A stretch of 62,585 nucleotides of DNA from a virus, in IMG/VR virus record IMGVR_UViG_3300031787_000115, positions 1 to 62,585 of that record; one strand, 5' to 3'. Below, piece after piece: positions 1 through 62,585 of this stretch. Below the pieces are notes generated by a model. The model made no database searches, was not told where the DNA came from, and was given only the letters and a program-made list of their open reading frames with translations. Made by a program: the position numbers and the translations under genes. Position 1 is the first letter of the stretch. Each line of letters begins with the position of its first letter.

Positions 1-40
1 CGGCGCAGAGCGAAAGCCAGCAACGGCGGAGGAGTCGCAT
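1..40 (-). CDS. 5' fragment of small basic protein (redundant copy)
   Basis: This is the first 13 codons (MRLLRRCWLSLCA) of the gene whose full copy lies at 62166-62378. It is cut only by the window edge. Confidence 0.7.
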   Translation of the reverse strand, partial: MRLLRRCWLSLCA

Positions 41-63
41 GGTGGTGTTGGTGGTGCCGGCTG

Positions 64-93
64 ATCCTAGTGGTGCTGCTTCCATTTGGAAAC
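64..93 (-). promoter_or_regulatory. Early promoter with operator-like palindrome
   Basis: On the minus strand TTTCCA and TAGGAT are separated by 17 nt, and the palindrome-like GTTTCCAAATGGAAGC covers the -35 and spacer. It reads into the small gene starting at position 40 through a CACCACC-rich leader. It is one of about ten similar sites. Confidence 0.6.
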
Positions 94-160
94 GCGAGCA
101 GAGTGACGGACGCTATGGCTTGGCGCGAGGGCCTGGCGCAGGGTGGCGGGGAGAGCGGCA

Positions 161-182
161 GCCCGGGGCAACCCGGGCCTTT
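161..182 (+). terminator. GC-rich hairpin with GCAA tetraloop
   Basis: GCCCGGG (161-167) and CCCGGGC (172-178) pair around a GCAA loop, followed by CTTT. It lies between two minus-strand genes, so the weak U tract on the plus strand faces against them. Confidence 0.4.
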
Positions 183-184
183 CC

Positions 185-355
185 TCAGCTCAGCAGGGTG
201 GCCAGGCCGACCGCCAGCAGATGGGCGGCGAGGTTGGAGAGGCTGCGGCCCTGGCGGCGGGATTCCCCGCGCAGCTGGTCGTAGGTGTCGAGCGGCAGGG
301 TGATGGACAGCCGCACCGGGCGGCGGGAGCCCGGCGGCAGATCGGCGGGGGTCAT
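185..355 (-). CDS. Ribbon-helix-helix (CopG-like) DNA-binding protein
   Basis: This 56-residue protein has a short basic beta-strand segment (RPVRLSITLPLD) followed by two helices (TYDQLRGESRRQG, then SLSNLAAHLLAVGLATLL), the usual ribbon-helix-helix layout. Such proteins bind DNA as dimers and often act as phage repressors or partition regulators. The ATG at 355 was chosen because it follows a CACCACCACCACC leader. It is a candidate regulator of the palindromic early operators, but nothing in the sequence shows the target. Confidence 0.65.
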   Translation of the reverse strand: MTPADLPPGSRRPVRLSITLPLDTYDQLRGESRRQGRSLSNLAAHLLAVGLATLLS

Positions 356-487
356 GGGTTGCGGTGGTGGTGGTGCGCCGGTCTGACCGGCTGGGCTCCA
401 CTGTCGGCGCGGTGACGTCAGACCACGCAGGAGGGAAGCCCGTCCAGTCTGGCGAACTTCCCGCACGCGGGACACTCGGGCGGCGGA

Positions 488-919
488 TCAGCCCAGCATC
501 AGCAGCAGATCAGCACGGCGGGCGTCCCGCACCTTGGCCCCACGGTGCCCACGGGAGCGGGCGAGGGTGCGCAACTGGGCGACGGTCAGCCCGTCGTGGG
601 GCGGGGCGGCCACAGCGGCCGGTGGGCGGGCTGTGGCGCAGGCCATGACCACCGGCCGGGGCTCCGGCACGAAGCGGGCGGCGGGCAGGGGCGTGATCGA
701 CGCGGCGGCCAGTACCGGCGGGGCGGCGGGGGCCGGGGCAGCCAGGCCCATGAGGCGGCAGTGGAGGGCGGCCAGCTGCTGGCTGCGGTCATCGATCGCC
801 AGGCGCAGCAGGCGGCCCAGGTCGTAGGCGGTGTGACCCAGCAGCAGGGCCAGGGTGATCAGCAGTGCGACGGGGCGCACGAGGGAGCGGACGGCGCGCT
901 CGAGGCGGGTGGTTTCCAT
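488..919 (-). CDS. Membrane protein with C-terminal SAP/Rho-N-like domain
   Basis: This 143-residue protein has a basic N-terminus, one transmembrane segment (about residues 14-33), an Ala/Pro-rich linker and a C-terminal helical domain beginning LTVAQLRTLARSRG that resembles SAP or Rho-N folds. Those domains usually bind nucleic acid. The protein at 14387-14869 has the same architecture with a similar ending (LTVDQLRALARQAG). A membrane anchor with a nucleic-acid-binding tail is inferred. The start follows a CACC-rich leader. Confidence 0.6.
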   Translation of the reverse strand: METTRLERAVRSLVRPVALLITLALLLGHTAYDLGRLLRLAIDDRSQQLAALHCRLMGLAAPAPAAPPVLAAASITPLPAARFVPEPRPVVMACATARPPAAVAAPPHDGLTVAQLRTLARSRGHRGAKVRDARRADLLLMLG

Positions 920-1028
920 GGTGGTGAAGGGTGGCGCTGCCGGCCGGAGCGCTCAGGCTCAACGGCGGGCGGGGAATGGGGGTACACGTTGGGGGGGGGT
1001 TTGCCCGTCCACCGCGGTGTACCTGCCC

Positions 1029-1059
1029 ACTATAGGCCCGCGCTTCCAATCGGCAAGCG
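1029..1059 (-). promoter_or_regulatory. Early promoter with operator-like palindrome
   Basis: Minus strand TTGCCG and TATAGT are 16 nt apart. The palindrome GCTTGCCGATTGGAAGC spans the -35 and most of the spacer. It faces the gene at 488-919. Confidence 0.65.
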
Positions 1060-1099
1060 AATCACCCGGCGGGCCTGGTGCGCGGATGTCGGCCGATGT

Positions 1100-1238
1100 C
1101 TGACGTCTGTCGGACGCATCCGGTAAACTGTGGCGACTGCCGGGGTGGTTCCCGGCTGTCGCTGCTGAACGATGCCCCTTGGGGCGCAGCTCAGTGGTGG
1201 TGCGCGAGAGCCCCGTCAGTTCGCTGGCGGGGCTTTCG
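1100..1238 (+). ncRNA. Candidate small structured RNA
   Basis: No good reading frame is seen here. A plausible plus-strand promoter (CTGACG at 1100-1105, TAAACT at 1124-1129) is followed by three hairpins: GCCGGG/CCCGGC (1139-1156), GCCC/GGGC (1174-1185), and a terminator-type stem (1209-1234) with a TTCG loop and a U-containing tail. The RNA would run from about 1136 to 1238. It lies in the 325-base gap between two minus-strand genes. Confidence 0.4.
1209..1238 (+). terminator. Intrinsic terminator with TTCG loop
   Basis: AGCCCCGTCAG (1209-1219) pairs with CTGGCGGGGCT (1224-1234) around TTCG, followed by TTTCG. It would end a plus-strand transcript, although no plus-strand gene lies upstream. 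Confidence 0.65.
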
Positions 1239-1244
1239 TATGCG

Positions 1245-1685
1245 CTATGGCAGGGGGATCACCGTGATCACGGCCCCGGGCGGTTCGTCGGGCAGGCAGT
1301 AGCGCTTCTGCGCCGTCAGGCTGACCACCTGGGAGTCATCGCGCAGCAGGCAGCCGCCAGCATCGGCGGAGAGGCCATCGAGGGTGCTCCGGCACAGCTT
1401 GTCGATGTCGCCGGCCCCGCGGCTGGTCAGGTGCTGGGGCGCGGACGCCTTGAGGCCACGGGCCCCGATGTGGCCGCGGGGGCGAGCGAACAGGAAGACG
1501 ATCGACACAGAAACGGCCCCCTCGATGAGGGAGCCGGCGTGGGTCTCGACGGTGGCGGTGATCACGGCCAGGCGCCAGGGCCTGACCCGCTTGGAGCTCT
1601 CCACCATCACCCCGCGACCAACGGCCCGCTTCGACCCCTGGGCGCCGGGGAGGCCGTAGACGCGCAGGGTGATGGCGTCAGGCAT
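1245..1685 (-). CDS. rusA: RusA-family Holliday junction resolvase
   Basis: The 146-residue protein matches RusA in size and motifs. It has an N-terminal GLPGAQGSKR, then GDIDKLCRSTLDGL with the acidic metal-binding residues, and RDDSQVVSL near the end. RusA dimers cut four-way DNA junctions made during recombination or replication. The start ATG overlaps the stop of ssb by one base, so both are probably translated together. ERF annealase lies just upstream, giving a compact recombination module. Confidence 0.88.
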   Translation of the reverse strand: MPDAITLRVYGLPGAQGSKRAVGRGVMVESSKRVRPWRLAVITATVETHAGSLIEGAVSVSIVFLFARPRGHIGARGLKASAPQHLTSRGAGDIDKLCRSTLDGLSADAGGCLLRDDSQVVSLTAQKRYCLPDEPPGAVITVIPLP

Positions 1686-2119
1686 CAGAACGGAATGTCA
1701 TCGCCGTCGAAGGATTCCTGAGCTGAGGAGTTCCAGGCCTGCGCCGGCTGCCGGCCACCTCCACGAGCGGGAGCCGGCTGGCGGTCGCCACCACGGGAGG
1801 GGAGCACCTCGACCGCCGACGCCTTGATCACGTTGTCCGTGGCCTCCTCGCCGTTGCGCTTCTGGTAACGCTCGACGGCGACGCGGCCGGTGACGCGGAT
1901 CATCTGGCCTTTCTGCACGTCGGCCAGCACCATGGCGGCTTCGTCCCAGGCTTCGACTGAGAACCAGATCGACTCCTGATCCTTGCCCTGGTTGATGGCG
2001 ATGCGGTTCTTGGCCTTGGATCCGCCGTTGTCGAAGGTCTTGAGGTCGGAGTCGCGGCCGGTGCGACCGATGAAGGTGAACTGAGCCGAGCGGAAGACGT
2101 CGGCAGCGAGTTGTGACAT
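1685..2119 (-). CDS. ssb: Single-stranded DNA-binding protein
   Basis: A 144-residue SSB. An OB-fold occupies about residues 1-105 (QFTFIGRTGRDSDLKTF, WFSVEAWDEAA, GQMIRVTGRVAVERY), followed by a Gly/Gln/Pro-rich linker and the acidic tip DGDDIPF that recruits partner proteins. It protects single-stranded DNA and probably loads ERF. It lies 53 bp downstream of erf and overlaps rusA by one base. Confidence 0.93.
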   Translation of the reverse strand: MSQLAADVFRSAQFTFIGRTGRDSDLKTFDNGGSKAKNRIAINQGKDQESIWFSVEAWDEAAMVLADVQKGQMIRVTGRVAVERYQKRNGEEATDNVIKASAVEVLPSRGGDRQPAPARGGGRQPAQAWNSSAQESFDGDDIPF

Positions 2120-2172
2120 GGGTCCGTGATGAAGGGTTGACGTGCCGGGATGGGCTCCCGGCGGGCCATGGA

Positions 2173-2925
2173 TCAGGCGGCGCCAGCGACCGTGGGCTGC
2201 TCCCAGTGGATCGGCGGATCCTCGGGGTCAAACTCCTCACCCTGCTCCTGGTTGGCAAGCGGAGCAGCGGCAGGCATGGCGGCGCCATTCCAGCGAGCGA
2301 TCTCGGCATCGGACGCGCCCTGGTGGCCCAGGCGCTTGAGGATCGCCAGCGGCAGATCATCGAGGCGGTGGACACCGGGAGGCGCCAGCTCGGCCAGCAT
2401 CGCCTGGGCACCCTCGCGGGTCAGGCCAGCAGCAGCCAGGGCCTTGCGGGCGGTGGCGGCAGCGATGGCGCGATCGTCGCGGGGCGGGGCGCCGTTGCCG
2501 TTGCGGGCAGCGGTGCGGGTCGGGGCTGGCGCGGCGCTGTTGCCGTCGTCGTCGTCATCCGGGGCCAGACCGTAGGCGGCCAGCAGGCTGTAGCGGCGGG
2601 CGTAGGTGATCGCGCTGCCGTTCTTCTGCCAGTCGGCGGTGAACCCGATCGGCAGGGTGCTGCGGATGCTCGAGCCGGCCGCGTGGTGGATGGTGGTGAC
2701 CAGCAGGGTGGCCCCGTCGGCCGTCTGCTCAAAGGTCTGGGCGTGGCTCAGTCCGTGGGCAGTGGCCGGACGCACGGCCTCGATCACGGACGCCAGGGTG
2801 GCGTAGGTGTTCTTGAAGTGAGGGTTGCGGGCGTCCTTCGGGACACCGGCGGCCTCGCCCTGGAACGCGGCGAGGGCCTGATAGAGCGCCAGTTGTGGGT
2901 CCGGCGCCGGGGAGGCGGTAGGCAT
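2173..2925 (-). CDS. erf: ERF-family single-strand annealing recombinase
   Basis: A 250-residue protein with the ERF core in its first half: YQALAAFQGE, KDARNPHFKNTYATLASV, and GSAITYARRYSLLAAYGLAPDDDDDGN. The tail is less conserved and Pro/Ala-rich. ERF proteins form rings that anneal complementary strands and can circularise terminally redundant phage DNA, which fits this genome. The ATG at 2925 follows a CACCACCATCAACCACC leader, and an early promoter lies about 50 bp upstream. Confidence 0.88.
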   Translation of the reverse strand: MPTASPAPDPQLALYQALAAFQGEAAGVPKDARNPHFKNTYATLASVIEAVRPATAHGLSHAQTFEQTADGATLLVTTIHHAAGSSIRSTLPIGFTADWQKNGSAITYARRYSLLAAYGLAPDDDDDGNSAAPAPTRTAARNGNGAPPRDDRAIAAATARKALAAAGLTREGAQAMLAELAPPGVHRLDDLPLAILKRLGHQGASDAEIARWNGAAMPAAAPLANQEQGEEFDPEDPPIHWEQPTVAGAA

Positions 2926-2971
2926 GACGGTGGTTGATGGTGGTGCGGCGCCCCTGTCGGGTCGCTGGCCC

Positions 2972-3011
2972 ATCCTACCGCGCCAGCTTGGCCGTTTCCA
3001 ATGAGCAGCGG
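2972..3011 (-). promoter_or_regulatory. Early promoter of the erf-ssb-rusA operon
   Basis: Minus strand TTGGAA (3001-2996) and TAGGAT (2977-2972) are 18 nt apart. Part of the early palindrome (GCTCATTGGAAAC) is present. It sits directly upstream of the CACC-rich erf leader. Confidence 0.55.
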
Positions 3012-3115
3012 CTGTGCTTCAGGTCTGCCATGCTGCCCCGGCCACCGCGTTCGGCGACCACAGACCGCCTGCCCTCGTCGGGGGGGGGGAGACTGGGGCG
3101 CTTTCTTGCTGAAAA

Positions 3116-3406
3116 ATGCCCATCACCATCACGGTTACGACAGCCACGGAAGCCGGTCAGGTCTGGAGGGCGTTACGGCAGCAGGATCAGATCCACGAGG
3201 CGGCCATCCATCTGGAGGGCGTGGGCCATGTGTGGACAGCCGTCAGGCTCGACGGCGCCCGCTGGTCAACTCGGCGTGCAATTCGGCGGGGCCGTAGCTC
3301 CCAGTCGGCAGACTCCGCAGACACTCCACCAGTGCAGCCAGGTCCGGGATCTCAGCCTCGAACTCCTCTGAGGTCCAATCCATCTGCCCCAGGCACAGCA
3401 TCGTGA
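3116..3406 (+). CDS. Small hypothetical protein, doubtful
   Basis: The first 45 or so residues (MPITITVTTATEAGQVWRAL and on) have a normal protein composition with alternating hydrophobic positions. The rest runs antisense through the 3' end of the gene at 3243-3941 and looks like shadow coding. The real product may be shorter, or there may be none. No function is recognised. Confidence 0.3.
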   Translation: MPITITVTTATEAGQVWRALRQQDQIHEAAIHLEGVGHVWTAVRLDGARWSTRRAIRRGRSSQSADSADTPPVQPGPGSQPRTPLRSNPSAPGTAS

Positions 3407-3941
3407 GCCGGGTCCTGGCCTCCGCGTCGTCGTTGGGGTAGGCCTCCAGGATCCGCGCCATGCCCTCCCCCGGCCCCCAGCCAGCCGTCTGCCAGTGCTC
3501 CAGCAGGAGGGTTGACAGGCGGCGGCTCAGGTCCGGGCCATCGAACTGCGAGAGCTTGACCGCGACGTCGGGCAAGACGAGATACCCGGCGAACAGCTCC
3601 ACGAAGTCGCCGAAGCACAAGGGGTCAACCGGGTGATCCGGGTGGGGCAACCAGACGGCATCGGTCAGCCACTCCGGCTGCACACCGTGGCTGGAGTAGG
3701 GCCCGTACTCCTCGATGCAGCGGGCTTCACCCTGGGTCTGCCAGCGCCAGATCGCGGCGTTGAGGGCTGACAGAGCCTCGAACAGCATCAGCCCCGGGCG
3801 GGTAACCTTGGCGTTCCGCAGGTGGCTGAGCTGGCTGCTGCCGAGGAACCCGGACTCGCGCAGAGCCCAGTCGGTGATGGCCGCCACCTGGTCATGTGAG
3901 AGGCCCGCGCGGCCGAGCCAGGTGTTCACCACGGCTGCCAT
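3243..3941 (-). CDS. HTH-type protein, possible phage repressor
   Basis: A 232-residue protein. Residues about 1-60 (LSHDQVAAITDWALRESG, SQLSHLRNAKVTRPGL) look like an XRE-like helix-turn-helix domain of a type I associate with picocyanobacteria, followed by an alpha-helical region of unknown role. A strong Shine-Dalgarno (GGAAGGAG) supports the ATG at 3941. An in-frame ATG at 4009 with a CACCACCACC leader would add 22 residues. It is the best repressor candidate in the early region, but that is inference. Confidence 0.6.
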   Translation of the reverse strand: MAAVVNTWLGRAGLSHDQVAAITDWALRESGFLGSSQLSHLRNAKVTRPGLMLFEALSALNAAIWRWQTQGEARCIEEYGPYSSHGVQPEWLTDAVWLPHPDHPVDPLCFGDFVELFAGYLVLPDVAVKLSQFDGPDLSRRLSTLLLEHWQTAGWGPGEGMARILEAYPNDDAEARTRLTMLCLGQMDWTSEEFEAEIPDLAALVECLRSLPTGSYGPAELHAELTSGRRRA

Positions 3942-4115
3942 GTGGCTCCTTCCGCGATCGTGGCGGCGACTGGGGATCTGACGATCCAGGTCGGGGGCAG
4001 GGCCCATGGGGCGGTGGTTGGTGGTGGTGCCCGCACGGTAGCCGGATGGGGCCGGAAGATCCCAGAACGGTGCGGGGTGGTGCAGAACGGTGCAGAGTGC
4101 TGCGTGGGGCGGTTC

Positions 4116-4132
4116 GGTTGCCAAACGAAAGC
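4116..4132. promoter_or_regulatory. Operator-like palindrome without promoter
   Basis: GGTTGCCAAACGAAAGC resembles the early operators but has no -10 hexamer on either side. It lies next to the hairpin repeats. Confidence 0.35.
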
Positions 4133-4155
4133 CCCGGGGGTGCCGGGTCGGTGGT

Positions 4156-4640
4156 GGCCGGAAGGCCCTGTGCGGTGAGTCGCGGCGGGCGGCGATGCGC
4201 AGCGGAGCATGGCTGGGGGGAGCAATGCGGAGCAAAGCGGTGCGATGCGCCGGTGGTGGGTCAACCCACCGGAGAGGAGCCCTCAGCGGTGGGGTGTGGG
4301 GCCTCGATTGAGGCCCCCCGTGGTGTGCGTTGCGTCGAGCGGCGCAGGGACGCTGGGCGCAGAGTGGCGGTGAGAAGCAAAGCGCAGCACGGCGGCGCGG
4401 AGTGGTGGGCATCAGCCCACCGTCAGACCATAGGTCGGAGGGTGGGTTGTGGGCCCCGTGAGGGGCCCCTGTGGTGTGCGTTGCGCTGCGCGGCTCAGCG
4501 AAGCGGCGCGATCGTGGCGAGGCGCGGCGTCGTGGTGAGTCACCCCACCAGGCAGCCGGTGGCTGCGGGCTGGGGTGGGCGGGCCCCCGGAGGGCCCCCC
4601 TGTGGAGTGCGTCGCAAGGCAAGGCGTCGCGCGGCGCGGT
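4156..4640. repeat. Hairpin repeat array, four units
   Basis: Four units lie in the 789-base gene-free gap 3942-4730. Each has a GC-rich stem followed by a conserved tail like CTGTGGTGTGCGTTGCG. The stems start at 4156 (GGCC/GGCC), 4298 (GGGGCCTC/GAGGCCCC), 4451 (GGGCCCC/GGGGCCC) and 4581 (GGGCCC/GGGCCC), so paired positions change together. A second stem (GGTGGG TCAA CCCACC at 4255; GGTGGGC ATCA GCCCACC at 4404) recurs between units. No convincing ORF is present. Confidence 0.7.
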
Positions 4641-4650
4641 GTCGCAGGGC

Positions 4651-4690
4651 ATTGAGACGGGGCGCGGGGCATTGAGACGGGGCGCGGGGC
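4651..4690. repeat. 20-bp perfect tandem duplication
   Basis: ATTGAGACGGGGCGCGGGGC occurs twice in a row, at the promoter-distal side of the gene at 4731-5246. Confidence 0.85.
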
Positions 4691-4730
4691 GCGGCGGCCT
4701 GGGGCTTACACCTGACGGATGCCCAGGCCA

Positions 4731-5246
4731 TCAGCTCCCCTCCAGCTTCGGCGCCTGCTTGCCGGCACGCTTCAACAGCCGGAGCTGCTTCTGTGCGCCC
4801 TGGGCCGAGGCCGCGATGAAACTGTGAACGTTGATCCTGTTCTGGTGCTCCCGCCGGGCGGCACCGGTGAGCTTCGATTCGTCAACCGCGTTGACCAGTC
4901 GGCCAGTGGCCCGCTGGTGACGACGCAGGCCAGAGAAGGCCTGATCGTTCAGGTAGGCGCTCGCCTTGTCATCGGTCAGCACGTTGATGCAACCACCGGA
5001 GGTGTTCATCACCAGCGGCGGCAGCCCCGCTTGGTTGCGGTCGCGCTCCAGCCACTGGATCACCCGCTGCAACACAAGCGACAGGCGGGCCGCCTTCGCG
5101 GTCTCCTCGTCACCGTGCTGGGTCAGCCAGCCCTGGTAGGTCTCTTGCCGGCGGGTGATGAAGTAGGTCCACGCCTGATCGGCGGGGATGGTCTGTCCCT
5201 TGTAGAGGGACATGGCATCGATCGATGCAATCCTGGGGCTCGACAT
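4731..5246 (-). CDS. Hypothetical early protein
   Basis: A 171-residue soluble protein with an acidic, helical first half (MSSPRIASIDAMSLYKGQ) and a basic C-terminus (KQLRLLKRAGKQAPKLEGS). I do not recognise its family. Its ATG shares a base with the stop of the upstream gene (TGATG), so it is translationally coupled to the RAMP-reminiscent protein and may work with it. Confidence 0.7.
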   Translation of the reverse strand: MSSPRIASIDAMSLYKGQTIPADQAWTYFITRRQETYQGWLTQHGDEETAKAARLSLVLQRVIQWLERDRNQAGLPPLVMNTSGGCINVLTDDKASAYLNDQAFSGLRRHQRATGRLVNAVDESKLTGAARREHQNRINVHSFIAASAQGAQKQLRLLKRAGKQAPKLEGS

Positions 5247-5875
5247 CAGGCCACCTCCACTTCGTCGAGCCGGGTGACGCTGAAACGGCCATTGGCGGGC
5301 CGCCAGGTGCCGAGGCCTTCGGCAATACCGGCGCGGTCGATGATCTTCGCCAGCGTCGTGGGATCGATGATCTCGTCGTTGACGAGGAGGTTGTAGGTCG
5401 CGCTCCACTGGGGCAGCCGGAGCCTGACGGCAACGACACCACGGCCGGTGGGGGCGACGGACACGAAGCGCGGATCTTCGTACATCAGCTCCGCATCACG
5501 GGGCCCGTCGTAGATCAGCTCCGCGTCGTTCTCGACGACGATGGCCCGCTTGGTGTCTTTGCCGAGCTTCCAGGCGGTAGCGCCGTCGCGGATGCAACGC
5601 TGCAGATTGTGGGCAGGCAGAAATGGATCGGAGAAACCGCGGAACTTGGAGTCACCATCCAGGGCAGGACCGTAGACGAACTCTCCCTCGGTGCCCCAGT
5701 AGCCGGAGAACAACCACTTGAGCCGGCGGAGTGCGTGTTCGTTGCGGTTCTTCTTGAGGCTGGTGAAGTAGTCGGTAGCGGCTTTGTGGATCCCGAGGGG
5801 ATCCATCTCGCAGGGGTTGCCGAAGATCAGAGGGCGGGTGCCCTGGATCGTCAGCTCGAAACGGCGGAAGGCCAT
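5246..5875 (-). CDS. RAMP-reminiscent phage protein, paralogue A
   Basis: A 209-residue protein that starts with a FELTIQGTRPLIF strand motif and ends with LAKIIDRAGIAEGLGTWRP, then NGRFSV. The protein at 58545-59192 has matching blocks (LELEIEGTSPLVI, VAPTRNATGVV, LIVRVGLQVGIGEGRP), so the two are homologous. The fold pattern recalls ferredoxin-like RNA-binding proteins with glycine-rich loops, but that is only a resemblance. The start follows CGAGGAA spaced for translation. Function unknown. Confidence 0.65.
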   Translation of the reverse strand: MAFRRFELTIQGTRPLIFGNPCEMDPLGIHKAATDYFTSLKKNRNEHALRRLKWLFSGYWGTEGEFVYGPALDGDSKFRGFSDPFLPAHNLQRCIRDGATAWKLGKDTKRAIVVENDAELIYDGPRDAELMYEDPRFVSVAPTGRGVVAVRLRLPQWSATYNLLVNDEIIDPTTLAKIIDRAGIAEGLGTWRPANGRFSVTRLDEVEVA

Positions 5876-5904
5876 AGGTGTGTTCCTCGTGGGTTTGGTT
5901 GGGT

Positions 5905-6022
5905 GGGGCCGGAATCCGGCCCCCTGTGGTGTGCGGCGAGAGGCGCTGCGTCGAATGCGAGGCGACGCGAAGCAAAGCGAAGCAGTGTGGCGGGTATCAG
6001 CCCACCGGACAGCCGGAGCTGT
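5905..6022. repeat. Fifth hairpin repeat unit
   Basis: The stem GGGGCCGG AAT CCGGCCCC (5905-5923) is followed by CTGTGGTGTGCGGCG, then GCGAAGCAAAGCGAAGC and the second stem GGGTATCAGCCC. The order matches the array at 4156-4640. It lies in the leader between the HTH gene and the RAMP-reminiscent gene. Confidence 0.7.
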
Positions 6023-6036
6023 GCGGTGGGGTGTCC

Positions 6037-6052
6037 CTGCCAGTTGGCAACC
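6037..6052. promoter_or_regulatory. Operator-like palindrome without promoter
   Basis: The minus strand reads GGTTGCCAACTGGCAG, matching the early operator consensus, but no -10 hexamer follows. It lies beside the fifth hairpin repeat. Confidence 0.4.
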
Positions 6053-6059
6053 GAATCGC

Positions 6060-6284
6060 TCACGCCTGCCCAACCTTCAGCCGGCGGCTGCGCATGGTCA
6101 ACGCCTCCTCGACGGCTTGCAGGTTCCAGCGCAGGCGCGGTCGCACCTGGCCGATGCCGGCGTAGCGGTAATGGCGGCCGGCCGTCAGGACACCTTGTCG
6201 GCGCAAGGCCTTGAGGGTTGAGGCGCACATGCCCACGGCAGCGCACACCTCGGCCGTGGTGTAGGCGAACAGCGTCTTCGTCAC
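6060..6284 (-). CDS. MerR/excisionase-like HTH protein
   Basis: A 74-residue protein with a compact winged-helix pattern: TTAEVCAAVGMCASTLKALR followed by RRQGVLTAGRHYRY, then a basic C-terminus. This is the size and layout of excisionases and AlpA-like regulators. The GTG at 6284 is the only sensible start. It is the first leftward gene from the divergent control region and could regulate the switch or act as a directionality factor for the integrase. Confidence 0.65.
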   Translation of the reverse strand: MTKTLFAYTTAEVCAAVGMCASTLKALRRQGVLTAGRHYRYAGIGQVRPRLRWNLQAVEEALTMRSRRLKVGQA

Positions 6285-6397
6285 GGCTGGCCACCGGCGG
6301 ACGCCAGGGCAGCAGCGAACAGCCGCCACCCGCAGGGGATGGTCATGGGTCGGTTGAGGTGGGGTGCGTGTCGCCGCCGATGGGCAGCAACGGGGGA

Positions 6398-6426
6398 AGC
6401 ATACCCCACCGCTTCCGATCCGCAAC
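6398..6426 (-). promoter_or_regulatory. Leftward promoter of the control region
   Basis: Minus strand TTGCGG and TATGCT are 16 nt apart, with the operator CGTTGCGGATCGGAAGC over the -35. It drives the HTH gene and the early leftward genes behind it. Confidence 0.65.
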
Positions 6427-6510
6427 GGCAGCAGCCCCCAGACACCAGAAAGCCCCCGCGCAGCTGCAGCAGGGGCTCGGTGGGGGACTGGCCGGCATCC
6501 TACCGGCATC

Positions 6511-6538
6511 GGTCCCGATTGGAAGCAGCGGGTAGGAT
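6511..6538 (+). promoter_or_regulatory. Rightward promoter of the control region
   Basis: GGTCCCGATTGGAAGC is followed after 7 nt by TAGGAT. The -35 is weak. With the leftward site at 6398-6426 it forms a divergent pair that could act as a genetic switch in front of the replication gene. Confidence 0.55.
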
Positions 6539-6572
6539 GGACGGTGCGGCCTGCTGCGGACTGCAGCGACGC

Positions 6573-6598
6573 AAAAAAAAGCCGGGGTTTCCCCCGGC
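6573..6598 (-). terminator. Leftward intrinsic terminator upstream of rep gene
   Basis: On the minus strand GCCGGGGG AAA CCCCGGC is followed by TTTTTTTT. It has the strongest U tract in the window. It faces transcripts coming leftward across the start of the plus-strand replication gene, where no minus-strand gene exists. Confidence 0.85.
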
Positions 6599-6671
6599 TG
6601 CCGTCCTCAAGCCCTGCAAGGCCGGGACGGCGGAATCCCTGATTCACAGACCAATCACAGGAGCACTTTAC

Positions 6672-7658
6672 ATGCCAACTGACAGCGGAGCGGCCAAGGG
6701 CGGGGATCGGTTGACCCGCCGGCCGTTCGTGATGCTCTCGCTCGACCTGGTGGAACAGTGCGCCGAACGCAAGGGCACCCTGTTTGTCTACGCCTGGCTC
6801 TGGCACTACGCCGGCCGCGATGACGCCGCCTGGCCCTCGCTCGATCGCCTGGCGCTGGAGTGCCGGATGAAGCGCGATGACGTCCGGCAGGCCCTCAAGT
6901 GGCTCACCACCGAGGGCTGGGTCACCCGCGAAGACAGGCCCGGCGCTACCTCGATCTTCCACGTCCGCACCGAGAACCCCTCCCCCAAACGGGGGACCCC
7001 TCCCCCAGATGGGGGTACCCCCAAACGGGGGACCACACCCCTCCCCCAAATGGGGGACCCCACCCCTCCCCCAAAAGGGGCTACGAACAAGAAGCCTTTA
7101 ACAAGAGGCCTTGAACAAGAAGCCTTAGACCCCCCTACCCCCCAGCCCGAACCGATCGCCACAGCGCCGGCTGCGCCGGACGAGGGGGCAGGGGCATCCA
7201 CCGGCAAGGTCAAGCTCAGCCCCGCCGACGTCCCCGCCGACCTGGCGCCCGTGGCCGAGCTGTTCTGCACCTGGTGGAACCACCACAAGGGCGGCAAGCG
7301 GACCCAGCGCGCCCTCTCCGTCCAGCTGACCGAGCTGGGCAAGATCCAGGCTGATGCCCGGGGCGGGATCGAGGCGATCCGGGCGCAGCTCCAGAAGGCC
7401 ATCACCGCCGATGAGATCGGCCGCCGCTGGGCCGGCATCACCTTCGACCGCTGGCTCGAGTACGGGCGACCCGCTGCGCTCCAGGTTGGAAATGGAAGCG
7501 GAGGCGGCTACCGTTCCACCCGGGACCGCAAGGACGCGGAGATCAACGATCTCCTCGCCTTCCTGGCCGTCGCAGACCCCGAGTTCGCGGCACCCGGCCA
7601 GGGCGCCCTCAGCACCACCACCCAACCATCCGACTGGGAGAGCCTCGCCCATGCTTGA
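6672..7658 (+). CDS. Replication initiator-like protein
   Basis: A 328-residue protein. Residues about 1-100 are a winged-helix DNA-binding domain (WPSLDRLALECRMKRDDVRQ). The middle, about 100-150, is a Pro/Gly-rich stretch encoded by an iteron array. The C-terminal domain (WWNHHKGGKRTQRALSVQLT, then GITFDRWLEYGR) may bind a helicase or loader. Carrying the origin inside the gene matches lambda O. The start at 6672 has AGGAG upstream. No polymerase or helicase loader of its own is seen nearby. Confidence 0.75.
   Translation: MPTDSGAAKGGDRLTRRPFVMLSLDLVEQCAERKGTLFVYAWLWHYAGRDDAAWPSLDRLALECRMKRDDVRQALKWLTTEGWVTREDRPGATSIFHVRTENPSPKRGTPPPDGGTPKRGTTPLPQMGDPTPPPKGATNKKPLTRGLEQEALDPPTPQPEPIATAPAAPDEGAGASTGKVKLSPADVPADLAPVAELFCTWWNHHKGGKRTQRALSVQLTELGKIQADARGGIEAIRAQLQKAITADEIGRRWAGITFDRWLEYGRPAALQVGNGSGGGYRSTRDRKDAEINDLLAFLAVADPEFAAPGQGALSTTTQPSDWESLAHA
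6981..7127 (+). other. Candidate replication origin (iterons plus A/T-richer repeats)
   Basis: Five palindromic iterons of the form TCCCCCAAACGGGGGA start at 6981, 7001, 7017, 7042 and 7067. They are followed by three 14-bp tandem repeats (AACAAGAAGCCTTT at 7086, 7100, 7114) that are less G+C-rich than their surroundings. The array lies inside the initiator gene, as in lambda. Confidence 0.75.
7484..7514 (+). promoter_or_regulatory. Operator-like site inside rep gene
   Basis: GGTTGGAAATGGAAGC is followed 9 nt later by TACCGT, a weak -10. It may drive the genes from 7651 onward or act as an internal repressor site. Confidence 0.4.
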
Positions 7659-8073
7659 CCAACAGCACTTCCTCCGCACCCTGCAGGGGATTGCGGAAAC
7701 CCTCCCCTTCGCCAAGCAGCTCGGCGCCGCCGGTGCCCTGCTGGCCTGGCAGACCGTTCCAGCTCAGGCGAAGCGGGAGCTCGGTAACGCTCACTGGACC
7801 TACGCCGCTGGGCAGTACGTGCTCGACCCCGAGCGGCCCCGTGAACTGCCTGTGTTCCTGGCACTGTTGCGGTACCTGTACCGCTGCGAGAACGGCCAGC
7901 CGAACTACGCCTGGGGCCTGAAGCCGGACCTGGCGGAGCGCATGGCCCGGCCCGACGTGTTCCACCCGCAGCCAGCAGCGCCCTACCTGCGGGGCGAACC
8001 CGACCAGCCCAGCGGTGACGCCGCCGCGATCGAAGGCCTCAACCGCCTGTTCCAGCTGCCGGAGGGCGCATGA
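7651..8073 (+). CDS. Hypothetical protein downstream of rep
   Basis: A 140-residue, mostly helical soluble protein (QGIAETLPFAKQLGAAGALL). Its start lies 8 bases inside the end of the replication gene, so the two are coupled. A role in replication is suggested only by position. The family is not recognised. Confidence 0.75.
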   Translation: MLDQQHFLRTLQGIAETLPFAKQLGAAGALLAWQTVPAQAKRELGNAHWTYAAGQYVLDPERPRELPVFLALLRYLYRCENGQPNYAWGLKPDLAERMARPDVFHPQPAAPYLRGEPDQPSGDAAAIEGLNRLFQLPEGA

Positions 8074-8615
8074 CCCCCACCGAAGCGCTGGCGGGCCTGC
8101 AGCTGGCTCGGGGCGTGGTTCGGGGTCTGTGGACCCTGGAGCAGCTGGATCGCCCCTCTGAGGCCGCTGGGGGCGTGGAGAACGACCGCCTGGCATCATT
8201 CCGCCCCGACAACCGCAGGCCGCCCTGGGAGCCGCACGAACGGCCCGCCATGGCCTACCCCGGGGCCGGCACCAGCCACCCGGTCCGCAACCTGGCCCGC
8301 GAGTGGATCGCGGCCTACCCAGACCAGTGGGCCGCCCTGCAGTCCGGCGATGATCCCGACGCTGCTGGTGGTCTCGGCACCCCGGCCAGCCGCGAGAAAG
8401 CCCGGCTGATGGTTCTCGCCTTCGATCGGCTGGTGGACAGCGGCCATGACTTCAACGCTGGCCTGGAGCGCCGGCGCATCACGTGGCCGGAGGTGATCCA
8501 GGGCCCCGTCGGCTACCGGCCGCCCTGGCATCCCGCCTGGCGTGAGGCCGGCGATGGGCTCAGCCCCGTGGGCCGGGCGGAGCAGGACCAGCAGGAGGGC
8601 AGCCATGCGGCGTGA
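8070..8615 (+). CDS. Hypothetical protein
   Basis: A 181-residue protein that overlaps its upstream neighbour by ATGA. It has conserved-looking aromatic patches (RRPPWEPHERPAMAYP, GYRPPWHPAWREAG) and an acidic middle. No catalytic motif is recognised. Confidence 0.7.
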   Translation: MTPTEALAGLQLARGVVRGLWTLEQLDRPSEAAGGVENDRLASFRPDNRRPPWEPHERPAMAYPGAGTSHPVRNLAREWIAAYPDQWAALQSGDDPDAAGGLGTPASREKARLMVLAFDRLVDSGHDFNAGLERRRITWPEVIQGPVGYRPPWHPAWREAGDGLSPVGRAEQDQQEGSHAA

Positions 8616-8898
8616 TCCGCTCCGCTTGCCAACCGGCAGCAGCCTCCTGGCGGGCCCCAGGGCCTGCCTCGTCGCCTTCACCCACTGCGGTCGCGTGGTG
8701 GCCTGGTCCCGCGCCGATGGGCAGCTGGCGCACGAGTGGGCCACCGCCATGCGGCTCGCCGGCTGGCAGGTGGGCACCCTGGCCTACGCCGAGCTACTGG
8801 AGGCCAGACCCGCCTGCCAGACGTGCCGGTTTCAGCGGGCCTGCCTGGAGGCTCGGCGGTGCCAGGCCAGCGGCAACCTGGGACAGACCGCCGCCTGA
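8605..8898 (+). CDS. Small cysteine-containing protein
   Basis: A 97-residue protein with a CQTCRFQRACLEARRC cluster near the C-terminus that could bind zinc or an iron-sulfur cluster. The ATG at 8605 follows AGGAGG and lies 11 bases inside the previous gene. The first codons contain an operator-like palindrome (GCTTGCCAACCGGCAGC, 8624-8640). Confidence 0.7.
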   Translation: MRRDPLRLPTGSSLLAGPRACLVAFTHCGRVVAWSRADGQLAHEWATAMRLAGWQVGTLAYAELLEARPACQTCRFQRACLEARRCQASGNLGQTAA

Positions 8899-8899
8899 C

Positions 8900-9190
8900 A
8901 TGGCCGTACCGGAGCGCGTGAAAGCCACCATGCAGCGGCTGGGGCTGGAGGGGGTGAACAAGCCGCGGCGCACCCCCTCGCACGCCACGAAATCGCATGT
9001 GGTGATGGCCAAGGAGGGCACCTCCTACAAGCTGATCCGGTTCGGGCAGCAGGGGGTGCAGGGCGCCGGCAAGAACCCGAAGACGGCCAGCGAGAAGGCG
9101 CGGCGGGCCAGCTTCAAGGCCAGGCACGCGGCGAACATTGCGAAGGGGCGGATGAGCGCGGCTTTCTGGGCGGATCGGGCGAAGTGGTGA
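8900..9190 (+). CDS. Conserved basic protein of cyanophage type
   Basis: A 96-residue, very basic protein. The core HVVMAKEGTSYKLIRFGQQG followed by GAGKNPKTASEKARRASFKA and an ending MSAAFWADRAKW matches a small family I recall from cyanophages and other phages. Its function is not established; DNA or virion association is plausible from charge. It starts one base after the previous stop. Confidence 0.75.
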   Translation: MAVPERVKATMQRLGLEGVNKPRRTPSHATKSHVVMAKEGTSYKLIRFGQQGVQGAGKNPKTASEKARRASFKARHAANIAKGRMSAAFWADRAKW

Positions 9191-9200
9191 GCCCGCTCCC

Positions 9201-9228
9201 GGTTGGAATCGGAAGCGGGGCCTAGGAT
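9201..9228 (+). promoter_or_regulatory. Early promoter of dcd
   Basis: GGTTGGAATCGGAAGC is followed after 6 nt by TAGGAT, 22 nt upstream of the dcd start. It is one of the dispersed operator-promoters. Confidence 0.6.
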
Positions 9229-9249
9229 CCCCACGCGCCACCCGTCACC

Positions 9250-9771
9250 ATGGGCATCCTCTGCGACTTCCAGATCCGCGCCCTCTGCAGCGGCGAGAGG
9301 CCGATGCTCGCGCCGTTCGATGAGGCCCTGCTGAACCCGGCCAGCATCGACGTGCGCCTGGGCCCCCGGCTGCTGATCGAGTCGGCCACCTCGCGGGAGC
9401 TGGTGCCCTATGACCTGGCGCCCCACAGCCAGGAGGCGCCGTACTGGCTGCAGCCCTCTCAGTTCGTGCTGGGGGAGACGCTGGAGACCTTCAACGTCCC
9501 CTCAGACGTGGCGATCCAGTTCGCGCTGAAGTCCAGCCGCGCCCGCGAGGGGATAGAGCATCTGATGGCCGGGTTCGCGGATCCGGGCTTCAACGGCAGC
9601 GTCCTGACGCTGGAGCTCCACAACAGCCGCCAGCTGCACCCCGTGGCCCTGTGGCCCAGCATGAAGATCGGGCAGCTGATCTGCCACCGGATGGACGACG
9701 TGCCACTGCGGGACTACTCGCTGACTGGCAGGTACAACGGCTGCCTGACAGTGGCCGGGAGCCGGGGCTGA
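9250..9771 (+). CDS. dcd: dCTP deaminase (Dcd/DUT family)
   Basis: A 173-residue trimeric-fold enzyme of the dCTP deaminase/dUTPase superfamily. Signature blocks are NPASIDVRLG, the nucleotide-binding LKSSRAREGI, and AGFADPGFNGSVLTLELHN with the catalytic glutamate in TLE. The product would be dUTP for thymidylate synthesis. A dUTPase or bifunctional role cannot be excluded by reading alone. It has its own operator-type promoter. Confidence 0.88.
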   Translation: MGILCDFQIRALCSGERPMLAPFDEALLNPASIDVRLGPRLLIESATSRELVPYDLAPHSQEAPYWLQPSQFVLGETLETFNVPSDVAIQFALKSSRAREGIEHLMAGFADPGFNGSVLTLELHNSRQLHPVALWPSMKIGQLICHRMDDVPLRDYSLTGRYNGCLTVAGSRG

Positions 9772-10022
9772 TGATCACCGTCCCTCCCTCCCTCCTCGCC
9801 CACCCCGCCGACCTGCAGCGCCTGGCCGGGGAGCTGCTGGCCCTGCGCTTCGACCGGGCCAAGCTGACGGAAGCGCTGCTGCGGGTGCAGGAGGCTGCCT
9901 GCGAGGTGGCGGCGCCTGGACCGGGGCCGGTGCTGCCGACACCGGCTGAGCGGGCCGAGATCGAGCGGAAGCGGGCGGCAGAGCGGCTGGCGCGTGGGGA
10001 ATGGCGGGTGAGCCTGGACTGA
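9771..10022 (+). CDS. Small coiled-coil protein
   Basis: An 83-residue, Leu/Ala/Glu/Arg-rich helical protein (LLALRFDRAKLTEALLRVQE) with a Pro-rich break and a basic helix (AERAEIERKRAAERLA). The start shares a base with the dcd stop. The family is not recognised. Confidence 0.7.
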   Translation: MITVPPSLLAHPADLQRLAGELLALRFDRAKLTEALLRVQEAACEVAAPGPGPVLPTPAERAEIERKRAAERLARGEWRVSLD

Positions 10023-10023
10023 G

Positions 10024-10091
10024 GTTCGCCAGTTGTTACGACTTGCGAAGTGTCCGCCCTGATCCTGGCTGAGGTGTTCGCCAGTTGTTAC
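10024..10091 (+). repeat. Direct repeat in intergenic region
   Basis: GTTCGCCAGTTGTTAC occurs at 10024-10039 and 10076-10091, each preceded by GAGG, 52 bp apart. It may be a regulator site for the small genes from 10196. The rest of the gap 10023-10195 shows nothing else. Confidence 0.7.
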
Positions 10092-10195
10092 TGTGTGGTC
10101 ATGGGGCGGCACCCAAGCCGCTCACGGGGCATGCCCCCTGGCCCGCGGGAGCCTGGCAGGTAGTCGCCAATCCCGCACCCCACCGCACCACCACC

Positions 10196-10405
10196 ATGAC
10201 CGGATCCATCTACGCCGCCTACCGCGAGCTGGCCGCACACATCGACGAGTCCCGCACTGCTGCAGGTTGGGAGTTCGATCCCGACTACGGCTGGGCATCG
10301 CCCGATTGCATCACCGCTTCTGATTGGGAAGACGAGGGCTACCCCCTGCCCGAGGAACCCGGCTTCGCCGAGTTCATGGCCACCTACCAGCCGGTCAGAG
10401 CCTGA
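10196..10405 (+). CDS. Small acidic protein
   Basis: A 69-residue acidic protein rich in Trp, Tyr and Asp (GWEFDPDYGWASPDC). It starts directly after the leader CACCGCACCACCACC, which is repeated before the next gene. No family is recognised. Confidence 0.65.
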   Translation: MTGSIYAAYRELAAHIDESRTAAGWEFDPDYGWASPDCITASDWEDEGYPLPEEPGFAEFMATYQPVRA

Positions 10406-10455
10406 GCCCACGGCCCGCCGGGAGCCTCATCCCGGCATCCCACCGCACCACCACC

Positions 10456-10644
10456 ATGGCCCGCACCGCAACCGACGCCTACGCCGAGGCCCACGCCGAA
10501 GCGATGGCCCTGATCGAAAGCCTCCGCGACATGATCGAGGGCATGCCCGAGCCTGAAACGCCTGGCATCGACTGGACGCACGCCGGCAGCCTCAACCACG
10601 TCAACGCGCAACTGCGCGAGCTGCTGGGTTTCGTTGAGAGCTGA
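10456..10644 (+). CDS. Small acidic helical protein
   Basis: A 62-residue acidic helical protein (AYAEAHAEAMALIESLRDMI). The identical CACCGCACCACCACC leader and a similar upstream GGCCCGC/GGGAGCCT stretch suggest the leader was duplicated. The function is unknown. Confidence 0.65.
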   Translation: MARTATDAYAEAHAEAMALIESLRDMIEGMPEPETPGIDWTHAGSLNHVNAQLRELLGFVES

Positions 10645-10645
10645 C

Positions 10646-10849
10646 GTGTCCGACCCCTCCCGCGACCGCGCGGCCCGCTTCCGTCTCAGGAAGGCGGGCC
10701 TTTTGCCTGCCCTGCCCCTCTGCCCCTCCTGCGGCCGCAAGGTCCGCTCCCTGCGCACGGCGCCCCTGTGCAGCATCTGCTGGAAGGCCAGCCCCGAGGG
10801 GCGGGAGGAGGCCAGGCGGAGGATGCAGCGGCGGCGCAAGGCCACGTGA
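10646..10849 (+). CDS. Small zinc-ribbon-like protein
   Basis: A 67-residue basic protein with paired CPSC and CSIC motifs about 23 residues apart, a zinc ribbon pattern, and a basic tail ending RRRMQRRRKAT. GTG at 10646 was chosen; TTG at 10634 is the alternative. It is the last gene before a terminator. Confidence 0.6.
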   Translation: MSDPSRDRAARFRLRKAGLLPALPLCPSCGRKVRSLRTAPLCSICWKASPEGREEARRRMQRRRKAT

Positions 10850-10851
10850 TC

Positions 10852-10877
10852 GCCCCGGTTGCCGCCGGGGCTTTCTT
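10852..10877 (+). terminator. Intrinsic terminator before attP
   Basis: GCCCCGG (10852-10858) pairs with CCGGGGC (10865-10871) around TTGCCG, followed by TTTCTT. It ends the rightward early operon and insulates attP and integrase. Confidence 0.8.
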
Positions 10878-10910
10878 GTGACCGACCGCCTGCCCACCGG
10901 CAGCGCCTGG

Positions 10911-10930
10911 CGTTTACGCCAGGCTTACGC
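10911..10930. repeat. Integrase arm-type sites, left pair
   Basis: CGTTTACGCCAGGCTTACGC contains two copies of the (T/C)TTACGC box, 11 bp apart. The same double box lies at 11141-11160 on the other side of the tRNA-like core. Confidence 0.65.
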
Positions 10931-10990
10931 GCCCGCCCTGGGCATCCACGAGAACCCACGGCCGGCCGGGGATTCCGGCGGCGGCGGCCC

Positions 10991-11033
10991 GCCTTACAAG
11001 CAGGATGTCGCTGGTTCGAACCCGGCATCGCGC
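10991..11033 (+). other. attP: attP core: 3' half of a tRNA-Val(TAC) gene
   Basis: The stretch reads as the anticodon loop CTTACAA (anticodon TAC), the 3' anticodon stem GCAGG, variable loop ATGTC, the T arm GCTGG TTCGAAC CCGGC, and the 3' acceptor strand ATCGCGC plus A. CCA is not encoded. The 5' half of a tRNA is missing, so this is not a working tRNA gene but the identity segment for integration into the host tRNA-Val gene. The integrase follows directly. Confidence 0.85.
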
Positions 11034-11121
11034 ATCCCTTCCACCGCAGTCCCTGAGCCAGTTCTGGCCTGGTTTCTGCCCCTCCCTCCGATGGGTGCCG
11101 ATGGGTACCGATGGGCCCCTA

Positions 11122-12342
11122 ATGGCCCAGAATCGCCCTCCGTTTACGCCCGGTTTACGCGTGCCCTCCCCGCCGTGGCTGCTCACCCTCTCGGCCGGCT
11201 TCCGTGCGCACCGTCAAGGCCGGCAGGGCTGGTTCATCCAGTTGAACCGCGATCGGCTGCGGGTCACTAGCACTGAGCTCCCGCCACGGCCGGGTGAGAC
11301 TGCCACCTCCACCCGCGCCAGGTCGCTGATCCTGAGGGCACCACCGGGGCCCGCCACCATCACGTCCGCCCTGGCGGAAGCGTGCGACGTGTTCGATCGC
11401 GTGATGGCCGGCACCTTCACCTGGCCCGGCCCCGACGACGCCCGGCCCGAGGGCACCACCGACCCAGCCAGCCCCGCCAACCTCGAGCGGCTGATCGCCG
11501 GCCTGCGCGACCAGCTGGTGGGCGAGCGCATGACCCAGGGGACGTGGGACCGCACCTGGGCCCCGTACCTGAGCGCCGTGGTGGCCACCGCGGGTGAGAC
11601 CCCGGGGGAGCCCACCCCGGCGATGCTGGCCCGTCTGCTGCGCCGCTGGCCGCCCAACTCCCGCGCCCGGCAGATGGCCCACGATCGAGCCCGCGCCCTC
11701 TGGCGTCATGCCGGCTGGCCCTGGCCGGAGGTGGTGGCCGCCATGCGGGGCAACGGCAAGGCCGCCGCGCACCCCGCTGGGGCCCGGGCCATGACCGACG
11801 CCGAGATCGCCACCCTGCGCGAGCGGATCACCGCGAGCCGTCAGCTCACCGCCAGCGACCTCCTCGCCTGGGACCTGATCGTGGTGTTCGGCCTGCGACC
11901 GGTCGAGCTACAGGGCCTGGAACTGCAGCAGCAGGACGGCACCCTCGTCGCCACCGTCACCCGCAGCAAGCGCAGCAGCAGGGGCACCTCCGGCGCCCGC
12001 ACCGTCCCCGCCGTGCCGCCTGCGGGCTGGCCTGCGGACTGCCACGGCCTGCTGGACCGCTGGCACCGCCACGGCCTGCCGCCTGGCCTGCTGCGCCACC
12101 GCTCGCCGGGGCAGTCGTTGACACAGCAGCTGGGCCGGCTGCTCATGCCCGAGGGGCTCAGCTCCTACGCCCCGCGTCATGCGTTCGCCATCCGCCTGGC
12201 AGAGATCGGTCTGAACTACCGGGAGGCTGCCGAGCTGATGGGTCACAGCCCAGCTACCCACGTGGCCACCTATGGCCGCAGGCTGGCGCTCCCAGACCTG
12301 ATGGCGAAGGCGAGCCGGCTGGCCAGGGAGCGGCAGGGGTGA
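11122..12342 (+). CDS. int: Tyrosine integrase
   Basis: A site-specific recombinase of about 406 residues. The catalytic domain shows FGLRPVELQGL (Arg), TRSKRSSRGTSG (Lys), YAPRHAFAIRLAE (His-x-x-Arg region), LMGHSPATHVATYGRR (His and nucleophilic Tyr). The N-terminal part would bind arm sites. The start is uncertain: ATG at 11101 or 11122 and GTG at 11161 all lie near the right arm repeat, and the frame is open back to 11005 over attP. Confidence 0.9.
   Translation: MAQNRPPFTPGLRVPSPPWLLTLSAGFRAHRQGRQGWFIQLNRDRLRVTSTELPPRPGETATSTRARSLILRAPPGPATITSALAEACDVFDRVMAGTFTWPGPDDARPEGTTDPASPANLERLIAGLRDQLVGERMTQGTWDRTWAPYLSAVVATAGETPGEPTPAMLARLLRRWPPNSRARQMAHDRARALWRHAGWPWPEVVAAMRGNGKAAAHPAGARAMTDAEIATLRERITASRQLTASDLLAWDLIVVFGLRPVELQGLELQQQDGTLVATVTRSKRSSRGTSGARTVPAVPPAGWPADCHGLLDRWHRHGLPPGLLRHRSPGQSLTQQLGRLLMPEGLSSYAPRHAFAIRLAEIGLNYREAAELMGHSPATHVATYGRRLALPDLMAKASRLARERQG
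11141..11160. repeat. Integrase arm-type sites, right pair
   Basis: CGTTTACGCCCGGTTTACGC repeats the left pair with the same 11-bp spacing. It overlaps the 5' end of int, so integrase binding here could also repress its own synthesis. Confidence 0.65.
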
Positions 12343-12356
12343 CCGGCAACCTGAGT
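12343..12356 (+). promoter_or_regulatory. Start-associated element CCGGCAACCTGAG
   Basis: A copy of the CGG(A/C)AACCTNAGG element, 18 nt before the ATG at 12374 and in the same orientation as the gene. Confidence 0.6.
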
Positions 12357-12373
12357 GACAGGCATGGCAGCAG

Positions 12374-12871
12374 ATGGCACGCACATACCGCAGGGACGCA
12401 CGCGGGCGGTTTGCCTCCGGTGGGGGCAGCGGCAAGGGTGGCAGCGGCAAGGCCAAGCCTGCGACTGGTAGGGCCAAGCCGAAACCCAGCGCCAAGCCTG
12501 TGCCGGCCAAGGGAAAGGCCAGCACTAAGCCGATCCCGTCGAAGGCGAAGGCCAGCAGCAAGCCGGGGCTGCCCCCGCCGATCCCCCAGAAACTGCTCAA
12601 GGCCGCCAACGCGGCACGAGCTGGCGCTGCTGCACGCCGCAAGGCATCAGAGCCCGCGAACAAGATCGTGGGATCCCCCAGGCGCCACAACGCCGCTGAG
12701 GCGGCCTACTGGCAGATCAAGACCGGCAAGGGCAGGAGCAAGTTCAACAGCGACAAGAAGGTCAGGGAGGAGATGCAGCGCCGGGGGTTCCTGAAAGGAT
12801 CCAAGGACCCGCAGGGTGACCTGATCCGGATTGCCAGCAGCGCTCGCCGGAAGAAGGGTTCTAAGAACTAA
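12374..12871 (+). CDS. RDARGRF-tagged basic protein 1
   Basis: A 165-residue protein starting MARTYRRDARGRFASGGG, the tag shared by six proteins here, followed by a Lys/Pro/Ala/Ser low-complexity linker. A C-terminal segment (residues about 100-165: NAAEAAYWQIKTGKGRSKFN) looks folded. The charge is strongly positive. It lies alone on the plus strand beside the lysis genes, far from the other family members. A virion or DNA-binding role is likely but unproven. Confidence 0.75.
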   Translation: MARTYRRDARGRFASGGGSGKGGSGKAKPATGRAKPKPSAKPVPAKGKASTKPIPSKAKASSKPGLPPPIPQKLLKAANAARAGAAARRKASEPANKIVGSPRRHNAAEAAYWQIKTGKGRSKFNSDKKVREEMQRRGFLKGSKDPQGDLIRIASSARRKKGSKN

Positions 12872-12885
12872 CGGCAACCTGCGGC
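12872..12885 (+). promoter_or_regulatory. Start-associated element CGGCAACCTGCGGC
   Basis: A copy of the element lies 15 nt before the ATG at 12901, same strand. Confidence 0.55.
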
Positions 12886-12900
12886 ACCAGCGCCGCCGCC

Positions 12901-13110
12901 ATGACCATCACCCGGGAGATCGTCATCAGGGATGGGCAGCCCATCTGGAGGGTCTGCTCCGGCGGCGTCTGTGTCGAGTGCGCCAGCGGCACCCAGGCGG
13001 CCAGCGTGATCGATGCCTTCGAGGCCAGCCAGGGCCACGGCCTGACGCACCACCCGTCCCTCGGCAAGCCGGAGCGGGGGCCGGACATGGTGCCGGATCC
13101 GGGGGTGTGA
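12901..13110 (+). CDS. Small hypothetical protein
   Basis: A 69-residue protein with an N-terminal beta pattern (MTITREIVIRDGQPIWRVCS) and two close cysteine pairs (VCSGGVCVEC). The family is not recognised. It ends directly against the convergent peptidase gene. Confidence 0.65.
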   Translation: MTITREIVIRDGQPIWRVCSGGVCVECASGTQAASVIDAFEASQGHGLTHHPSLGKPERGPDMVPDPGV

Positions 13111-13893
13111 TCAGCGGGGCGGGAAGCGGTGGACCCACATCCCGCGCTGGTTGGGATCCACCTTGCCGGCCCGGTAGATCCGCGCCGCATCGTCCCGGCT
13201 GGCCCCGGCAACGCACGCGGCGTAGATGATGGTCTCGCTGTAGAACCCGTCATAGAACCGGCTGGTGCCTGGGTAGCTCCAGGTCGGTCCGTCGAACTCC
13301 GACCAGGGATCTTTGACGTTGACGTCGTAGCGGGTGGTTGATCGCGGCACCTTCCGCAGGCCGTCTAGGCAGATCACATGCCCGCTGCGTGTGAACCAGC
13401 CGTGGGTGATCAGCAGCTCTCCGGCCTTCAGCCACTCGCGCACCTCCGCCAGGCAGGCATTGCCCTCGTACCGGTAGGGCACTCCGTAGCCCTTGATCAC
13501 CCGTCCCATCACCGCCGGGTCTCCGGCCGTGCCGATCGCGGTCAGCTTGCGCCGGATACCGGCGATGTCCCGATCCCCCGCCGCCATGCCGATGCACGCC
13601 GCCTGGCAGGTCACGGCATCAGGCTGGCTGAGGTTCAGGGCCTGCACCGCCGTCCGCCACTCCGTCACCGCAGGGGCCGGGGTCGCGGGCTTCGCCGCCG
13701 GCTTGGCCGGCTTCGGACGCATCTCCCCGGGCTCCGCCTCCCACAGCCCTCGCAGGTCGCCCCCGGGCTCGATCCGGGCCCGCAACTCCTCGGGCAGGGC
13801 TGCATCCAGCGCCTCCCAGTACGCCCGGTGGTGGGTGCTGGTGGGGATGGTGTGCTCGGCGTACTTGAACAGCTCGATCCGGCTTCTGGCCAC
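13111..13893 (-). CDS. C39-like cysteine peptidase, probable lysin
   Basis: A 260-residue protein. Residues about 85-245 fit a papain-fold C39-type peptidase: the cysteine in AVTCQAACIGMAAG, the histidine in RSGHVICLDGL, and a downstream Asp/Trp region (VKDPWSEFDGP). The N-terminal 80 residues plus the Ala/Pro/Lys linker could be a wall-binding part. Small membrane proteins upstream make it a candidate endolysin. A structural peptidase is the alternative. It uses a GTG start. Confidence 0.65.
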   Translation of the reverse strand: MARSRIELFKYAEHTIPTSTHHRAYWEALDAALPEELRARIEPGGDLRGLWEAEPGEMRPKPAKPAAKPATPAPAVTEWRTAVQALNLSQPDAVTCQAACIGMAAGDRDIAGIRRKLTAIGTAGDPAVMGRVIKGYGVPYRYEGNACLAEVREWLKAGELLITHGWFTRSGHVICLDGLRKVPRSTTRYDVNVKDPWSEFDGPTWSYPGTSRFYDGFYSETIIYAACVAGASRDDAARIYRAGKVDPNQRGMWVHRFPPR

Positions 13894-13922
13894 AGGTGGC
13901 GGGTCACTGGCTCACCTTTCCG

Positions 13923-13937
13923 CTGGCAACCTCAGGC
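13923..13937 (+). promoter_or_regulatory. Start-associated element CTGGCAACCTCAGGC
   Basis: The element lies 15 nt before the ATG at 13953, same strand. Confidence 0.55.
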
Positions 13938-13952
13938 AATCGCCCTCCGCCG

Positions 13953-14270
13953 ATGATCCCCGTTTGCTTGGCCTGGGGTCAGCCCTCGGTGTTCGCGGTG
14001 GACCAGGACACCATCTGGGGCTGCCAGTTCGAGCTGCTGCCAGGTGGGTCGATGATCAACGCCCCGTGCACCCTGCACGGCGTGATCGGCCTGCAGGCGG
14101 CACCGGATCCGGATGCTGCCGAACCCATCTACCGGACGGTTCCCGGGGCGCAGCTGGCGATCTGGGCCAGCGCCGAGACCGAGCCCGACGATCTGATGCC
14201 GCACCAGGCTGAGATCCTGCAGAGCTACCGCGAACACCTCCAGCGGCTGGGCCTGCCGACTGGGGACTGA
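13953..14270 (+). CDS. Hypothetical protein
   Basis: A 105-residue protein with a beta-rich first half (MIPVCLAWGQPSVFAVDQDT) and an acidic, helical end (DDLMPHQAEILQSYREHLQR). It is the only plus-strand gene inside the lysis module. The function is unknown. Confidence 0.65.
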   Translation: MIPVCLAWGQPSVFAVDQDTIWGCQFELLPGGSMINAPCTLHGVIGLQAAPDPDAAEPIYRTVPGAQLAIWASAETEPDDLMPHQAEILQSYREHLQRLGLPTGD

Positions 14271-14390
14271 TCAGCCGAGGATCCGGTCCCACATCACCCG
14301 GGCGCCGACCACCAGCAGGGCCAGGGTGGTGATCGCCAGGGCGATACGGGTGGCGGCGATCAAGGCCGTGATCTGCTGCAGGTCGTTCAT
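14271..14390 (-). CDS. 39-residue single-span membrane protein
   Basis: A short protein (MNDLQQITALIAATRIALAI at the start) with one transmembrane helix at about residues 8-28 and a short charged tail. It overlaps the upstream gene by ATGA. The size and place suit a holin-like or antiholin-like peptide. The function is inferred from context. Confidence 0.65.
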   Translation of the reverse strand: MNDLQQITALIAATRIALAITTLALLVVGARVMWDRILG

Positions 14391-14869
14391 GCCTGCCCTC
14401 GAGGCGTGCCCAGCAGGGCGGCCACCAGCTCAGCCCGGCGCCCGTGGTGTGACAGGCCCGTGATGCCCGCCTGGCGAGCCAGGGCCCGCAGCTGGTCCAC
14501 CGTCAGCCGCGCCAGCTCGGGGCCGGTGTAGGCCGGCTCGTCCAGCGCCAGCGGTTCCGGCGGGGTGATGGTGTCAGGGTCCGGCAGGGGGTCGCCCAGG
14601 GGCTCCGGCTCAACGCCTGGCACCGTGGGCTCACCCTGCAGCAGGCGCCGATCCCGTTCGCGGAGGGCCTGGTTCGGCTGCCAGAAGCCGGCGGACCAGG
14701 CTCCGCCCATGCCGCCGATCGCCAGGGCCGTCACCCACTGGCTCTCGCACTTGCCGGCGCCGGGGCTGTAACGCTCGCAGCTCACCCCCACGTAGATCAG
14801 GCCCACCGCCACGGGCGTCAGCAGGGCCGCAAGGGTGGTGGCCTTGGCGCGCTGTTCGGTGGGGTTCAT
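14387..14869 (-). CDS. Membrane protein with C-terminal SAP/Rho-N-like domain
   Basis: A 160-residue protein with two probable transmembrane segments (about 12-29 and 46-62), a long acidic Pro/Glu/Asp linker and a C-terminal helical domain LTVDQLRALARQAGITGLSH. This mirrors the protein at 488-919. It is coupled to its neighbours by ATGA overlaps on both sides in the presumed lysis cassette. It may be a holin-type protein, but the nucleic-acid-binding-like tail is unusual for that. Confidence 0.65.
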   Translation of the reverse strand: MNPTEQRAKATTLAALLTPVAVGLIYVGVSCERYSPGAGKCESQWVTALAIGGMGGAWSAGFWQPNQALRERDRRLLQGEPTVPGVEPEPLGDPLPDPDTITPPEPLALDEPAYTGPELARLTVDQLRALARQAGITGLSHHGRRAELVAALLGTPRGQA

Positions 14870-15171
14870 TTGCCGGGCTCCATGCGGGTGAGGCGAACGT
14901 CAACACCGTCAAGCCGCTTGTCGTGCTGCTCCAGGATCGTGACCTGCCGCTCGTCGTTGCGGTCCAGTCGGTCCAGGCGCTGCTCCTGCTGCTCCTGCTG
15001 GCCGTCGATCTGGGCGAACTTGATCGGCACGGTTCGGGCCAGGTAGATCACCCCGGCGGTGATGACCGACAACAAGCCGGTGATGATGCCGCCGATCAGG
15101 CGATCCCGCGCCACCACCATCACGGGCGGCGGCGGTTCAGGGCGGCGACGATCGCGAATCACGAACGGCAT
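14866..15171 (-). CDS. Membrane-anchored coiled-coil protein (spanin/holin-like)
   Basis: A 101-residue protein with a Pro/Arg-rich N-terminus, one transmembrane helix (about 27-46: GGIITGLLSVITAGVIYLAR), and a Gln/Arg/Asp coiled coil to the end. This layout resembles Rz/XhlA-type lysis accessory proteins. It is the first gene of the lysis cassette; a GGGGAGG ribosome site precedes the ATG. Confidence 0.65.
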   Translation of the reverse strand: MPFVIRDRRRPEPPPPVMVVARDRLIGGIITGLLSVITAGVIYLARTVPIKFAQIDGQQEQQEQRLDRLDRNDERQVTILEQHDKRLDGVDVRLTRMEPGK

Positions 15172-15212
15172 GACCTCCCCAGGCTGTGTGCGGCCATCAC
15201 AGGATCACTGTT

Positions 15213-15228
15213 GCCTGAGGTTTCCGCG
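15213..15228 (-). promoter_or_regulatory. Start-associated element CGGAAACCTCAGGC
   Basis: The element lies between the gene ending at 15238 and the lysis cassette starting at 15171, 41 nt before the ATG. Confidence 0.55.
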
Positions 15229-15237
15229 CCGGTGGCG

Positions 15238-15945
15238 TCAGGCCACCAGCTCCCACTCCAGGCTCTCCCGTGCCGAGGTCGCTGGGTCGTCCGCCAGGAA
15301 CTGACCCTGCGGGTCGCGGGCCTGCACCACCTGCCACTGACTGCCGTTCGGTGCGGTCCAGGTCTGGCCGACCGACTGCGCGAAAGGGCGGGTCAGCTCG
15401 ATGACGAACGCCGCGGGCAGGTTGCAGCTCACCGCCAGGGCGCCGATCGTGGTGAGCAGCTCGGCGGGGATCAGGTCAGCGGCCCGCAGCGCCCGCCAGG
15501 CGGCGTGGAAGTCGCTCGGGTCACCACCGGCAGCCGCAGCGATCAGAGCCGCCGGCAGGGCCAGCACGGCGCTGGGAGCCACCGGCAGGGCCTGGGCCAG
15601 GGCCGTGTTGGCGGCGGGGTCGCCCAGCAGGGCAGCCTTGAACCGTGCCCAGTCCGGCGCCGGGGCGTTAGCGGCATCCCAGGCCGCGATCTGCTCGGGC
15701 GAGGCGGGGATTACCTGCCATCGCTGCCGGTAGGTGCCATCGGCATCGGGCTCGGGGGGCAGCTCCTCGATCTGCTCAGAGCGGGGGTTGAACGCCGGCT
15801 GATCGGACGGGTGAACGAACCGGCAGCCGAACGGCTCGATGTCCTCGTCGGTGGGATTGGCGGGGAAGGAGACGTTCAGGTTGTCGCGGCGCAACTGCCA
15901 GAGGCTGAAGGGGTATTCGCCGGTGGTCAGGTTGATCAGGTTCAT
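15238..15945 (-). CDS. Tail fibre-associated protein
   Basis: A 235-residue protein with an N-terminal module YPFSLWQLRRDNLNVSFP that recalls tail-fibre assembly proteins of cyanophages. It continues with an Ala-rich helical middle. It is coupled by ATGA to the coiled-coil gene upstream and lies downstream of the fibre and propeller genes. Its role in fibre folding is inferred. Confidence 0.6.
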   Translation of the reverse strand: MNLINLTTGEYPFSLWQLRRDNLNVSFPANPTDEDIEPFGCRFVHPSDQPAFNPRSEQIEELPPEPDADGTYRQRWQVIPASPEQIAAWDAANAPAPDWARFKAALLGDPAANTALAQALPVAPSAVLALPAALIAAAAGGDPSDFHAAWRALRAADLIPAELLTTIGALAVSCNLPAAFVIELTRPFAQSVGQTWTAPNGSQWQVVQARDPQGQFLADDPATSARESLEWELVA

Positions 15946-16184
15946 GGATCTTGGAGTTGGTCCGCGATCACGTCGCGGATGATGCGGGCGCGGAGTTGCT
16001 GCCGCAGCTCCTCAGCCAGGCGGATCTCCAGCTCCTCGCGGAAGGCCGCGAGATCCTGGTTATCGGGGTGCTCGGCCTGGATCTTGGCGATGGCCAGCCG
16101 GTAGTTGTCGATGTTGATCTGATAGCTCAGCAGCTCGGCGTCACGCGCCTCCAGGGCCTGGGTCAGGATGTCGGTGCGGGTCAT
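15942..16184 (-). CDS. Short coiled-coil tail accessory protein
   Basis: An 80-residue, nearly all-helical protein (RDAELLSYQINIDNYRLAIA, then AFREELEIRLAEELRQQLRA). Its ATG overlaps the propeller gene stop. It could be a tail fibre trimerisation or assembly factor. Confidence 0.65.
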   Translation of the reverse strand: MTRTDILTQALEARDAELLSYQINIDNYRLAIAKIQAEHPDNQDLAAFREELEIRLAEELRQQLRARIIRDVIADQLQDP

Positions 16185-17218
16185 GAACTCCACGGGTAGA
16201 CGGTGATGTATGGAGAGCCGGTGTGTGCCAGGCCCAAAGCATTGCCCGATGGGGAGAACGCAACGCCGCTGACCTCGCCGGGCGGGAGGGTGGCCGGATT
16301 GGCGTATCGGCTGCCGAAGCCGCTGCCGGACCAGGCGTAGCAGCTCAGAAACGGCGTCACCGCATGACCCACGGCAACCGATAGGCCATCAGGGGAGAAG
16401 GCGACGGAGTTGCTGTTGCCTGTGGGCAGGGTGGATGGATTGGAGAACTTCGCGCCAAAGCCAGAGCCGGACCAGGGATAGAAGCTGACGAATGGCGTCG
16501 TGGGGTGTGCGGTCGCCAGTACATCGCTTGCGGGGGAAAAGGTGATCCCGTTGACCTGGTTTGCGGGAAGTGTCGCGGGGTTGCTGAACTTGGTGCCGAA
16601 CGCCGATCCAGACCAGGGGTAGGCGGTAACAAATGACCCTGAGGAGTGACCAACTGCTATCGATGCGCCGTTCGGGGAAAATGCGACTGACCAACAGGCG
16701 TTTGCCGGCAACGTTGCTGGATTCGTGTACTTCGTTCCGAATCCAGATGATGACCACGGATAGGCCGAAACAAAGGGTGTGGTGTTGTGCGCAATCGCCA
16801 CCGCTCCACCTGATGGGGAGAAGGCGATGCCGTTGCCCCTGGTCCCTGGCAGTGTCGCTGGATCCGAATACTTTGCGCCGAATCCTGATGGCGACCACGG
16901 GTAAGCCGTGACGTATGGGCTGGTGGTATGAGCCACGGCAACAGCGTCGCCGGCAGGACTGAACGCCACACCATTCCCCAAACCGGTTGGCAGTGTTGCC
17001 GGGTTGCTGAACTTGGCACCAAAGCCTGTCGATGCGGACCAGGGGTAAGCCGTGACATAGGGCGTACCTGAGGTGCTGATTGCAACCGCATCACCAGCAG
17101 GCGAGAACGCGATCGACAGACCCGTCAGGCCTGGCAGGGTGGAGGGGTTTGAATACTTCACCCCGAAGCCAGGGGTTCCCGTGTTCGTCGCCGCAGCCAG
17201 CGCACTACGCCCCAGCAT
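16181..17218 (-). CDS. Seven-bladed beta-propeller virion protein
   Basis: A 345-residue protein made of seven 45-47-residue repeats, each with FGAKYSNPATLP, then VAFSPxGDAVAVAH and PYVTAYPWS. Seven repeats fit one closed WD40/YVTN-like propeller. It is coupled by TGATG to the tail fibre gene, so it is probably a tail-tip or receptor-binding part. Blades 3-6 are encoded by less G+C-rich DNA than the flanks, which hints at recent acquisition or exchange. Confidence 0.8.
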   Translation of the reverse strand: MLGRSALAAATNTGTPGFGVKYSNPSTLPGLTGLSIAFSPAGDAVAISTSGTPYVTAYPWSASTGFGAKFSNPATLPTGLGNGVAFSPAGDAVAVAHTTSPYVTAYPWSPSGFGAKYSDPATLPGTRGNGIAFSPSGGAVAIAHNTTPFVSAYPWSSSGFGTKYTNPATLPANACWSVAFSPNGASIAVGHSSGSFVTAYPWSGSAFGTKFSNPATLPANQVNGITFSPASDVLATAHPTTPFVSFYPWSGSGFGAKFSNPSTLPTGNSNSVAFSPDGLSVAVGHAVTPFLSCYAWSGSGFGSRYANPATLPPGEVSGVAFSPSGNALGLAHTGSPYITVYPWSS

Positions 17219-20200
17219 CACGACCTCCCCTTGAGAGGTGCAATCTCGATGGTGGTGCCGCCGCCGACCACCTCGATCACCACCCGTTCGGTGTCGCTGG
17301 CGGTGGGGGTCATGGCGCTGCCGCCGTCCCACTTGACCGTGTAACCGCTGTTGCCGGTAAACCATGAGATCGTTCCCGACGTGTAGGCGAAGGCCAGCAC
17401 GCCCCGCCACAGGTAGTCGCTGGGGATGTTGGCCAGGTTGCTGAGGTTGATCGTCGTCGCGCCGTTGATCGCAGCGCTGGTGACGAACTCGTTGCCGGCC
17501 TGCACGTCGAGCGTGTAGGTGCCGCTGCTGGCGGTGACACTCAGCCGGCGCTGGGCCAACGAGTCAGCGATCACCAGATCCCAGCCACTGACGGCAGCGG
17601 TGCCGATGCCAAGCTGATCGAAACGGACGCCGGTGCTCGGGAGTCTCGCGGCGGCCAGGGTGCCGGTGCTGATGTCGCTGGCGCTGCCGCTGGTGGCGAC
17701 TGCGGCCAAGTCGCTGATCGTGTTGGCCGTCTGCGTGCCGGTGTGGTTGGCGCGGCTGAGCAGGTGGGCGTCGGTCTGGTTCGCCGTGGCGCCGGTGGCG
17801 ATGCCGTCCAGCTTGGTTTTCGCGCTGCTGGCGGCCCACCAGGCGGCGATCGCCTGCCAGACCCGCTGCACCGTCCAGGCGCGGCGATCGGTGGCGGTGC
17901 CGGCTTCGGCGTCGGCTTGGATGACGGTGGGGGCCGACCACTCGCGGGCGTCGCTCAGGCGGGTGTCGCTGCCCTTGACCACCTGGGCGCTGCTGGCGTC
18001 GCCCGTGGCGGCCACGTCTAGGGGTGCAGCGGTGCCGAGGGTGGGCGCGGTGTAGCTGACGACGCCGGTGGTGGGGTTGTAGTCGAGCGATCCCCCGGCG
18101 CTGATCGACTGCCGGGCGCGGGCGGTCGTGAAATAGAGGTTGACGCTGCCCTCGCTGACGGCATCCGTACTGCCGGGGCTGGCGGAGATTTCGACGTAGG
18201 CCGAACCGGACCAGCGGTAGGTCTTGCCGGTGTCGAGGGCGACGTAGATTTTCCCGGTCTCGCCAGTGCCCGAAAACGCCGCGAGGTTGGCCGCCTCGAT
18301 CACGTCATCGACGTAGCTGGGCAGCAGCGTCGAGGGGATCAGGCCGCTGCCGTCCAGCCGGGCCAGACCGTTGGGGGCGTTCAGCGTCAGCTCGACATTG
18401 CGGCTGCGGGTCCAGAAGCCGGAGCCGTCCTGGGTGCTGGTGTCAGAGATGCTGATCGGCTGACTGGCGGTGACGCTCAGGCCCGCCAGGTAGCGGTTGT
18501 CGGAGTAGGTGCGGACCGCGAACTGGGTCGGGGCGGTGTCGGCGGCAGAGACGCCGGTGCTGGCCAGCAAGCTGGTGCTGTTCGAGACCTCCTGGAGCTG
18601 CACCCCCACCGTCGAGGCTCCGCCGTTGCGTGAGAACGGACCCACGGCGTTGAGCCCGCTGAGGTTGAACTGGCTGGTGTTGATCGTGACCGCGCCGGTG
18701 GTGCCATCCACCGCGAAGGCGCCGCCGGCCACCTTCACGTCACCGACATCGTTGACGATCAGGCCGAAGACCCGCCCCAGGTTGCGCTCGACCGCTTCGT
18801 TGCCGCGGATCGGCACGCCACCGTTCCAGGGGAGTGCTGAGTAGTTGGTGCCGGCGCCGACGTAGTTGGCGCTGTGGCAGCCGGCGCTGATCTGCGACCG
18901 CTGGCGGAAGTCCGCTGTAGCGCCCTGGGACACGTTGGCCGCCAGGCCGCTGCCCGAGGGGTTGAAGAACGTCACCCGGTAGCCGGCCCGTGTGGGGGCG
19001 GTGTCGGTGACGATCGTGCCGCTGGCGTCGATCGGGGTGCTCGACTGGATGACGTAGGGGTTGCCGCCGAGTAACAGGATCTGGCCCGCCGCCGGGCGGC
19101 TGCTGCTGCCCAGCCGGTTGGCACTCAGGCTCACCACATCCACCGTCAGGGCGCCGGACGAGGCCGCTACCCGCAGGGAGCCGGTGAACAGGGCCGTGGT
19201 GCTGTAGCCATCGGCCACCAGGCCGTAGATGCCGAACTCGCTGGCACCGCCGCCGCTCAGGGTCGCCTGGCCGCCGGTCTCGCACTGGACGTGCCAGGTG
19301 CCGAACAGCCCGAAGAAGCTGACCAGCTCGGCATAGCCGTCGTTCCGAACGACCGCGCCGGGGCCGCCCAGGTTCTGCTGGGTGAAGCCGTAGACCAGCA
19401 GGCTGCGGATCGGGGAATCGCTCCGGCAAGCCGCACCATCGACCAGCACGCCGCCGCCGGTGTCGCCGGTGCTGGTGCTGCCGGCCAGGCCGGCGTCATC
19501 CTCGGCGGTGATCGAGGCGCAGTCCTTGACGTAGGGGCTGGCGGTCAGGAACACGCCCGCCCCGCCGTTAGCGGCCTCGTTCAGCCGCACCGCCCAGGCC
19601 CGTGTCCCCACCGTGGAGTCCGTCGAGCTGGTGCCGGTGGCCTGATGGCCGCTGTGGGTGAAGTCCGCCACCATGCAACCGGAATCCAGCGCCCAGAAGC
19701 CGTTCAGCTCCTGACCGCTCGCGGGCTTGATGGTGGTGCCCCGCTGCAGCGCACCCTGGGCGAGGATGTTGGGCTTGAGCCGGAACGGCAGGGACGCCTC
19801 CACGAACTCGCCGGGGCCGACGAGGATCTTGGCCTTGGCGCCGGCGTTGGCCGTGACGTAGACGTTGGCGGCGGTCACCGCTGCGCCGATCGTCAGGAAC
19901 GGTTCGCCGGGGCTGGTGCCGTTGTTGGTGTTGCTGCCGCCCTTGCTGACGTAGAAGGTGGCCGCATCGCGGAAGGCATCGAGCCGGGCCTTCAGCTCAG
20001 CGAAGCGGCTGTCGTCGCCAGCGGCCACAGTGCCGGCGGTCTGGCCGACGTTGATGCCAACGGTCTTCGTGCCGGCGTCGTAGGTGATCGGCGCGGTGGC
20101 ATTGGCCACACCCGACGGCCCCTGGGGGCCCGTCGCACCCTGGGGGCCGGTGGCGCCCTGCGGACCCGTCGCACCGGTCGCGCCCTGGGGCCCCTGCGGA

Positions 20201-20685
20201 CCAGTCGCACCCTGCGGGCCAACGGGGCCGGTCAGTGAGGCCAGGCTGACGAGGTTCGTCCAGCTGGCGTCTCCGGCGTAGCGCCACTGCACGTGGGTCG
20301 CGCCGGCCTGGAGCTCCACCTCGCGGCCATTGGCGCCAGCGGCACCGGCAGGGCCATCAGCACCGGCCGCGCCAGCAGGCCCCGCCGGACCCGTTGCGCC
20401 GGTGGCACCGGCAGGACCGGCCGGGCCCTGGGGACCAGCAGCACCTGCAGGACCCGCAGGGCCAGCCAGGTCCGCCGTCGCAATCAGGTTCGTCCAGGTG
20501 GTGCCGCCGACCACCCGCCACTGCACCTGCCCGCTGCTGACCCGCAGCTCGATCGCAGGGCCAGCCGGCCCGGCAGCGCCCGCAGGCCCAGCCGCACCCG
20601 GCGCACCCGCAGGCCCAGGCGTCACCACCCGCACCGCCGCCGGTCCGCTCGGGACCGTCACCCGCACCACATCAGGGCAGCTCAT
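17218..20685 (-). CDS. Large tail fibre with collagen-like repeats
   Basis: An 1155-residue protein. It has an N-terminal anchor (1-22), then three Gly-X-Y collagen-like blocks (about 23-47, 73-118, 150-190) separated by two WxNLxS modules. A parallel beta-helix-like domain (about 235-560) begins FYVSKGGSNTNNGTSPGEPF, and a long beta-rich shaft and tip follow, including TAPTLGTAAPLDVAATGDAS. This is the usual build of a trimeric fibre. It probably determines host range together with the propeller. Confidence 0.85.
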   Translation of the reverse strand: MSCPDVVRVTVPSGPAAVRVVTPGPAGAPGAAGPAGAAGPAGPAIELRVSSGQVQWRVVGGTTWTNLIATADLAGPAGPAGAAGPQGPAGPAGATGATGPAGPAGAAGADGPAGAAGANGREVELQAGATHVQWRYAGDASWTNLVSLASLTGPVGPQGATGPQGPQGATGATGPQGATGPQGATGPQGPSGVANATAPITYDAGTKTVGINVGQTAGTVAAGDDSRFAELKARLDAFRDAATFYVSKGGSNTNNGTSPGEPFLTIGAAVTAANVYVTANAGAKAKILVGPGEFVEASLPFRLKPNILAQGALQRGTTIKPASGQELNGFWALDSGCMVADFTHSGHQATGTSSTDSTVGTRAWAVRLNEAANGGAGVFLTASPYVKDCASITAEDDAGLAGSTSTGDTGGGVLVDGAACRSDSPIRSLLVYGFTQQNLGGPGAVVRNDGYAELVSFFGLFGTWHVQCETGGQATLSGGGASEFGIYGLVADGYSTTALFTGSLRVAASSGALTVDVVSLSANRLGSSSRPAAGQILLLGGNPYVIQSSTPIDASGTIVTDTAPTRAGYRVTFFNPSGSGLAANVSQGATADFRQRSQISAGCHSANYVGAGTNYSALPWNGGVPIRGNEAVERNLGRVFGLIVNDVGDVKVAGGAFAVDGTTGAVTINTSQFNLSGLNAVGPFSRNGGASTVGVQLQEVSNSTSLLASTGVSAADTAPTQFAVRTYSDNRYLAGLSVTASQPISISDTSTQDGSGFWTRSRNVELTLNAPNGLARLDGSGLIPSTLLPSYVDDVIEAANLAAFSGTGETGKIYVALDTGKTYRWSGSAYVEISASPGSTDAVSEGSVNLYFTTARARQSISAGGSLDYNPTTGVVSYTAPTLGTAAPLDVAATGDASSAQVVKGSDTRLSDAREWSAPTVIQADAEAGTATDRRAWTVQRVWQAIAAWWAASSAKTKLDGIATGATANQTDAHLLSRANHTGTQTANTISDLAAVATSGSASDISTGTLAAARLPSTGVRFDQLGIGTAAVSGWDLVIADSLAQRRLSVTASSGTYTLDVQAGNEFVTSAAINGATTINLSNLANIPSDYLWRGVLAFAYTSGTISWFTGNSGYTVKWDGGSAMTPTASDTERVVIEVVGGGTTIEIAPLKGRS

Positions 20686-21038
20686 CAGGGATCCCTCCGG
20701 CTGGAGCGCAGGGCCACCGTCACGGGCCCTGTCGCCAGGAAGTGGTCATCGGCCACCGTCGCGCCCGGCGGCACCATCAGGCAGTCGTACCGGTAGTCGC
20801 CGCCCACCTTGAGCTCATTGACCGTCGCCTCGGGCAGCACCAGCTGCACCGTTCCGCCCGAAGGGTCCGCTGTCACCGTCACCGGGTAGATCGTGCGGGC
20901 CCGCGCATCGCTGACGGTGGCGTTGACGTCCCAGCCCACGAATGTCCAGGCAGCGCCGCTGGCATCGACCAGCTCGAAGCGCTTCAGGGCGTCAATGCCC
21001 TGCTCCATCGCCCAGGTCTCGTCCTCGATCCAGGCCAC
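20685..21038 (-). CDS. Baseplate/fibre adaptor-like protein
   Basis: A 117-residue beta-rich protein (FELVDASGAAWTFVGWDVNA) with GTG start, coupled to the fibre gene by TGATG. The size and pattern recall fibre-attachment proteins of other siphophages. The assignment is contextual. A CGGAAACCTGCGG element precedes it. Confidence 0.6.
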   Translation of the reverse strand: MAWIEDETWAMEQGIDALKRFELVDASGAAWTFVGWDVNATVSDARARTIYPVTVTADPSGGTVQLVLPEATVNELKVGGDYRYDCLMVPPGATVADDHFLATGPVTVALRSSRRDP

Positions 21039-21053
21039 GGTTCGCCCTCGCTA

Positions 21054-21066
21054 CCGCAGGTTTCCG
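21054..21066 (-). promoter_or_regulatory. Start-associated element CGGAAACCTGCGG
   Basis: The element lies 15 nt before the GTG at 21038. Confidence 0.55.
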
Positions 21067-21067
21067 G

Positions 21068-21262
21068 TCAGCGGCGCCGCTTGCGGGTCGGCACCGGACA
21101 GGCGGGCTCCTCGCTGGCCGGCTCCGCCGCGATCACATGGAACACTTCCGGATCGCCGCCCGGCAGCTCCTTCAGGTCCACCACCGACACGGGCCACGGG
21201 GCCGGGGTGAGGTCATCGATCAGCACCTCAGGCGCACCGGCGCCCACCACAACGATCGGCAT
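21068..21262 (-). CDS. Small hypothetical protein
   Basis: A 64-residue protein with a beta start (MPIVVVGAGAPEVLIDDLTP) and a basic end (TRKRRR). The family is not recognised. It follows a terminator. Confidence 0.6.
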   Translation of the reverse strand: MPIVVVGAGAPEVLIDDLTPAPWPVSVVDLKELPGGDPEVFHVIAAEPASEEPACPVPTRKRRR

Positions 21263-21278
21263 GATTCTCCAGATAGTG

Positions 21279-21300
21279 GAAAGGGGCCCCGCAGGGCCCC
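21279..21300 (-). terminator. Intrinsic terminator after capsid block
   Basis: On the minus strand GGGGCCC TGC GGGGCCCC is followed by TTTCC. It separates the capsid genes from the tail-fibre genes. Confidence 0.7.
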
Positions 21301-21327
21301 AGTGTCACAGGGCTCGCCGCCCTCAGA

Positions 21328-21837
21328 TCACTCGGGCTGCAGTGTCAGCGTCAGCGTCCCGGCGGGCACCAGCACGCCGTTGCCGGCGGTGGTGACGTTG
21401 CCGGAGGCGTCGAGCACTCGGGTGCCGGCCACCGCACGCACCGCCACCGGGCGGGGGGTGTCGGTGGTGAGGCTGGCAGCGGTCTTGGCGAGCTTGTGGA
21501 TCGCGGCACCGCTCAGGGCCACCTCAGTGGTCCCGATGCCGGAGGCCTCGAGGGCCGCCACGGTCACCCAGTTGGCGCTGTTGTCGGCCGGCAGCGAACC
21601 GCCGGGGGCGACGTGGGCCACCTGCACGAGGTAGCCGCCAGCGGCATTGCTGGTCTGGCCGAACAGGATCGCCTTGTAGGTGTTCTGAGCGCTGAGGCTG
21701 GTATTGAGCAGCCGCTTGGTCCCGGTGCGGGATTCAGCGGCGCGGCCACGGGTGCCGGCCCCGACGTCACCGACCAGAACGGTCGAGGCGTCGAGGTGAT
21801 ACGCGCGGCGGGGAGAAAGGCCAGTCGCCTGTCCCAT
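21328..21837 (-). CDS. Probable capsid decoration or head-associated protein
   Basis: A 169-residue, Ala/Thr/Gly-rich beta protein (KAILFGQTSNAAGGYLVQVA, then LVPAGTLTLTLQPE) directly downstream of the major capsid gene. Position suggests head decoration or stabilisation. A tail role cannot be excluded. Confidence 0.55.
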   Translation of the reverse strand: MGQATGLSPRRAYHLDASTVLVGDVGAGTRGRAAESRTGTKRLLNTSLSAQNTYKAILFGQTSNAAGGYLVQVAHVAPGGSLPADNSANWVTVAALEASGIGTTEVALSGAAIHKLAKTAASLTTDTPRPVAVRAVAGTRVLDASGNVTTAGNGVLVPAGTLTLTLQPE

Positions 21838-21883
21838 GGTTGTGTTCCTCCGATGGATGGATGGGTTAGGTCAGGGGTGGCGA

Positions 21884-22801
21884 TCAGGCCACGGCGGCAT
21901 CGGTGATGCCACGCAGGCGGGCAGCGGAGCGGCCGTTAAACACGGCGGCACCGACATACCACTCGATGCGGGTCCGATCCACGGGGGCGTCGGGCACTTC
22001 ACCCAGCTCGCGCACGCTGACGCCGAAGGTGCCGCGGTTGCGGCCCTGGATCATCGTGGTCAGCAGATCACCCAGCGCCACGCAGTAGATACTGGTGGTG
22101 CTGCCGCTCTCGGTGAAGGGCAGGATTTGCTGGTTCTGGGCGTTGACGTCCACCGTGATGATGGGCACGTCGCCGTACTGCTCGACCCGGCGGCCGAACT
22201 GATCCTGGCTGTAGGTGATGAAGCCGCCGACCGTGGTGGAGCGGGATGCAGCGGTGAGGTACCGGCGCATCTTCTTGTTCATCAGCAGCACCTTCTGGCC
22301 GCCCTGGGCGTCAACCTCATCGATCAGCTGATCGAGCGAGCTCAGCGACAGGGCGCCGTTCTCGTTGATGGACTGGGAGCTGTTGTCGTTGATGCGAGCC
22401 TTCAGGCCGTCGAACTGACGGGGGTTGACGGACTCGTTGCCGTTGATGAACAGATCCTCAAGGGTCATCCGCATGGAGCGGACCTTCATCCGGATCTGGT
22501 TGGCCTTAGCTTCGGGGCCGTGGAAGTCCAGCAGGGCCGTATCGACGTCCACCTCAGAGGTGAAGATCTTGAGCGCTTCGGACTGGGGGTTCATCACCCC
22601 GTAGGTGTGATCGGCCGTCTCGTTGATGCCACGGAAGCCGACAGCCGGCAGTTCGCCTTCCTGTTCGTAGAAGATGCCGGCGCCTTCCACGTCACGGAAG
22701 GGCATGATCCCCAGCAGGGGACCTTCGGAGAGTTCGGAGATAACGGCGCCGCGAGCAAGATCCTGCTCGATCTTCGACGCCTCCAGCAGAGTGAGGCCCA
22801 T
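21884..22801 (-). CDS. Major capsid protein (HK97-fold)
   Basis: A 305-residue protein with MGLTLLEASKIEQDLARGAV at the start, an E-loop region, ALKIFTSEVDVDTALLDFHG, a spine helix around QIRMKVRSMRMTLEDLFING, and an A-domain ending AVFNGRSAARLRGITDAAVA. This is the pattern of single-domain HK97-fold capsid proteins without a protease domain. The coiled-coil scaffold gene lies upstream. It sits after the tail genes, which is not the usual order. Confidence 0.82.
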   Translation of the reverse strand: MGLTLLEASKIEQDLARGAVISELSEGPLLGIMPFRDVEGAGIFYEQEGELPAVGFRGINETADHTYGVMNPQSEALKIFTSEVDVDTALLDFHGPEAKANQIRMKVRSMRMTLEDLFINGNESVNPRQFDGLKARINDNSSQSINENGALSLSSLDQLIDEVDAQGGQKVLLMNKKMRRYLTAASRSTTVGGFITYSQDQFGRRVEQYGDVPIITVDVNAQNQQILPFTESGSTTSIYCVALGDLLTTMIQGRNRGTFGVSVRELGEVPDAPVDRTRIEWYVGAAVFNGRSAARLRGITDAAVA

Positions 22802-22911
22802 TGTTCTCAAGGTGTTGGGTGTGCCCCCGGCCCACGTCACGCGGCGCTGGGTTGTCGGGCATCACGCCCATCACCAGGAGTTTTCCGGCCTCACTCCACC
22901 AGGCGCCGGGC

Positions 22912-23709
22912 TCAGCGCTTGCGGCCGAAGGCAGCCGCGAACTTGGCCTCAGTGCTGAGCTTGGTGGGATCCACCCCAGGGATCGCCCGGCCGTCGCGGT
23001 TGCTGCGGGAGCCGCCGCCGGAGCCGTACTGGCCCTTGAAGTGCATCCCGTGCAGCGGGTCATCCCTCAACCCGGCCAACCACTTCACCGGATCGAGCCG
23101 TTTGCCGGTCTCGCCGTCGAGCATCGGGTCGCCGTCACTGTCGGCCACGTAGAGGCCCTTGTCGTCGGCGTTGAAGCGCCCGCCGAACTGGGACCAGAAG
23201 TAGTCGAAGGCGGTCACGCCATCGGCGCTGGCATCGGTGCGGCCATCAGCGGCGAGGAACACATCCCGCGCCGCGAAGCGCACCGCCTGGCGCTGGCGCT
23301 CGGCCTTCTCGCGGTTGAGCTCCGCCGTCAGCTGCTCGACGGTGCCGGAGAACTTGCCCTCGGTCTCGCGGCGCACCTGCTCCAGCTGGGCCTGGGCCGC
23401 CTGCCGCTCACGCTCGGCCGCTTCAGCCCGGCGCTGGGCCTCCTCGAACAGCCGGGGGTCCACCTGCCCGCCGGACTGCAGCTCCTGCAGCTGGGCCGCC
23501 AGGCGCTGCCGCTCCGCTTCGGCCGCCTTGCGGTCCTGGCGCTCCTTGCGCAGGGCCTCCAGCACCCGCTCCACGTCGTTGCCGCCGCTCAGGTCGCCGG
23601 TGCTGGCGGCCGGGCTGGCGGGCGGGGTGGCCTCAGGGGTCGGGGCGCTGCCAGCCGGGATCTCTCCCGCTTCCGCCATGAGAGGGAAGCGATCGAATGA
23701 AAGTGTCAT
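22912..23709 (-). CDS. Capsid scaffolding protein
   Basis: A 265-residue protein. It has a Pro/Ala-rich N-terminus, a long charged coiled coil (about 45-145: LEALRKERQDRKAAEAERQR), and a C-terminal capsid-interacting region (about 150-265: ARDVFLAADGRTDASADGVT). The layout is typical of scaffolds encoded just before the major capsid gene. ATG at 23709 or 23679. Confidence 0.75.
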   Translation of the reverse strand: MTLSFDRFPLMAEAGEIPAGSAPTPEATPPASPAASTGDLSGGNDVERVLEALRKERQDRKAAEAERQRLAAQLQELQSGGQVDPRLFEEAQRRAEAAERERQAAQAQLEQVRRETEGKFSGTVEQLTAELNREKAERQRQAVRFAARDVFLAADGRTDASADGVTAFDYFWSQFGGRFNADDKGLYVADSDGDPMLDGETGKRLDPVKWLAGLRDDPLHGMHFKGQYGSGGGSRSNRDGRAIPGVDPTKLSTEAKFAAAFGRKR

Positions 23710-23743
23710 GCATTAGGCGGCATCACGCCGCACCAATCACTGC

Positions 23744-23760
23744 GCTAGAGGTTTCCGGCC
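23744..23760 (-). promoter_or_regulatory. Start-associated element CGGAAACCTCTAGC
   Basis: The element lies 34 nt before the scaffold gene start at 23709. Confidence 0.5.
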
Positions 23761-23773
23761 TCCGGCGCATCCC

Positions 23774-24181
23774 TCAGGCGACGATCGGATCAGGGTCCGT
23801 GCGCACATCCACCCGGATCTGATTGCGGGGCCCCACGCCCTTCGGGACGGTGATGGCGAAGGTCGCGCTGCGCGGGAACTTCCAGCAGATGCGCGCCGCC
23901 ACCTCCCGCAGCCGCGCCGCGCTGGCCCCGCTCCAGTCCACCAGGTAGACAGTCCAAATCTCAATCGCGTGCTCCTGCCGGTACTGCCGCACCGGCTCCA
24001 GCAGCGGCTCCGCCACCAGTACGCACTCAATCCCGCTCACCGTCGTTCCGGCTGCCAGCGCGCCGCCCTGGTCCCGCACGCTGATTGCCGGCGTGGTCGA
24101 GCCGTTCGACAGGGTGTAGGTGCCGAGGTAGCTGGCCAGCAGGGTCGCCAGCTGGCTGCGGACCGAGAGGATGGTGGCCAT
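23774..24181 (-). CDS. Tail completion/neck-type protein
   Basis: A 135-residue alpha/beta protein (ECVLVAEPLLEPVRQYRQEH, EIWTVYLVDWSG). The size and pattern resemble minor tail or tail-terminator proteins, but the match is weak. The CGGCAACCTGAAGC element lies only 2 nt before its ATG. Confidence 0.5.
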   Translation of the reverse strand: MATILSVRSQLATLLASYLGTYTLSNGSTTPAISVRDQGGALAAGTTVSGIECVLVAEPLLEPVRQYRQEHAIEIWTVYLVDWSGASAARLREVAARICWKFPRSATFAITVPKGVGPRNQIRVDVRTDPDPIVA

Positions 24182-24183
24182 GC

Positions 24184-24198
24184 TTCAGGTTGCCGCCG
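24184..24198 (-). promoter_or_regulatory. Start-associated element CGGCAACCTGAAGC
   Basis: Minus strand CGGCAACCTGAAGC is followed almost at once by the ATG at 24181, and overlaps the stop region of the upstream reading frame. Confidence 0.55.
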
Positions 24199-24844
24199 CA
24201 GCGGCCTGCAGGAGGGTGCCCGCCTCGATCCAGCCGTAGCCGGGTCGCCTCGGGACCACCACGTCATAGGTGAGCAGGGGCCGATCCAGCTCACGCAAAT
24301 GCAGGGTGCCGCAGACCGCACCACGCACCAGCACCAAGCCGGCCCGCACGTTTCGGCCCTCCCACTGCGGCGCCAGCACCCACACGGCGCCATCCTCGCT
24401 GCGCAGGGCCCGCACCTTCGGCGGCTTGGCCTCTGGCTGCACCGAGGCCAGCACCTGGGGCCAGACCGCCAGCAGCAGCTCCGGCGCCCGCTGCTGATGC
24501 CGCAGCTCCAGCGCCACCGCGGCCACCTCCGGCCGGAACGGCGCCTGGGATCCGCACTCCGCCTTCTCGTCGAAGAACGTGAAGTCCTGCGCCTTGAACT
24601 CCTTCGACTTGCTGGGGTCGCGGTTGATGTTCGCGGTCAGGGCCGTCAGCTGGGCCACCGGCAGCTCAAGCAACGCCAGCCGCTGCCGCTGCAGCCGCCG
24701 CAGGCTGCGGTAGGCGTCCAGGACCGTGGTCCTCAGCTCGCCGGCGAAGGTGCCGCGTCCGAACTGACCGGGGAACGCATGGCAGAGCTCCCAGAAGACT
24801 TCCGCCCAGTTCGTCGTCGGCCGTTTCCACTGACCGCGCGCGGC
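24185..24844 (-). CDS. Frameshift extension of tail assembly chaperone (GT-like)
   Basis: This -1 frame is open from an in-frame TGA just upstream of 24850 to the stop at 24185, about 219 codons. It has good protein composition from its very start (EVFWELCHAFPGQFGRGTFA) but no ATG or GTG there. TTG at 24673 is the first start-like codon and would discard a convincing stretch. It is reached by slipping at GGGAAAG (24850-24844) from the upstream gene, giving a fusion of about 411 residues, as for lambda gpGT. Confidence 0.75.
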   Translation of the reverse strand, partial: AARGQWKRPTTNWAEVFWELCHAFPGQFGRGTFAGELRTTVLDAYRSLRRLQRQRLALLELPVAQLTALTANINRDPSKSKEFKAQDFTFFDEKAECGSQAPFRPEVAAVALELRHQQRAPELLLAVWPQVLASVQPEAKPPKVRALRSEDGAVWVLAPQWEGRNVRAGLVLVRGAVCGTLHLRELDRPLLTYDVVVPRRPGYGWIEAGTLLQAAAAAT

Positions 24845-25419
24845 TTTCCCACCTCCTCATCCGACACCGGTTCATCGACCTGCTTCTCGGCCGCCTGCTC
24901 ATCGAGTACCAGCTGGTTCAGGCCCTGGAACAGCACGCGATCCATCCGGCGCGTGTCCTCCAGGCTCCAGGCCGGCCGATTCAGCCGCGAGCGGATCAGG
25001 GCGGTCACACCGGCTTCCATGTTGCGCTGCCCGCTGCGGGCGAACACCACCGCCACGCCCTGGATCAGCTCCGCATGGCGCAGGCGGATGGCCATTGCGG
25101 CCGGCTCCAGGTCCTCGCCGCTGATCGCCCGCTTGATGATCTCGAAGGCCTCCACGATGCTCAGCTGGCCCGCTTCGCTGCCCTCTGCGGCCTCACCCTC
25201 AGCCCGCAGCGCCGGCTGGATGCTCTCGGCGGTGGCGATGGCATCCGCAGCCTTCGCGGCCTCAACGAAAGCCGAATCCCCCTCGGCCAGCAGCTCAGCG
25301 AACGCCGCATCCTCTGCCACCGTCAACCCGCCGCGCTCCTCCACCTCGATCACGCCGCAACGGGCATTGCCGATCCGCCGCGTGCGCAGGGCCGCTGGCG
25401 GGGTGAGGAATGGGAGCAT
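24733..25419 (-). CDS. Tail assembly chaperone (G-like)
   Basis: A 228-residue helical, acidic protein starting MLPFLTPPAALRTRRIGNAR, with a GVIEVEERGGLTVAEDAAF block I associate with cyanobacterial-phage tail chaperones. The normal product ends with a low-complexity 36-residue tail after codon 192. At that codon the mRNA has the lambda-type slippery heptamer, so a minor product continues in the -1 frame. Such chaperones coat the tape measure during tail assembly. Confidence 0.75.
   Translation of the reverse strand: MLPFLTPPAALRTRRIGNARCGVIEVEERGGLTVAEDAAFAELLAEGDSAFVEAAKAADAIATAESIQPALRAEGEAAEGSEAGQLSIVEAFEIIKRAISGEDLEPAAMAIRLRHAELIQGVAVVFARSGQRNMEAGVTALIRSRLNRPAWSLEDTRRMDRVLFQGLNQLVLDEQAAEKQVDEPVSDEEVGKPRAVSGNGRRRTGRKSSGSSAMRSPVSSDAAPSPAS
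24844..24850 (-). other. Programmed -1 frameshift site GGGAAAG
   Basis: In the zero frame the site reads G GGA AAG (codons V-G-K). It is the same heptamer as in lambda G-T. The palindrome CCGCGCGCGG follows directly and may help pausing. Confidence 0.78.
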
Positions 25420-25667
25420 CAGCTGGGGGTGGGCTGGGTCAGCTTTCCGGCCCGCACCGCCTCCAGGAACCGGAACCGCGCCGCCCGCTGCTGCCGCATC
25501 GACGCCCCGGGTAGGTCGCTGACGGTCTGCCGCTGATCGCCCTGGTCGGTGGTGATCAGCAGGTCGTAGGCCAGGGGCTGGGGCCGCAACACCGCCGGCA
25601 TGGATTCACGGTAGGCGACGAACCGGGTCGCTTCTCGCAGGGCGCGGTCGGATTGGGGGAGGGTCAT
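25419..25667 (-). CDS. Small tail protein
   Basis: An 82-residue protein (ALREATRFVAYRESMPAVLR) coupled to the chaperone gene by TGATG. The family is not recognised; position suggests a tail role. Confidence 0.65.
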   Translation of the reverse strand: MTLPQSDRALREATRFVAYRESMPAVLRPQPLAYDLLITTDQGDQRQTVSDLPGASMRQQRAARFRFLEAVRAGKLTQPTPS

Positions 25668-26440
25668 GGCGAGGGGGTCCGGGTGTAGACCAGTCGGCCG
25701 GTCTTTACGTCGATCTCCACCAGCGTCACGAAGTCACCCTCGATGCACGCGCCCTGCTCGGTAACCACGCTGAACGAGGTGTGCTTCTCGTACTTGTCGT
25801 AGCGCTTTGTTGCGGTGGGGTTCTCCCAGGTCGTCAGGGCGCCATTGAGCACCATTTCCCCGCCGAGGTAGCCCACCACCTCGATCACCACGTTCTGGCC
25901 GCGATCGTTGAACCAGAACGCCGACAGGTCCAGTGTCGCCCGCCGGGCAGCAGGAAACGCCAGCTTGTACTGCTTGAAGTCGAACAGGAACGATTCGACG
26001 CCGGTGCCGGTGTTGTCGCCTGCCCATCTGACGATCGGCTTGGCCTGGTCAATGCCGGCGCTGATGTCGTTCGCCTTGCACCAGCCCACAGGCCCGTAGA
26101 GGGCGCCGGTGATCGGATCCACCAGCCGCGATCGGGTATCCAGGTCCAAGCCCGTGGTGAAGCCGTAGGAGATCACGAAGAAATCAGCCTTAAAGCCGAA
26201 GCGATTCGCCGCCAGCTCATCGGGCCGGTAGCCGAAGGCTGCCCCCTGCCCGAGGGCGCGGCGGGGTTCGGCGCCGGTGGGCTGGGCGGCTTGCTGCTGC
26301 TGTTCGGCGGCCTGGCGCTGGGCTGTGGTCTGCTGGTTGCGCTCCCGCTCCTCCAGCCGCCAGCGGTTGCCCTCCTGCCCCCGCTTGGCCTGGACTGGCA
26401 GCTCCCCTCCCCCAACCGTGACGTTGATCTGGGTGGCCAC
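25664..26440 (-). CDS. Tail-associated protein
   Basis: A 258-residue protein with a Gln/Arg coiled-coil N-terminus (about 20-55) and a beta-rich C-terminal half (VIEVVGYLGGEMVLNGALTT). It overlaps the next gene by ATGA. No family is recognised. Confidence 0.6.
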   Translation of the reverse strand: MATQINVTVGGGELPVQAKRGQEGNRWRLEERERNQQTTAQRQAAEQQQQAAQPTGAEPRRALGQGAAFGYRPDELAANRFGFKADFFVISYGFTTGLDLDTRSRLVDPITGALYGPVGWCKANDISAGIDQAKPIVRWAGDNTGTGVESFLFDFKQYKLAFPAARRATLDLSAFWFNDRGQNVVIEVVGYLGGEMVLNGALTTWENPTATKRYDKYEKHTSFSVVTEQGACIEGDFVTLVEIDVKTGRLVYTRTPSP

Positions 26441-26444
26441 GGCC

Positions 26445-26849
26445 TCAGTCGTCCGTCAGCAGGGCATAGCGATAGGTCTGGGTCTGGCCGGGGCTCAGCA
26501 CCACGTTCGGGCTTTCGGTGGTGACGCTGTGGGGGTAGGTCTCGCCGTCGATGTAGGCCACCACCCGGTCGTAGCTGTAGCCCACGCCGGAGGCAGTGAA
26601 CGCCGCATTGATGTCTGGGATCACATAGGCGCCAGCGGTGACCGAGTAGCTGCCGGTGGCCACCACCGCCGAGAACCGGGCGTAGCCGTTGCCCGACACC
26701 TCGGCGCTCTGCCAGTTCGCCACGGTGCTCTCAGGCCCGTAGCCGGTGGTACCGACGTTGCAGAGCATGACCTTGAGCGTCTCGCCCTCGTAGGCCAGGG
26801 CAGCGACCCGCTGCAGCTCCTTCTGGCTGATCGTCGTGGATTGCGCCAT
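26445..26849 (-). CDS. Minor tail protein
   Basis: A 134-residue protein of beta composition (GYARFSAVVATGSYSVTAGA) resembling small tail-tip or fibre-attachment proteins that follow the tail hub. Specific function unknown. Confidence 0.6.
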   Translation of the reverse strand: MAQSTTISQKELQRVAALAYEGETLKVMLCNVGTTGYGPESTVANWQSAEVSGNGYARFSAVVATGSYSVTAGAYVIPDINAAFTASGVGYSYDRVVAYIDGETYPHSVTTESPNVVLSPGQTQTYRYALLTDD

Positions 26850-26852
26850 GGA

Positions 26853-27296
26853 TCAAGCCGCGTTCGTGATCCGGATGAAGCCGCCCGAGGCGTCCGGGGT
26901 GATGCGGAACTGGGTTCCGTTGACGGCGGTCACCGTGCCGTCGAAGTCGATCCGGGCCACCGGTGGGTCGTTGGTTTTGGTGTCGTCGTAGATCAGGGCA
27001 TGGCTGGCGGCGATGCTGCCTCCGCTGGCGTCCCACGTCACTGGGTCAAAGGTAAAGGTCGAGTCGTTGGTGGTGATGGTGGCGATCGAGACGTTCGTCA
27101 GGGCCTTCGTGTTCTGCGTGTAGCCGTTGGCCGTGCTGAGCTGGGTCGCGCCGCTCTCGGCTGCCGTTTTGGTCGTGGCCGTGGCGTTCGCCGGCAGGGC
27201 CGTGTAGAGGTTGATGATGTAGCTGTCGCTGGCCACGAAGTCGCCGGCCTGGATCCGCCGGGGCGTGTCGTTGTAGAGCGTGACGGTGACAGGCAC
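26853..27296 (-). CDS. Minor tail protein
   Basis: A 147-residue beta protein (VTVTLYNDTPRRIQAGDFVA) with GTG start. The pattern resembles the small tail-fibre-like protein next to it. A CGGAAACCTAGGGG element lies 20 nt upstream. Only 3 bases separate it from the following gene. Confidence 0.6.
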   Translation of the reverse strand: MPVTVTLYNDTPRRIQAGDFVASDSYIINLYTALPANATATTKTAAESGATQLSTANGYTQNTKALTNVSIATITTNDSTFTFDPVTWDASGGSIAASHALIYDDTKTNDPPVARIDFDGTVTAVNGTQFRITPDASGGFIRITNAA

Positions 27297-27314
27297 GGCA
27301 GCGGGTGGGGCTTT

Positions 27315-27330
27315 CCCCTAGGTTTCCGCT
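27315..27330 (-). promoter_or_regulatory. Start-associated element CGGAAACCTAGGGG
   Basis: The element lies between the tail hub stop and the GTG at 27296. Confidence 0.55.
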
Positions 27331-27335
27331 GCCCC

Positions 27336-30300
27336 TCAGCCCGCCGGGAATTGGGCTGTCGGGATCGTGATGGTCCGGGCCACGCTGGAGGTGACCCGGA
27401 AGTCGTCCATGTAGCCGTTGAACCCGTACAGGTTGTTCCAGTCCATGCCGATCCGCCAGGCCGCGCGGGTCTGGTTGACGGCGTTGGTGTAGGTGCTGCC
27501 GACCTGGGTCTGGCCCTGCCACAGCTTCCAGGCGCCGGCCTCGCAGGTCAGCGCCACATGAGTCCAGGTGTCCACGACGATCGTGCCGGATTGGATCCGG
27601 AAGCCGTTGAGGTAGAGAAACAGCTGATTGGTGTTGCGGATGCCCCAGACAAAGCCCGCGGTGTCGTTGTCGGATGTCCGCGAATCGAAGATCGCATGGA
27701 AGTCCTTGACGGAAGCGATGCGGACCCAGCACTGCAGCGTGAACGTCGTACCCAGGGCCACCCCCGTCACGCTCAGTCGGTCGCCGTTGCCATCGAACAG
27801 AGCCGAAGCCCCGCCCCACTGGCTCTGGGCCGTACTGATCTGGGCGTTGCCCACGGCTGTCACGGTTCGGGCGCTGGTGCTCGAATCGGTGAAGGTCGTG
27901 CTGCCGTTGGTGCCGTTCATCGACAGCAGCAGGGGCACATTCGCCCAGCTGGGGTCGCCGCCGATCTGGGCCACCACCGGAGCCACGCCGCTCAGCTCCA
28001 GGCTGGCCGTGGGCAGGATCACCGAGCCGGGGCTGTCGATCACTGGGGCCACGCCGCTCAGCTCCAGCTCCGCAACCGGCAGCGGCACGTTGACGCCGGC
28101 CTGCTCAACCACCGGCGCCAGGGTGGACATCTCCAGGGTGGTGACCGGCAGCGGCATGTTGACGCTCACCGCCGGGGCAGTGGCGGCCAGGTCGAGGCTG
28201 GTGGTCGGCAGGGCGACAGTCACCACCGCCCGCACCGTGGCCCGGACCCGCACCTTCGGGCTCAGGGTGATCGTGGGCAGCGACAGGGCATAGGCCAGGC
28301 TCGTCACGGTGGCGCCTAGGCGGATCTTGGCGGAGAGCTCCAGCGTCTCGTTCCAGACCGGCACCACCGCCGGGGCGGCCATCGTCGGGCCGGGGTTGGG
28401 GCCGACGTTGACCCAGGTGCCGCTGGCGTCGAGCGAGTAGACGTTGCCGGTGGCCTGATCCAGGGCGCCCTGCCCGGTGGTGGCCGAGGGGAACGCCGCC
28501 GACAGCGTGGCCTGGGCCGTGCTGCCCACGGTGGCGACACTGCCGATCATCGCCGTGGGGGTAGTGTCCACCACCGTCGGGGCCGTGGGCAGGGTGGTGA
28601 TGCCGGGCGCGACGGGGAACCAGAAGGTGCCGGTGCCGCCGATCGCTCCCCAGAACAGGGCATCCGTGCTGTGGATGATGCCGTTGGCGTCGAACGTCCA
28701 GCCGCTGCCGTTGCAGCGGTAAAGGGCGCTCAGGCCGTTGGCCTGGACGATGAACGGGCCGAATGGCTGGTTCGGGAGGGTGCCGGCCGCACACTGCAGG
28801 CTGACGCCGGATCGGTTTCCCATCAGCAGCTTGTTCTGAACACGGCCGAACTGGCGCGCCTTTTCGGCCGCATCGCTCTTGATCGTGCGGAAGGTGGACC
28901 CAGCGCCAGGGACACCCGAGGGGGCGTTCTTGACGAACACATCATCCGGGGCGTAGGGCAGGGAGAGCTCAATCCGCCGCTGCGCAGAAGCGCTCCCGAC
29001 CGCCAGCTCGAGACCCGCCTTCACTTCGGTGCGGTAGCCGTTGTTGGGGTCGCCGCTGCCGTCTGACGGGTCAGAGCGTGAGGGGTTGTACGCTCCGAAC
29101 TCGATCGGCGCCTCACCCACCGGCGCGGCTGACAGCAGGGACAGCGTCGGGCCCCTTTGCCCTTGGAAGTTGCTGTCAGTGCAGTCAACGGTCACATTCA
29201 GCAGGCACTCACCCCTGATGGCCCGATTGATGAAGGCCTGAACCTGGGCCGGGGTTGTGAAGCTGTCGCGGGATTCAGCGATCGATTGCTGGCCGCTGAT
29301 GCTCTTGATCCAGGGTCCATAGGACTTGGTCACCGTCTGCACGGTGTTGCGGAGCCGACTGGTCTCGATCACCTGCTTATCCAGCAGGTAGTTGCCGCTG
29401 TAGGAGACGCTGACGACACCGCTCTCGAAGGCCATCGGCAGCCCCACCTGTCCGATGGCATGGGCCATTGACCCACGCCGCTCCACTGTTCGGACGGTCT
29501 CGTTGCCGTAGGCGTCGTAGTCGAAGGTCTCGAGCGTGCGCGCCTGGACGTTGTTGTTGGCGAACCCGATCCCTTCGGAGAGGTAGGACGAGACCAGGCC
29601 GCCCAGGACCGCTGCGGCTGACGTGGTTTCGACTGTGATGCGACTGTCAACGACGCGCACCTCGTCGTCGTTTGGGGTCTTGATCTTCCGGTACCGGGTC
29701 ACGGTCTCCGATGCCTGCAGGATCGGATAGGTGGCGGTCGCCTGGCCACCGCTGCTCAATCCGTAGGCAATCACGATTTCGGAGACGCTGCTCGTGACCG
29801 ACCGCTCGAAGGGCGATTCACCGGCGGTCGTTTGCAGATCAGTGCCATCGCCGAACTTGGACCGCAGCGTGCTGTAGCTGACGGTCACCGCTTCGCCAGG
29901 GAGTTGGCCGGCGCCGATGCTGCCCAGGTCGATGATCTTGCCCTGGCTCACCACCGGGCCCGTGCCACCGTCCTCATCCAGCGGCAGGATCTGCAGCACC
30001 TCCTGGCGGTTGAGGTAGCCGACGTAGCTCTCGCTGACCAGTAGATCGGAGAGCACCTGCACGTAGCCGGCCCCGTAGTCGAACTCCGCAATGCTGAACT
30101 TGTTTGTCAGCGGGTTGCTGCTGGCGGTGATGCCGAGCTTGGAGAGGCACAGGGCCATGGCAGATGAGGCCCGGATCGGAACGGTAATGATCTCGGTGTC
30201 GGCTTCGGTGACGCCGCTGTTCTCAGGATCGTCGAGGGCCTTCCAGTTGATCTGCTCCCGCAGGTCCGCCAGGTAGGTGAGCTTGCACCCCAGCTCCACC

Positions 30301-30551
30301 CGCGTCGTGCGCCGGTAGGGATCGGCGAAGGACGACAGCACCCGCAACTTGCGGGGCAGGTAGGTGGTGATGCCGTTCCGCGAGTAGCTGAACTCAACAG
30401 CGGTGCCGATCGCGGGCGTCACCAGGCCGCTTAGCTCCACCGAGCCCCGGGTCTTCACCAGGCCGGAGCCCTGCAGGTAGTCGTCGTTGATGCTGCCGCT
30501 GATCAGGGTGCCCAGCGAACAGCTGACGGTGGCGCGGATGTCGATCGCCAT
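27336..30551 (-). CDS. Tail hub/tip protein with C-terminal LamG-like domain
   Basis: A 1071-residue protein. Residues about 1-600 resemble a tail hub/Tal-like core (IINAL-type barrel strands such as LSGLVTPAIGTAVEFSYSRN). Residues about 730-870 hold four imperfect repeats of about 22 residues with LPVxxLELSGVAPV. The C-terminal 200 residues are a concanavalin/LamG-like jelly roll (FTLQCWVRIASVKDFHAIFD, ending GYMDDFRVTSSVAR), usually carbohydrate-binding. It is coupled to the gene upstream by TGATG. It probably contacts the host surface. Confidence 0.75.
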   Translation of the reverse strand: MAIDIRATVSCSLGTLISGSINDDYLQGSGLVKTRGSVELSGLVTPAIGTAVEFSYSRNGITTYLPRKLRVLSSFADPYRRTTRVELGCKLTYLADLREQINWKALDDPENSGVTEADTEIITVPIRASSAMALCLSKLGITASSNPLTNKFSIAEFDYGAGYVQVLSDLLVSESYVGYLNRQEVLQILPLDEDGGTGPVVSQGKIIDLGSIGAGQLPGEAVTVSYSTLRSKFGDGTDLQTTAGESPFERSVTSSVSEIVIAYGLSSGGQATATYPILQASETVTRYRKIKTPNDDEVRVVDSRITVETTSAAAVLGGLVSSYLSEGIGFANNNVQARTLETFDYDAYGNETVRTVERRGSMAHAIGQVGLPMAFESGVVSVSYSGNYLLDKQVIETSRLRNTVQTVTKSYGPWIKSISGQQSIAESRDSFTTPAQVQAFINRAIRGECLLNVTVDCTDSNFQGQRGPTLSLLSAAPVGEAPIEFGAYNPSRSDPSDGSGDPNNGYRTEVKAGLELAVGSASAQRRIELSLPYAPDDVFVKNAPSGVPGAGSTFRTIKSDAAEKARQFGRVQNKLLMGNRSGVSLQCAAGTLPNQPFGPFIVQANGLSALYRCNGSGWTFDANGIIHSTDALFWGAIGGTGTFWFPVAPGITTLPTAPTVVDTTPTAMIGSVATVGSTAQATLSAAFPSATTGQGALDQATGNVYSLDASGTWVNVGPNPGPTMAAPAVVPVWNETLELSAKIRLGATVTSLAYALSLPTITLSPKVRVRATVRAVVTVALPTTSLDLAATAPAVSVNMPLPVTTLEMSTLAPVVEQAGVNVPLPVAELELSGVAPVIDSPGSVILPTASLELSGVAPVVAQIGGDPSWANVPLLLSMNGTNGSTTFTDSSTSARTVTAVGNAQISTAQSQWGGASALFDGNGDRLSVTGVALGTTFTLQCWVRIASVKDFHAIFDSRTSDNDTAGFVWGIRNTNQLFLYLNGFRIQSGTIVVDTWTHVALTCEAGAWKLWQGQTQVGSTYTNAVNQTRAAWRIGMDWNNLYGFNGYMDDFRVTSSVARTITIPTAQFPAG

Positions 30552-31300
30552 CAGAGGATCTGCAGGGCCGTGAGGCTCACCGAATAGCGGGTGGACTTGG
30601 CGCCGCCGCTGATGATCACCTCAGCCGTGGCGGTCGGGGCGGTGATCGGGAACCAGCTGGACGCCGCCGGCACCGCGGCGATGGTGGTGTCGTACCAGCT
30701 CAGGAGATCGGCGTAGGTGCCGCTGCTGATGTAGCCCTCGATCTGGCGGACCTTGTGGGCCACCAGCGGCCCGGTGAGGTAGCTGGTACCGGTGGCGGTC
30801 ATGGCCACCGTGGGGCCGTCCTGGCGCGTCTCCATCGGCCGGGTCAGGGTCACCACGGCGCTGCCGAGGGCGACGGTGCCCAGGTTGGGGGTGGTGGCCT
30901 CGGTGTTCTGGCGCTGGCGCTCCTGCCCCCGCAGCAGCACCGCCAGGGCCTGGGCCGCATCGACCAGCACCGCCGTCGCGCTGATGTAGGCGCCGGTCTG
31001 CTCCCCCGCTGGGGGCTCCGCAAACCAGCACGCCAGGCCCGTCACGCTCAGGCCGTTGGCGGAAGCAATCGAGAGGCTGACAGTGGTGCCGACCGCGCCC
31101 GAAAGCAGGGTGTCAGCGTCAGTGATGCGGGTGTCGCGCCAGGTGTCGTAGGTGCCGACCAGCGTCTGCCACTGGGTCGGAGTCAGCAGGCCCGACAGCC
31201 GGAACGTCCGGGCGGTCAGGCCGGTGCGGGCCTCGCCCTCGTAGCCGTAGGGCTGAGCCGTCAGGGCGCTGCAGGTGAAGGATCCGATCGTGATCGTCAT
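30551..31300 (-). CDS. Distal tail-like protein
   Basis: A 249-residue beta-rich protein (RTFRLSGLLTPTQWQTLVGT, then VIISGGAKSTRYSVSLTALQ) between the tape measure and the hub, the position of distal tail (Dit-like) proteins. The sequence match itself is weak. Confidence 0.6.
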   Translation of the reverse strand: MTITIGSFTCSALTAQPYGYEGEARTGLTARTFRLSGLLTPTQWQTLVGTYDTWRDTRITDADTLLSGAVGTTVSLSIASANGLSVTGLACWFAEPPAGEQTGAYISATAVLVDAAQALAVLLRGQERQRQNTEATTPNLGTVALGSAVVTLTRPMETRQDGPTVAMTATGTSYLTGPLVAHKVRQIEGYISSGTYADLLSWYDTTIAAVPAASSWFPITAPTATAEVIISGGAKSTRYSVSLTALQIL

Positions 31301-31303
31301 GGC

Positions 31304-33994
31304 TCAGACTCCCGGCAGGGCCGCCGTGGGCGGCTGCACGTTGACGTTGACCAGCCACTCTTTGGTGGCCAGGGCGTCGAGGGAGTTGGCCAGCAGGCCC
31401 ATCTTCGTGCTGTTCTCCACTAGCGCCCCGGCATTGCGCACCGCCGCATCGGCGGCCTCCTTCTGGGCCCGGGCCAGCGCCAGCTGATTCTCCGCCTGCT
31501 GGAACTGCCGGGCGATGGCTGCCAGGCCAAACACCTGATCAGGGGTCTGGACCGGGGTTCCCTGCCGAATCAAGCCGCGATCAATCAGCGGTTGAATCTC
31601 AGCCCGCGCCAGTCGCAGCTGTTCGTTGACCAGTGCTGGGCTGAACACGTCCGCATTGCTGCGCACCACGTCGTTGAAGCTCCCCTGCGCATCGCGCAGC
31701 TGCTTCGCGGCATCAGTGGCGCCGTCCCGCAGGGCTCGGCCCACGTCCAGGCCGGCAACGGTCAGCTTCGCGGCGGCGGTCTCCGCATCGGTTCGGAACT
31801 TCGCCAGCTGATCGAGCGGGATTAGCTCCCCGCCGGCGCGACGATCCAGGGCATCCCGCAGGGCCCGGGCGGCACGCTCCGCATCTCGGGCGGCATCGCT
31901 GATGCCGGTGCCCAGGTCCCGCGTTTGTGCTGCCACGCGCCGCTGTGCCTCGCGCACCGCATCCGATGGCCGCAGCACGTCGATGGGGCTGCGGGCTCCG
32001 GTGATGGCATCGCTGCCCTGGCGGGCCAGGGATCGCAGGGTGTCGCCACGGGCGCGGAAGGTGTCGAGCACCTGGCGGGTGGTGGCGGCGGCTTCGCGGG
32101 TGGCCTTCTTCAGGTCCTCGCCCGCCTGCACGTACGCCAGCTCAACCTCACGGGCCGCCCTGGTCAGATTGCCTTCCAGCTGTGCAACGCGCGTGGCGCT
32201 CCGGCTACCCTCCAGGTTCGTGATGCCATTGCCCACGGGCTTGGCCATCTCGCGGTCCAGGTCCGCCTGGATCACCTTGACGGCACGGATCTTCTCCTCA
32301 ACGGCCAGCTTGTTCTCCAACTTCTGCCGCTCGACACCCTGCAGGGTGGCCAAGGTCTTGCTGGCCTCAATCCGCGAGCGGATGCCCTCTAGATCCAGGG
32401 CGTTCTTGGTGCGGATCTCTTGCAGGTCCGCAGCCTGCTTGGCAGCGTCCACTACTGGGTCCTCCTCCTGCTGCGGCGGCTTCGGTTTGACGGTCAGGCG
32501 GGGAGGCACAGGCGGGCCCTGCTGCGGCTGTGGCTTGCTGCCCCGGTCACGGATCTTTCCACCGATCACAAAGTCATAAGCAAGGCCCAGAGGGCCAAGG
32601 ATCTGCCTCAGGACCTGGTCCGATGCCAGGGGCGCCACCTTGCCGCCAAAGTCACCGATCTGCTTCAGGGGCAACAGTCCGATCAGCGTAGTGAGCCGGC
32701 TGATCACACCATCGATGTCTTCAATAAACGACTTAAAGTATGGCGAAACCACGCTCTCCAGTGTTGCTGCGAGGTTTGAAAAGCCGTTGCCGATCCGCTT
32801 CAACCCGCCTGCGATTGTACCGCTGTTGATGTCCATGGCCTTTGCTGCAGTACCTCCGGCTGTCGCCTGGTTTTCAAGGAACTGGTTTGTTTTCTTGAGC
32901 CCGTCGTTAATCGCTGGCTGCACAACTGCCTGGGCCTCTACCGACCCCAGCAACTGAAAGAGCCTGTCTGGCGTACCGCCGCCCTTCTGGCGAATCTCGT
33001 CCAGTAGCGCAACAAATCCCTTCGATCTGACAGCCGAAGCGCTGAAGTCAATTCCAAGTGATCGGGCTAGCCGGGATGCGTCGGCGGTTGGCTTGAGAAC
33101 ACTGGCGATAGCCTGTCGCAGGCCGGTAAATGTCTGCTGGACGGGAACGCTGTTATTCGTCGCATTGGCAATTAGAGCGTTCAGCTCCTCAATCGGGATT
33201 CCCGCGCCTGCTGCGACAGCGGCGATGTTACCGATCTCATTGACGTACTCCCGGACGGTGATCGTGCCGTCGTTTTGCGTCTGCACAAACTGGTCAACAA
33301 TCTTCCCGACGTCCTTGGTCGTCCTTCCATAGGCGTTCAGAACACCAGCTGCACCACGCGATACATCTTCAATGGTCGCGAATCCACCGACAGCACCGCG
33401 CACTGATGCGCGCAGGATTTCCACCTGCTCGGATGGCTTGGAGAATCCAGAGCTGGCAACATCATAAGCGGCTTTCAGGAGTTCAACCTGGCTGACGTTG
33501 TTGTTCAGCTCAACTGATAGGTTGCGGAGCCTGGACTTCAGGTCATCACTATCAACCCCCAGCGTGCGGACGGCCGCCGCCGCTTGATCGAGCTCTTTGA
33601 TCTGGGTGCCAACGTAGCTCGCAACTCCCAGGGTGGATGTCGCAACCCCGAGAGCACCTAACGCACTGGTCAGGGCCCCGTAGCCGGCCGCGAGCTGAAG
33701 CGCGGAAGATCCCGCGACGCTCAGCGCTTGGCCCTGTGCCGCCGTGGCGGCCGTGCTCGCTACCGTGGCAGCCCGGTAGGACTCAACGCCTCGTAGCAGT
33801 TCTGGCGGGATCGGCGGTGGCAGGGGAGGGCGAGCCGCCGACGGCTGCCGCTGCGCCTGGCTCGCCTGCTCGAACGCCTGCCGCACGATCGCCGCTGTGC
33901 GTTGCGCTTCCGTCTGCACCGCCAGCAGGCCCGCACGCAGCTGGGTGTCATCCACCGACACCGTCAACACCGCTGCGCCGAGCGCTTCCGCCAC
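31304..33994 (-). CDS. Tape measure protein
   Basis: An 896-residue protein with a TP901-type tape-measure core (about 90-350: DSDDLKSRLRNLSVELNNNV, GVLNAYGRTTKDVGKIVDQF, GTITVREYVNEIGNIAAVAA), one hydrophobic stretch and a long helical, Ala/Arg-rich C-terminal half. It sets tail length and is ejected with DNA. It starts at GTG. The core (about 32560-33640) has clearly lower G+C than both flanks. Confidence 0.88.
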   Translation of the reverse strand: MAEALGAAVLTVSVDDTQLRAGLLAVQTEAQRTAAIVRQAFEQASQAQRQPSAARPPLPPPIPPELLRGVESYRAATVASTAATAAQGQALSVAGSSALQLAAGYGALTSALGALGVATSTLGVASYVGTQIKELDQAAAAVRTLGVDSDDLKSRLRNLSVELNNNVSQVELLKAAYDVASSGFSKPSEQVEILRASVRGAVGGFATIEDVSRGAAGVLNAYGRTTKDVGKIVDQFVQTQNDGTITVREYVNEIGNIAAVAAGAGIPIEELNALIANATNNSVPVQQTFTGLRQAIASVLKPTADASRLARSLGIDFSASAVRSKGFVALLDEIRQKGGGTPDRLFQLLGSVEAQAVVQPAINDGLKKTNQFLENQATAGGTAAKAMDINSGTIAGGLKRIGNGFSNLAATLESVVSPYFKSFIEDIDGVISRLTTLIGLLPLKQIGDFGGKVAPLASDQVLRQILGPLGLAYDFVIGGKIRDRGSKPQPQQGPPVPPRLTVKPKPPQQEEDPVVDAAKQAADLQEIRTKNALDLEGIRSRIEASKTLATLQGVERQKLENKLAVEEKIRAVKVIQADLDREMAKPVGNGITNLEGSRSATRVAQLEGNLTRAAREVELAYVQAGEDLKKATREAAATTRQVLDTFRARGDTLRSLARQGSDAITGARSPIDVLRPSDAVREAQRRVAAQTRDLGTGISDAARDAERAARALRDALDRRAGGELIPLDQLAKFRTDAETAAAKLTVAGLDVGRALRDGATDAAKQLRDAQGSFNDVVRSNADVFSPALVNEQLRLARAEIQPLIDRGLIRQGTPVQTPDQVFGLAAIARQFQQAENQLALARAQKEAADAAVRNAGALVENSTKMGLLANSLDALATKEWLVNVNVQPPTAALPGV

Positions 33995-34011
33995 CGTGCC
34001 TCTGCCTGTGT

Positions 34012-34023
34012 CTCAGCTTGCCG
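34012..34023 (-). promoter_or_regulatory. Start-associated element variant CGGCAAGCTGAG
   Basis: A diverged copy of the element 17 nt before the tape measure GTG. A plus-strand copy lies 5 bases away at 34029, so the two divergent genes each have one. Confidence 0.5.
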
Positions 34024-34028
34024 TCAGG

Positions 34029-34042
34029 CGGCAACCTCAGGC
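34029..34042 (+). promoter_or_regulatory. Start-associated element CGGCAACCTCAGGC
   Basis: This perfect copy abuts the ATG at 34043, so it cannot be a promoter with a normal leader for this gene. Confidence 0.65.
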
Positions 34043-34441
34043 ATGGCTTCCGCTCTCGCCCCCTTCGCCAACGCCTCCGCCGTGTTCACGGTGGCGACCA
34101 CTGGCACCACCACCGACGCCAGGACCGGCAACGTGGTGCCCAACACTGCCACGCTGACGGTCAGCCTCTACCTGCGGCAGGGCGCCACCGATCCGACCAG
34201 CGACTTCCCCGGGGTGGACACCGACGTTGAGCAGTTCGAGGGGTACGCGGTGAGCCCCCAGGCCCTCGATGCGCGCATCATCCCCGGCACCACCGGAACG
34301 CTCACCTTCGCCGGCCAGGCCCCGGCCCGCTGCGAGGTGGTAAACGCTCGCTATCCCTTCGGCGCCACCGGCTTCATTGGTGCCACCGTTCAGGGCGTAC
34401 TGGGTGACAAGATCCGCCTGCAGCGGTTCGTCAACGGCTGA
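34043..34441 (+). CDS. Head-tail connector-type protein
   Basis: A 132-residue beta protein (LTVSLYLRQGATDPTSDFPG, then FGATGFIGATVQGVLGDKIR) on the plus strand inside the leftward virion region. With the next gene it may form a neck module. The family is uncertain. Confidence 0.55.
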   Translation: MASALAPFANASAVFTVATTGTTTDARTGNVVPNTATLTVSLYLRQGATDPTSDFPGVDTDVEQFEGYAVSPQALDARIIPGTTGTLTFAGQAPARCEVVNARYPFGATGFIGATVQGVLGDKIRLQRFVNG

Positions 34442-34875
34442 TGATCCGCCTGACGGCCACCGTGCGTATCACCGGCTGGCGGGGCCGCCAGTTGGAGCAG
34501 CGCATCCCGCGCATCCTCACGGCCTACGGACAGACACTCGGCACCCAGCTGCGGGAGGAGATCAACACCGCGCAGTTCAGCTGGCCGCGAGCCACCAGGC
34601 GCAGCAGGGGTCAGACCGTCACCAGTCCACGCGACATCGTGGACACCGGTGAGTTTCTGCGCAGCCAGACCCTGACCACCGCCGGTATCAACCGGCTGGC
34701 CTTCACGTGGAATCCGGTCAGCCCCGGCGGCTTCCCCTACGCCAGGCCGATCTTCACCGGCTACACCACCAACCGCGGCACCGTGGTCCCAGGCCGGGAT
34801 TGGATGACACCAGCGCTGCAGCACCAGCCGATGGCGCGGTTCTTTGCGGAGCAGTGGGCAGCACTGGGGCGTTGA
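34441..34875 (+). CDS. Neck/tail completion protein (HK97 gp10-like)
   Basis: A 144-residue protein. The N-terminal helix RQLEQRIPRILTAYGQTLGT followed by a beta domain (TGEFLRSQTLTTAGINRLAF) and an ending RDWMTPALQHQPMARFFAEQ resembles HK97 gp10-type proteins. The start shares a base with the previous stop. Confidence 0.6.
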   Translation: MIRLTATVRITGWRGRQLEQRIPRILTAYGQTLGTQLREEINTAQFSWPRATRRSRGQTVTSPRDIVDTGEFLRSQTLTTAGINRLAFTWNPVSPGGFPYARPIFTGYTTNRGTVVPGRDWMTPALQHQPMARFFAEQWAALGR

Positions 34876-34881
34876 CAGCAG

Positions 34882-34907
34882 AAAGGGCGGACCGAAGCCC
34901 GCCCCTT
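34882..34907. terminator. Bidirectional terminator between convergent genes
   Basis: GGGCGG (34885-34890) pairs with CCGCCC (34899-34904) around a short loop, with AAA on the left and CTT on the right. Confidence 0.65.
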
Positions 34908-34924
34908 CACGATCCCGGCAGGGA

Positions 34925-35401
34925 TCAGTCGGTTTCAGCGGTCCAGGTGTAGGCGCCGTAGCCGCTGAGGGTGAAGGTCACCTTGCTGACATCACCGGCC
35001 TGGATCTGTTCGCTGAAGTCGGTGACGAATGCCACTCCGGCATGGATCTCCGGGTTGCCGCTGGGATCCATCTCGGGGCTTTCGCGATACCACTGCACCG
35101 TCACGCCGGTAGCGGCATCCTTGGCGGCGGCCTTGAGGATCTTGTAGCCGGCATCCCGCAGGTCCAGGTTCATCTCCATCGGGATGGAGTAGCTCTGACC
35201 GGTCACCAGCGATGCGCTGAAGCCCTGGGGGGAGCCGTAGTCGCGAACTTCGGTGGTCTGGGACTGGGACTGGATGCCGGCATTCGTCAGGCTCAGCACC
35301 TCGGTCATGGTGCTGGAGCCGCTGGGTGCGGTCGAGGAGGTCGTCCCGGCCTTCACCCAGAATCGGTAGTTGAGTGCGTTGAAGAATGCGCCGGTAGCCA
35401 T
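34925..35401 (-). CDS. Major tail tube protein
   Basis: A 158-residue protein with a beta-sandwich pattern: FNALNYRFWVKAGTTSSTAP at the start, GQSYSIPMEMNLDLRDAGYK in the middle, and ending VAFVTDFSEQIQAGDVSKVT then FTLSGYGAYTW. It lies just before the tape measure block as in other siphophages. A CGGAAACCTGAGGG element precedes the ATG. Confidence 0.72.
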   Translation of the reverse strand: MATGAFFNALNYRFWVKAGTTSSTAPSGSSTMTEVLSLTNAGIQSQSQTTEVRDYGSPQGFSASLVTGQSYSIPMEMNLDLRDAGYKILKAAAKDAATGVTVQWYRESPEMDPSGNPEIHAGVAFVTDFSEQIQAGDVSKVTFTLSGYGAYTWTAETD

Positions 35402-35420
35402 GGGTCCCGAGGGGGTTTGC

Positions 35421-35436
35421 CCTCAGGTTTCCGGCC
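35421..35436 (-). promoter_or_regulatory. Start-associated element CGGAAACCTGAGG
   Basis: A perfect copy 19 nt before the tail tube ATG at 35401. Confidence 0.6.
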
Positions 35437-35438
35437 GA

Positions 35439-35930
35439 TCAAGAGCGGATGATCCGCGCGCCGCTGTGGCCCCCATCGAAGCCGACGGCGGTGAGCACCT
35501 GCCCCTTGAGCTCATTGACGCGAGCGGCCAGCACGGCGCCCTCAGTGGCGGCACCACCAGCGCCGGAGCGGTAGCGCACGCGCAGCAGGTTGGTGTCCCA
35601 CTCCACCACGTCGGCCCGCTTGAGCTGCTGGTCACGGGTGGGGGTGGTGCCAGGGACCGGGCCCTCGTACTCCTCGGCGTTCCCCAGGTGCGCGGTGCCG
35701 CTGGCCACCTTGTCGGCCCAGATGCTTTCCAGGTCCTCGATCTCGTCAATCCAGCGCTTGACCTTGGCGACAGCGGCAGGTGACGCCTCGGCCATGAGGT
35801 TCATGGCGACCGTCAGCCGGTGCAGGTTCACCTCCGTGGCCGGAGCGTCCGCATAGGAGCGGATGGCATCCCGGTCATCGATCGGTGTGGTCCGCCAGAG
35901 GGCGTTGAGCGTGGGGAGGGGCAGCGCCAT
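35439..35930 (-). CDS. Head-tail connector
   Basis: A 163-residue, mainly helical protein (NLHRLTVAMNLMAEASPAAV, AKVKRWIDEIEDLESIWADK) of the size and composition of head-tail adaptor proteins. A CGGCAACCTGAGGC element precedes it. The assignment rests mostly on position. Confidence 0.55.
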   Translation of the reverse strand: MALPLPTLNALWRTTPIDDRDAIRSYADAPATEVNLHRLTVAMNLMAEASPAAVAKVKRWIDEIEDLESIWADKVASGTAHLGNAEEYEGPVPGTTPTRDQQLKRADVVEWDTNLLRVRYRSGAGGAATEGAVLAARVNELKGQVLTAVGFDGGHSGARIIRS

Positions 35931-35946
35931 GGCGTGGGGGGTCGTG

Positions 35947-35960
35947 CCTCAGGTTGCCGC
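35947..35960 (-). promoter_or_regulatory. Start-associated element CGGCAACCTGAGG
   Basis: A perfect copy 16 nt before the ATG at 35930. Confidence 0.6.
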
Positions 35961-35961
35961 G

Positions 35962-36030
35962 TCAGCCCTTCCCCTTGCCGCCCTTCCCCTTGCCCTTCGG
36001 CTTGGGCTTGCTGTGGTTGCCGCCGTTCAT
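35962..36030 (-). CDS. 22-residue Lys/Gly-rich mini-protein
   Basis: The frame starts MNGGNHSKPKPKGKGKGG and ends after four more residues. It has its own CGGCAACCTCA element 21 nt upstream, like full-size neighbours, so it is probably translated. A basic peptide of this kind could accompany packaged DNA. It is easily missed because of its length. Confidence 0.5.
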   Translation of the reverse strand: MNGGNHSKPKPKGKGKGGKGKG

Positions 36031-36063
36031 CGCAGGGGTGCAGGGGTTGAGTGAGGTTGCCGC

Positions 36064-36255
36064 TCAAACCCCGCTCAGCCAGTGCTTGGCCCTCGGCGGG
36101 ATCGTCCCCGCCAGCGTCCGGGCCACATGCTCGGCCTCCCTGGCCTCGAGCGTGGTCGCCGCATGGCGCAGGGCCTGGCGGGTCGCTTCGGGGTCGCGCT
36201 GATCGACGGTCACCTGCAGCAACAGGAAGGCGTGCAGGTCAGGGGGCAGGGGCAT
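36064..36255 (-). CDS. Small helical protein
   Basis: A 63-residue helical protein (DPEATRQALRHAATTLEARE). It lies 3 bases downstream of the head morphogenesis gene. The family is not recognised. Confidence 0.65.
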   Translation of the reverse strand: MPLPPDLHAFLLLQVTVDQRDPEATRQALRHAATTLEAREAEHVARTLAGTIPPRAKHWLSGV

Positions 36256-36258
36256 GGA

Positions 36259-37428
36259 TCAGGTGCTGGGTTGCTGCCGGTTGGCATTGCGAGCGGCTTG
36301 GCGCACGGCGGTGGTCAGATCAACGCCACCAGGGCCGTCGAGGGTGACCACCGGCTGCGCCGTCCGTGTCGTGCCAGGGGTGCGCCAGCGCTCATTCGCG
36401 GTGGGTGTCGCTGCAGCCCGCAGCAGCTCCGGCCGCACCTCGGTGGTGCTGCGGCCCCGGCTGGCGGCGTACTCGCGCCAGACGCGGGTCTGGGACTGGC
36501 GCCAGAAGGTGCCGTTGAGGGCGCGTTCGCGGGCGTCCGCGTCGGGGTTCTCCACGTCATCGGTGGCCAGCGGTTGCAACTGGCACCGGCAACGACGGTG
36601 CGCCGGCAGGCTCACCTGGTCGAGCCGGTAGATCCGTCCATGCCTGGCGACACAGTAGGCACAGGTCCGCTCGTCGCGGGTGGCGATCCAGCGGGCGTAC
36701 TGGTAGCCAGCGGCCCGGGCCAGGGTCTGCGTCGCCTGCTGCGCAGCTTGCTGCAGGTTGGTGCGGAGGTTGACGATCACCCGCTGCACCACCCCGGTCT
36801 GTGGCCGGCGGGCTTGGGGGCTGCGCCGGGCTCCAGCAGCAGGACGGCCACCAGCCCCCGGCCGTGGGGCCTGCGGAGCTGTGATGCCCACCAGCGCCCG
36901 CCGGGCCTCCTGCTCGAGCCGTCGGGTGCCCCAGCCCTGGGCAGCGGCATTGCTGGCCAGCACCACCAGCTGATCGCGGAAGGTCACGGCCTCTGATCGC
37001 ATCGCCACCACCGCAGCAGCCAGCAGGGCGCCGACGATCACCGGATCAGGCCCGGCGAACGGTGGCGGTGGTGTGGCGGGATCCTCGGCCCGTTGCTGCT
37101 GCTCAGCCGCCTTGGCCCCGGCGGTGATCGCCGCCTCCAGGTGCCGCCGGTAGCTGGTCTCCCAGGCCTGCAGCTCCCCATCGGTCAGGAACCGCTGGGC
37201 GGCGCGGATCACCTCCTGGTACCGGGCGGTCAGCTCAGCAGGGCTGACGCTGCTGGGGGCAGCCGCAGCCTCCTGGTAGCGCACGAACGCCCGGCGCAGC
37301 TGGTCCAGGACAGCGACGAGGGCGAGCCGGAGGGTGGTGTTCGCCTCCTTCTCGGCGCGGTCCTCGATCGCGGCCAGGGCATCGGCCGAATCCTCCGCCA
37401 GCTCCAGGGCCAGGGCGCCATCGGCCAC
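36259..37428 (-). CDS. Head morphogenesis protein (Mu gpF-like)
   Basis: A 389-residue protein with a helical N-terminal half and the characteristic minor-head motif ARWIATRDERTCAYCVARHG, continuing to LPAHRRCRCQLQP (about 235-275), whose Cys/His residues probably bind metal. Such proteins are needed early in head assembly. GTG start. Ala/Gln-rich linkers surround the core. Confidence 0.8.
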   Translation of the reverse strand: MADGALALELAEDSADALAAIEDRAEKEANTTLRLALVAVLDQLRRAFVRYQEAAAAPSSVSPAELTARYQEVIRAAQRFLTDGELQAWETSYRRHLEAAITAGAKAAEQQQRAEDPATPPPPFAGPDPVIVGALLAAAVVAMRSEAVTFRDQLVVLASNAAAQGWGTRRLEQEARRALVGITAPQAPRPGAGGRPAAGARRSPQARRPQTGVVQRVIVNLRTNLQQAAQQATQTLARAAGYQYARWIATRDERTCAYCVARHGRIYRLDQVSLPAHRRCRCQLQPLATDDVENPDADARERALNGTFWRQSQTRVWREYAASRGRSTTEVRPELLRAAATPTANERWRTPGTTRTAQPVVTLDGPGGVDLTTAVRQAARNANRQQPST

Positions 37429-37431
37429 GGA

Positions 37432-37731
37432 TCAACCCTCGTCCGTGTCGTCATCCACGGCGTAGGACACAGCCAGCGGGCCATCCCCGCTCAGCAGCTC
37501 CCCGTCGATCTCCTCGCCCTCGTCCAGCTCGTCATCGGAGACGTCGAAGGCCGTCGAGGTCAGCACATGGGCGGCGGTGTGCAGGGCGCCGATCAGGCCG
37601 ATCAGCGGCAGGTCCGCGTTCTCGGCGCACAGGTCGAGGATCGCCTGCTGGAAGTCCAGCAGATCACCCTGGGAGCAGACGGCATCGTCCTCCTCGCCGT
37701 ACTCCTCCAGCAGTTCGGTCGGATCAGCCAT
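37432..37731 (-). CDS. Small acidic head-associated protein
   Basis: A 99-residue, very acidic protein (FDVSDDELDEGEEIDGELLS). Position before the head morphogenesis gene suggests a head role, possibly balancing the very basic proteins encoded upstream. The family is not recognised. Confidence 0.65.
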   Translation of the reverse strand: MADPTELLEEYGEEDDAVCSQGDLLDFQQAILDLCAENADLPLIGLIGALHTAAHVLTSTAFDVSDDELDEGEEIDGELLSGDGPLAVSYAVDDDTDEG

Positions 37732-37891
37732 CGGTGCGCTCCGCAGGGGTGAGGGTGCGGTCGATCACGGTGCGGAAGGTGCCATCAGGCCGGCGAGCGA
37801 TCACCCGCTGAACGCGGGGCTCACCGGCCTGGGGCTGGAGCAGGCGACCGACGGCGGTCACCGCCTGCCGGTAGGTGGGTGTGTTGGTCAT
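37724..37891 (-). CDS. 55-residue hypothetical protein
   Basis: The frame begins MTNTPTYRQAVTAVGRLLQP and ends with a beta-like segment TFRTVIDRTLTPAERTDG. It overlaps the next gene by 8 bases and has an upstream element variant (GGAAAGCTGGGG). It fills what would otherwise be a gap. Confidence 0.6.
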   Translation of the reverse strand: MTNTPTYRQAVTAVGRLLQPQAGEPRVQRVIARRPDGTFRTVIDRTLTPAERTDG

Positions 37892-37929
37892 GGGGTGCTG
37901 TGGTGCGCCCCAGCTTTCCGCCCTGGGGC

Positions 37930-38478
37930 TCAGCGACCCCGGCGGCGCTCCATCGCAGCCTTACTGCGGCGTGCGCCGGCGGCACTGCGGTTCTCCTCTG
38001 CAGTGCGGAAGGCACCCGATCGACGGCTGCGGCCGCTCAGCTCCTTGTAACGGGCCTTCGCCGGGTTGGCCGGTGCCTTGTCGGTGCGGGCCGGCTTGTT
38101 GCCCTTCTGGGCGGCGCGGCTAGTGGCGGCCTGGGACTTCTTGATCGCTCCGCTGGTGGCCGAGCGCTGAGCCGTGGTCATGCGACCACCCCGGCCCACG
38201 GTATTGGCGCGGGCGGGTCCGCTGATGCTGCCAGCGGCCCGCAGCCCTCCAGCTCGCTGCTGCGCGCCCTTCCCGCCAGTGAAACCCTTGGCCTTGACGC
38301 GACCACCCAGGCCGGTCGTGCCGGCGGCCTTCAGCTGAGCGGCGCGCGCGGTGTTGGCGGCACGGGTGCTGGCTGCCTTGCCGCCGCCGGACTTCCCTCC
38401 ACTGGATCGGCCGCCGCCGCCTCCACCACCACCGGATGAGAATCTGCCGCGGGAGTCGCGGGCGTACCGCCGTGCCAT
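37930..38478 (-). CDS. RDARGRF-tagged basic protein 2
   Basis: A 182-residue protein starting MARRYARDSRGRFSSGGGGG, then a Gly/Ser/Ala/Lys/Arg low-complexity body. It is strongly basic with almost no hydrophobic core, so probably disordered and DNA- or shell-associated. It has its own CGGAAACCTGGC element 22 nt before the ATG. Confidence 0.72.
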   Translation of the reverse strand: MARRYARDSRGRFSSGGGGGGGGRSSGGKSGGGKAASTRAANTARAAQLKAAGTTGLGGRVKAKGFTGGKGAQQRAGGLRAAGSISGPARANTVGRGGRMTTAQRSATSGAIKKSQAATSRAAQKGNKPARTDKAPANPAKARYKELSGRSRRSGAFRTAEENRSAAGARRSKAAMERRRGR

Positions 38479-38500
38479 GAGTCAGACCTGATGCCGTTAG

Positions 38501-38515
38501 GCCAGGTTTCCGCTC
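38501..38515 (-). promoter_or_regulatory. Start-associated element CGGAAACCTGGC
   Basis: The element precedes the ATG at 38478. Confidence 0.55.
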
Positions 38516-39644
38516 AGCGCTTGCGCCGCTTGCCAGGCCCCAGCCGTGGCTTGCTGCTGGCCAGCCTCGGGCGGCTGCCGCTGCCCTGCAGGGTGCCAGC
38601 CGGCCCGTCCCGGGTGATCGCGGCGATGTCGCGCAGGCGGCGGGCATCAGCCTGGGCCAGGGACCGCAGGCCCTCGCGCAGGGCCGTGGACACCTTGCCG
38701 GAGCGTGCGCCGGACTGCCCACCCGGGGGCGGCGGCAGGGTCTTGGCTCGCGAGGCGGTGGGGCTGGGGATCTTGATGCCGAAGTCCCGCTCGAGCTCGC
38801 GGTAGAAGCGGGCATCCGACTGGGCCAGGGCGCGGAGGTTGCCCCGCAGCACCTCGCTGATCTTCGGCGGGCGGGCACCTTCACCCGGGCGGCCCATCAC
38901 GGTGGTGGGTGACACCTCCGGCCCAGCCTTGCGGCCCTTGCCCCGCACCAACCTCCCCGCCGGGCTCTGCCCCAGCCGCTGACGGTTGGCCCGCTGTGCC
39001 CCGGCGGCATCGCGGTTGGCGCGGGTCAGTCCCCGGGCGGCGCTGGGGTTGAGGCCAGCGGCAGCAGCGCCACGGGCATCGCGCAGGCGACCCCGGGCCG
39101 CGAGTGTCCCGCGCTCGGGACGGGTCGGCCGTGCCGCGGCGGGAGTGGCGGCCGTGCGCCCCTTGCCCCGCTGGAAGCGACCCTGCACGCTCTGCCCCAG
39201 GCTCACCCGCTCGCGCTTGATCGCCATGCCGGTGTAGCGGCTCGCCCGGGTCACCGCACCCCGCTGTGACGGCGTGTCGTTCTCGCGGAGCTTGGCGCGG
39301 GATCGCCGCAGGCTGGAGCGGGCGGCCAGGGTGCCACCGCCGGTGGTGAGGGGTTCGCTGCGGGGCTTGCGGGCCTGCTCGCGGACCTTCACGGGATCAG
39401 GCCTCTGAGACGTGCGCCCCAGGTAGTTTTTGCGGCGTGCAGCAGCAGCAGCGCGGCCACCGGATGGGGTCTTGGGCACCACGCCAGGCAGCCGGCCGCC
39501 GGTGGGTGCCGCCTTGATCGTGGCCCCGCCACCGGCGCGGGATCGGCCGCCGGACATCAGCCGGGCGCCACGGCCACCGGTCTGGCCACTGAAGCCACCG
39601 GACGCGAACCGTCCGCGTGCGTCGCGGGTGTAGCGCCTTGCCAT
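38514..39644 (-). CDS. RDARGRF-tagged basic protein 3
   Basis: A 376-residue, very basic protein. The tag MARRYTRDARGRFASGG continues as FSGQTGGRGARLMSGG, nearly the same as in the plus-strand protein at 41111-41797 for about 50 residues, after which they diverge. Two C-terminal segments resemble each other (LRGNLRALAQSDARFYREL and LREGLRSLAQADARRLRDI), an internal duplication. Location between portal and head morphogenesis genes suggests a head role. Confidence 0.72.
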   Translation of the reverse strand: MARRYTRDARGRFASGGFSGQTGGRGARLMSGGRSRAGGGATIKAAPTGGRLPGVVPKTPSGGRAAAAARRKNYLGRTSQRPDPVKVREQARKPRSEPLTTGGGTLAARSSLRRSRAKLRENDTPSQRGAVTRASRYTGMAIKRERVSLGQSVQGRFQRGKGRTAATPAAARPTRPERGTLAARGRLRDARGAAAAGLNPSAARGLTRANRDAAGAQRANRQRLGQSPAGRLVRGKGRKAGPEVSPTTVMGRPGEGARPPKISEVLRGNLRALAQSDARFYRELERDFGIKIPSPTASRAKTLPPPPGGQSGARSGKVSTALREGLRSLAQADARRLRDIAAITRDGPAGTLQGSGSRPRLASSKPRLGPGKRRKR

Positions 39645-39662
39645 TGCCTGTGCCGTGCCTGT

Positions 39663-39680
39663 GCCTCAGGTTTCCGGCGG
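39663..39680 (-). promoter_or_regulatory. Start-associated element CGGAAACCTGAGGC
   Basis: A perfect minus-strand copy 18 nt before the ATG at 39644. It partly overlaps a plus-strand copy at 39678-39691. Confidence 0.6.
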
Positions 39681-39709
39681 CAACCTGTCGCAACCCTCGC
39701 GCTCCTGCG

Positions 39710-39799
39710 ATGTCCTGCCGTCAATGCGAGCGCTGCGGCGCACGGTGGATCAACGGCCTGCACTACTGGGCCACCGGATGGAGCAGGTTTCGCCGTTGA
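39710..39799 (+). pseudogene. Truncated copy of the zinc-binding gene at 41911
   Basis: The 29-residue frame MSCRQCERCGARWINGLHYW-ATG matches the first 23 residues of the 86-residue protein at 41911-42171 and then ends early. The upstream CGGCAACCTGTCGCAACC leader is also shared. It is a partial duplication with a lost 3' end. Confidence 0.7.
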
Positions 39800-39860
39800 C
39801 GGTGGCCTCGACGAGTTCGGTCTGCCGCTTGGGTGCGACGACGAAGGGGAGGTTTGGCAC
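39750..39860 (-). CDS. 36-residue frame, possible chaperone N-terminal remnant
   Basis: A GTG-started frame VPNLPFVVAPKRQTELVEAT preceded by a CGGAAACCTAGACC element (39881-39897). Its start resembles the N-terminus of the tail chaperone at 25419 (LPFLTPPAALR). It is antisense to the pseudogene. It is either a small gene or a decayed fragment. Confidence 0.35.
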   Translation of the reverse strand: MPNLPFVVAPKRQTELVEATVNGETCSIRWPSSAGR

Positions 39861-39908
39861 GGGGCCGGTGGTGGGGGTGGTCTAGGTTTCCGGCTGGGGG
39901 GGGGTGGG

Positions 39909-40631
39909 TTAGCGGCGGCGGCGAGGTTTGCGAGAGCCAACCTTTTCAGCAATACTTGCTTGCTTGCGAGCCACAGAAGTTAAATTGTAAGTGACGGTTT
40001 TTCTTGCATTATCGATTGAAACCCTGACGCCTTGCAGCTTGCCATAGCCAACGCCGGTCACCTTTTCAATCCGATCTCTAACTTTGTTGGCAGTGGCGAA
40101 CGGAAGCGGCTTTCCGGCCACCTTGGCAATGTAGCCTCCTAGTGTTTTTGCCTCAGTAGCCTCAACTTCTTTCTTTGAAAACTTGGATCGAAACACCGAT
40201 GCCGTGTTTCGTATGTCACTACCCCTAGCTTCATTGGCTTGAACCACTTGATCATTTGACAGCCATCTTTTCTTTCCCTTGGGCCCCATGTTTTGAGGCT
40301 GCAAACTTGCTCGCCCACCTTTAGCGGCCACCGCCTTCGCCCTCGCCCCACCCTTCACCTTCCCACCCTTCCCGACGGTCCCAGCGATTCGCCCCTTGAG
40401 CCGATCGAGCTGGGTGGCGCGTTGATTTCCTGCAGCAGTCTTCAGGCGGCCACCGCGAGCCGTGGCACCGCTGCCGCCCTGGCCGGTGATCTTGCCGGAG
40501 TTGTCGCGGGTGAGCCGATTGGTGCCGCGCTGCACACGCTTGGTGGCTGGCCTGCCGCCACGGCCGCCGCTGGAGCCACCACCACCACCAGAGAAGCGTC
40601 CGCGTGCATCGCGCTTGTAGGTCCGTGCCAT
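39909..40631 (-). CDS. RDARGRF-tagged basic protein 4
   Basis: A 240-residue protein. The tag MARTYKRDARGRFSGGGGGS and a basic Gly/Arg/Lys linker (to about residue 105) precede a more ordinary C-terminal domain (KKRWLSNDQVVQANEARGSD, then FRSKFSKKEVEATEAKTLGG). That domain is encoded by visibly A+T-richer DNA (about 39930-40310) than the tag, as if a foreign domain had been joined to it. A GGAATCCTGAGC element precedes the start. Confidence 0.75.
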   Translation of the reverse strand: MARTYKRDARGRFSGGGGGSSGGRGGRPATKRVQRGTNRLTRDNSGKITGQGGSGATARGGRLKTAAGNQRATQLDRLKGRIAGTVGKGGKVKGGARAKAVAAKGGRASLQPQNMGPKGKKRWLSNDQVVQANEARGSDIRNTASVFRSKFSKKEVEATEAKTLGGYIAKVAGKPLPFATANKVRDRIEKVTGVGYGKLQGVRVSIDNARKTVTYNLTSVARKQASIAEKVGSRKPRRRR

Positions 40632-40664
40632 GGGTCAGCCTGTGCCGTCAGCTCAGGATTCCGT

Positions 40665-41000
40665 TCAGCCGCTTTTCTGCCGTGTCCTGGCGCTGCGCCG
40701 TCGCTTGCCGGCTGACGCCACCGGCCGGACGGCGCCGTCTGAACCGCGGCGCAGCTTGGCCGGAGCCAACGGGCCGCCCGGCAGCCGGCGGGGTCGATCG
40801 CGCAGGATCCAGGGCCCCACCCCACCGATCTCCTCCTTGCCCTTGGGGGCATCGCGGTTGGCCATCCGACTGGCCTTGCGCTTGGCGATCGCGCCCTGGG
40901 GCGCCACGGTGCGGGCCAGGGCAGTCCTCATGGTGCGAGGTGCAGCGCTGACACCACCCGCGAACCGCCCGCTGGCATCTCGCCGGTAGGTCCGTGACAT
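40665..41000 (-). CDS. RDARGRF-tagged basic protein 5
   Basis: A 111-residue protein starting MSRTYRRDASGRFAGGVSAA, the shortest family member. The rest is basic (LRDRPRRLPGGPLAPAKLRR) with little hydrophobic content. A CGGAAACCTGGG element lies 21 nt before the ATG. Confidence 0.68.
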   Translation of the reverse strand: MSRTYRRDASGRFAGGVSAAPRTMRTALARTVAPQGAIAKRKASRMANRDAPKGKEEIGGVGPWILRDRPRRLPGGPLAPAKLRRGSDGAVRPVASAGKRRRSARTRQKSG

Positions 41001-41020
41001 GGGAAAGCCTGTGCCGTCAA

Positions 41021-41036
41021 CCCAGGTTTCCGCCGG
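41021..41036 (-). promoter_or_regulatory. Start-associated element CGGAAACCTGGG
   Basis: The leftward copy in the divergent 110-bp gap 41001-41110; the rightward copy is at 41078-41091. Confidence 0.6.
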
Positions 41037-41077
41037 CAGACAGCACGTTGCAGAGCTGAAGGACTGGATCATCAGGC

Positions 41078-41091
41078 AGGAAACCTGAGGC
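41078..41091 (+). promoter_or_regulatory. Start-associated element AGGAAACCTGAGGC
   Basis: The rightward copy, 19 nt before the ATG at 41111. It shows that the element follows gene orientation. Confidence 0.6.
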
Positions 41092-41110
41092 AAAGCTCAG
41101 ACGCACTCAG

Positions 41111-41797
41111 ATGGCCCGCAAGTACCGCCGTGACGCTCGCGGTCGTTTCGCTAGTGGGGGATACTCCGGCCAGACGGGCGGCAGGGGTGCGCGGCTGAAG
41201 GGCGGTGGCACCACCAGGGCAGGTGGTGGGGCGAAGATGACAGCGGCCAGGGTTGGCGGGACATTGAAGGGTCGAAAGTCTCTAGAGCCAACCAAAGAGC
41301 TTGCCCGTATGTCTCGGCAGGTTAAAAAGCTCAAGGGAATGGAGTTTGAACCTCCAAGTTCTAAGAATAACTTTTTGTCTAGAGGTGGCGCCGCGACAAA
41401 AGCACTAGCAAACATAGAGCCTGGCTTCAGGAGGCTTAGAAGCCAAGCGAGAGACAACAGCTTCAGGCAGCGGATGGCCATTTCAGAAGCAAATAAGGCT
41501 TTTGAGACTCAAAGGGCTGTTAGCACTGGGGAGCTGTCTGGTCAGAAAGTGAAGTTCAGGTCTACCGCTGCAGCTCGCGCTAGATACACGGGCCAAGTGC
41601 GCGATGTTTTATCAAGCAAGAAAACCTATGGCCAGAACAAGAGGAGCAGTGGAATCAGCAGGTCTGTTGTTGGCCAGCAATTCAATCTTTTAGGTCGATC
41701 AACACCTATCAAGTCAAGCCGCAGGACCGCCAGCAATTTCAACGCCAACACTTACAAGGTGCGCGGCGGAGGACGTAGCCGGCTGGCAAACCGTTAA
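41111..41797 (+). CDS. RDARGRF-tagged basic protein 6
   Basis: A 228-residue protein. MARKYRRDARGRFASGG and the extended GYSGQTGGRGARLKGGG block match protein 3, but synonymous positions differ, so the peptide is under selection. From about residue 55 the sequence is unique (GMEFEPPSSKNNFLSRGGAA, ending YKVRGGGRSRLANR) and the DNA becomes A+T-richer. It is on the opposite strand to most family members. Function unknown. Confidence 0.75.
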   Translation: MARKYRRDARGRFASGGYSGQTGGRGARLKGGGTTRAGGGAKMTAARVGGTLKGRKSLEPTKELARMSRQVKKLKGMEFEPPSSKNNFLSRGGAATKALANIEPGFRRLRSQARDNSFRQRMAISEANKAFETQRAVSTGELSGQKVKFRSTAAARARYTGQVRDVLSSKKTYGQNKRSSGISRSVVGQQFNLLGRSTPIKSSRRTASNFNANTYKVRGGGRSRLANR

Positions 41798-41812
41798 CAC
41801 TGCATCCTTTCC

Positions 41813-41914
41813 GTGGCCACCGACTTCTACGACTACGCCAACCTCCGCCTGCTGATCCCCCAGCCGGCAGCGATCCCCGGCAACCTGTCGCAACCTCTGC
41901 GCTCGCCCCCATGA
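41813..41914 (+). CDS. 33-residue frame overlapping the zinc-binding gene
   Basis: GTG-started frame VATDFYDYANLRLLIPQPAA, ending in an ATGA overlap with the gene at 41911. Composition is plausible and the coupling is typical of this genome. It may be a leader peptide or a remnant. Confidence 0.35.
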   Translation: MATDFYDYANLRLLIPQPAAIPGNLSQPLRSPP

Positions 41915-42171
41915 GCTGCCGGCAATGCGAGCGCTGCGGCGCCCGATGGTTGAACGGGCTCCACTACTGGGCCACCGGCAAGCCGGGATCAGACCTCGAT
42001 CTCGCGGGCCTGGTCTGCAACGTCGTGAAGGATCCCCGCCGCCAGAACCCACTCCGGGGCATGGAGGGGGGCGACGCCTGGGAGAAGCGGCGGGCCTTCA
42101 TCGACGGGGCCACCGACAGCATCCAGCGCTGCAGCAACCTCCCCGGGGCCGATCAGTCGTCCGCCAGCTGA
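41911..42171 (+). CDS. Small zinc-binding protein
   Basis: An 86-residue protein with CRQCERCGARW at the N-terminus, then HYWATGKPGSDLDLAGLVC, a cysteine pattern fitting a zinc site. I associate the type with cyanobacterial phages and prophages. A truncated copy lies at 39710. Its 3' end overlaps the convergent portal gene by 19 bases. Confidence 0.65.
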   Translation: MSCRQCERCGARWLNGLHYWATGKPGSDLDLAGLVCNVVKDPRRQNPLRGMEGGDAWEKRRAFIDGATDSIQRCSNLPGADQSSAS

Positions 42172-43673
42172 GCGGTCACCTGATCGCTGCCGGGTAGGTC
42201 GATGTCCTCCTCGGCCAGGTCTTCACCGCCCGGCACCGGCGGGGCCTGCTCCTCCGTGTCCTGCTGCAGCTGCCGGGACTCCTCGGCCAGCCGCTCCAGC
42301 TCCTCCTCCGCGCTGCTGACGGTGGTGAGCCGGCCACCCTTGATCAGCTCCTCGACGAAGCTGCGCCGGCTGATCTGCGTGTTGGCATCCATGGCCGCGA
42401 GCTGAGCCACGTCAGCGGCCTCCAGCGGCCGGTCGTAGATGGTGGGGCTCATCACGATGCCGGCGCCCTCCTCCAGTCGATCGCCGGTGAACAGAGCCCA
42501 GATCGCCATGGCCCGTTGCATGGCGCTGTTCTTCTGCCGCGCCAGGTTGGCGATGCTGGCCTGGGCCTGCGTCGCCTCCAGCCCCGCCTGCGTAGCCGTC
42601 TTGGCGCTGCTGCCCTGCAGGAAGCTGATCGTCGCCTGACGCATGGCCTCTTCCAGCTCGGTGATCTGCGTCCGCTGTTCCGCCAGGCTTGAGGCTGACG
42701 GCTCCTCGAAGCGGAACGTTCCACCGGGCGGCAGGTCCACGACGGTGTTCGGCCCCAGCACCAGCGGCTTGGCGCGGCTGCCGGGGGCGTCGGGGGCTAC
42801 GCCGGTGCGGACGGGAACCGGCATGGCGCACTTGTGAGTCTTCTCCGCCAGGTCGCTGCGCTTCTGCAGGTGCTCGATCGACATCAGCGCCAGCTGCCGC
42901 AGGGGCAGGTGCCCCTTGCCGAAGCCCACCATCTCGGCCGAGTACCAGATCAGCGGCGGGAACGGCAGGGGGTTGCGGGCGGCATCGAGGTAGGTGCCCT
43001 GCTCCAGCTCCCGGACCACAGCCTCGCCGTTGCTGGCCCGGTCGATCGTCACCAGCCGCCAGACCCCGGGGCCGTGGATGCGGTAGCGGGCCTGGGTCTT
43101 GACCCCGTAGGCCTCGTCATCCACCTCGGCCAGCTCCAGGACCGTGGCCTGCTGCGGCACCTCCACACCGTTGACGGTGGCCAGGCGCCAGTTCAGGACG
43201 TGGGAGCGCTGATGCAGCGTCAGGTAGGGGCGGCGGCCCTGGGCCAGCTCCTCGGCCCGAGTGGCGGCCTCTCCCGGCGGCATCTCGACGGTGATCAGGC
43301 AGCCCCCATCCCGCAGGGCCAGGGCATCGGCAGCAGCCCAGAACGCGCGGTGATCGTTGCCCTCCAGGTCGATGTCGTCGGCGAACTGCTCCCACGTCTC
43401 CGGTGGGTCGGCCAGCTGATAGCGGGTCAGGACGCCCGTGAATCCCTCGATCGCCTGGCGGTAGACGGGTCGATAGACGGCCCGGCCGGTCCTGGCCTTG
43501 TAGGCGTCGTCAGGTTCGCCGGGCTCCTTCGGCAGGTAGGAGGCGATCGCGCCCCGCAGGGCATCCCAGCAGTCGCCCGCAACCTTCAGATCCGCGTCGA
43601 TCTCGCGCAGCACCGGATGCCGATAGCTGGGGAGCTTCGGGTCATCCGTTGGGTCGTCAATGCGGACCGCCAC
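42153..43673 (-). CDS. Portal protein (DUF4055-like)
   Basis: A 506-residue protein. Motifs include VYRQAIEGFTGVLTRYQLAD, the ALALRDGGCLITVEMPPGEA core, PLPFPPLIWYSAEMVGFGKG, and a helical barrel-like region ISFLQGSSAKTATQAGLEAT typical of DUF4055 portals. The acidic C-terminus is common for the type. GTG start, after a CGGAAACCTCAATC element. It forms the DNA entry ring at one capsid vertex. Confidence 0.82.
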   Translation of the reverse strand: MAVRIDDPTDDPKLPSYRHPVLREIDADLKVAGDCWDALRGAIASYLPKEPGEPDDAYKARTGRAVYRPVYRQAIEGFTGVLTRYQLADPPETWEQFADDIDLEGNDHRAFWAAADALALRDGGCLITVEMPPGEAATRAEELAQGRRPYLTLHQRSHVLNWRLATVNGVEVPQQATVLELAEVDDEAYGVKTQARYRIHGPGVWRLVTIDRASNGEAVVRELEQGTYLDAARNPLPFPPLIWYSAEMVGFGKGHLPLRQLALMSIEHLQKRSDLAEKTHKCAMPVPVRTGVAPDAPGSRAKPLVLGPNTVVDLPPGGTFRFEEPSASSLAEQRTQITELEEAMRQATISFLQGSSAKTATQAGLEATQAQASIANLARQKNSAMQRAMAIWALFTGDRLEEGAGIVMSPTIYDRPLEAADVAQLAAMDANTQISRRSFVEELIKGGRLTTVSSAEEELERLAEESRQLQQDTEEQAPPVPGGEDLAEEDIDLPGSDQVTAQLADD

Positions 43674-43697
43674 CTAGCTCTCGCGCTGCCTGCTGAT

Positions 43698-43712
43698 TGA
43701 GGTTTCCGGCCT
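43698..43712 (-). promoter_or_regulatory. Start-associated element CGGAAACCTCAA
   Basis: The element lies 24 nt before the portal GTG, overlapping the end of the sigma factor gene. Confidence 0.55.
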
Positions 43713-44521
43713 CAGGCCAGCAGATCCGCAAACCCCATCTGTTCAGCCGCTGCAGTCAGTTGCGCCAGGCTGCGGCCGCGGGGGCGGCGCGGGGCCTTGG
43801 CGGTCTCGCTGGCCTGCACCTCGGCGGCCTTCGCCACCAGCAGCGGCAGGGAGCGCTGCCGGTACTCCGCCAGCGGCACCCCGTCCAGCAGGCGCCGGAC
43901 ACGGCCCAGCAGCTGCCGCATCGCCAGGGTGGGAAACGGCTTGCGGCGCGGGGCCTCCCACCAGGCAGCGATCAGGCCGGCATCGCAGGGGCGGAGGTTG
44001 TCCCAAGCGCGCTCCACCAGGGGCAGGACAGCGCCGATCAGGTCGATCTCCTGCTCGGCATCCACGTGCCGGCCCTGGGTCTCGTCGTTCAGCTCACTGG
44101 TGCCGGTCATCGCGGCCAGCATCTCGGCCAGTTCATCGGGCCCGCTCAGCCCGCAGGCTTCCGCCACCGCTTCCGGGGTCATGTCCGGGTCGGCCAGCAG
44201 CGCCCGGGCCCGCCCCCATATCTCGCGCCAGCGCATCGGGAAGCGGATGGTGTAGGCGCTGTCGCGGAAGAAGTGCAGGATCTCGCCGTGAATGAACGGG
44301 TAGGCGATCGTTGAGAGCTTGCAGCCGCGGGCGGGATCGAAGCGCCGGCAGCCCTTGATCAGCCCCACGAAGGCCAGCGCTTCGAGGTCGTCGTAGGCCA
44401 CGGCCCCGCCCGTTTTCCTGAAGTAGCCCCAGGCCACCTTGCGCGCCAGCTTCAGGTTCGCGGTGACGAGGGCCTCCGACTCGGCGGTGGGCGGGTAGCG
44501 CTTGAGCTCCTCGCTGCTCAG
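43712..44521 (-). CDS. Sigma-70 family factor
   Basis: About 269 residues with a sigma region 2 pattern: LVTANLKLARKVAWGYFRKT, DLEALAFVGLIKGCRRFDPA, KLSTIAYPFIHGEILHFFRD. Region 3/4-like helices follow (TPEAVAEACGLSGPDELAEM). The start is unresolved. The frame is open to an ATG at 44791, but that part overlaps a better gene. A CTG at 44521 overlaps the TGA of that gene. It could direct late transcription from its place beside the terminase. Confidence 0.75.
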   Translation of the reverse strand: MSSEELKRYPPTAESEALVTANLKLARKVAWGYFRKTGGAVAYDDLEALAFVGLIKGCRRFDPARGCKLSTIAYPFIHGEILHFFRDSAYTIRFPMRWREIWGRARALLADPDMTPEAVAEACGLSGPDELAEMLAAMTGTSELNDETQGRHVDAEQEIDLIGAVLPLVERAWDNLRPCDAGLIAAWWEAPRRKPFPTLAMRQLLGRVRRLLDGVPLAEYRQRSLPLLVAKAAEVQASETAKAPRRPRGRSLAQLTAAAEQMGFADLLA

Positions 44522-44733
44522 CCCTCCGGAACCAGGATCATCCCGCCGACCAGCAGCGTTCCGCCGGGTCCGCGCTCGGCGCCCCGCAGTGGATGCCACG
44601 CCCCGCCGTACCGGCACCCCTCCAGCATCCCGCTCCGCTCCCGCCAGTGCCCCGCGATCGGGCGGCCCTTCAGCTCCTCCTGGCTCACCTCCGCCAGCCT
44701 CAGGTAGCACTCGGACAGGGGCTGCTGGTTCAT
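44518..44733 (-). CDS. Small protein upstream of sigma factor
   Basis: A 71-residue protein (MNQQPLSECYLRLAEVSQEE) with good composition that ends GGMILVPEG. Its TGA overlaps the presumed sigma start. A CGGAAACAT element variant lies 24 nt upstream. It may be translated with the sigma factor or joined to it by a -1 frameshift. Confidence 0.6.
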   Translation of the reverse strand: MNQQPLSECYLRLAEVSQEELKGRPIAGHWRERSGMLEGCRYGGAWHPLRGAERGPGGTLLVGGMILVPEG

Positions 44734-44795
44734 CGCCGGTGGTCGCACACGGCGCCATGTTTCCGGGCTCAGCGGTGGTGGTGGTGGGCATGGGA

Positions 44796-46199
44796 TCAGG
44801 AGAGGCGGCGGTTGCGGGCCGCCGTGGCGGCGGTGCTCAGGCGCTGCTGCTGGTCAGCGAAGCGCTCGAAGGGGTCAGCCGGCGCAGCCTCCAGACCCCG
44901 GCCGTAGTGGACCGTCGAGACGCGCATAGGGCCGGTGCCGGCGACGTAGTTGACGGCCTGGGTCACGGAATCAGCCAGGTCGTCGTGCCCGTCATCCCGC
45001 ACGCCGAGCGACAGCAGCTGCTCCTCCACGGCCCGCAACCAGGGCGCGGCCTGCGGATGCCAGATCAGGCCCTGCTCATAGCTGGGGGCAGCGGCGTTGC
45101 CCCGGGCCGCCTTCCCGCCGAGGGGGTTGACCTGCACGATCTGGTAGCCGGCGGCTTCGCGCTTGAGCTGGTCAATGATCGCGCTGCCGTTGGCCTTGTC
45201 CTCGATCAGGAGCTCACGGAACTGCCAGCGGTCCCAAAGCGTGCGGATCAGGGCCAGGGTGTCCACATAGCCGATCTTCTGGTTCGCGGCCGACAGCAGG
45301 TGCATCCGGCTGCTGCTGCAGCCCCAGACGGTGATGCCCACATAGTCGTTGCTCTTGCCCTCCTTAAAGTTGGCGTCAACGCTGCACAGGACCCGCTGGG
45401 AGGCCAGCGGCGGCAGCTCAGCCGGGTCGTAGTAGCTGAACCACTCGCGGCGGAAGATGGCGGCACCGCGCAGGTCCACCACCTCGGCCAGGTACTCCTG
45501 CGCGAACAGGTCTGGCCCCAGGGTTCGGCGGGCGGCCTCGATTTCAGCTTGCGCAACCCGGCCGCCGTCGGCGGTGGTGAAGCGGAAGCCGCTGCCCTCT
45601 GGGTCCTCCCCGGTCTCGGCAGCCCGCAGGGCATCAGTAAACCAGTTCTCACCGGCGGGGGTTGTGATAAACCAGGCCGGGCCCTGCTGATCGCTCAGGG
45701 CCGGCCGCAGGACCATCGTCCACGCGTCCTGCCGCACGTAGGCGGCCTCATCGACCACGCAGCCGGAGAGGCTCACGCCGCGCAACCGGTCGGGATCCTC
45801 GGCGCCCTTAAGGTAGATCCTGGCGCCGTTGATCAGCTCGATCGACAGCTCCCCCTCGTTCTTGCTGGCCAGGGCCGCCGGAGGCACGGTGCGCTTAAGG
45901 TCCACCCAGGCGATCTGCTTCGCCATGCGATAGGTGGCGGTCACGTAGTAGAACAACCCACCGGGGGTGGCCAGGGCCCAGGTCAGCAGGCGGGTGATCG
46001 ACAAAAAGGTCTTCCCGAACCGCCTGCCGGCCATCAGGTACTTGAACCGGGCGGGGTTGTCGTAGACGCTGCGCTGCGGGTCGCTGAGGGTGGCACTGAG
46101 GCTGCTGATGTAGTGGCTGATGTCCACCAGCTCCGGCTGCGCCCCGAGCTGCAGCAGATCCAGGGCGGCGAGCCTGGCACCGGGATCAGCTACCCGCAT
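44796..46199 (-). CDS. terL: Terminase large subunit
   Basis: A 467-residue packaging motor. The ATPase domain has a Walker A-type LMAGRRFGKTFLS and Walker B GCVVDEAAY with the catalytic Glu. The nuclease domain has CSVDANFKEGKSNDYVGITV and a C-terminal DDGHDDLADSVTQA. ATG at 46199 lies 14 bases inside terS. It translocates DNA into the prohead and cuts concatemers. Confidence 0.92.
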   Translation of the reverse strand: MRVADPGARLAALDLLQLGAQPELVDISHYISSLSATLSDPQRSVYDNPARFKYLMAGRRFGKTFLSITRLLTWALATPGGLFYYVTATYRMAKQIAWVDLKRTVPPAALASKNEGELSIELINGARIYLKGAEDPDRLRGVSLSGCVVDEAAYVRQDAWTMVLRPALSDQQGPAWFITTPAGENWFTDALRAAETGEDPEGSGFRFTTADGGRVAQAEIEAARRTLGPDLFAQEYLAEVVDLRGAAIFRREWFSYYDPAELPPLASQRVLCSVDANFKEGKSNDYVGITVWGCSSSRMHLLSAANQKIGYVDTLALIRTLWDRWQFRELLIEDKANGSAIIDQLKREAAGYQIVQVNPLGGKAARGNAAAPSYEQGLIWHPQAAPWLRAVEEQLLSLGVRDDGHDDLADSVTQAVNYVAGTGPMRVSTVHYGRGLEAAPADPFERFADQQQRLSTAATAARNRRLS

Positions 46200-46656
46200 C
46201 AGTGGGCTCCTGCGGCTCAACACCGAGACCGCGAGCCCTGAGGTTCAGCTGCAGGATGCGCTCCTGCTCCGGGGGGAGACCCGCAGCGATGATCGCGTCC
46301 ATCACGGCGGTCATGGTGCGTTTCTCAGCTCGGCGATCAGCGGCGGCGTCGGACCACTCCTCACGGAAGAAGGGGCTATGTGTCAGCAGCCAGGCCGCAT
46401 CCTTGGCCTCACCGGCTGCGATCTTGCGGGTAAGGGCGACTTCCGATCGCAGGATGGCCTCATGAATGGCCGTTGAAAATTGCTGCTGCAGCGGGTCTGC
46501 ATCAGGTGATCGACCATCACGCATCCATCGGCGGATGGTTTGCTCTGTGACCCCAACAGCGCGACCGATGGCCACGTAACTGGGGCAGTGTTCGGCTACC
46601 TCAACCGCAGCAGCGATGAGGTCAGGAGTGAGGGTGCTGGGTCTGCCGGCAGGCAC
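46186..46656 (-). CDS. terS: Terminase small subunit
   Basis: A 156-residue protein with an N-terminal HTH (CPSYVAIGRAVGVTEQTIRR) that would recognise the packaging site, then a helical oligomerisation core (AILRSEVALTRKIAAGEAKD). A GTG start at 46656 was chosen because the longer frame would read back through the promoter at 46683-46713. It overlaps terL. Confidence 0.8.
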   Translation of the reverse strand: MPAGRPSTLTPDLIAAAVEVAEHCPSYVAIGRAVGVTEQTIRRWMRDGRSPDADPLQQQFSTAIHEAILRSEVALTRKIAAGEAKDAAWLLTHSPFFREEWSDAAADRRAEKRTMTAVMDAIIAAGLPPEQERILQLNLRARGLGVEPQEPTDAGS

Positions 46657-46682
46657 GTCACGCGCACGGCTGGACGCGGGGG

Positions 46683-46713
46683 AGTCTAATCCCCTTGCTG
46701 CCGATTGGCAACC
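46683..46713 (-). promoter_or_regulatory. Terminase promoter with operator-like palindrome
   Basis: Minus strand TTGCCA and TAGACT are 17 nt apart, with GGTTGCCAATCGGCAGC across the -35. It is the only full operator-promoter found in the virion region and lies 27 nt before terS. Confidence 0.65.
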
Positions 46714-47075
46714 GAAGCAGCGGCGGCCTGCTCCAGCAGCCAGGTGCCGAAGCCGACGTGTGTGAAGACAGCGTGGGTGCCCGGCGGGGTGGGATAGGAC
46801 TGCGCCCACCACTCGCGGAAGCGGGCCTCGATGGCGGCGGGGGTTGGGGTGCTCATGGCTGAGGTTTCCGGTTGATGGCTGCCGATGGCCTCCAGCCAGT
46901 CGGCGGTGTCGCTGTGGCCGTGGCGCTGGCGGAGCAGGGCGGCCAGTTCGTGGGCGACGGCGGTGGACAGCAGCAGGCAGTCCTCACAGGCACGAGTGCA
47001 GGGGTTGAGGTCGGTGTTGGCGGCGCAGAGGGCCAGGGCCAGGCGGATGCGTTGCTGGGTGGTTTGCTCGGTCAT
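46686..47075 (-). CDS. Hypothetical protein, possibly two genes
   Basis: A 129-residue frame. The N-terminal part has four cysteines (LCAANTDLNPCTRACEDCLL). The C-terminal part, from an ATG at 46856, reads MSTPTPAAIEARFREWWAQS and is directly preceded by a CGGAAACCTCAGCC element. So a second start, or a fusion of two once separate genes, is likely. Its ATG overlaps the PP-loop gene stop. Function unknown. Confidence 0.6.
   Translation of the reverse strand: MTEQTTQQRIRLALALCAANTDLNPCTRACEDCLLLSTAVAHELAALLRQRHGHSDTADWLEAIGSHQPETSAMSTPTPAAIEARFREWWAQSYPTPPGTHAVFTHVGFGTWLLEQAAAASVANRQQGD
46857..46871 (-). promoter_or_regulatory. Start-associated element inside a reading frame
   Basis: CGGAAACCTCAGCC stands immediately before an internal in-frame ATG at 46856. 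Confidence 0.5.
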
Positions 47076-47875
47076 GTCATGCAATAGCCAGACTCACAAC
47101 CGTCCTGCTCGTCGATCCATTCGGGAGACAGACCCAGCTGGTTGGGGATTGCTTGGTTGATCGGCAGGCCCTTGCGAGCGCCAACGCCGCTGATGAACAC
47201 AGAATCGCGGCCCAGCTCCTGTCGCTTGCGGTTCAGATGCTGCTCCAGCAGGGTGACCGCCAGGAACAGATCAGGGCGCTCCTGGCGCATGGCCACCCAC
47301 TGATCGGTCGTCTTGTACGGGCAGAACCAGCAGCTACTCTTGGGCGGCTGGGGTAGGCCAGCGGCAGCAACGATGCGCAGGCATTCGCTGCGGTCAACGC
47401 CCAGCTCAATCAGCGGATAGGCGCTGACGTAGCCGTCACTTTCGCGACTTGGCGTGGCCCGATGCGGCTCGTCGGTGCTGATGCCCTTCCCCAGCGTGCA
47501 GCCGGGGGCGTTGCGCTTGATCCAACGGGCGATCGGCTTGATCTTGAACTCAGTGGTGCAGTTCCGCCGACCAGGCGCACCGTTGCTCATCCGCACCGGG
47601 ATGTTGATGGCCCGGACGGGACGCTGCAGATCCTCAGACAGATCAACTGGCGTGCCATCGCGGCGACAGCGCTGAACGTCAACCCACTCAATCCCGCTTG
47701 CGGCGGCATAAGGCTTAAGCACTTCGGCCACATAGCGCAATGTGCGCGGGTCTTCAGCCTTATCGCCGACGTTGGCAAAGATGAACGTGCGGTAAGGGAT
47801 GCGGCCTTGTGCGGCCAGCACCAGAGCGGCTGTGGATTGAACGCCGCCGCCGCAGCTAAAGATGCACTTGCTCAT
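47072..47875 (-). CDS. PP-loop ATPase of the PAPS-reductase family
   Basis: A 267-residue protein with the adenylation P-loop FSCGGGVQSTAALVL at the start, an NCTTEFKIKPIARWIK segment and a C-terminal SSCWFCPYKTTDQW pair of cysteines. Phages often carry such CysH-like proteins. Some relatives act in sulfur modification of DNA or tRNA. The actual substrate is not known here. It starts a chain of coupled early/middle genes and overlaps both neighbours by ATGA. Confidence 0.75.
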   Translation of the reverse strand: MSKCIFSCGGGVQSTAALVLAAQGRIPYRTFIFANVGDKAEDPRTLRYVAEVLKPYAAASGIEWVDVQRCRRDGTPVDLSEDLQRPVRAINIPVRMSNGAPGRRNCTTEFKIKPIARWIKRNAPGCTLGKGISTDEPHRATPSRESDGYVSAYPLIELGVDRSECLRIVAAAGLPQPPKSSCWFCPYKTTDQWVAMRQERPDLFLAVTLLEQHLNRKRQELGRDSVFISGVGARKGLPINQAIPNQLGLSPEWIDEQDGCESGYCMT

Positions 47876-48048
47876 GCCACCCTCCCCCACTGCCCCTTCG
47901 CCTGCCGGCCAGCGAGTACGTGCTGCGCCCAGCGATCGGCGCGGGCCAGCAGCCAGCGGGTGAGGCGGATGGCGACGGGTTTGACCAGTCCCTCCATCAG
48001 GCACAGGGCGGCGAAGGCATCGAGGGCGACGTGGAGATCAGAGGGCAT
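47872..48048 (-). CDS. 58-residue hypothetical protein
   Basis: The frame begins MPSDLHVALDAFAALCLMEG and continues VKPVAIRLTRWLLARADRW. It resembles a short protein type I associate with cyanobacterial phages. ATGA overlap with the PP-loop gene supports it. One amphipathic or membrane-facing helix is likely. Confidence 0.6.
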   Translation of the reverse strand: MPSDLHVALDAFAALCLMEGLVKPVAIRLTRWLLARADRWAQHVLAGRQAKGQWGRVA

Positions 48049-48440
48049 CACTCCACCTCCCCCTCTGACGATTTGGATGACCGGGCAGTTGCTTCACCAA
48101 ACATTTCACGAATCATTGTCGTGTAGGGCCGGATCTCCCTTGGTGTTGTGCCTTGGCACCTGAGAGCACATAAAACAACTTTGGCTGGCTCCTCCTGTAC
48201 GCCAATGATGGCGGCCAGCATTTTCTTGGCCTTGAAGCCAGCGCCGTACTCAAGCAATCTCAGCTCGCATCCGTGAATAATTCTTCCGTCTGTCAGTTCG
48301 TGCTGCTTGCCATCAAAGAAGGCGACACACGTAAATGGTGTATCGAATGTGCTCATGATGTAAGGCTTGCCAAGGTTCTTGGGCAGCTTGCTCTCAAAGT
48401 CCTGCCTGAGGCGGTTTCTGTCGCTGGTAATTAGCCTCAC
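48048..48440 (-). CDS. Hypothetical protein of lower G+C
   Basis: A 130-residue alpha/beta protein (TPFTCVAFFDGKQHELTDGR). The DNA is clearly A+T-richer than its neighbours, suggesting recent acquisition. Family unknown. The stop shares its last base with the next start. Confidence 0.65.
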   Translation of the reverse strand: MRLITSDRNRLRQDFESKLPKNLGKPYIMSTFDTPFTCVAFFDGKQHELTDGRIIHGCELRLLEYGAGFKAKKMLAAIIGVQEEPAKVVLCALRCQGTTPREIRPYTTMIREMFGEATARSSKSSEGEVE

Positions 48441-48889
48441 GATTCCACCTCCCCGGCGGGCAGGGTGCCAGTAGTGACGAGCCGCAGGAAAGCCTGTTGC
48501 TGGGCGGCCCTGGCAGCGTCTCGGACAGCGGTCCCGGCAGCGTCCCAGACAGCGGTCCTGGCAGCGGTCAGCTCTTCGTTCGACGCCTCACCATTTGCGT
48601 GCCTCGTCGCTACCTCCAGCGCAGCGATGCTGCGCGAGTCGGTCATCAGGTGCTGGACTTGACGGTCACACCAGACGGCGTAGAGACGCCATTCGCGGGC
48701 GTAGCGCGGCTCTGCTCGACAGCACCACAAAGCGTCACCGAGGCCAACGGCCTCGACAATCTGCGCATAGCTGATGGGTTCATCGTCCGGGACGACCTTG
48801 CCGGCGGCGGCCAGTGCTCGGGCTTTGCCTTCGTCGCAGGGATTAGCGGCCCAGATTCTGTTGAGCGTGGTGGTCAGGGGGTAGGTCAT
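48437..48889 (-). CDS. Hypothetical protein
   Basis: A 150-residue protein starting MTYPLTTTLNRIWAANPCDE, followed by a helical body (YAQIVEAVGLGDALWCCRAE). The opening resembles a recurrent phage protein type. A low-complexity Ala/Arg repeat (TAARTAVWDAAGTAVRDAAR) lies near the C-terminus. Function unknown. Confidence 0.65.
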   Translation of the reverse strand: MTYPLTTTLNRIWAANPCDEGKARALAAAGKVVPDDEPISYAQIVEAVGLGDALWCCRAEPRYAREWRLYAVWCDRQVQHLMTDSRSIAALEVATRHANGEASNEELTAARTAVWDAAGTAVRDAARAAQQQAFLRLVTTGTLPAGEVES

Positions 48890-49056
48890 GCCGCCACCTC
48901 CCGCCGGCAGCGGCGGTGCCTGGCGGTGAACTCGTCTGACAGACCCACCAGCTCGGTCACAGGCATGGGCAGCATCACCCAGTGCTCATCGCCGCAGCAG
49001 AGGCAGCGGAGGCGCGGGGGCTGCTGGGCGTAGTCGAGGATGCAGTGGTCAGGCAT
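48886..49056 (-). CDS. Small Cys/His protein
   Basis: A 56-residue protein with RLRCLCCGDEHW and HRRCRREVAA, a possible zinc site. It overlaps both neighbours. Family not recognised. Confidence 0.6.
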   Translation of the reverse strand: MPDHCILDYAQQPPRLRCLCCGDEHWVMLPMPVTELVGLSDEFTARHRRCRREVAA

Positions 49057-49372
49057 TAGCGATCTCCAGCCCGCCCATGGCTTCACTGATGGCGCTGTAC
49101 TCCTCCGGGGTCAGGCGGCCCGCAGACAAGGCGGCACCAATGACAGCCAGGGCTCGCTGTTGCGGCGTGGGCGCGGGACGGCGGGCGGCGCGGAGCACCT
49201 CGGCGCCGCCAACGATTGCCGTCCATGCGTAGCACGCCTCCAGCTCCGCATCGGCCCCGGCGGCATAGGCCAGGCGGGCGACGTGACCAGCGATGTCGCC
49301 AGGCCGGCGCATGGGGAAAAGCCGGATGGCTTCCGCCAGCCATTCCCCGAACTGCTCGGGTGTGGGTTGCAT
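49049..49372 (-). CDS. Hypothetical helical protein
   Basis: A 107-residue protein (PEQFGEWLAEAIRLFPMRRP, then SAGRLTPEEYSAISEAMGGL). GTG at 49384 would overlap the upstream stop as GTGA; ATG at 49372 is the alternative used here. Confidence 0.65.
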   Translation of the reverse strand: MQPTPEQFGEWLAEAIRLFPMRRPGDIAGHVARLAYAAGADAELEACYAWTAIVGGAEVLRAARRPAPTPQQRALAVIGAALSAGRLTPEEYSAISEAMGGLEIANA

Positions 49373-49380
49373 GGGGTGGT

Positions 49381-49584
49381 TCACGGTGCCTCCGGCAGGG
49401 GTGGATGGTCGGGCAGGGGCTGCCACCAGGCGGGGAACATGACGTGCTCCTCTCGATTCACCCATGCGGCCGGGAAAAGATCAAAGGCGCGGGGCTCCCA
49501 TCGCACGATCTCGATTGCGTCGTAGTCGCTGGCCAGGATCTCGGTCCCGTCCGTGGGTGCGGTGTCGATCGGTTGCCAGGTCAT
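49381..49584 (-). CDS. DUF551-type protein
   Basis: A 67-residue protein with the family start WQPIDTAPTDGTEILA and the family-type ending WWQPLPDHPPLPEAP. Such proteins are common in phages and of unknown role. A second copy of the ending is found at 50512-50601. Confidence 0.72.
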   Translation of the reverse strand: MTWQPIDTAPTDGTEILASDYDAIEIVRWEPRAFDLFPAAWVNREEHVMFPAWWQPLPDHPPLPEAP

Positions 49585-49757
49585 CGGCCCCACCAGCAGC
49601 GGCCCCAGGCGTTGTTCTCGGTGTCGGAGTTGACCCACTTGACGCGACCGATGCGCCCGGAGTCCTCACGGGCCGAGAACACGGGCCAGTGCGGGGCATG
49701 GGCTGGGTGCCACATGAACAGGACACGGGCGATCCTGTTGTTGAGCCTGTAGAGCAT
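49581..49757 (-). CDS. Small protein with a strong ribosome site
   Basis: A 58-residue protein (MLYRLNNRIARVLFMWHPAH). ATG at 49757 was chosen over 49790 because AAGGAGG lies 7 nt upstream, the best Shine-Dalgarno in this cluster. Possible membrane-associated helix. Function unknown. Confidence 0.6.
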   Translation of the reverse strand: MLYRLNNRIARVLFMWHPAHAPHWPVFSAREDSGRIGRVKWVNSDTENNAWGRCWWGR

Positions 49758-49786
49758 TGATCCTCCTTGGGGTTTGATTCTGTAGC

Positions 49787-50026
49787 TCATGGATCCACCT
49801 TCCGCCAGTCGCCATAGGCCCCGACCGGGCTGGCGGTCTCATGGGGCTCCGACCACTCGGGGCGGTTGTTGTTGCGGGTGCTGCTGGCCCAGACCGCGAT
49901 CTGCTCGCCGTGCCACAGCAGGGTGCGGCGGTACTCGACCCAGGGGCCACGGGGGAACTGCTGGCGCATGGTGATGGTGTCGCCAGGGCGGAGGCGCATG
50001 GTGTTGATGCGTTCGATGTCAGCCAT
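49787..50026 (-). CDS. Hypothetical protein
   Basis: A 79-residue beta-type protein (RLRPGDTITMRQQFPRGPWV, RTLLWHGEQIAVWASSTRNN). It overlaps the upstream gene by 8 bases. Family unknown. Confidence 0.62.
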   Translation of the reverse strand: MADIERINTMRLRPGDTITMRQQFPRGPWVEYRRTLLWHGEQIAVWASSTRNNNRPEWSEPHETASPVGAYGDWRKVDP

Positions 50027-50267
50027 GGTCGCCCCCCGGTCCCTTGCGCAGCTCTTTGCAGATGGCATTCCGGCGAATGTTTGGTCTTTGAATCAGATCC
50101 TTGTAGGCGGCAATAACAGAAGCGGCTAAAAGTCGATCTTTCATGGAAAAGTGAGTAATTTCATGGTCGTATCGAAGGCAGTGTTCCACGTCGTCAAGGC
50201 GACTGCATGGAACGGGCCAGCACATGCCGTCGAAGTTGCGAAAGGGCGCTGGTGTGGCCTCAGTCAT
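50019..50267 (-). CDS. Hypothetical protein of lower G+C
   Basis: An 82-residue protein (FRNFDGMCWPVPCSRLDDVE, then HFSMKDRLLAASVIAAYKDL). The 3' half is A+T-richer than the neighbours. ATGA overlap upstream. Confidence 0.62.
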   Translation of the reverse strand: MTEATPAPFRNFDGMCWPVPCSRLDDVEHCLRYDHEITHFSMKDRLLAASVIAAYKDLIQRPNIRRNAICKELRKGPGGDHG

Positions 50268-50515
50268 TCGCCCCGCTCCGCACGGTCGGCCTCTGCGGTG
50301 AGCAGGGCGCGGAGGTGTTGGCGTTCTCGCCAACGGTGCAGCTGTGGATCGTGCATTTGGTGAACGACGCCTTTCTCGTCCGGCACAAGCCAGTCCCGCA
50401 CGGCGCGGATCTCGGCGGCGGTGGCGTGACGGATCGATGCCAAACGGGCGCCTTCAGAGTTGTATCGCGCTTGCGTCATCACCTGCCACAACGGCGGGCG
50501 GTTGGGGGTGGTCAT
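50264..50515 (-). CDS. Hypothetical protein
   Basis: An 83-residue helical, charged protein (ATAAEIRAVRDWLVPDEKGV, RWRERQHLRALLTAEADRAE). It is coupled to the mini-gene upstream by ATGA. Confidence 0.62.
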   Translation of the reverse strand: MTTPNRPPLWQVMTQARYNSEGARLASIRHATAAEIRAVRDWLVPDEKGVVHQMHDPQLHRWRERQHLRALLTAEADRAERGE

Positions 50516-50601
50516 GGCTGGGGCTCCTCCCAGGGCAGTGGTGGATGATCGGGCAGCGGTTGCCAGCTATGTGGATAGAAATAGCGGAAGTCCGTGCTCA
50601 T
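50512..50601 (-). CDS. 29-residue DUF551 C-terminal remnant
   Basis: The frame MSTDFRYFYPHSWQPLPDHP ends PPLPWEEPQP. SWQPLPDHPPLP matches the end of the DUF551-type protein at 49381. ATGA overlaps on both sides keep it in the operon, so it may still be translated. Confidence 0.5.
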   Translation of the reverse strand: MSTDFRYFYPHSWQPLPDHPPLPWEEPQP

Positions 50602-50972
50602 CGCCCCACCCCCAGCCCACGGGCTTCAGCTTCGCTCAGCTCCCGGATGCCATCCACCCGGGCCATGGCGTAGCGGCTGGCGGCGATGTCGATGGCGTCC
50701 CGCAGGCTGGCGGCGCGGATGGTGCAGCGGATGGGGCGGCCAGCGGTGAGCGGCACCTCCAGGGCCCAGAGGCTGCCGAGGGAGCGGAACTGGGGGCCGA
50801 GGACCGGGGCGTCCTTGCGGGGGCGTTGTCGCTCCTCGGCGATGTTGGGATTGAGATCGGAGATTGGCATGGTGGTGGTGGGTGGGGTGAGCAGAAAGGC
50901 GCCGGTGCCGGCGGTGGGGTGGCAGGGGTCGGGCAGGGGTGGCGGGTACCAGGTGCCGGTGGTGGTGCTCAT
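50598..50972 (-). CDS. Hypothetical protein with Pro-rich leader segment
   Basis: A 124-residue frame. The first 34 residues (GTWYPPPLPDPCHPTAGTGA) resemble the mini-frame at 52538-52753. The body starts at an internal ATG (50870, MPISDLNPNIAEERQRPRKD) that directly follows a CACCCACCACCACC leader. Either start may be used. Family unknown. Confidence 0.55.
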   Translation of the reverse strand: MSTTTGTWYPPPLPDPCHPTAGTGAFLLTPPTTTMPISDLNPNIAEERQRPRKDAPVLGPQFRSLGSLWALEVPLTAGRPIRCTIRAASLRDAIDIAASRYAMARVDGIRELSEAEARGLGVGR

Positions 50973-51490
50973 GCCGCCACATCTCGGTTCACTGGCTCCA
51001 CCCACGGCAGGCCGATTAACTCGAACAGTTGCCGCTCTGTGGTGGTGGGAACGACTCGGCCAGCGAAGTCGCGCAGCAGGCCTCCTTCAGAGCGATAGCC
51101 AGCGCGCACCCATGCGCGGGCCAGTACCTGATGGCTCCAGGCGGCGGAGCCAGTGCGGATCGCCAGCTGGAGGCCGAATCCGCGAGGATCTGGCATGAAC
51201 AGGTCCACTTTCATCCCGCTGGGATGCAATCGCTGCGTGTAGCGGCAGGGAAGCTCGCCCCTGATTTTTTCCCACTGCTCCACTACCAGGGCGACGCCGG
51301 AGCGGAATAGAGGTGACGCATCGTAGTTCGCCGGGAGGCAAACAATTTCAATATCTCCGATGGTAGGCCGCTGGCGACGAATGCTGCCGGCAATTTCGAT
51401 CTGCTCGCAATGCGGTCCCAATTCAGCCACGATGCCGCTGGCGATATTTAGAGCCTGGGCCAGGGGGCGGCGGGTGTTGGTGGTGCTCAT
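50969..51490 (-). CDS. PolX/Pol-beta-like nucleotidyltransferase
   Basis: A 173-residue protein with the nucleotidyltransferase pattern IEIAGSIRRQRPTIGDIEIV and the later KVDLFMP aspartate. A C-terminal part (LAIRTGSAAWSHQVLARAWV, ending GLPWVEP) matches the Pol-beta palm end. It is a reduced form without the usual N-terminal lyase domain. It could fill gaps or modify ends. It is coupled to dnaN. Confidence 0.72.
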   Translation of the reverse strand: MSTTNTRRPLAQALNIASGIVAELGPHCEQIEIAGSIRRQRPTIGDIEIVCLPANYDASPLFRSGVALVVEQWEKIRGELPCRYTQRLHPSGMKVDLFMPDPRGFGLQLAIRTGSAAWSHQVLARAWVRAGYRSEGGLLRDFAGRVVPTTTERQLFELIGLPWVEPVNRDVAA

Positions 51491-52653
51491 GCCGCCACCC
51501 CCTGCCGGCTGGCCTTGACGGGAGCGGGGTCAGCCTCGCGCACCTGAATCGGCATCACCAGGTAGGTCATGGTGTCGATGCCATCCACGGGCACCAGCAC
51601 TGCCGGGGTGGTGGGGCTGTTGGCCTGGAGGGCGACGCGATCGGTGGCCATGGCCTTCAGGCCATCGAGGAGGTAGCGGACATTGAAGGCGATCGCCAGA
51701 TCGGCCCCGGTGATGTCAGCGGCCAGGGTTTCGGAACCCGAGCCGACGTCCTGGGCATCAGCGCGCAGGGTGCAGAGGCCAGCGGCGGCATCAGCGGCGA
51801 GCTTGATGACGTTGCTGTGCTGATCGGCCAGGACCGCCACACGATCGAGCGCAGCAGTGAAGGCCCGGCGGTCCACCTCGACCCGGATGTCGAAGCTGGG
51901 GGGCAGCAGCTGGCGGTAGTTGGGGTAGGTGCCGTCGAGCGTGCGGGTGATCAGGGTGTGGTCGCCGGTGCGGACCACCAGCTGACCAGCGGCGGCGGTG
52001 AGCTGGAGGGGGCCAGCGGCAGGAGCCAGCAGACGCTCCAGCTCCCGCAGCGAGCGGGCGGGGACGGTGGCCGCGAACGGTTCAGCGGCGGCATCATCCA
52101 TGCCATCGGTGACAGCGAGGATCGCCAGGCGGTGGCCATCGGTGGCGGCGCATTCCATCCCCAGGGGCCCGACCTGCAGGTGCGCACCGGTCAGCAGTTG
52201 CTTGGACTCATCGGTGGCGGCAGCGCCAAGGGTGGCGCGCAGGCTGCGGGCCAGGGCATCGGCGCTGATCTCCAGCGGTGTGCCGGTGACGGTAGGCAGG
52301 TCGGGGTAGTCGGCGGCGGGCATACCCCGGACGGTGTAGGTGCCGCTGTTGCTGGAGAGCTCCGCCTGATCGCCGTCGAGCTGTTGCACGCCGATGGGTG
52401 AATCAGCAGGCAGACGGCCCACGATGTCGGAGAGGAGGCGAGCGGGGAGGGTGATGGCGCCGGGGGTGAGGACGGCGGCGGGGATGGTGGTGGTGATGCC
52501 GAGGGACAAGTCGTAACCGGTGAGGGTCAGACCGTCGTCAGAGGCGGAAAGGAGGACGTTCGCCAGGACCGGGTGCGAAGGGCGGGAGGCGATGGCGCGG
52601 GAGACCAGCTGCAGGGCGGTGGTCAGCTGAGCCTGGGAGGTGGTGAAGTGCAT
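51487..52653 (-). CDS. dnaN: DNA polymerase III beta sliding clamp
   Basis: A 388-residue clamp of full bacterial length with three repeats of the fold: MHFTTSQAQLTTALQLVSRA, then DESKQLLTGAHLQVG and CAATDGHRLAIL, then the C-terminal MTYLVMPIQVR peptide characteristic of bacterial DnaN and close to cyanobacterial forms. No phage polymerase gene is seen, so it would serve or redirect the host polymerase. Acquisition from a host is likely. Confidence 0.92.
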   Translation of the reverse strand: MHFTTSQAQLTTALQLVSRAIASRPSHPVLANVLLSASDDGLTLTGYDLSLGITTTIPAAVLTPGAITLPARLLSDIVGRLPADSPIGVQQLDGDQAELSSNSGTYTVRGMPAADYPDLPTVTGTPLEISADALARSLRATLGAAATDESKQLLTGAHLQVGPLGMECAATDGHRLAILAVTDGMDDAAAEPFAATVPARSLRELERLLAPAAGPLQLTAAAGQLVVRTGDHTLITRTLDGTYPNYRQLLPPSFDIRVEVDRRAFTAALDRVAVLADQHSNVIKLAADAAAGLCTLRADAQDVGSGSETLAADITGADLAIAFNVRYLLDGLKAMATDRVALQANSPTTPAVLVPVDGIDTMTYLVMPIQVREADPAPVKASRQGVAA

Positions 52654-52753
52654 GGAGGAGGCTGCCGCCGGTGCCGGCGGAGGGGTGGTAGGTGGTGGGG
52701 AGGAGCTGATCGATCAGGGCGGTGGGCGGATACCAGGTGCCGGCGGTGTTCAT
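52538..52753 (-). CDS. Pro-rich mini-frame overlapping dnaN start
   Basis: MNTAGTWYPPTALIDQLLPT, then YHPSAGTGGSLL, resembles the leader segment of the frame at 50972. After about 30 residues it runs out of frame into dnaN and looks like shadow coding. A short translated leader of dnaN is possible. Confidence 0.3.
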   Translation of the reverse strand: MNTAGTWYPPTALIDQLLPTTYHPSAGTGGSLLHALHHLPGSADHRPAAGLPRHRLPPFAPGPGERPPFRL

Positions 52754-52965
52754 TGGCTGTCTCGGCGTTCAGCCAGCGCGCTGAGCACTTGACCTGCGGG
52801 CACGCTCAGCACTCGTTCGCGGTAGTTGAAGCGGTGCGCTTCAGGCGGCGGCGGAGCCGATGGCAGCCAGTCGGCCTGCACATCGGACCACTGCCGCCAG
52901 CAACCGGCCACGTAAGCCCACCGGTGCGGGCCGAGGGTGGCGTGGTCGAGGTGGGAGCCGGTCAT
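52750..52965 (-). CDS. Hypothetical protein
   Basis: A 71-residue protein rich in Trp and His (RWAYVAGCWRQWSDVQADWL). ATGA overlap with the methyltransferase upstream. Family unknown. Confidence 0.6.
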   Translation of the reverse strand: MTGSHLDHATLGPHRWAYVAGCWRQWSDVQADWLPSAPPPPEAHRFNYRERVLSVPAGQVLSALAERRDSQ

Positions 52966-53942
52966 GCCACCGACTCCGCAAGGTGTTCGGCCAGGTCGAA
53001 CAGCTCGACCTGGTCCGGCTCGCGTGTGTCTTCCACGGCGATCGCCATGTTCCGCACGGCCTGGTTGAAGTAGCTCTCCTTCAGCTCGATGCCGATGCCA
53101 CGGCGACCGAGGGACACAGCTCCGTAGACCTCGCTGCCTACACCCATGAAGGGGGTCAGGACGGTCTCGCCGGGGTTGGAGCGCAGGCAGATGGCCCGGT
53201 CGATCACGTCCAGTTGCAGGGGGTGGACGTGCTTCTCGTCATCAGGGTCCTTGCTGTCGCGGAACGGCAGCACCCGGCCCATGCTGATGTCGTCCCAGAT
53301 CGAGGAGGCGTAGCGGCGCCAGATCCAGTGGCTGTAGCGGTTCTCCGTCTGCTTTCCCTTCCAGCCCCTGTAGCGCAGCAGCTCCTGAGGGATCGGGCAC
53401 TCGCCGGCGTAGTGGTCGAGGCCCGTGGGATTGGCGATCGGGATGGGGTTGGTGCCGCTGCGGCGGAAGATCAGCAGATAATCAGCGGAGGCAACGCCAG
53501 CGAAGGCGGCATCGTCAACGATGGTCTTGTGGGCCAGGTTCTTGACCATCGTCCGGTTGCGAACCCACAGGGGCTCCTTCCAGATCGTGTGTCGGGCGAC
53601 GTAGTGCCAGCCGTGGGCCTCGTGCAGGGCAATAATCTTGCCGGGCAGGTCCATGAGGGAGTCCTGGCCGCTGTTACCCGATGGGATGTCTGTGCAGTGA
53701 ACAGCCGTCAGGCGACCCGGAAGGGTCAGGCGGTGCAGCTCTTTGACCACGTAGCCGTAGTGGCTCATGAACTGGTCGTAGTCGCTGCAGTTGCTGATGT
53801 CGCGCTCGTTGGAGCTGTAGACATACAGCCCAGCGAAGGGTGGGCTGTAGATGGAGAAGTGGACAGACTCACCTGGGAGTCCGCGCATCACCTCGATGCA
53901 GTCGCCGTTGTAGATGGCGTAACGGTCCGTGATGACATCCAT
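52962..53942 (-). CDS. DNA methyltransferase (N4/N6 amino type)
   Basis: A 326-residue enzyme with the cat motif SIYSPPFAGL (SPP type, as in many N4-cytosine enzymes) near the N-terminus and the SAM site LTPFMGVGSEVYGAVSLGRR near the C-terminus, so beta-like order. Motifs around NGDCIEVMRGLPGESVHFSI support it. Its start lies 55 bases inside the helicase gene. It may protect phage DNA from restriction or mark replication sites. No partner nuclease is seen. Confidence 0.82.
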   Translation of the reverse strand: MDVITDRYAIYNGDCIEVMRGLPGESVHFSIYSPPFAGLYVYSSNERDISNCSDYDQFMSHYGYVVKELHRLTLPGRLTAVHCTDIPSGNSGQDSLMDLPGKIIALHEAHGWHYVARHTIWKEPLWVRNRTMVKNLAHKTIVDDAAFAGVASADYLLIFRRSGTNPIPIANPTGLDHYAGECPIPQELLRYRGWKGKQTENRYSHWIWRRYASSIWDDISMGRVLPFRDSKDPDDEKHVHPLQLDVIDRAICLRSNPGETVLTPFMGVGSEVYGAVSLGRRGIGIELKESYFNQAVRNMAIAVEDTREPDQVELFDLAEHLAESVA

Positions 53943-55303
53943 GATGGGAGCTTGATGGGGGTGTTGGGATAGGCGGTGCGCTGGATTTCCAGCGAGTGGT
54001 TCATCTCGGTGACGAGGCTGGAGAACATGCGCTCGGCTTGCTGCCGCTTGCGGTGCAGGTTCTCCATGATTCGGCGTTCACCTTCGGTGAGCACGATGTC
54101 AACGGTGACCGGCCGCTTCTGGCCGAACCGCCAGCAGCGCCGAACCGACTGGTAATACTGCTCGAAGCTGTGAGACGGGAAGTAGGTGATGTGGTTGCAG
54201 TGCTGGAAGTTCAGCCCCCAGGCCCCGATCTTGGGTTTGGTGATCAGAACGCGGGCGCGACCTTCGGCGAAGTCGATCAACCGCCGCTCCTTCACCTCGT
54301 CACGATCCGACCCGGACACCTGAATGGCGCCGGGGATCAACTGCTCCAGCAGATCACCCTCCTCGTTGAGGTGGCACCAGACCAGGGCAGGCTCTCCTGT
54401 GCTGGCCACCATGGCGGCGGCCTGTTCGCAGCGCTCGCGGACGGTGCGCTTCTTCTCGGCCCGCTGTTCCCGCAGGTCTGTGGCCGGAAGCGCAAACAGC
54501 ATCCCCTCGGGCACTGTCTCGGTGGCAATCAGGTGGTCCACCTCCCGCAGGGGTGGCAGGGAGAAGCGGCCGTCATGGAAGCCCAGATCAGAGGGCTTGC
54601 GGCAGGCTCGGGCCCAGCTGGTGACCCATCGCCAGAACGGGGTCTCTGCGTGCCCCTTGAACCGCCATTTCGGAGCCTCTCCGTACATGCGCCGGCTGGT
54701 GAGGTTGTTCTGGTCGTTCTTGAAGAACCGGGCCATCATGTCCATGTGGCCCATGTAGCCCAGGGCTTCGGAGCTGGTGCCGAGTTCGATGAAGTCGTTT
54801 GGGGCGGCGGTAGCGGTGGCCAGGAGGCGATAGGGCACCTTCCGCATGAACCCGGTTATCTCATTGCGGCGGGCCCCGTCGAAGCTCTTGAGGATGCTGG
54901 ACTCGTCGCACACCACTCCAGCGAAGTCGGCCGGGTTGAAGTGCTCCAACCGCTCGTAGTTGGTGATCACGATCCGACCTGGGACGCTGCCGTCGCTGCT
55001 GCGGTGGCATTCGATCCCGAACTTCTCACCCTCGCGGATGGTCTGCGGCCCCACAGCGAGAGGCGTCAGGATCAGGACCGGGCGATCGGTGTAGCGGGCC
55101 ACGTTCTCAGCCCAGGTGAGCTGCATGGCGGTCTTGCCCAGGCCGCAGTCCGCGAAGATCGCGGCGCGACCCTTGCGGACAGCCCAGTCCACAAGAGAGC
55201 GCTGGAAGTCGAACAGAGCATCCGGCATCCAGACCGGCTCGAAGCCATGGGCGGCGCCCGTGTGGATCTTCTGCTCCAGGAAGTCGCGGTAGGCGGTGCT
55301 CAC
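53888..55303 (-). CDS. SNF2-like DEAD/DEAH helicase
   Basis: A 471-residue superfamily 2 helicase: Walker A FADCGLGKTAMQLTWAE, motif II VVCDESSILKS, motif III-like LLATATAAPND, and motif VI QSVRRCWRFGQKRPVTVDIV. GTG start overlapping the upstream stop. Phage helicases of this kind often adjoin a methyltransferase, as here, but the pairing has no settled function. Confidence 0.85.
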   Translation of the reverse strand: MSTAYRDFLEQKIHTGAAHGFEPVWMPDALFDFQRSLVDWAVRKGRAAIFADCGLGKTAMQLTWAENVARYTDRPVLILTPLAVGPQTIREGEKFGIECHRSSDGSVPGRIVITNYERLEHFNPADFAGVVCDESSILKSFDGARRNEITGFMRKVPYRLLATATAAPNDFIELGTSSEALGYMGHMDMMARFFKNDQNNLTSRRMYGEAPKWRFKGHAETPFWRWVTSWARACRKPSDLGFHDGRFSLPPLREVDHLIATETVPEGMLFALPATDLREQRAEKKRTVRERCEQAAAMVASTGEPALVWCHLNEEGDLLEQLIPGAIQVSGSDRDEVKERRLIDFAEGRARVLITKPKIGAWGLNFQHCNHITYFPSHSFEQYYQSVRRCWRFGQKRPVTVDIVLTEGERRIMENLHRKRQQAERMFSSLVTEMNHSLEIQRTAYPNTPIKLPSWMSSRTVTPSTTATASR

Positions 55304-55530
55304 GCCGACACCTCCCCCACCGGCTGCAGCTGCTCCAGCCAAGCGGTGAAGCGTTCCTGATGCTGCTGGTAGGTCACCAGCGAGAACACCCGATCACTGA
55401 CCGCGATCCCGTGCGCGGCGTCATAGGCGGCCCACTGACGTGAGAGCCACGCGATGTAGTCGCCGCCGGTGCCGGAGCGGCGCCAGACCGCCAGGCGACG
55501 CACGCTGTGGGCTTGTAGGTGGTTGCTCAT
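55300..55530 (-). CDS. Hypothetical protein
   Basis: A 76-residue protein (VRRLAVWRRSGTGGDYIAWL, then QQHQERFTAWLEQL) coupled on both sides. Family unknown. Confidence 0.6.
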   Translation of the reverse strand: MSNHLQAHSVRRLAVWRRSGTGGDYIAWLSRQWAAYDAAHGIAVSDRVFSLVTYQQHQERFTAWLEQLQPVGEVSA

Positions 55531-55733
55531 CGCGCGCTCCGGCAGGCGGCCCAGTCGGTGGGGCCGCAGTGGCGCACGACGTCGGCGATCACCGGCCGCA
55601 GCAGGATCAGGGCGAAGACGAGGGCGAAACCCAGCCCGATCCGGCGCAGGGGCCAGTCGAGGAGGTAAGTGCCGACCTGCTGGGCCAGCGTTTGGCGCTG
55701 GTGGCAGGGGCGAGGCGGAGGGGGGCGGCGCAT
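55527..55733 (-). CDS. Small membrane protein
   Basis: A 68-residue protein with a Pro/Arg N-terminus and one transmembrane helix (IGLGFALVFALILLRPVIA). ATG follows AACCGCAAGCACCACC. Possible role in superinfection exclusion or lysis control is speculative. Confidence 0.6.
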   Translation of the reverse strand: MRRPPPPRPCHQRQTLAQQVGTYLLDWPLRRIGLGFALVFALILLRPVIADVVRHCGPTDWAACRSAR

Positions 55734-55759
55734 GGTGGTGCTTGCGGTTGGAAAGGCGA

Positions 55760-55987
55760 TCACGCCAGGTGAGCGAAGTCGCTGGGGGTGTCACCCATCA
55801 GCTCGTCGATCCGGACGAGGTAGCCGAAGTAGCGGCGGCGAGCATCGGCGGCCTGCTGCCTCAGCGTCTGGGCCTGCTGCTCGGCCTCAGCGGCGCGGGC
55901 TTCCAGCTCGGCGGCCTGGGCCCCGGCGTAATGGGCGTGGACCCGCAGATCAGCGACGCGGGGGTGACAGGAAACGATCTCGTTCAT
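55760..55987 (-). CDS. Coiled-coil protein
   Basis: A 75-residue protein with an Ala/Glu/Gln coiled coil (AELEARAAEAEQQAQTLRQQ). ATGA overlap upstream. Confidence 0.62.
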   Translation of the reverse strand: MNEIVSCHPRVADLRVHAHYAGAQAAELEARAAEAEQQAQTLRQQAADARRRYFGYLVRIDELMGDTPSDFAHLA

Positions 55988-56238
55988 GAGGCGAGGACGG
56001 TGAGGCAGGCGGTGGAGGGGTCGGGGCAGACGGCGGCGTCAACCGTCGGCATCTGCGCCGGGGGGTTGATGCTGAGGATGTAGCCCTGGGCCAGCAGGGT
56101 CTCAATCCGCATCAGCAGATCGGCCATCTGGTGCTGGCCGAAGGATTCCATTGAGACCAGCTGCTGCCGGCGGCCGGGGCCGGAGCGGGACTGGGGCTCA
56201 CTGACGCGGAGGCTGTATCGGTCGCGGGGGAGGGTCAT
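55984..56238 (-). CDS. Hypothetical protein
   Basis: An 84-residue protein (FGQHQMADLLMRIETLLAQG) with no recognised domain. Overlaps neighbours by ATGA. Confidence 0.6.
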   Translation of the reverse strand: MTLPRDRYSLRVSEPQSRSGPGRRQQLVSMESFGQHQMADLLMRIETLLAQGYILSINPPAQMPTVDAAVCPDPSTACLTVLAS

Positions 56239-56468
56239 GCCAGGGGATCGTCAAAGGGGTCAGGGGTGCACATGGGGCGCTTGGATCGGTAGTCGCCGCA
56301 CCAGTCGGATTCGGTGACGCGGGGCCAGCAGGCCTGGGGGTGTTGCCCACGGACGGGCAGGCCGAAGGACTCGGCTGTGGCGCTGGGGGCATGGCGGCGG
56401 CACTCGATCAGGCCGTCAGAGCTCACCCGGCCATAGGTGCAGGTGGCGCAGGTCACGGCGCAGGTCAC
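56235..56468 (-). CDS. Zinc-finger-like small protein
   Basis: A 77-residue protein with CAVTCATCTYG, LIECRRHAPSA, and WPRVTESDWCGDY: a four-cysteine pattern found in small phage and bacterial proteins. GTG start. Confidence 0.65.
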   Translation of the reverse strand: MTCAVTCATCTYGRVSSDGLIECRRHAPSATAESFGLPVRGQHPQACWPRVTESDWCGDYRSKRPMCTPDPFDDPLA

Positions 56469-56710
56469 CGGACCCCCTTAGGCAGCACCAGGAAGCTGGT
56501 GAAGCCCACCTGCCGGACGTCTGCCAGGCCCAGCCGATCGAGGCGGCCCAGGCGGGCGGTCGCCAGCAGCTGGGAGCAGCCCCACAAGCTGGCGAGGGTG
56601 GCCACGCTCACCGGTTCAGTGAGCGGGAGTGAGCGGCGGAGCTGCACAAGTCGATCGAGGTCGGCGGCTGGGGGATCGCGGAGAAGCGATCGGTCGAGGG
56701 TGTCGGGCAT
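56465..56710 (-). CDS. Winged-helix-like regulator
   Basis: An 81-residue protein. TEPVSVATLASLWGCSQLLA then ARLGRLDRLGLADVRQVG looks like a winged helix. Possible early regulator. Overlaps neighbours. Confidence 0.6.
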   Translation of the reverse strand: MPDTLDRSLLRDPPAADLDRLVQLRRSLPLTEPVSVATLASLWGCSQLLATARLGRLDRLGLADVRQVGFTSFLVLPKGVR

Positions 56711-56838
56711 GGCTGGCTGAGGGTGTGGTGGTGGGCCAGGCGCTGGCGGAGCAGGGCGGCGGTGCCGACCAGTCCGGAGTTGAGGCCGAGCATCACCAGC
56801 CCGGCGGTGGTGAAGATGGCGGCGAGGGCTCCGGTCAT
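56608..56838 (-). CDS. Small membrane protein, doubtful 3' end
   Basis: Frame starting MTGALAAIFTTAGLVMLGLN has a clear transmembrane helix and an ATGA overlap with the upstream gene, which supports it. Its second half is read from the next gene in another frame and is probably not selected. Confidence 0.4.
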   Translation of the reverse strand: MTGALAAIFTTAGLVMLGLNSGLVGTAALLRQRLAHHHTLSQPCPTPSTDRFSAIPQPPTSIDLCSSAAHSRSLNR

Positions 56839-57041
56839 GACTCGATGGGGGTGAGACCCGCGGCGCGGGCGATGCACGCCTCCAGCTCGACCAGCTGCTG
56901 GTGCAGCTGCATGGCGGCGCTGGGGGTGATCTCCTCCTCGAGGGCGATCGCGTTCTCGGCCATGGCCTGAGCTGTGGTGATCGCGGAGGAAAGCTGGTCG
57001 CCCAGCAGGAGGGCGACCGGTTCGTTGAGGTAGGGAGCCAT
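56835..57041 (-). CDS. Helical protein
   Basis: A 68-residue acidic helical protein (LSSAITTAQAMAENAIALEE). Shares a base with the upstream stop. Confidence 0.6.
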   Translation of the reverse strand: MAPYLNEPVALLLGDQLSSAITTAQAMAENAIALEEEITPSAAMQLHQQLVELEACIARAAGLTPIES

Positions 57042-57379
57042 CAGAAGGGGCAGTCAGAAACGTCACCGAGCTCAGCCACCTCGGAGGGGCGGCTGGAATC
57101 GCCGGGCAGGTAGCGGGCGGTCTCGGGGGCACCGGCAGCGCCCCGGCTGGTGGCGGCCAACGAGTTGGCGGCGGCGGCGGCCAACGAGTTGCTGGCGGCC
57201 TCCAGCTCGGCCAGCAGATGCTCCAGCTGGGCCAGCAGGGCGTCCACCTGCTTCACATTGGCCAGCAGATGATCCAGCCGGGTCAGGCGGGCGTCCACCT
57301 GCTCGGAGGCCATCGGCTGGGCGCCGGGGTAGACGGCGGGGCCGGTGGTGGTGACAGGGGCGAGGGGGGTGGCGGCCAT
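57041..57379 (-). CDS. Coiled-coil protein with SSB-like C-terminal tip
   Basis: A 112-residue protein with a Leu-rich coiled coil (VDARLTRLDHLLANVKQVDA) and a disordered tail ending ELGDVSDCPF. The tip recalls the acidic, PF-ending tail of the SSB at 1685-2119 (DDIPF) that recruits DNA metabolism proteins; this is only a short similarity. CACCACCACAACAGCC leader. Confidence 0.6.
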   Translation of the reverse strand: MAATPLAPVTTTGPAVYPGAQPMASEQVDARLTRLDHLLANVKQVDALLAQLEHLLAELEAASNSLAAAAANSLAATSRGAAGAPETARYLPGDSSRPSEVAELGDVSDCPF

Positions 57380-57427
57380 GGCTGTTGTGGTGGTGGCGGT
57401 TCAGGTTGGAAAGCGGAGTGGCCCGGC

Positions 57428-57754
57428 TCAGCGGCCGGGGCCGTGGGCGGCCCAGAGCTGGGCCATGTCGCGGCGGTACTCGGCCTCCTCGCGATCGGCG
57501 GCCTCCTCGTCGAAGGGCTCGCTGATCGTGATGACGAACGGCGCTCCGTCGGCGATGAACAGGGCGCCCATCTGCAGGACGTCGCTGTCGTCGGCGCAGT
57601 CTTCAAACGCCTCGGAGGCGAACTGAAAGCGCGACTGCAGCTCGTCCTCCACCGCCTCGCCCGTCTCAATGACGGCGCAGAGGTGGTGATCGAGGAGGTC
57701 GTCGAGGTCGGTGATGGCCTCGACGGCGAGGGCGGGAGCGGTGAGGGTGGCCAT
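57428..57754 (-). CDS. Acidic hypothetical protein
   Basis: A 108-residue acidic protein (DDLLDHHLCAVIETGEAVED) with its own promoter upstream. Acidic early phage proteins can mimic DNA or inhibit host enzymes, but nothing specific supports that here. Confidence 0.62.
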   Translation of the reverse strand: MATLTAPALAVEAITDLDDLLDHHLCAVIETGEAVEDELQSRFQFASEAFEDCADDSDVLQMGALFIADGAPFVITISEPFDEEAADREEAEYRRDMAQLWAAHGPGR

Positions 57755-57799
57755 GGTTCGTGGCGGGTGGTGGTGCGCGGGGGGTTGCCCCATGACCGA

Positions 57800-57828
57800 A
57801 CTATAGCCGCTTCCAATGCCAATGGCGA
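57800..57828 (-). promoter_or_regulatory. Early promoter with palindrome
   Basis: Minus strand CATTGGCATTGGAAGC is followed after 3 nt by TATAGT; a GCGATCGC lies just upstream. It reads into the acidic protein gene at 57754. Confidence 0.5.
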
Positions 57829-57852
57829 TCGCTTTACGAAAGTTCGCGGCAA

Positions 57853-58425
57853 TCAGCGGATCGACCAGGACCGGCCCGTCACCAGCTCCGCCCCCGGCAC
57901 GGCCTGCCCAGCCTTGAGGGCGGCCTTCAGCGCGGTCTTGTCCGGCGCGTAGGTCCGCCGCTCGCGGAGGAACTCCGGCGGCAGCTCGGCATCCGGGTCG
58001 ATCGCCACACTCTCGGTGCGGCGGCTGGTGAGCTCATGCGCCGGCAGGCTCCAGCGGGTGGCGTCGGGATCGATGCCGGCCAGGGCGGCCAGCAACCGCT
58101 CCTGCAGGGCGTCAGCCCGGCGGGCGTCCACGTCGGCCAGGTCGCGCAGGCGGTCGCTCTCGGCCCGTCGGTAGGCGGCCTGAGCCCGCAGCTGGGCGAT
58201 CACCCAGCAGTAGGCGTCAGCCTTGCGCTGCAGGGCCTCGCGATTGCCGGCCTCGCTCAGCAGCAGGGCCTCGAGGGCGCCAGCGGTGTCGGTGTTGAGG
58301 TCACCATCCTCGGTGTGCAGGCCTTCGGCCAGTTCACTGATCTGCCGCTGCAGGGCCATGGCCTCACCGGCCAGGGCGAACAGGGAGGGCGCCGGGGCCT
58401 CGACGGGAAGGGGGGTGGTGGTCAT
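57853..58425 (-). CDS. Siphovirus Gp157-like protein
   Basis: A 190-residue protein. A long coiled coil carries ALEALLLSEAGNREALQRKA and YCWVIAQLRAQAAYRRAESD. The beta C-terminus has LPPEFLRERRTYAPDKTALK and GQAVPGAELVTGRSWSIR. This is the Gp157 arrangement. The family was linked to phage resistance in streptococci; its role here is not known. Leader CCCACCACCGCAGACCC precedes the ATG. Confidence 0.75.
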   Translation of the reverse strand: MTTTPLPVEAPAPSLFALAGEAMALQRQISELAEGLHTEDGDLNTDTAGALEALLLSEAGNREALQRKADAYCWVIAQLRAQAAYRRAESDRLRDLADVDARRADALQERLLAALAGIDPDATRWSLPAHELTSRRTESVAIDPDAELPPEFLRERRTYAPDKTALKAALKAGQAVPGAELVTGRSWSIR

Positions 58426-58451
58426 GGGTCTGCGGTGGTGGGATGCGCTCC

Positions 58452-58481
58452 GGTTGCCAACTGGAAGCGCCTATGTACGAT
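58452..58481 (+). promoter_or_regulatory. Early promoter with operator-like palindrome
   Basis: TTGCCA and TACGAT are 16 nt apart, with GGTTGCCAACTGGAAGC over the -35. It drives the plus-strand gene at 58545. Confidence 0.65.
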
Positions 58482-58544
58482 AGCGGCGCCATCGGGCCCG
58501 GCTCGATGGACTTGGCACGGCTCCTGACCCACGAACCACCATGA

Positions 58545-59192
58545 ATGGCCACCACCACCGCGAAGAAGACCGCCGCCACTGAAGAGATCGTCGTCATCCA
58601 GGCGCCGGACTTCCGCCTGCTTGAGCTGGAGATCGAGGGCACCAGCCCCCTTGTCATCAACCGCTTCAGCGCCAAGGCGATCGAGATGATGCGGGCGACC
58701 CAGGAAGCCGGCAGCACCGCCAAGAGCAAGAAGGCCCGGGAGCCGAAGGACTTTGATGCCCTGTTTGAGAACGCCAAGCACGTCAGCGAGGACGGCTGGG
58801 AGGGCATCCATGCCGCCGCGTTTCGCAACGGGGCGATCAGCGCCTGCCGGGCCTGCGGCTTCAAGATGACCCACGCGAAGCTGGCGTTCAGCGTTCACGC
58901 CGACGGTTACGACAGGGTGGACGGTGCCCCGCTGGTGCGACTGACCCACGGGACCGCGGAGCAGTACGTAGCCCCCACCAGGAACGCGACCGGCGTTGTA
59001 GACCTGCGCTGCCGCCCCATGTATCGCCGCTGGGGCGCCAATCTGCGCATCAAGTACGACGCGGGGATGTTGACGGCGGCCGACGTGACCAATCTGATCG
59101 TCAGGGTCGGTCTTCAGGTCGGCATCGGTGAAGGTCGGCCCGACTCAAAAGCCAGCGCGGGCCTAGGTTTTGGGCTCTTTTCCGTCATTTGA
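58545..59192 (+). CDS. RAMP-reminiscent phage protein, paralogue B
   Basis: A 215-residue protein with LLELEIEGTSPLVINRFSAK at the start, HAAAFRNGAISACRACG in the middle, YVAPTRNATGVV and LRIKYDAGMLTAADVTNLIV, and a Gly-rich end (GIGEGRPDSKASAGLGFGLF). The blocks align with the protein at 5246-5875. The Gly-rich loop and beta-alpha pattern recall RAMP-type RNA-binding proteins, without proof. Its own promoter makes it an early gene. Confidence 0.68.
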   Translation: MATTTAKKTAATEEIVVIQAPDFRLLELEIEGTSPLVINRFSAKAIEMMRATQEAGSTAKSKKAREPKDFDALFENAKHVSEDGWEGIHAAAFRNGAISACRACGFKMTHAKLAFSVHADGYDRVDGAPLVRLTHGTAEQYVAPTRNATGVVDLRCRPMYRRWGANLRIKYDAGMLTAADVTNLIVRVGLQVGIGEGRPDSKASAGLGFGLFSVI

Positions 59193-59215
59193 TCAGCGGT
59201 TCCCCTACCACTGAT

Positions 59216-61050
59216 CCCCAGGGCGCCGCTGACCCCGGCGCCCTTTTCGCAGGCAAGGCAACGAATTGACGGCTCGGTAGGCGGGGCAACGCCGGCGAGG
59301 CTTGATAGGCGCGCCGATGCTGCGCTGCCCATGGCAGGAGTCGCAAGGCCTGCCCTGGATCGGAAACGCAAGCCTGGGAGCGGCTGGCATGGAGTGGATC
59401 GACAGCACAGCGCGGGGACAGGCCGGCCAGGCAATGCGCCGCCCGGTAGGTGGGGCGTGGTCGGCATGGCGGGCTAGGCGTCGTCGGGCTCGTCACGGCA
59501 TCGATCGGCTGGCATGGTGTGGCGCGCTCAGTAGCGATGGGATGGGCACGGCCGACATGGCCTCGATGGCTCGGAACCCGTGGCGCTGGTGGGCGCGGCC
59601 GGCATGGCGTGGCGACGGATCGAGCGCTGAGGCACTGCGGGCCAGGACTGGCATGGTTGGCATGGAATCGCTGGCTCCGCAAGGTGAGGCTAGGTGCCGA
59701 AAGGCGCCGAACCGCTGGCGTGGTCACACCAGGGAGGCAGGGCGATGCACGGCCGGCAACGCGACGCGTGGCATGGCACTTCAGGGCCGGCAAGGCGAGG
59801 GATCCGAGGCTTGCCTGGGCCTGGGTCGGCACGGCCGGCAGGGCGACGCGAGTGGTGGGCTGGGGGGCCTGGCACCGGATGGCACGGGACGGCAGGAGAG
59901 ACCTGGCACGACCCCGCACGACGGGGCCCGGTGCGGGTTGGCGCGGGACGGCAGGCACGGCGTGATGCGGATTCTCAGAGCAGGGGACGGCGGGGCCTGG
60001 CCGGCGCGAAATGGACGGCGCGGCCCGGGACCATTGGCTCGAGGCGGCAGGGCTGGCGCGGCACGTCTAGGTAGGCGTCGGCGGGCACGGCGGGCACGGC
60101 GTGTCATGGGTCGGTTCTCCCTGGCGTGGCCGGCATGGGTGGCAGGGCGCCGCTTGGCACGGCCTGGGCTGGCCGGCAGGGCAGCGCGCCGCTTGGCGGG
60201 GCACGATCCGGCTGGCAGCGCAGCGTGTGGCATGGCTCCACTTGTTTGGGCCAGGCCGGCATCGCAGCGCCTGGCATGGCTCCGCTCATGGCGGCCCGGC
60301 TGGCAGCGCTCGGTAGGCAAGGCGTGGACGGGATCGGGTTGGCAGGCCTGGCGAGGACTATCACGGTCCGCAAAGGCAAGACGAGGCAGGGCAGGCATGG
60401 ATGGGCCCGATGCGGATGCGATTGGCTGCGCAGGCATGGCAAGGCTTCCCCTGGGCTGGCGCGGTTCGACGCGGCTGGCAAGGCGAGGCAAGCCCAGCAG
60501 GGTGAGGGATGGCACGGCGTGACCACGGGCACGACCACGGCACGGCTGGTCAGGCCTGGCCAGAACGGATTGATGCGGAGAGGCAGGCATGGCAAGGGAG
60601 GCCCGCCGGGGACCAGCTCGACCGGACGCGGCAGGCTTGGCACGGCATGGCTAGGTGCAGCAGCGAGCGGCCGGCTCGCCGAGGTATGGCCCCGACTGGC
60701 GCCGCTGGGACCGCAGGCATGGTCTGGGTCGGAGCGCGCGGAGCGCATGGCTGGCACGGCGCACCCCCGCATGACAGGGCTAGGTCGGTCGGCCTGGCTG
60801 GCACGGCAGCGAAGACGCGGCGCGGGTTGGAGGGGCAGGCACGGATGGGCGTGGACCCCGTGATGGGGCACGGCTGGCATGGAGCGCCCAGGTCTGGGAT
60901 GGAGCGGCAGGTAAGGCGTGGCGAGACCCGGTGCGGCATGGCTGGCGTGGCCTGCCAGCGACTGACGAGGAGACGACCGGTGCGGCCGGCAAGGCGCGTC
61001 CGTTGCCGCTTTGAACCGCAAGCGGCATCCTGACCCTGGCAGGGTCACCA
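59216..61050. repeat. 1.85-kb non-coding tract of degenerate GGCA(T/C)GG repeats
   Basis: The tract between two plus-strand genes is filled with GGCATGG, GGCACGG, GGCAAGG and GGCAGGG motifs, about thirty of the first two by eye, often 9 bp apart (for example 59545, 59554, 59563). G is in strong excess on the plus strand. Long frames on both strands give only Trp/Arg/Gly- or Pro/Ala/Arg-rich translations without domains, so I see no gene. Confidence 0.75.
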
Positions 61051-61068
61051 TCACCCACCCTGATTCCC

Positions 61069-61626
61069 ATGCAGAACGAGTACGTCTACAGCGACCCGAC
61101 CGCCGAAGCGCAGTACGGGGTTAATGCCCAGACCGCCGGTGAGGAGCTGGCTCGCATCAAGGCCCAGCACCGCATCCTCGGGCCGGCCACCGTCGTCGAG
61201 GAATCCCGCCCCGAGGAAGCCCCGCTTCACCCGGTGTTCGAGTGGCGCGATCCGGTGGCGGCTGAGCAATGGCGCGAGCACCAGGCCAGCCAACTGATCC
61301 GGCGGGTGCGGGTGGTGCCGATGGAGGCGATGGAGCCCGAACTGCCCCGGGCGCCGCGGGTGCAGATGCCGGCGCCGGAGCCGCTGGAGCTGACTGAGCA
61401 CGATCCGCTGGTGTGGGAACTGGATCAGGCCGTCGCCGCGTTGCAGAAGGCGAAGGACCAGGTGTCAGCCCTGAAGGAGAAAGCCGCCCGCCGCTTCGAT
61501 CGGCGCCGGCAGATCCAGGCGGGTGTGGCCCTGTCGGACCTGGAGCAGGCCGATGATCTGCTGGAGGATGCCCGCGAAACCCTGACCGCCAGCCGCAAGA
61601 CTGCGAACTGGGCCGAGGCGGTCTGA
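61069..61626 (+). CDS. Hypothetical coiled-coil protein
   Basis: A 185-residue protein. The C-terminal half is a coiled coil (QAVAALQKAKDQVSALKEKA) and the N-terminal half is acidic and Pro-rich (FEWRDPVAAEQWREHQASQL). Ends just before a terminator. Family unknown. Confidence 0.7.
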   Translation: MQNEYVYSDPTAEAQYGVNAQTAGEELARIKAQHRILGPATVVEESRPEEAPLHPVFEWRDPVAAEQWREHQASQLIRRVRVVPMEAMEPELPRAPRVQMPAPEPLELTEHDPLVWELDQAVAALQKAKDQVSALKEKAARRFDRRRQIQAGVALSDLEQADDLLEDARETLTASRKTANWAEAV

Positions 61627-61643
61627 GGCCAGGCAAGCAGACG

Positions 61644-61670
61644 AAAGCCCCGGTGATGAGCCGGGGCTTT
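61644..61670. terminator. Bidirectional intrinsic terminator
   Basis: AAAGCCCCGG (61644-61653) pairs with CCGGGGCTTT (61661-61670). It separates two convergent genes. Confidence 0.85.
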
Positions 61671-61677
61671 GCTGTGG

Positions 61678-61941
61678 TCAGTGGGGCAGCTTGTCGGCCA
61701 TCGCCTGCAGCTGCTGGAGGGTGGCCAGGATGTCGAGGCATATCTGGCGATCGGCTGCGGGGATGTCGCGGACGTGGCCCAGCATCCGCATCTCCAGCAC
61801 AACCTCACAGGAGGAGTCCCGCAGGGCCTCCCGGATGTTGTGCGCGACGTCGGCCATGGACAGATGGCCGCAGAACGGATCGAACGGGTAGGGCTCGGGC
61901 AGCGCAAGGGTGCCGGCAGCGCCGGAGGGGGTGACGGTCAT
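61678..61941 (-). CDS. Hypothetical protein
   Basis: An 87-residue helical protein (MADVAHNIREALRDSSCEVV, then ICLDILATLQQLQAMADKL). It has its own promoter. Family unknown. Confidence 0.65.
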   Translation of the reverse strand: MTVTPSGAAGTLALPEPYPFDPFCGHLSMADVAHNIREALRDSSCEVVLEMRMLGHVRDIPAADRQICLDILATLQQLQAMADKLPH

Positions 61942-61988
61942 GGTGATTCCTGGTCTGTATGTGATCGGCATCGCTACCGACGGGCCCA

Positions 61989-62018
61989 CCATAAGCATGC
62001 GAGGTTGCCGCTGGTCAA
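61989..62018 (-). promoter_or_regulatory. Promoter without the early operator
   Basis: Minus strand TTGACC (62018-62013) and CTTATG or TTATGG about 17-18 nt on. It lacks the GGAAGC palindrome but has CGGCAACCT in the spacer. It faces the gene at 61941. Confidence 0.5.
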
Positions 62019-62031
62019 CCCCCACACAAGG

Positions 62032-62059
62032 CGAAGGGCCACCCGAGGGCAGCCCTTCG
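62032..62059 (-). terminator. Hairpin after the small basic gene
   Basis: CGAAGGGC (62032-62039) pairs with GCCCTTCG (62052-62059), followed on the minus strand by CCTTGTG. Weak U tract. Confidence 0.45.
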
Positions 62060-62165
62060 GCCCTACTGGGCCTCCGATACGGTTTCAGAGCGCGCACACA
62101 GAACCACGCTCACCGCGTCCATCCTTGCGGGTAGGACCGACCCGGCACAGGCAGGCTACCTGGCC

Positions 62166-62378
62166 TCAGTGCAGCAGACCCCGGCGATGCAGCTCCTCGC
62201 GGTAGGCCTCGTCGTGGCCGGCCTGGTAGATGCGCTGCAGGTGGTCGCGGTCCAGGAGGGCCAGGCGGAGCTGCTGGCGGCGCAGGCGGCTGTCGATGTG
62301 CCCACTCACATCCCAGGCGGTGCGGCCGGCATCGAGGGCGGCGCAGAGCGAAAGCCAGCAACGGCGGAGGAGTCGCAT
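62166..62378 (-). CDS. Small basic protein
   Basis: A 70-residue protein (MRLLRRCWLSLCAALDAGRT) with a possible N-terminal membrane or signal helix, then a charged helix (RLALLDRDHLQRIYQAGHDE). ATG at 62378 was chosen because the longer frame would run into the promoter. CACCACCAACACCACC leader. Function unknown. Confidence 0.65.
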   Translation of the reverse strand: MRLLRRCWLSLCAALDAGRTAWDVSGHIDSRLRRQQLRLALLDRDHLQRIYQAGHDEAYREELHRRGLLH

Positions 62379-62401
62379 GGTGGTGTTGGTGGTGCCGGCT
62401 G

Positions 62402-62431
62402 ATCCTAGTGGTGCTGCTTCCATTTGGAAAC
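62402..62431 (-). promoter_or_regulatory. Early promoter (second copy)
   Basis: The redundant copy of the promoter at 64-93, here upstream of the complete gene at 62378. Confidence 0.6.
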
Positions 62432-62522
62432 GCGAGCAGAGTGACGGACGCTACGGCCTGGCGCGAGGGCCTGGCGCAGGGTGGCGGGGAGAGCGGCAGC
62501 CCGGGGCAACCCGGGCCTTTCC

Positions 62523-62585
62523 TCAGCTCAGCAGGGTGGCCAGGCCGACCGCCAGCAGATGGGCGGCGAGGTTGGAGAGGCTGCG
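62523..62585 (-). CDS. 3' part of ribbon-helix-helix gene (redundant copy)
   Basis: The same sequence as 185-247, cut by the window edge. Confidence 0.7.
   Translation of the reverse strand, partial: RSLSNLAAHLLAVGLATLLS

Follow-up and report, generated by a model that had tools for sequence, protein, structure and literature searches.

The window, which is the entire stretch of viral DNA analyzed here (62,585 nucleotides; IMG/VR record IMGVR_UViG_3300031787_000115), codes for six proteins that open with the peptide M(A/S)RxYxRDxxGRF[A/S], henceforth the tag, and then continue into unlike basic bodies (Table 1; genes are designated by their left-hand coordinates). All six shared N-termini claimed in an earlier sequence-only reading, at 12374, 37930, 38514, 39909, 40665 and 41111, are present. 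Its description of the locus also holds up: five of the genes lie on both strands between those for the portal and the MuF-type minor head protein, with a truncated copy of a phrog_484 gene among them, and the bodies of 39909 and 41111 are A+T-richer than their tags (second-half GC of 0.49 and 0.52, respectively, vs 0.69-0.71 in the tags). The sixth gene, 12374, starts 32 nt past an integrase gene, apart from the head genes. The TTG start listed for 40665 lies 31 codons ahead of the correct ATG. No Pfam or PHROG domain was recognized in the bodies of the window proteins, PADLOC gave no match, and the AlphaFold model of 38514 is largely disordered with isolated helices.

Table 1. Tag genes, leader elements and neighboring genes in the window
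Feature	Position	Strand	Remarks
Leader element, variant GGCAACCT, of 12374	12345..12352	+	
Tag gene 12374, 165 aa	12374..12871	+	Body core NKIxxSPRRxxxxExA...KFxSDxxRxxELxRRGF, found again in further tagged proteins
Major head protein (phrog_212)	21884..22840	-	
Head scaffolding protein (phrog_206)	22912..23709	-	Candidate partner of tag
p35439, conserved unnamed late gene	35439..35930	-	Borders further tag slots in relatives
MuF-type minor head protein	36259..37428	-	Downstream border of main tag slot
Tag gene 37930, 182 aa	37930..38478	-	Stable tag and body family
Leader element GGAAACCT of 37930	38504..38511	-	
Tag gene 38514, 376 aa	38514..39644	-	Tag extends into SGQTGGRGARL
Leader element GGAAACCT of 38514	39668..39675	-	
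phrog_484 gene, truncated copy	39710..39799	+	First 68 nt 87% identical, then differs
Tag gene 39909, 240 aa	39909..40631	-	Tag, then second module NRLTRDNSGKITGQGGSGATARGGRL
Leader element, variant GGAATCCT, of 39909	40655..40662	-	
Tag gene 40665, 111 aa	40665..41000	-	Start is the ATG at 41000
Leader element GGAAACCT of 40665	41024..41031	-	
Leader element GGAAACCT of 41111	41079..41086	+	32 nt ahead of ATG
Tag gene 41111, 228 aa	41111..41797	+	First 50 residues common to 38514; A+T-rich body
phrog_484 gene, unknown function, full copy	41911..42171	+	
Portal protein (phrog_145, DUF4055)	42153..43673	-	Upstream border of main tag slot
Leader element GGAAACCT of portal gene	43700..43707	-	
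Phage RNA polymerase sigma factor	43712..44791	-	Candidate reader of leader element

Conservation of the tag and exchange of the bodies

Among the six window proteins the tag shows a pN of 0.14 and a pS of 0.71, and across the whole family the values are 0.22 and 0.81; by these measures the tag is kept by selection at the protein level. The start shared by 38514 and 41111, which had likewise been pointed out, displays 76% identity over 50 residues with a pN of 0.24 and a pS of 0.65, and the pair is therefore not the product of a recent copying event. The family reaches far beyond the window: scans of IMG/VR recovered at least 227 distinct tagged proteins, with several in each phage. Directly after a start codon, the loci examined contain 171 distinct Y.RD..G[RK]F motifs, as against only 8 RD..G[RK]F motifs elsewhere (3 of these 8 being tags overlooked by the filter), which indicates that the position of the tag is not due to chance. 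Similar RD..GRFA stretches had been said to occur near the N-termini of phage head proteins; none was found there in 113 MuF, 162 portal and 13 major-tail matches, and we accordingly reject a head-protein origin of the tag. Separately, an ORF of 1060 codons in the locus L118 contains RDATGRFIKAG at residue 83.

INPHARED and PLSDB were queried by tblastn with two of the window proteins, with a composite of the tag, and with the HExxH and ART bodies described below; no match was obtained, with the qualification that the low-complexity filter may mask weak ones. When tag alignments were scanned twice against 84,980 bacterial genomes, the pattern was hit but no relative was confirmed, and hence neither a prophage carrier nor a host was found. 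The tag was not matched in nearly all the PHROGs at the settings used, and it is absent both near the portal gene and record-wide in S-CBS2, S-CRES1 and PSS2, the closest isolates by portal. The carriers are uncultured viruses, probably of cyanobacteria.

Comparisons between near relatives show how the bodies vary. Downstream, the loci L031 and L071 show 98% identity, and their tag genes share the initial 116 nt (as part of an 82% identical upstream block), while the bodies display no blastn similarity. Likewise, L036 is ~91% identical on both sides to L049, L061 and L078, with the C-termini replaced. Thus, near relatives keep the tag and flanks (82-98% identical) around unrelated bodies, which is real cassette exchange and a new observation. 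The earlier statement that the bodies differ completely is too strong: 37930 and 40665 have full-length tagged orthologs (51-64% identity over ~140 residues in 7 other phages for the body of the former; 79% identity over 80 residues with the tagged homolog L243:6876+ for the latter), and further members of the family contain modules of 38514 (the C-terminal LRxxLRxLAQxDARxxR), 39909 and 12374. The A+T-rich C-terminal body of 39909 has no known relatives. Tag and body are therefore not always inherited together, with 37930-type bodies staying with the tag and others being exchanged.

Operon position, late control and composition

Within the head operon the tag genes occupy constant slots, a feature that is also new: 33 distinct tag genes on the portal strand lie between portal and MuF, and 25 between MuF and the next virion gene, p35439. 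Their strand is that of the portal gene in 115 of 135 cases and the opposite one in the remaining 20, and in the other records longer than 40 kb all tag genes fall inside ~17 kb. They are absent from certain related records (L034, L057, L013) that retain portal, MuF and p35439, and are thus accessory. Upstream of the ATG by ~29 nt (26-43 nt), 134 of 200 tag genes bear the element GGAAANCT, as against 2.8 expected. In relatives, the same element precedes other late genes, namely portal (76/95) and p35439 (45/52), and it was found before none of 57 TerL and none of 81 sigma factor genes. This common leader element, likewise new, would place the tag genes in one regulon with portal and other late genes.

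The tagged proteins share a pI of 11-12 and a net charge of ~+20 per 100 residues, and contain only 5 Cys in 74,253 residues (227 proteins), while Cys makes up 0.8-1.0% of TerL, portal and MuF. Cys is likewise scarce in further virion proteins, among them the scaffold and the tape measure (0 Cys in 2733 residues of tape-measure homologs), and part of the depletion could be explained by sequence bias. Linkers resembling GTIxKPKGLKPGA recur (53 exact-type matches vs 0 in shuffles); we found no support for their cleavage as protease sites.

The tagged proteins are almost devoid of PHROG, NCBIfam or Pfam matches. Nevertheless, by their motifs and profile matches a few bodies look enzyme-like. First, an HExxH metallopeptidase body occurs in ~12-14 distinct tagged proteins, and in 11 that were aligned the two His, the Glu and a further downstream Glu are invariant. 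Second, a J domain scores above the Pfam cut-off and has the HPD motif. Third, a PARP/ART-PolyVal body suggests a possible ADP-ribosyltransferase; the match is weak and under the cut-off, yet the YHGT and GVYxSS motifs are present. The PARP family profile gave one weak match in 42 records. In L156 and L171, ART-like and HExxH regions are combined in one tagged protein, both under the Pfam cut-offs. The AlphaFold model of the L156 protein has a mean pLDDT of 46, with only residues 360-430 fair; small metallopeptidases (selecase, jannalysin) top its Foldseek matches, none of them significant, and a profile search of the PDB gave no match.

The tag as a putative head address

The sequence-only reading was mistaken in holding that no cargo system of this form had been described. 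In phage T4, the internal proteins ipI, ipII and ipIII are directed by a capsid targeting sequence (CTS), form highly diverse sets between phages, and include counter-defense cargo (PMC3012670). As in the tagged proteins, a short conserved N-terminal peptide common to ipI-III is joined to otherwise different, basic bodies without Cys. However, ipII and ipIII open with MKTYQEFIAEA, which has no resemblance to MARxYxRDxxGRF; the CTS is removed by the prohead protease, while neither protease nor cleavage site was found for the tagged proteins; the T4 bodies carry +2 to +5 net charge per 100 residues; and the T4 genes are neighbors of e and of tRNA genes, not members of the head operon. By analogy with the CTS, we infer that the tag is a transferable address which would direct basic internal proteins, destined for ejection, to the head, and favor this explanation with some confidence.

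Under this proposal, the tag genes would be expressed late in infection from the control element of portal and other virion genes, and the tag would bind a component of the growing head, perhaps the scaffold, MuF or portal, bringing each basic body into the prohead. The positive charge would allow the body to sit within the packaged DNA, and the bodies might be ejected along with it as early-acting proteins, possibly anti-defense factors, host-modifying enzymes or DNA protectors. Recombination would swap bodies behind the constant tag and thereby furnish each phage with a personal cargo set. The earlier idea of an address for variable cargo survives in part: it fits the protein-level conservation of the tag, the head-operon position, the shared late element, the cassette exchange, the composition and the few enzyme-like bodies. 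Counting against it are the lack of a recognized domain in the window bodies, the location of 12374 next to the integrase gene and outside the head operon, the 20 of 135 tag genes on the opposite strand, and, unlike in T4, the want of a prohead protease (among the window ORFs scanned with PHROGs) or a cleavage motif. A tagged HExxH body could itself play the protease role. Moreover, what matters could simply be that the proteins are basic and of low complexity, and the tag could have another role.

This last consideration leads to protamine-like DNA binders, whose charge alone would compact the phage DNA ahead of packaging or in the course of it, with bodies varying because only charge matters and the tag being part of a DNA- or scaffold-binding surface rather than a cargo sorting signal. 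The uniform charge and pI of the family and the disorder modeled for 38514 agree with this, but condensation needs neither folded enzyme-like bodies (HExxH, J domain) nor a constant first 13 residues, much more conserved than the rest; we regard it as rather unlikely. Decidedly unlikely, in our estimate, is that the tagged proteins act late in the producing cell, with the tag directing them to the membrane, nucleoid or virion factory and not the virion. Late expression and variable bodies would present the same picture, and the current host might be the target of the metallopeptidase, J-domain and ART-like bodies; however, packaged proteins would better account for the strict portal/MuF placement and for the extreme bias in charge and Cys, and we noticed neither a signal peptide nor a membrane segment in the tag. 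It appears quite improbable that the cargo is tail-borne, with the tag binding the tail tube or tape measure: despite the Cys-free tape-measure homologs, the other large protein of this kind, and the internal motif in the long L118 ORF, the neighbors of the tag genes are portal, MuF and p35439 and not the tape measure, and most of the tag genes are located upstream of the major tail gene. Finally, a DNA- or RNA-level element, with the start conserved as a recombination or translation-enhancing sequence and the peptide incidental, is scarcely credible: the leader element adjoins the tag and exchange breakpoints lie inside the genes behind it, but codon usage largely refutes the idea, synonymous sites in the tag being near saturation while the protein is kept.

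Returning to the head address, a more far-reaching version, toward which we are tentative and slightly inclined to doubt, is that siphovirus-like phages with no recognized head protease have independently evolved a second system of capsid addressing. Here, one peptide with a duplicable core, RDxxGRF...GATARGGRL, would load effectors that are exchangeable, highly basic and free of Cys and that include enzymes, and a late-gene control element of its own for each cargo gene would make the operon a plug-in arsenal. Provided that the tag does act as a head address, this peptide of 13-20 residues would make it simple to list from sequence the proteins, most of them unannotated, that many uncultured aquatic phages carry in the virion, and would thus yield a catalog of candidate counter-defense proteins and host-modifying enzymes; the T4 solution of constant address and exchangeable cargo would then have arisen at least twice. 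As a compact tool, the tag could further serve to load proteins into phage-derived particles. Even without an address role, the exchange of cassettes and the constant leader element of the late genes are testable traits of a phage group that has no described equivalents in the collections searched.

Relation to other virion-carried effectors

Three further systems invite comparison. In the giant Salmonella phage SPN3US, a large set of head-packaged proteins enters the host and the prohead protease cuts eight head proteins; in the portions of these accounts drawn on here, a short common tag of the present type is not reported for the ejection proteins (PMC5694885, PMC7411985). The MuF polymorphic toxins of temperate phages resemble the tagged proteins in combining a constant, virion-linked N-terminus with variable effector C-termini (PMC5576092), but they carry the MuF domain, which was matched in none of the tagged proteins and is coded by a separate neighboring gene. 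Lastly, phage polyvalent proteins bear early-acting effector domains, such as ART and metallopeptidase, are coded near MuF and other virion genes, and are thought to be packaged (PMC5512222). The tag genes share their late virion gene context; however, polyvalent proteins are polypeptides of 2-15 domains, whereas the tagged proteins are mostly separate and small, with one tag and no known domains, and several described effector domains in one polypeptide are not seen in the window members. The closest approach to the polyvalent organization is that of the L156 and L171 proteins, with their ART-like and HExxH regions behind a single tag.

Tagged proteins and the exchange of their bodies

The six tagged proteins of the window (12374, 37930, 38514, 39909, 40665 and 41111, named by coordinate) begin with the peptide M(A/S)RxYxRDxxGRF[A/S], as the sequence-only reading had described. 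Its further observations also held: 38514 and 41111 have ~50 residues in common (76% identity, pS 0.65), and the bodies of 39909 and 41111, i.e. the remainders of these proteins, are encoded by DNA that is A+T-richer than the tags (second-half GC of 0.49 and 0.52). Four scans of IMG/VR, with the tag or tagged proteins as queries and the first without a match, gathered at least 227 distinct tagged proteins; 35 of the 42 records searched whole hold at least one tag gene, with 1 to 5 scored per record. The tag is conserved at the protein level: over its ten codons, pN and pS (nonsynonymous and synonymous differences) are 0.14 and 0.71 for the window's six tags, and 0.22 and 0.81 when every distinct tag is compared. 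Its core, YxRDxxGRF[A/S], is often continued by xGxGATARGGRLxTAxGNxRATQT or xGQTGGRGARL, and a second core copy, NRLTRDNxGRITSVGG, lies in between in many tagged proteins. Given these continuations and the second copy, the tag is the opening part of a longer N-terminal module with partial duplication.

Behind the tag, bodies have been swapped. The related records L031 and L071 share 98.1% identity over 1.2 kb that begins where the tag gene ends, and 82% over an upstream block that includes its first 116 nt, with no blastn similarity between the bodies in between (713 and 580 nt). Likewise, identity among L036, L049, L061 and L078 is 90-92% across the upstream gene and on into L036's second tag gene for two thirds of its length; the sequences then diverge, and return to ~91-93% from the stop codon or shortly after. 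Modules, too, move among tagged proteins: the core of 12374 recurs inside a 532-residue protein, and the C-terminal module of 38514 is found in others at differing positions. Thus, despite the 37930 body being a stable tagged family and 40665 having a tagged orthologue, tag and body are not always inherited together; it was their constant joint inheritance that the sequence-only reading had named as evidence against itself. Between body modules, many loci encode recurring linkers, among them GTIAKPKGLKPGAI and SGLRPG, far over shuffled expectation.

Genomic setting and the upstream element

With the portal as reference, the gene order is TerL - sigma - portal - [tag] - MuF - [tag] - p35439 - [tag] - major tail, where p35439 is a conserved unnamed late gene; in a second lineage a tag gene directly precedes the portal. 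In agreement with the earlier description, five of the window's tag genes, some on each strand, are found between portal and MuF; they are accompanied by two copies of a phrog_484 gene, one full and one truncated. Of the 135 distinct tag genes at loci that include a portal, 115 share its strand; the slots used most often are portal|MuF (33) and MuF|p35439 (25, plus 15 on the opposite strand). In other records of over 40 kb, a phage has its tag genes within ~17 kb of sequence; 12374, which adjoins the integrase, is the exception to this clustering. Since related records such as L034, L057 and L013 have the same head genes without a tag gene, the tag genes are accessory. In L034 (16774-17097, -) and L057 (16119-16331, -), a small basic Cys-free protein with the C-terminal end KPKPAKGGGMKAK is encoded antisense, adjoining p35439, in a slot occupied by tag genes in others. 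The phrog_484 protein of the window has 5 Cys in 86 aa; in the relatives L148 and L096 its gene runs antisense, flanked by the major tail and tape measure genes, with the leader element GGAAANCT present.

Of 200 tag genes, 134 have this element 26-43 nt (peak 28-31) ahead of the ATG; its density predicts 2.8. In relatives, it precedes the portal (76/95), p35439 (45/52) and phrog_484 (4/4), is found before only 7 of 78 MuF genes, and is absent before TerL (0/57) and sigma (0/81). Thirteen of its 16 window copies precede ORF starts, including those of TerS, portal, major tail, scaffold and major head protein, and versions with one mismatch stand at equal spacing before 39909 and 12374. We take GGAAANCT to be a candidate promoter or leader for late genes in this phage group, with no -35-like partner visible; it may be the late promoter that the phage-encoded sigma factor recognises. 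The element places the tag genes in the virion regulon.

Coordinates of features (in the window unless a record is named)
Feature	Position	Strand
TerS (terminase small subunit)	46186-46812	-
TerL (terminase large subunit)	44796-46223	-
Sigma factor	43712-44791	-
Portal	42153-43673	-
phrog_484 gene	41911-42171	+
phrog_484, truncated second copy among tag genes	39710-39799	+
MuF	36259-37428	-
p35439	35439-35930	-
Major tail	34925-35401	-
Tape measure	31304-33994	-
Scaffold	22912-23709	-
Major head protein	21884-22840	-
Tail fibre genes	window	-
Integrase	11005-12342	+
GGAAANCT before virion genes, near-fixed distance	46869, 43707, 35432, 27327, 25448, 23756, 22886, 21065, 15225	-
GGAAANCT	41079	+
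PAPS-reductase-like gene (phrog_424)	47072-48004	-
Protein with 47-residue repeats	16181-17410	-
Tandem CCCCTCCCCCAAACGGGGG units	6976-7066	
Linker-bearing tagged protein, example	L178:8195-10630	+
Linker-bearing tagged protein, example	L086:8001-9482	+

Composition, body content and proposed role

The tagged proteins are all very basic (pI 11-12; mean 24% K+R, 5% D+E). Among the matches listed they hold 5 Cys in 74,253 residues, confined to three proteins, at least two of which are suspected to be frameshifted or truncated; in the same phages, portal, TerL and MuF have 0.8-1.0% Cys. As the tape measure (0/2733 residues) and scaffold (0/265) are also Cys-free, this depletion may be a general mark of virion-internal proteins, and T4 ipI-III likewise have no Cys.

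Known domains are rare. They include a J domain above the Pfam cut-off with HPD intact and, in about a dozen distinct proteins, an HExxH metallopeptidase-like domain in which H, E, H and a downstream Glu are invariant. L156 and L171 have an ART-like region, whose matches to PARP and ART-PolyVal fall below cut-off. No recognised domain was found in the window's six bodies. Since the predicted structure of L156 is a poor model, with which Foldseek gave small metallopeptidase matches, none significant, these enzyme assignments are motif-based candidates. Phage polyvalent proteins, with ART and metallopeptidase domains near MuF genes (PMC5512222), offer a parallel for such bodies, but are multidomain proteins; MuF toxins require a MuF domain (PMC5576092), which is absent from the tagged proteins.

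Late expression, head-operon position, an N-terminus that stays constant while bodies are swapped, a charge that counters that of DNA, and enzyme-like cargo together give the tagged proteins the look of internal virion proteins. From this combination we infer that the tag would be an address, recognised during head assembly by scaffold, MuF or portal, and that the bodies would be packaged together with the DNA and then ejected. The chief alternative is that only charge counts and that these proteins would serve DNA condensation. Packaging by means of an N-terminal address has a described counterpart in the T4 system, which has the same plan, and the earlier statement that no cargo system of this form is known was wrong. 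The tag system works like that of T4 and is not a member of it: the peptide is unrelated, the charge is far higher, the window ORFs scanned with PHROGs gave no protease, and the tag genes are inside the head operon.

The virus record

The window, an entire virus record of 62,585 bases, has a direct terminal repeat of 247 bases (1-247 = 62339-62585, 99%), and is for this reason probably a complete circular assembly. The portals nearest to that of the window are from the cyanobacterial siphoviruses S-CRES1-3, S-CBS2 and PSS2 (37-41% identity), which makes a cyanobacterial host likely. The PAPS-reductase-like gene adjoins the terminase genes, another protein has five 47-residue repeats (141-nt spacing), and the tandem CCCCTCCCCCAAACGGGGG units are partly self-complementary.
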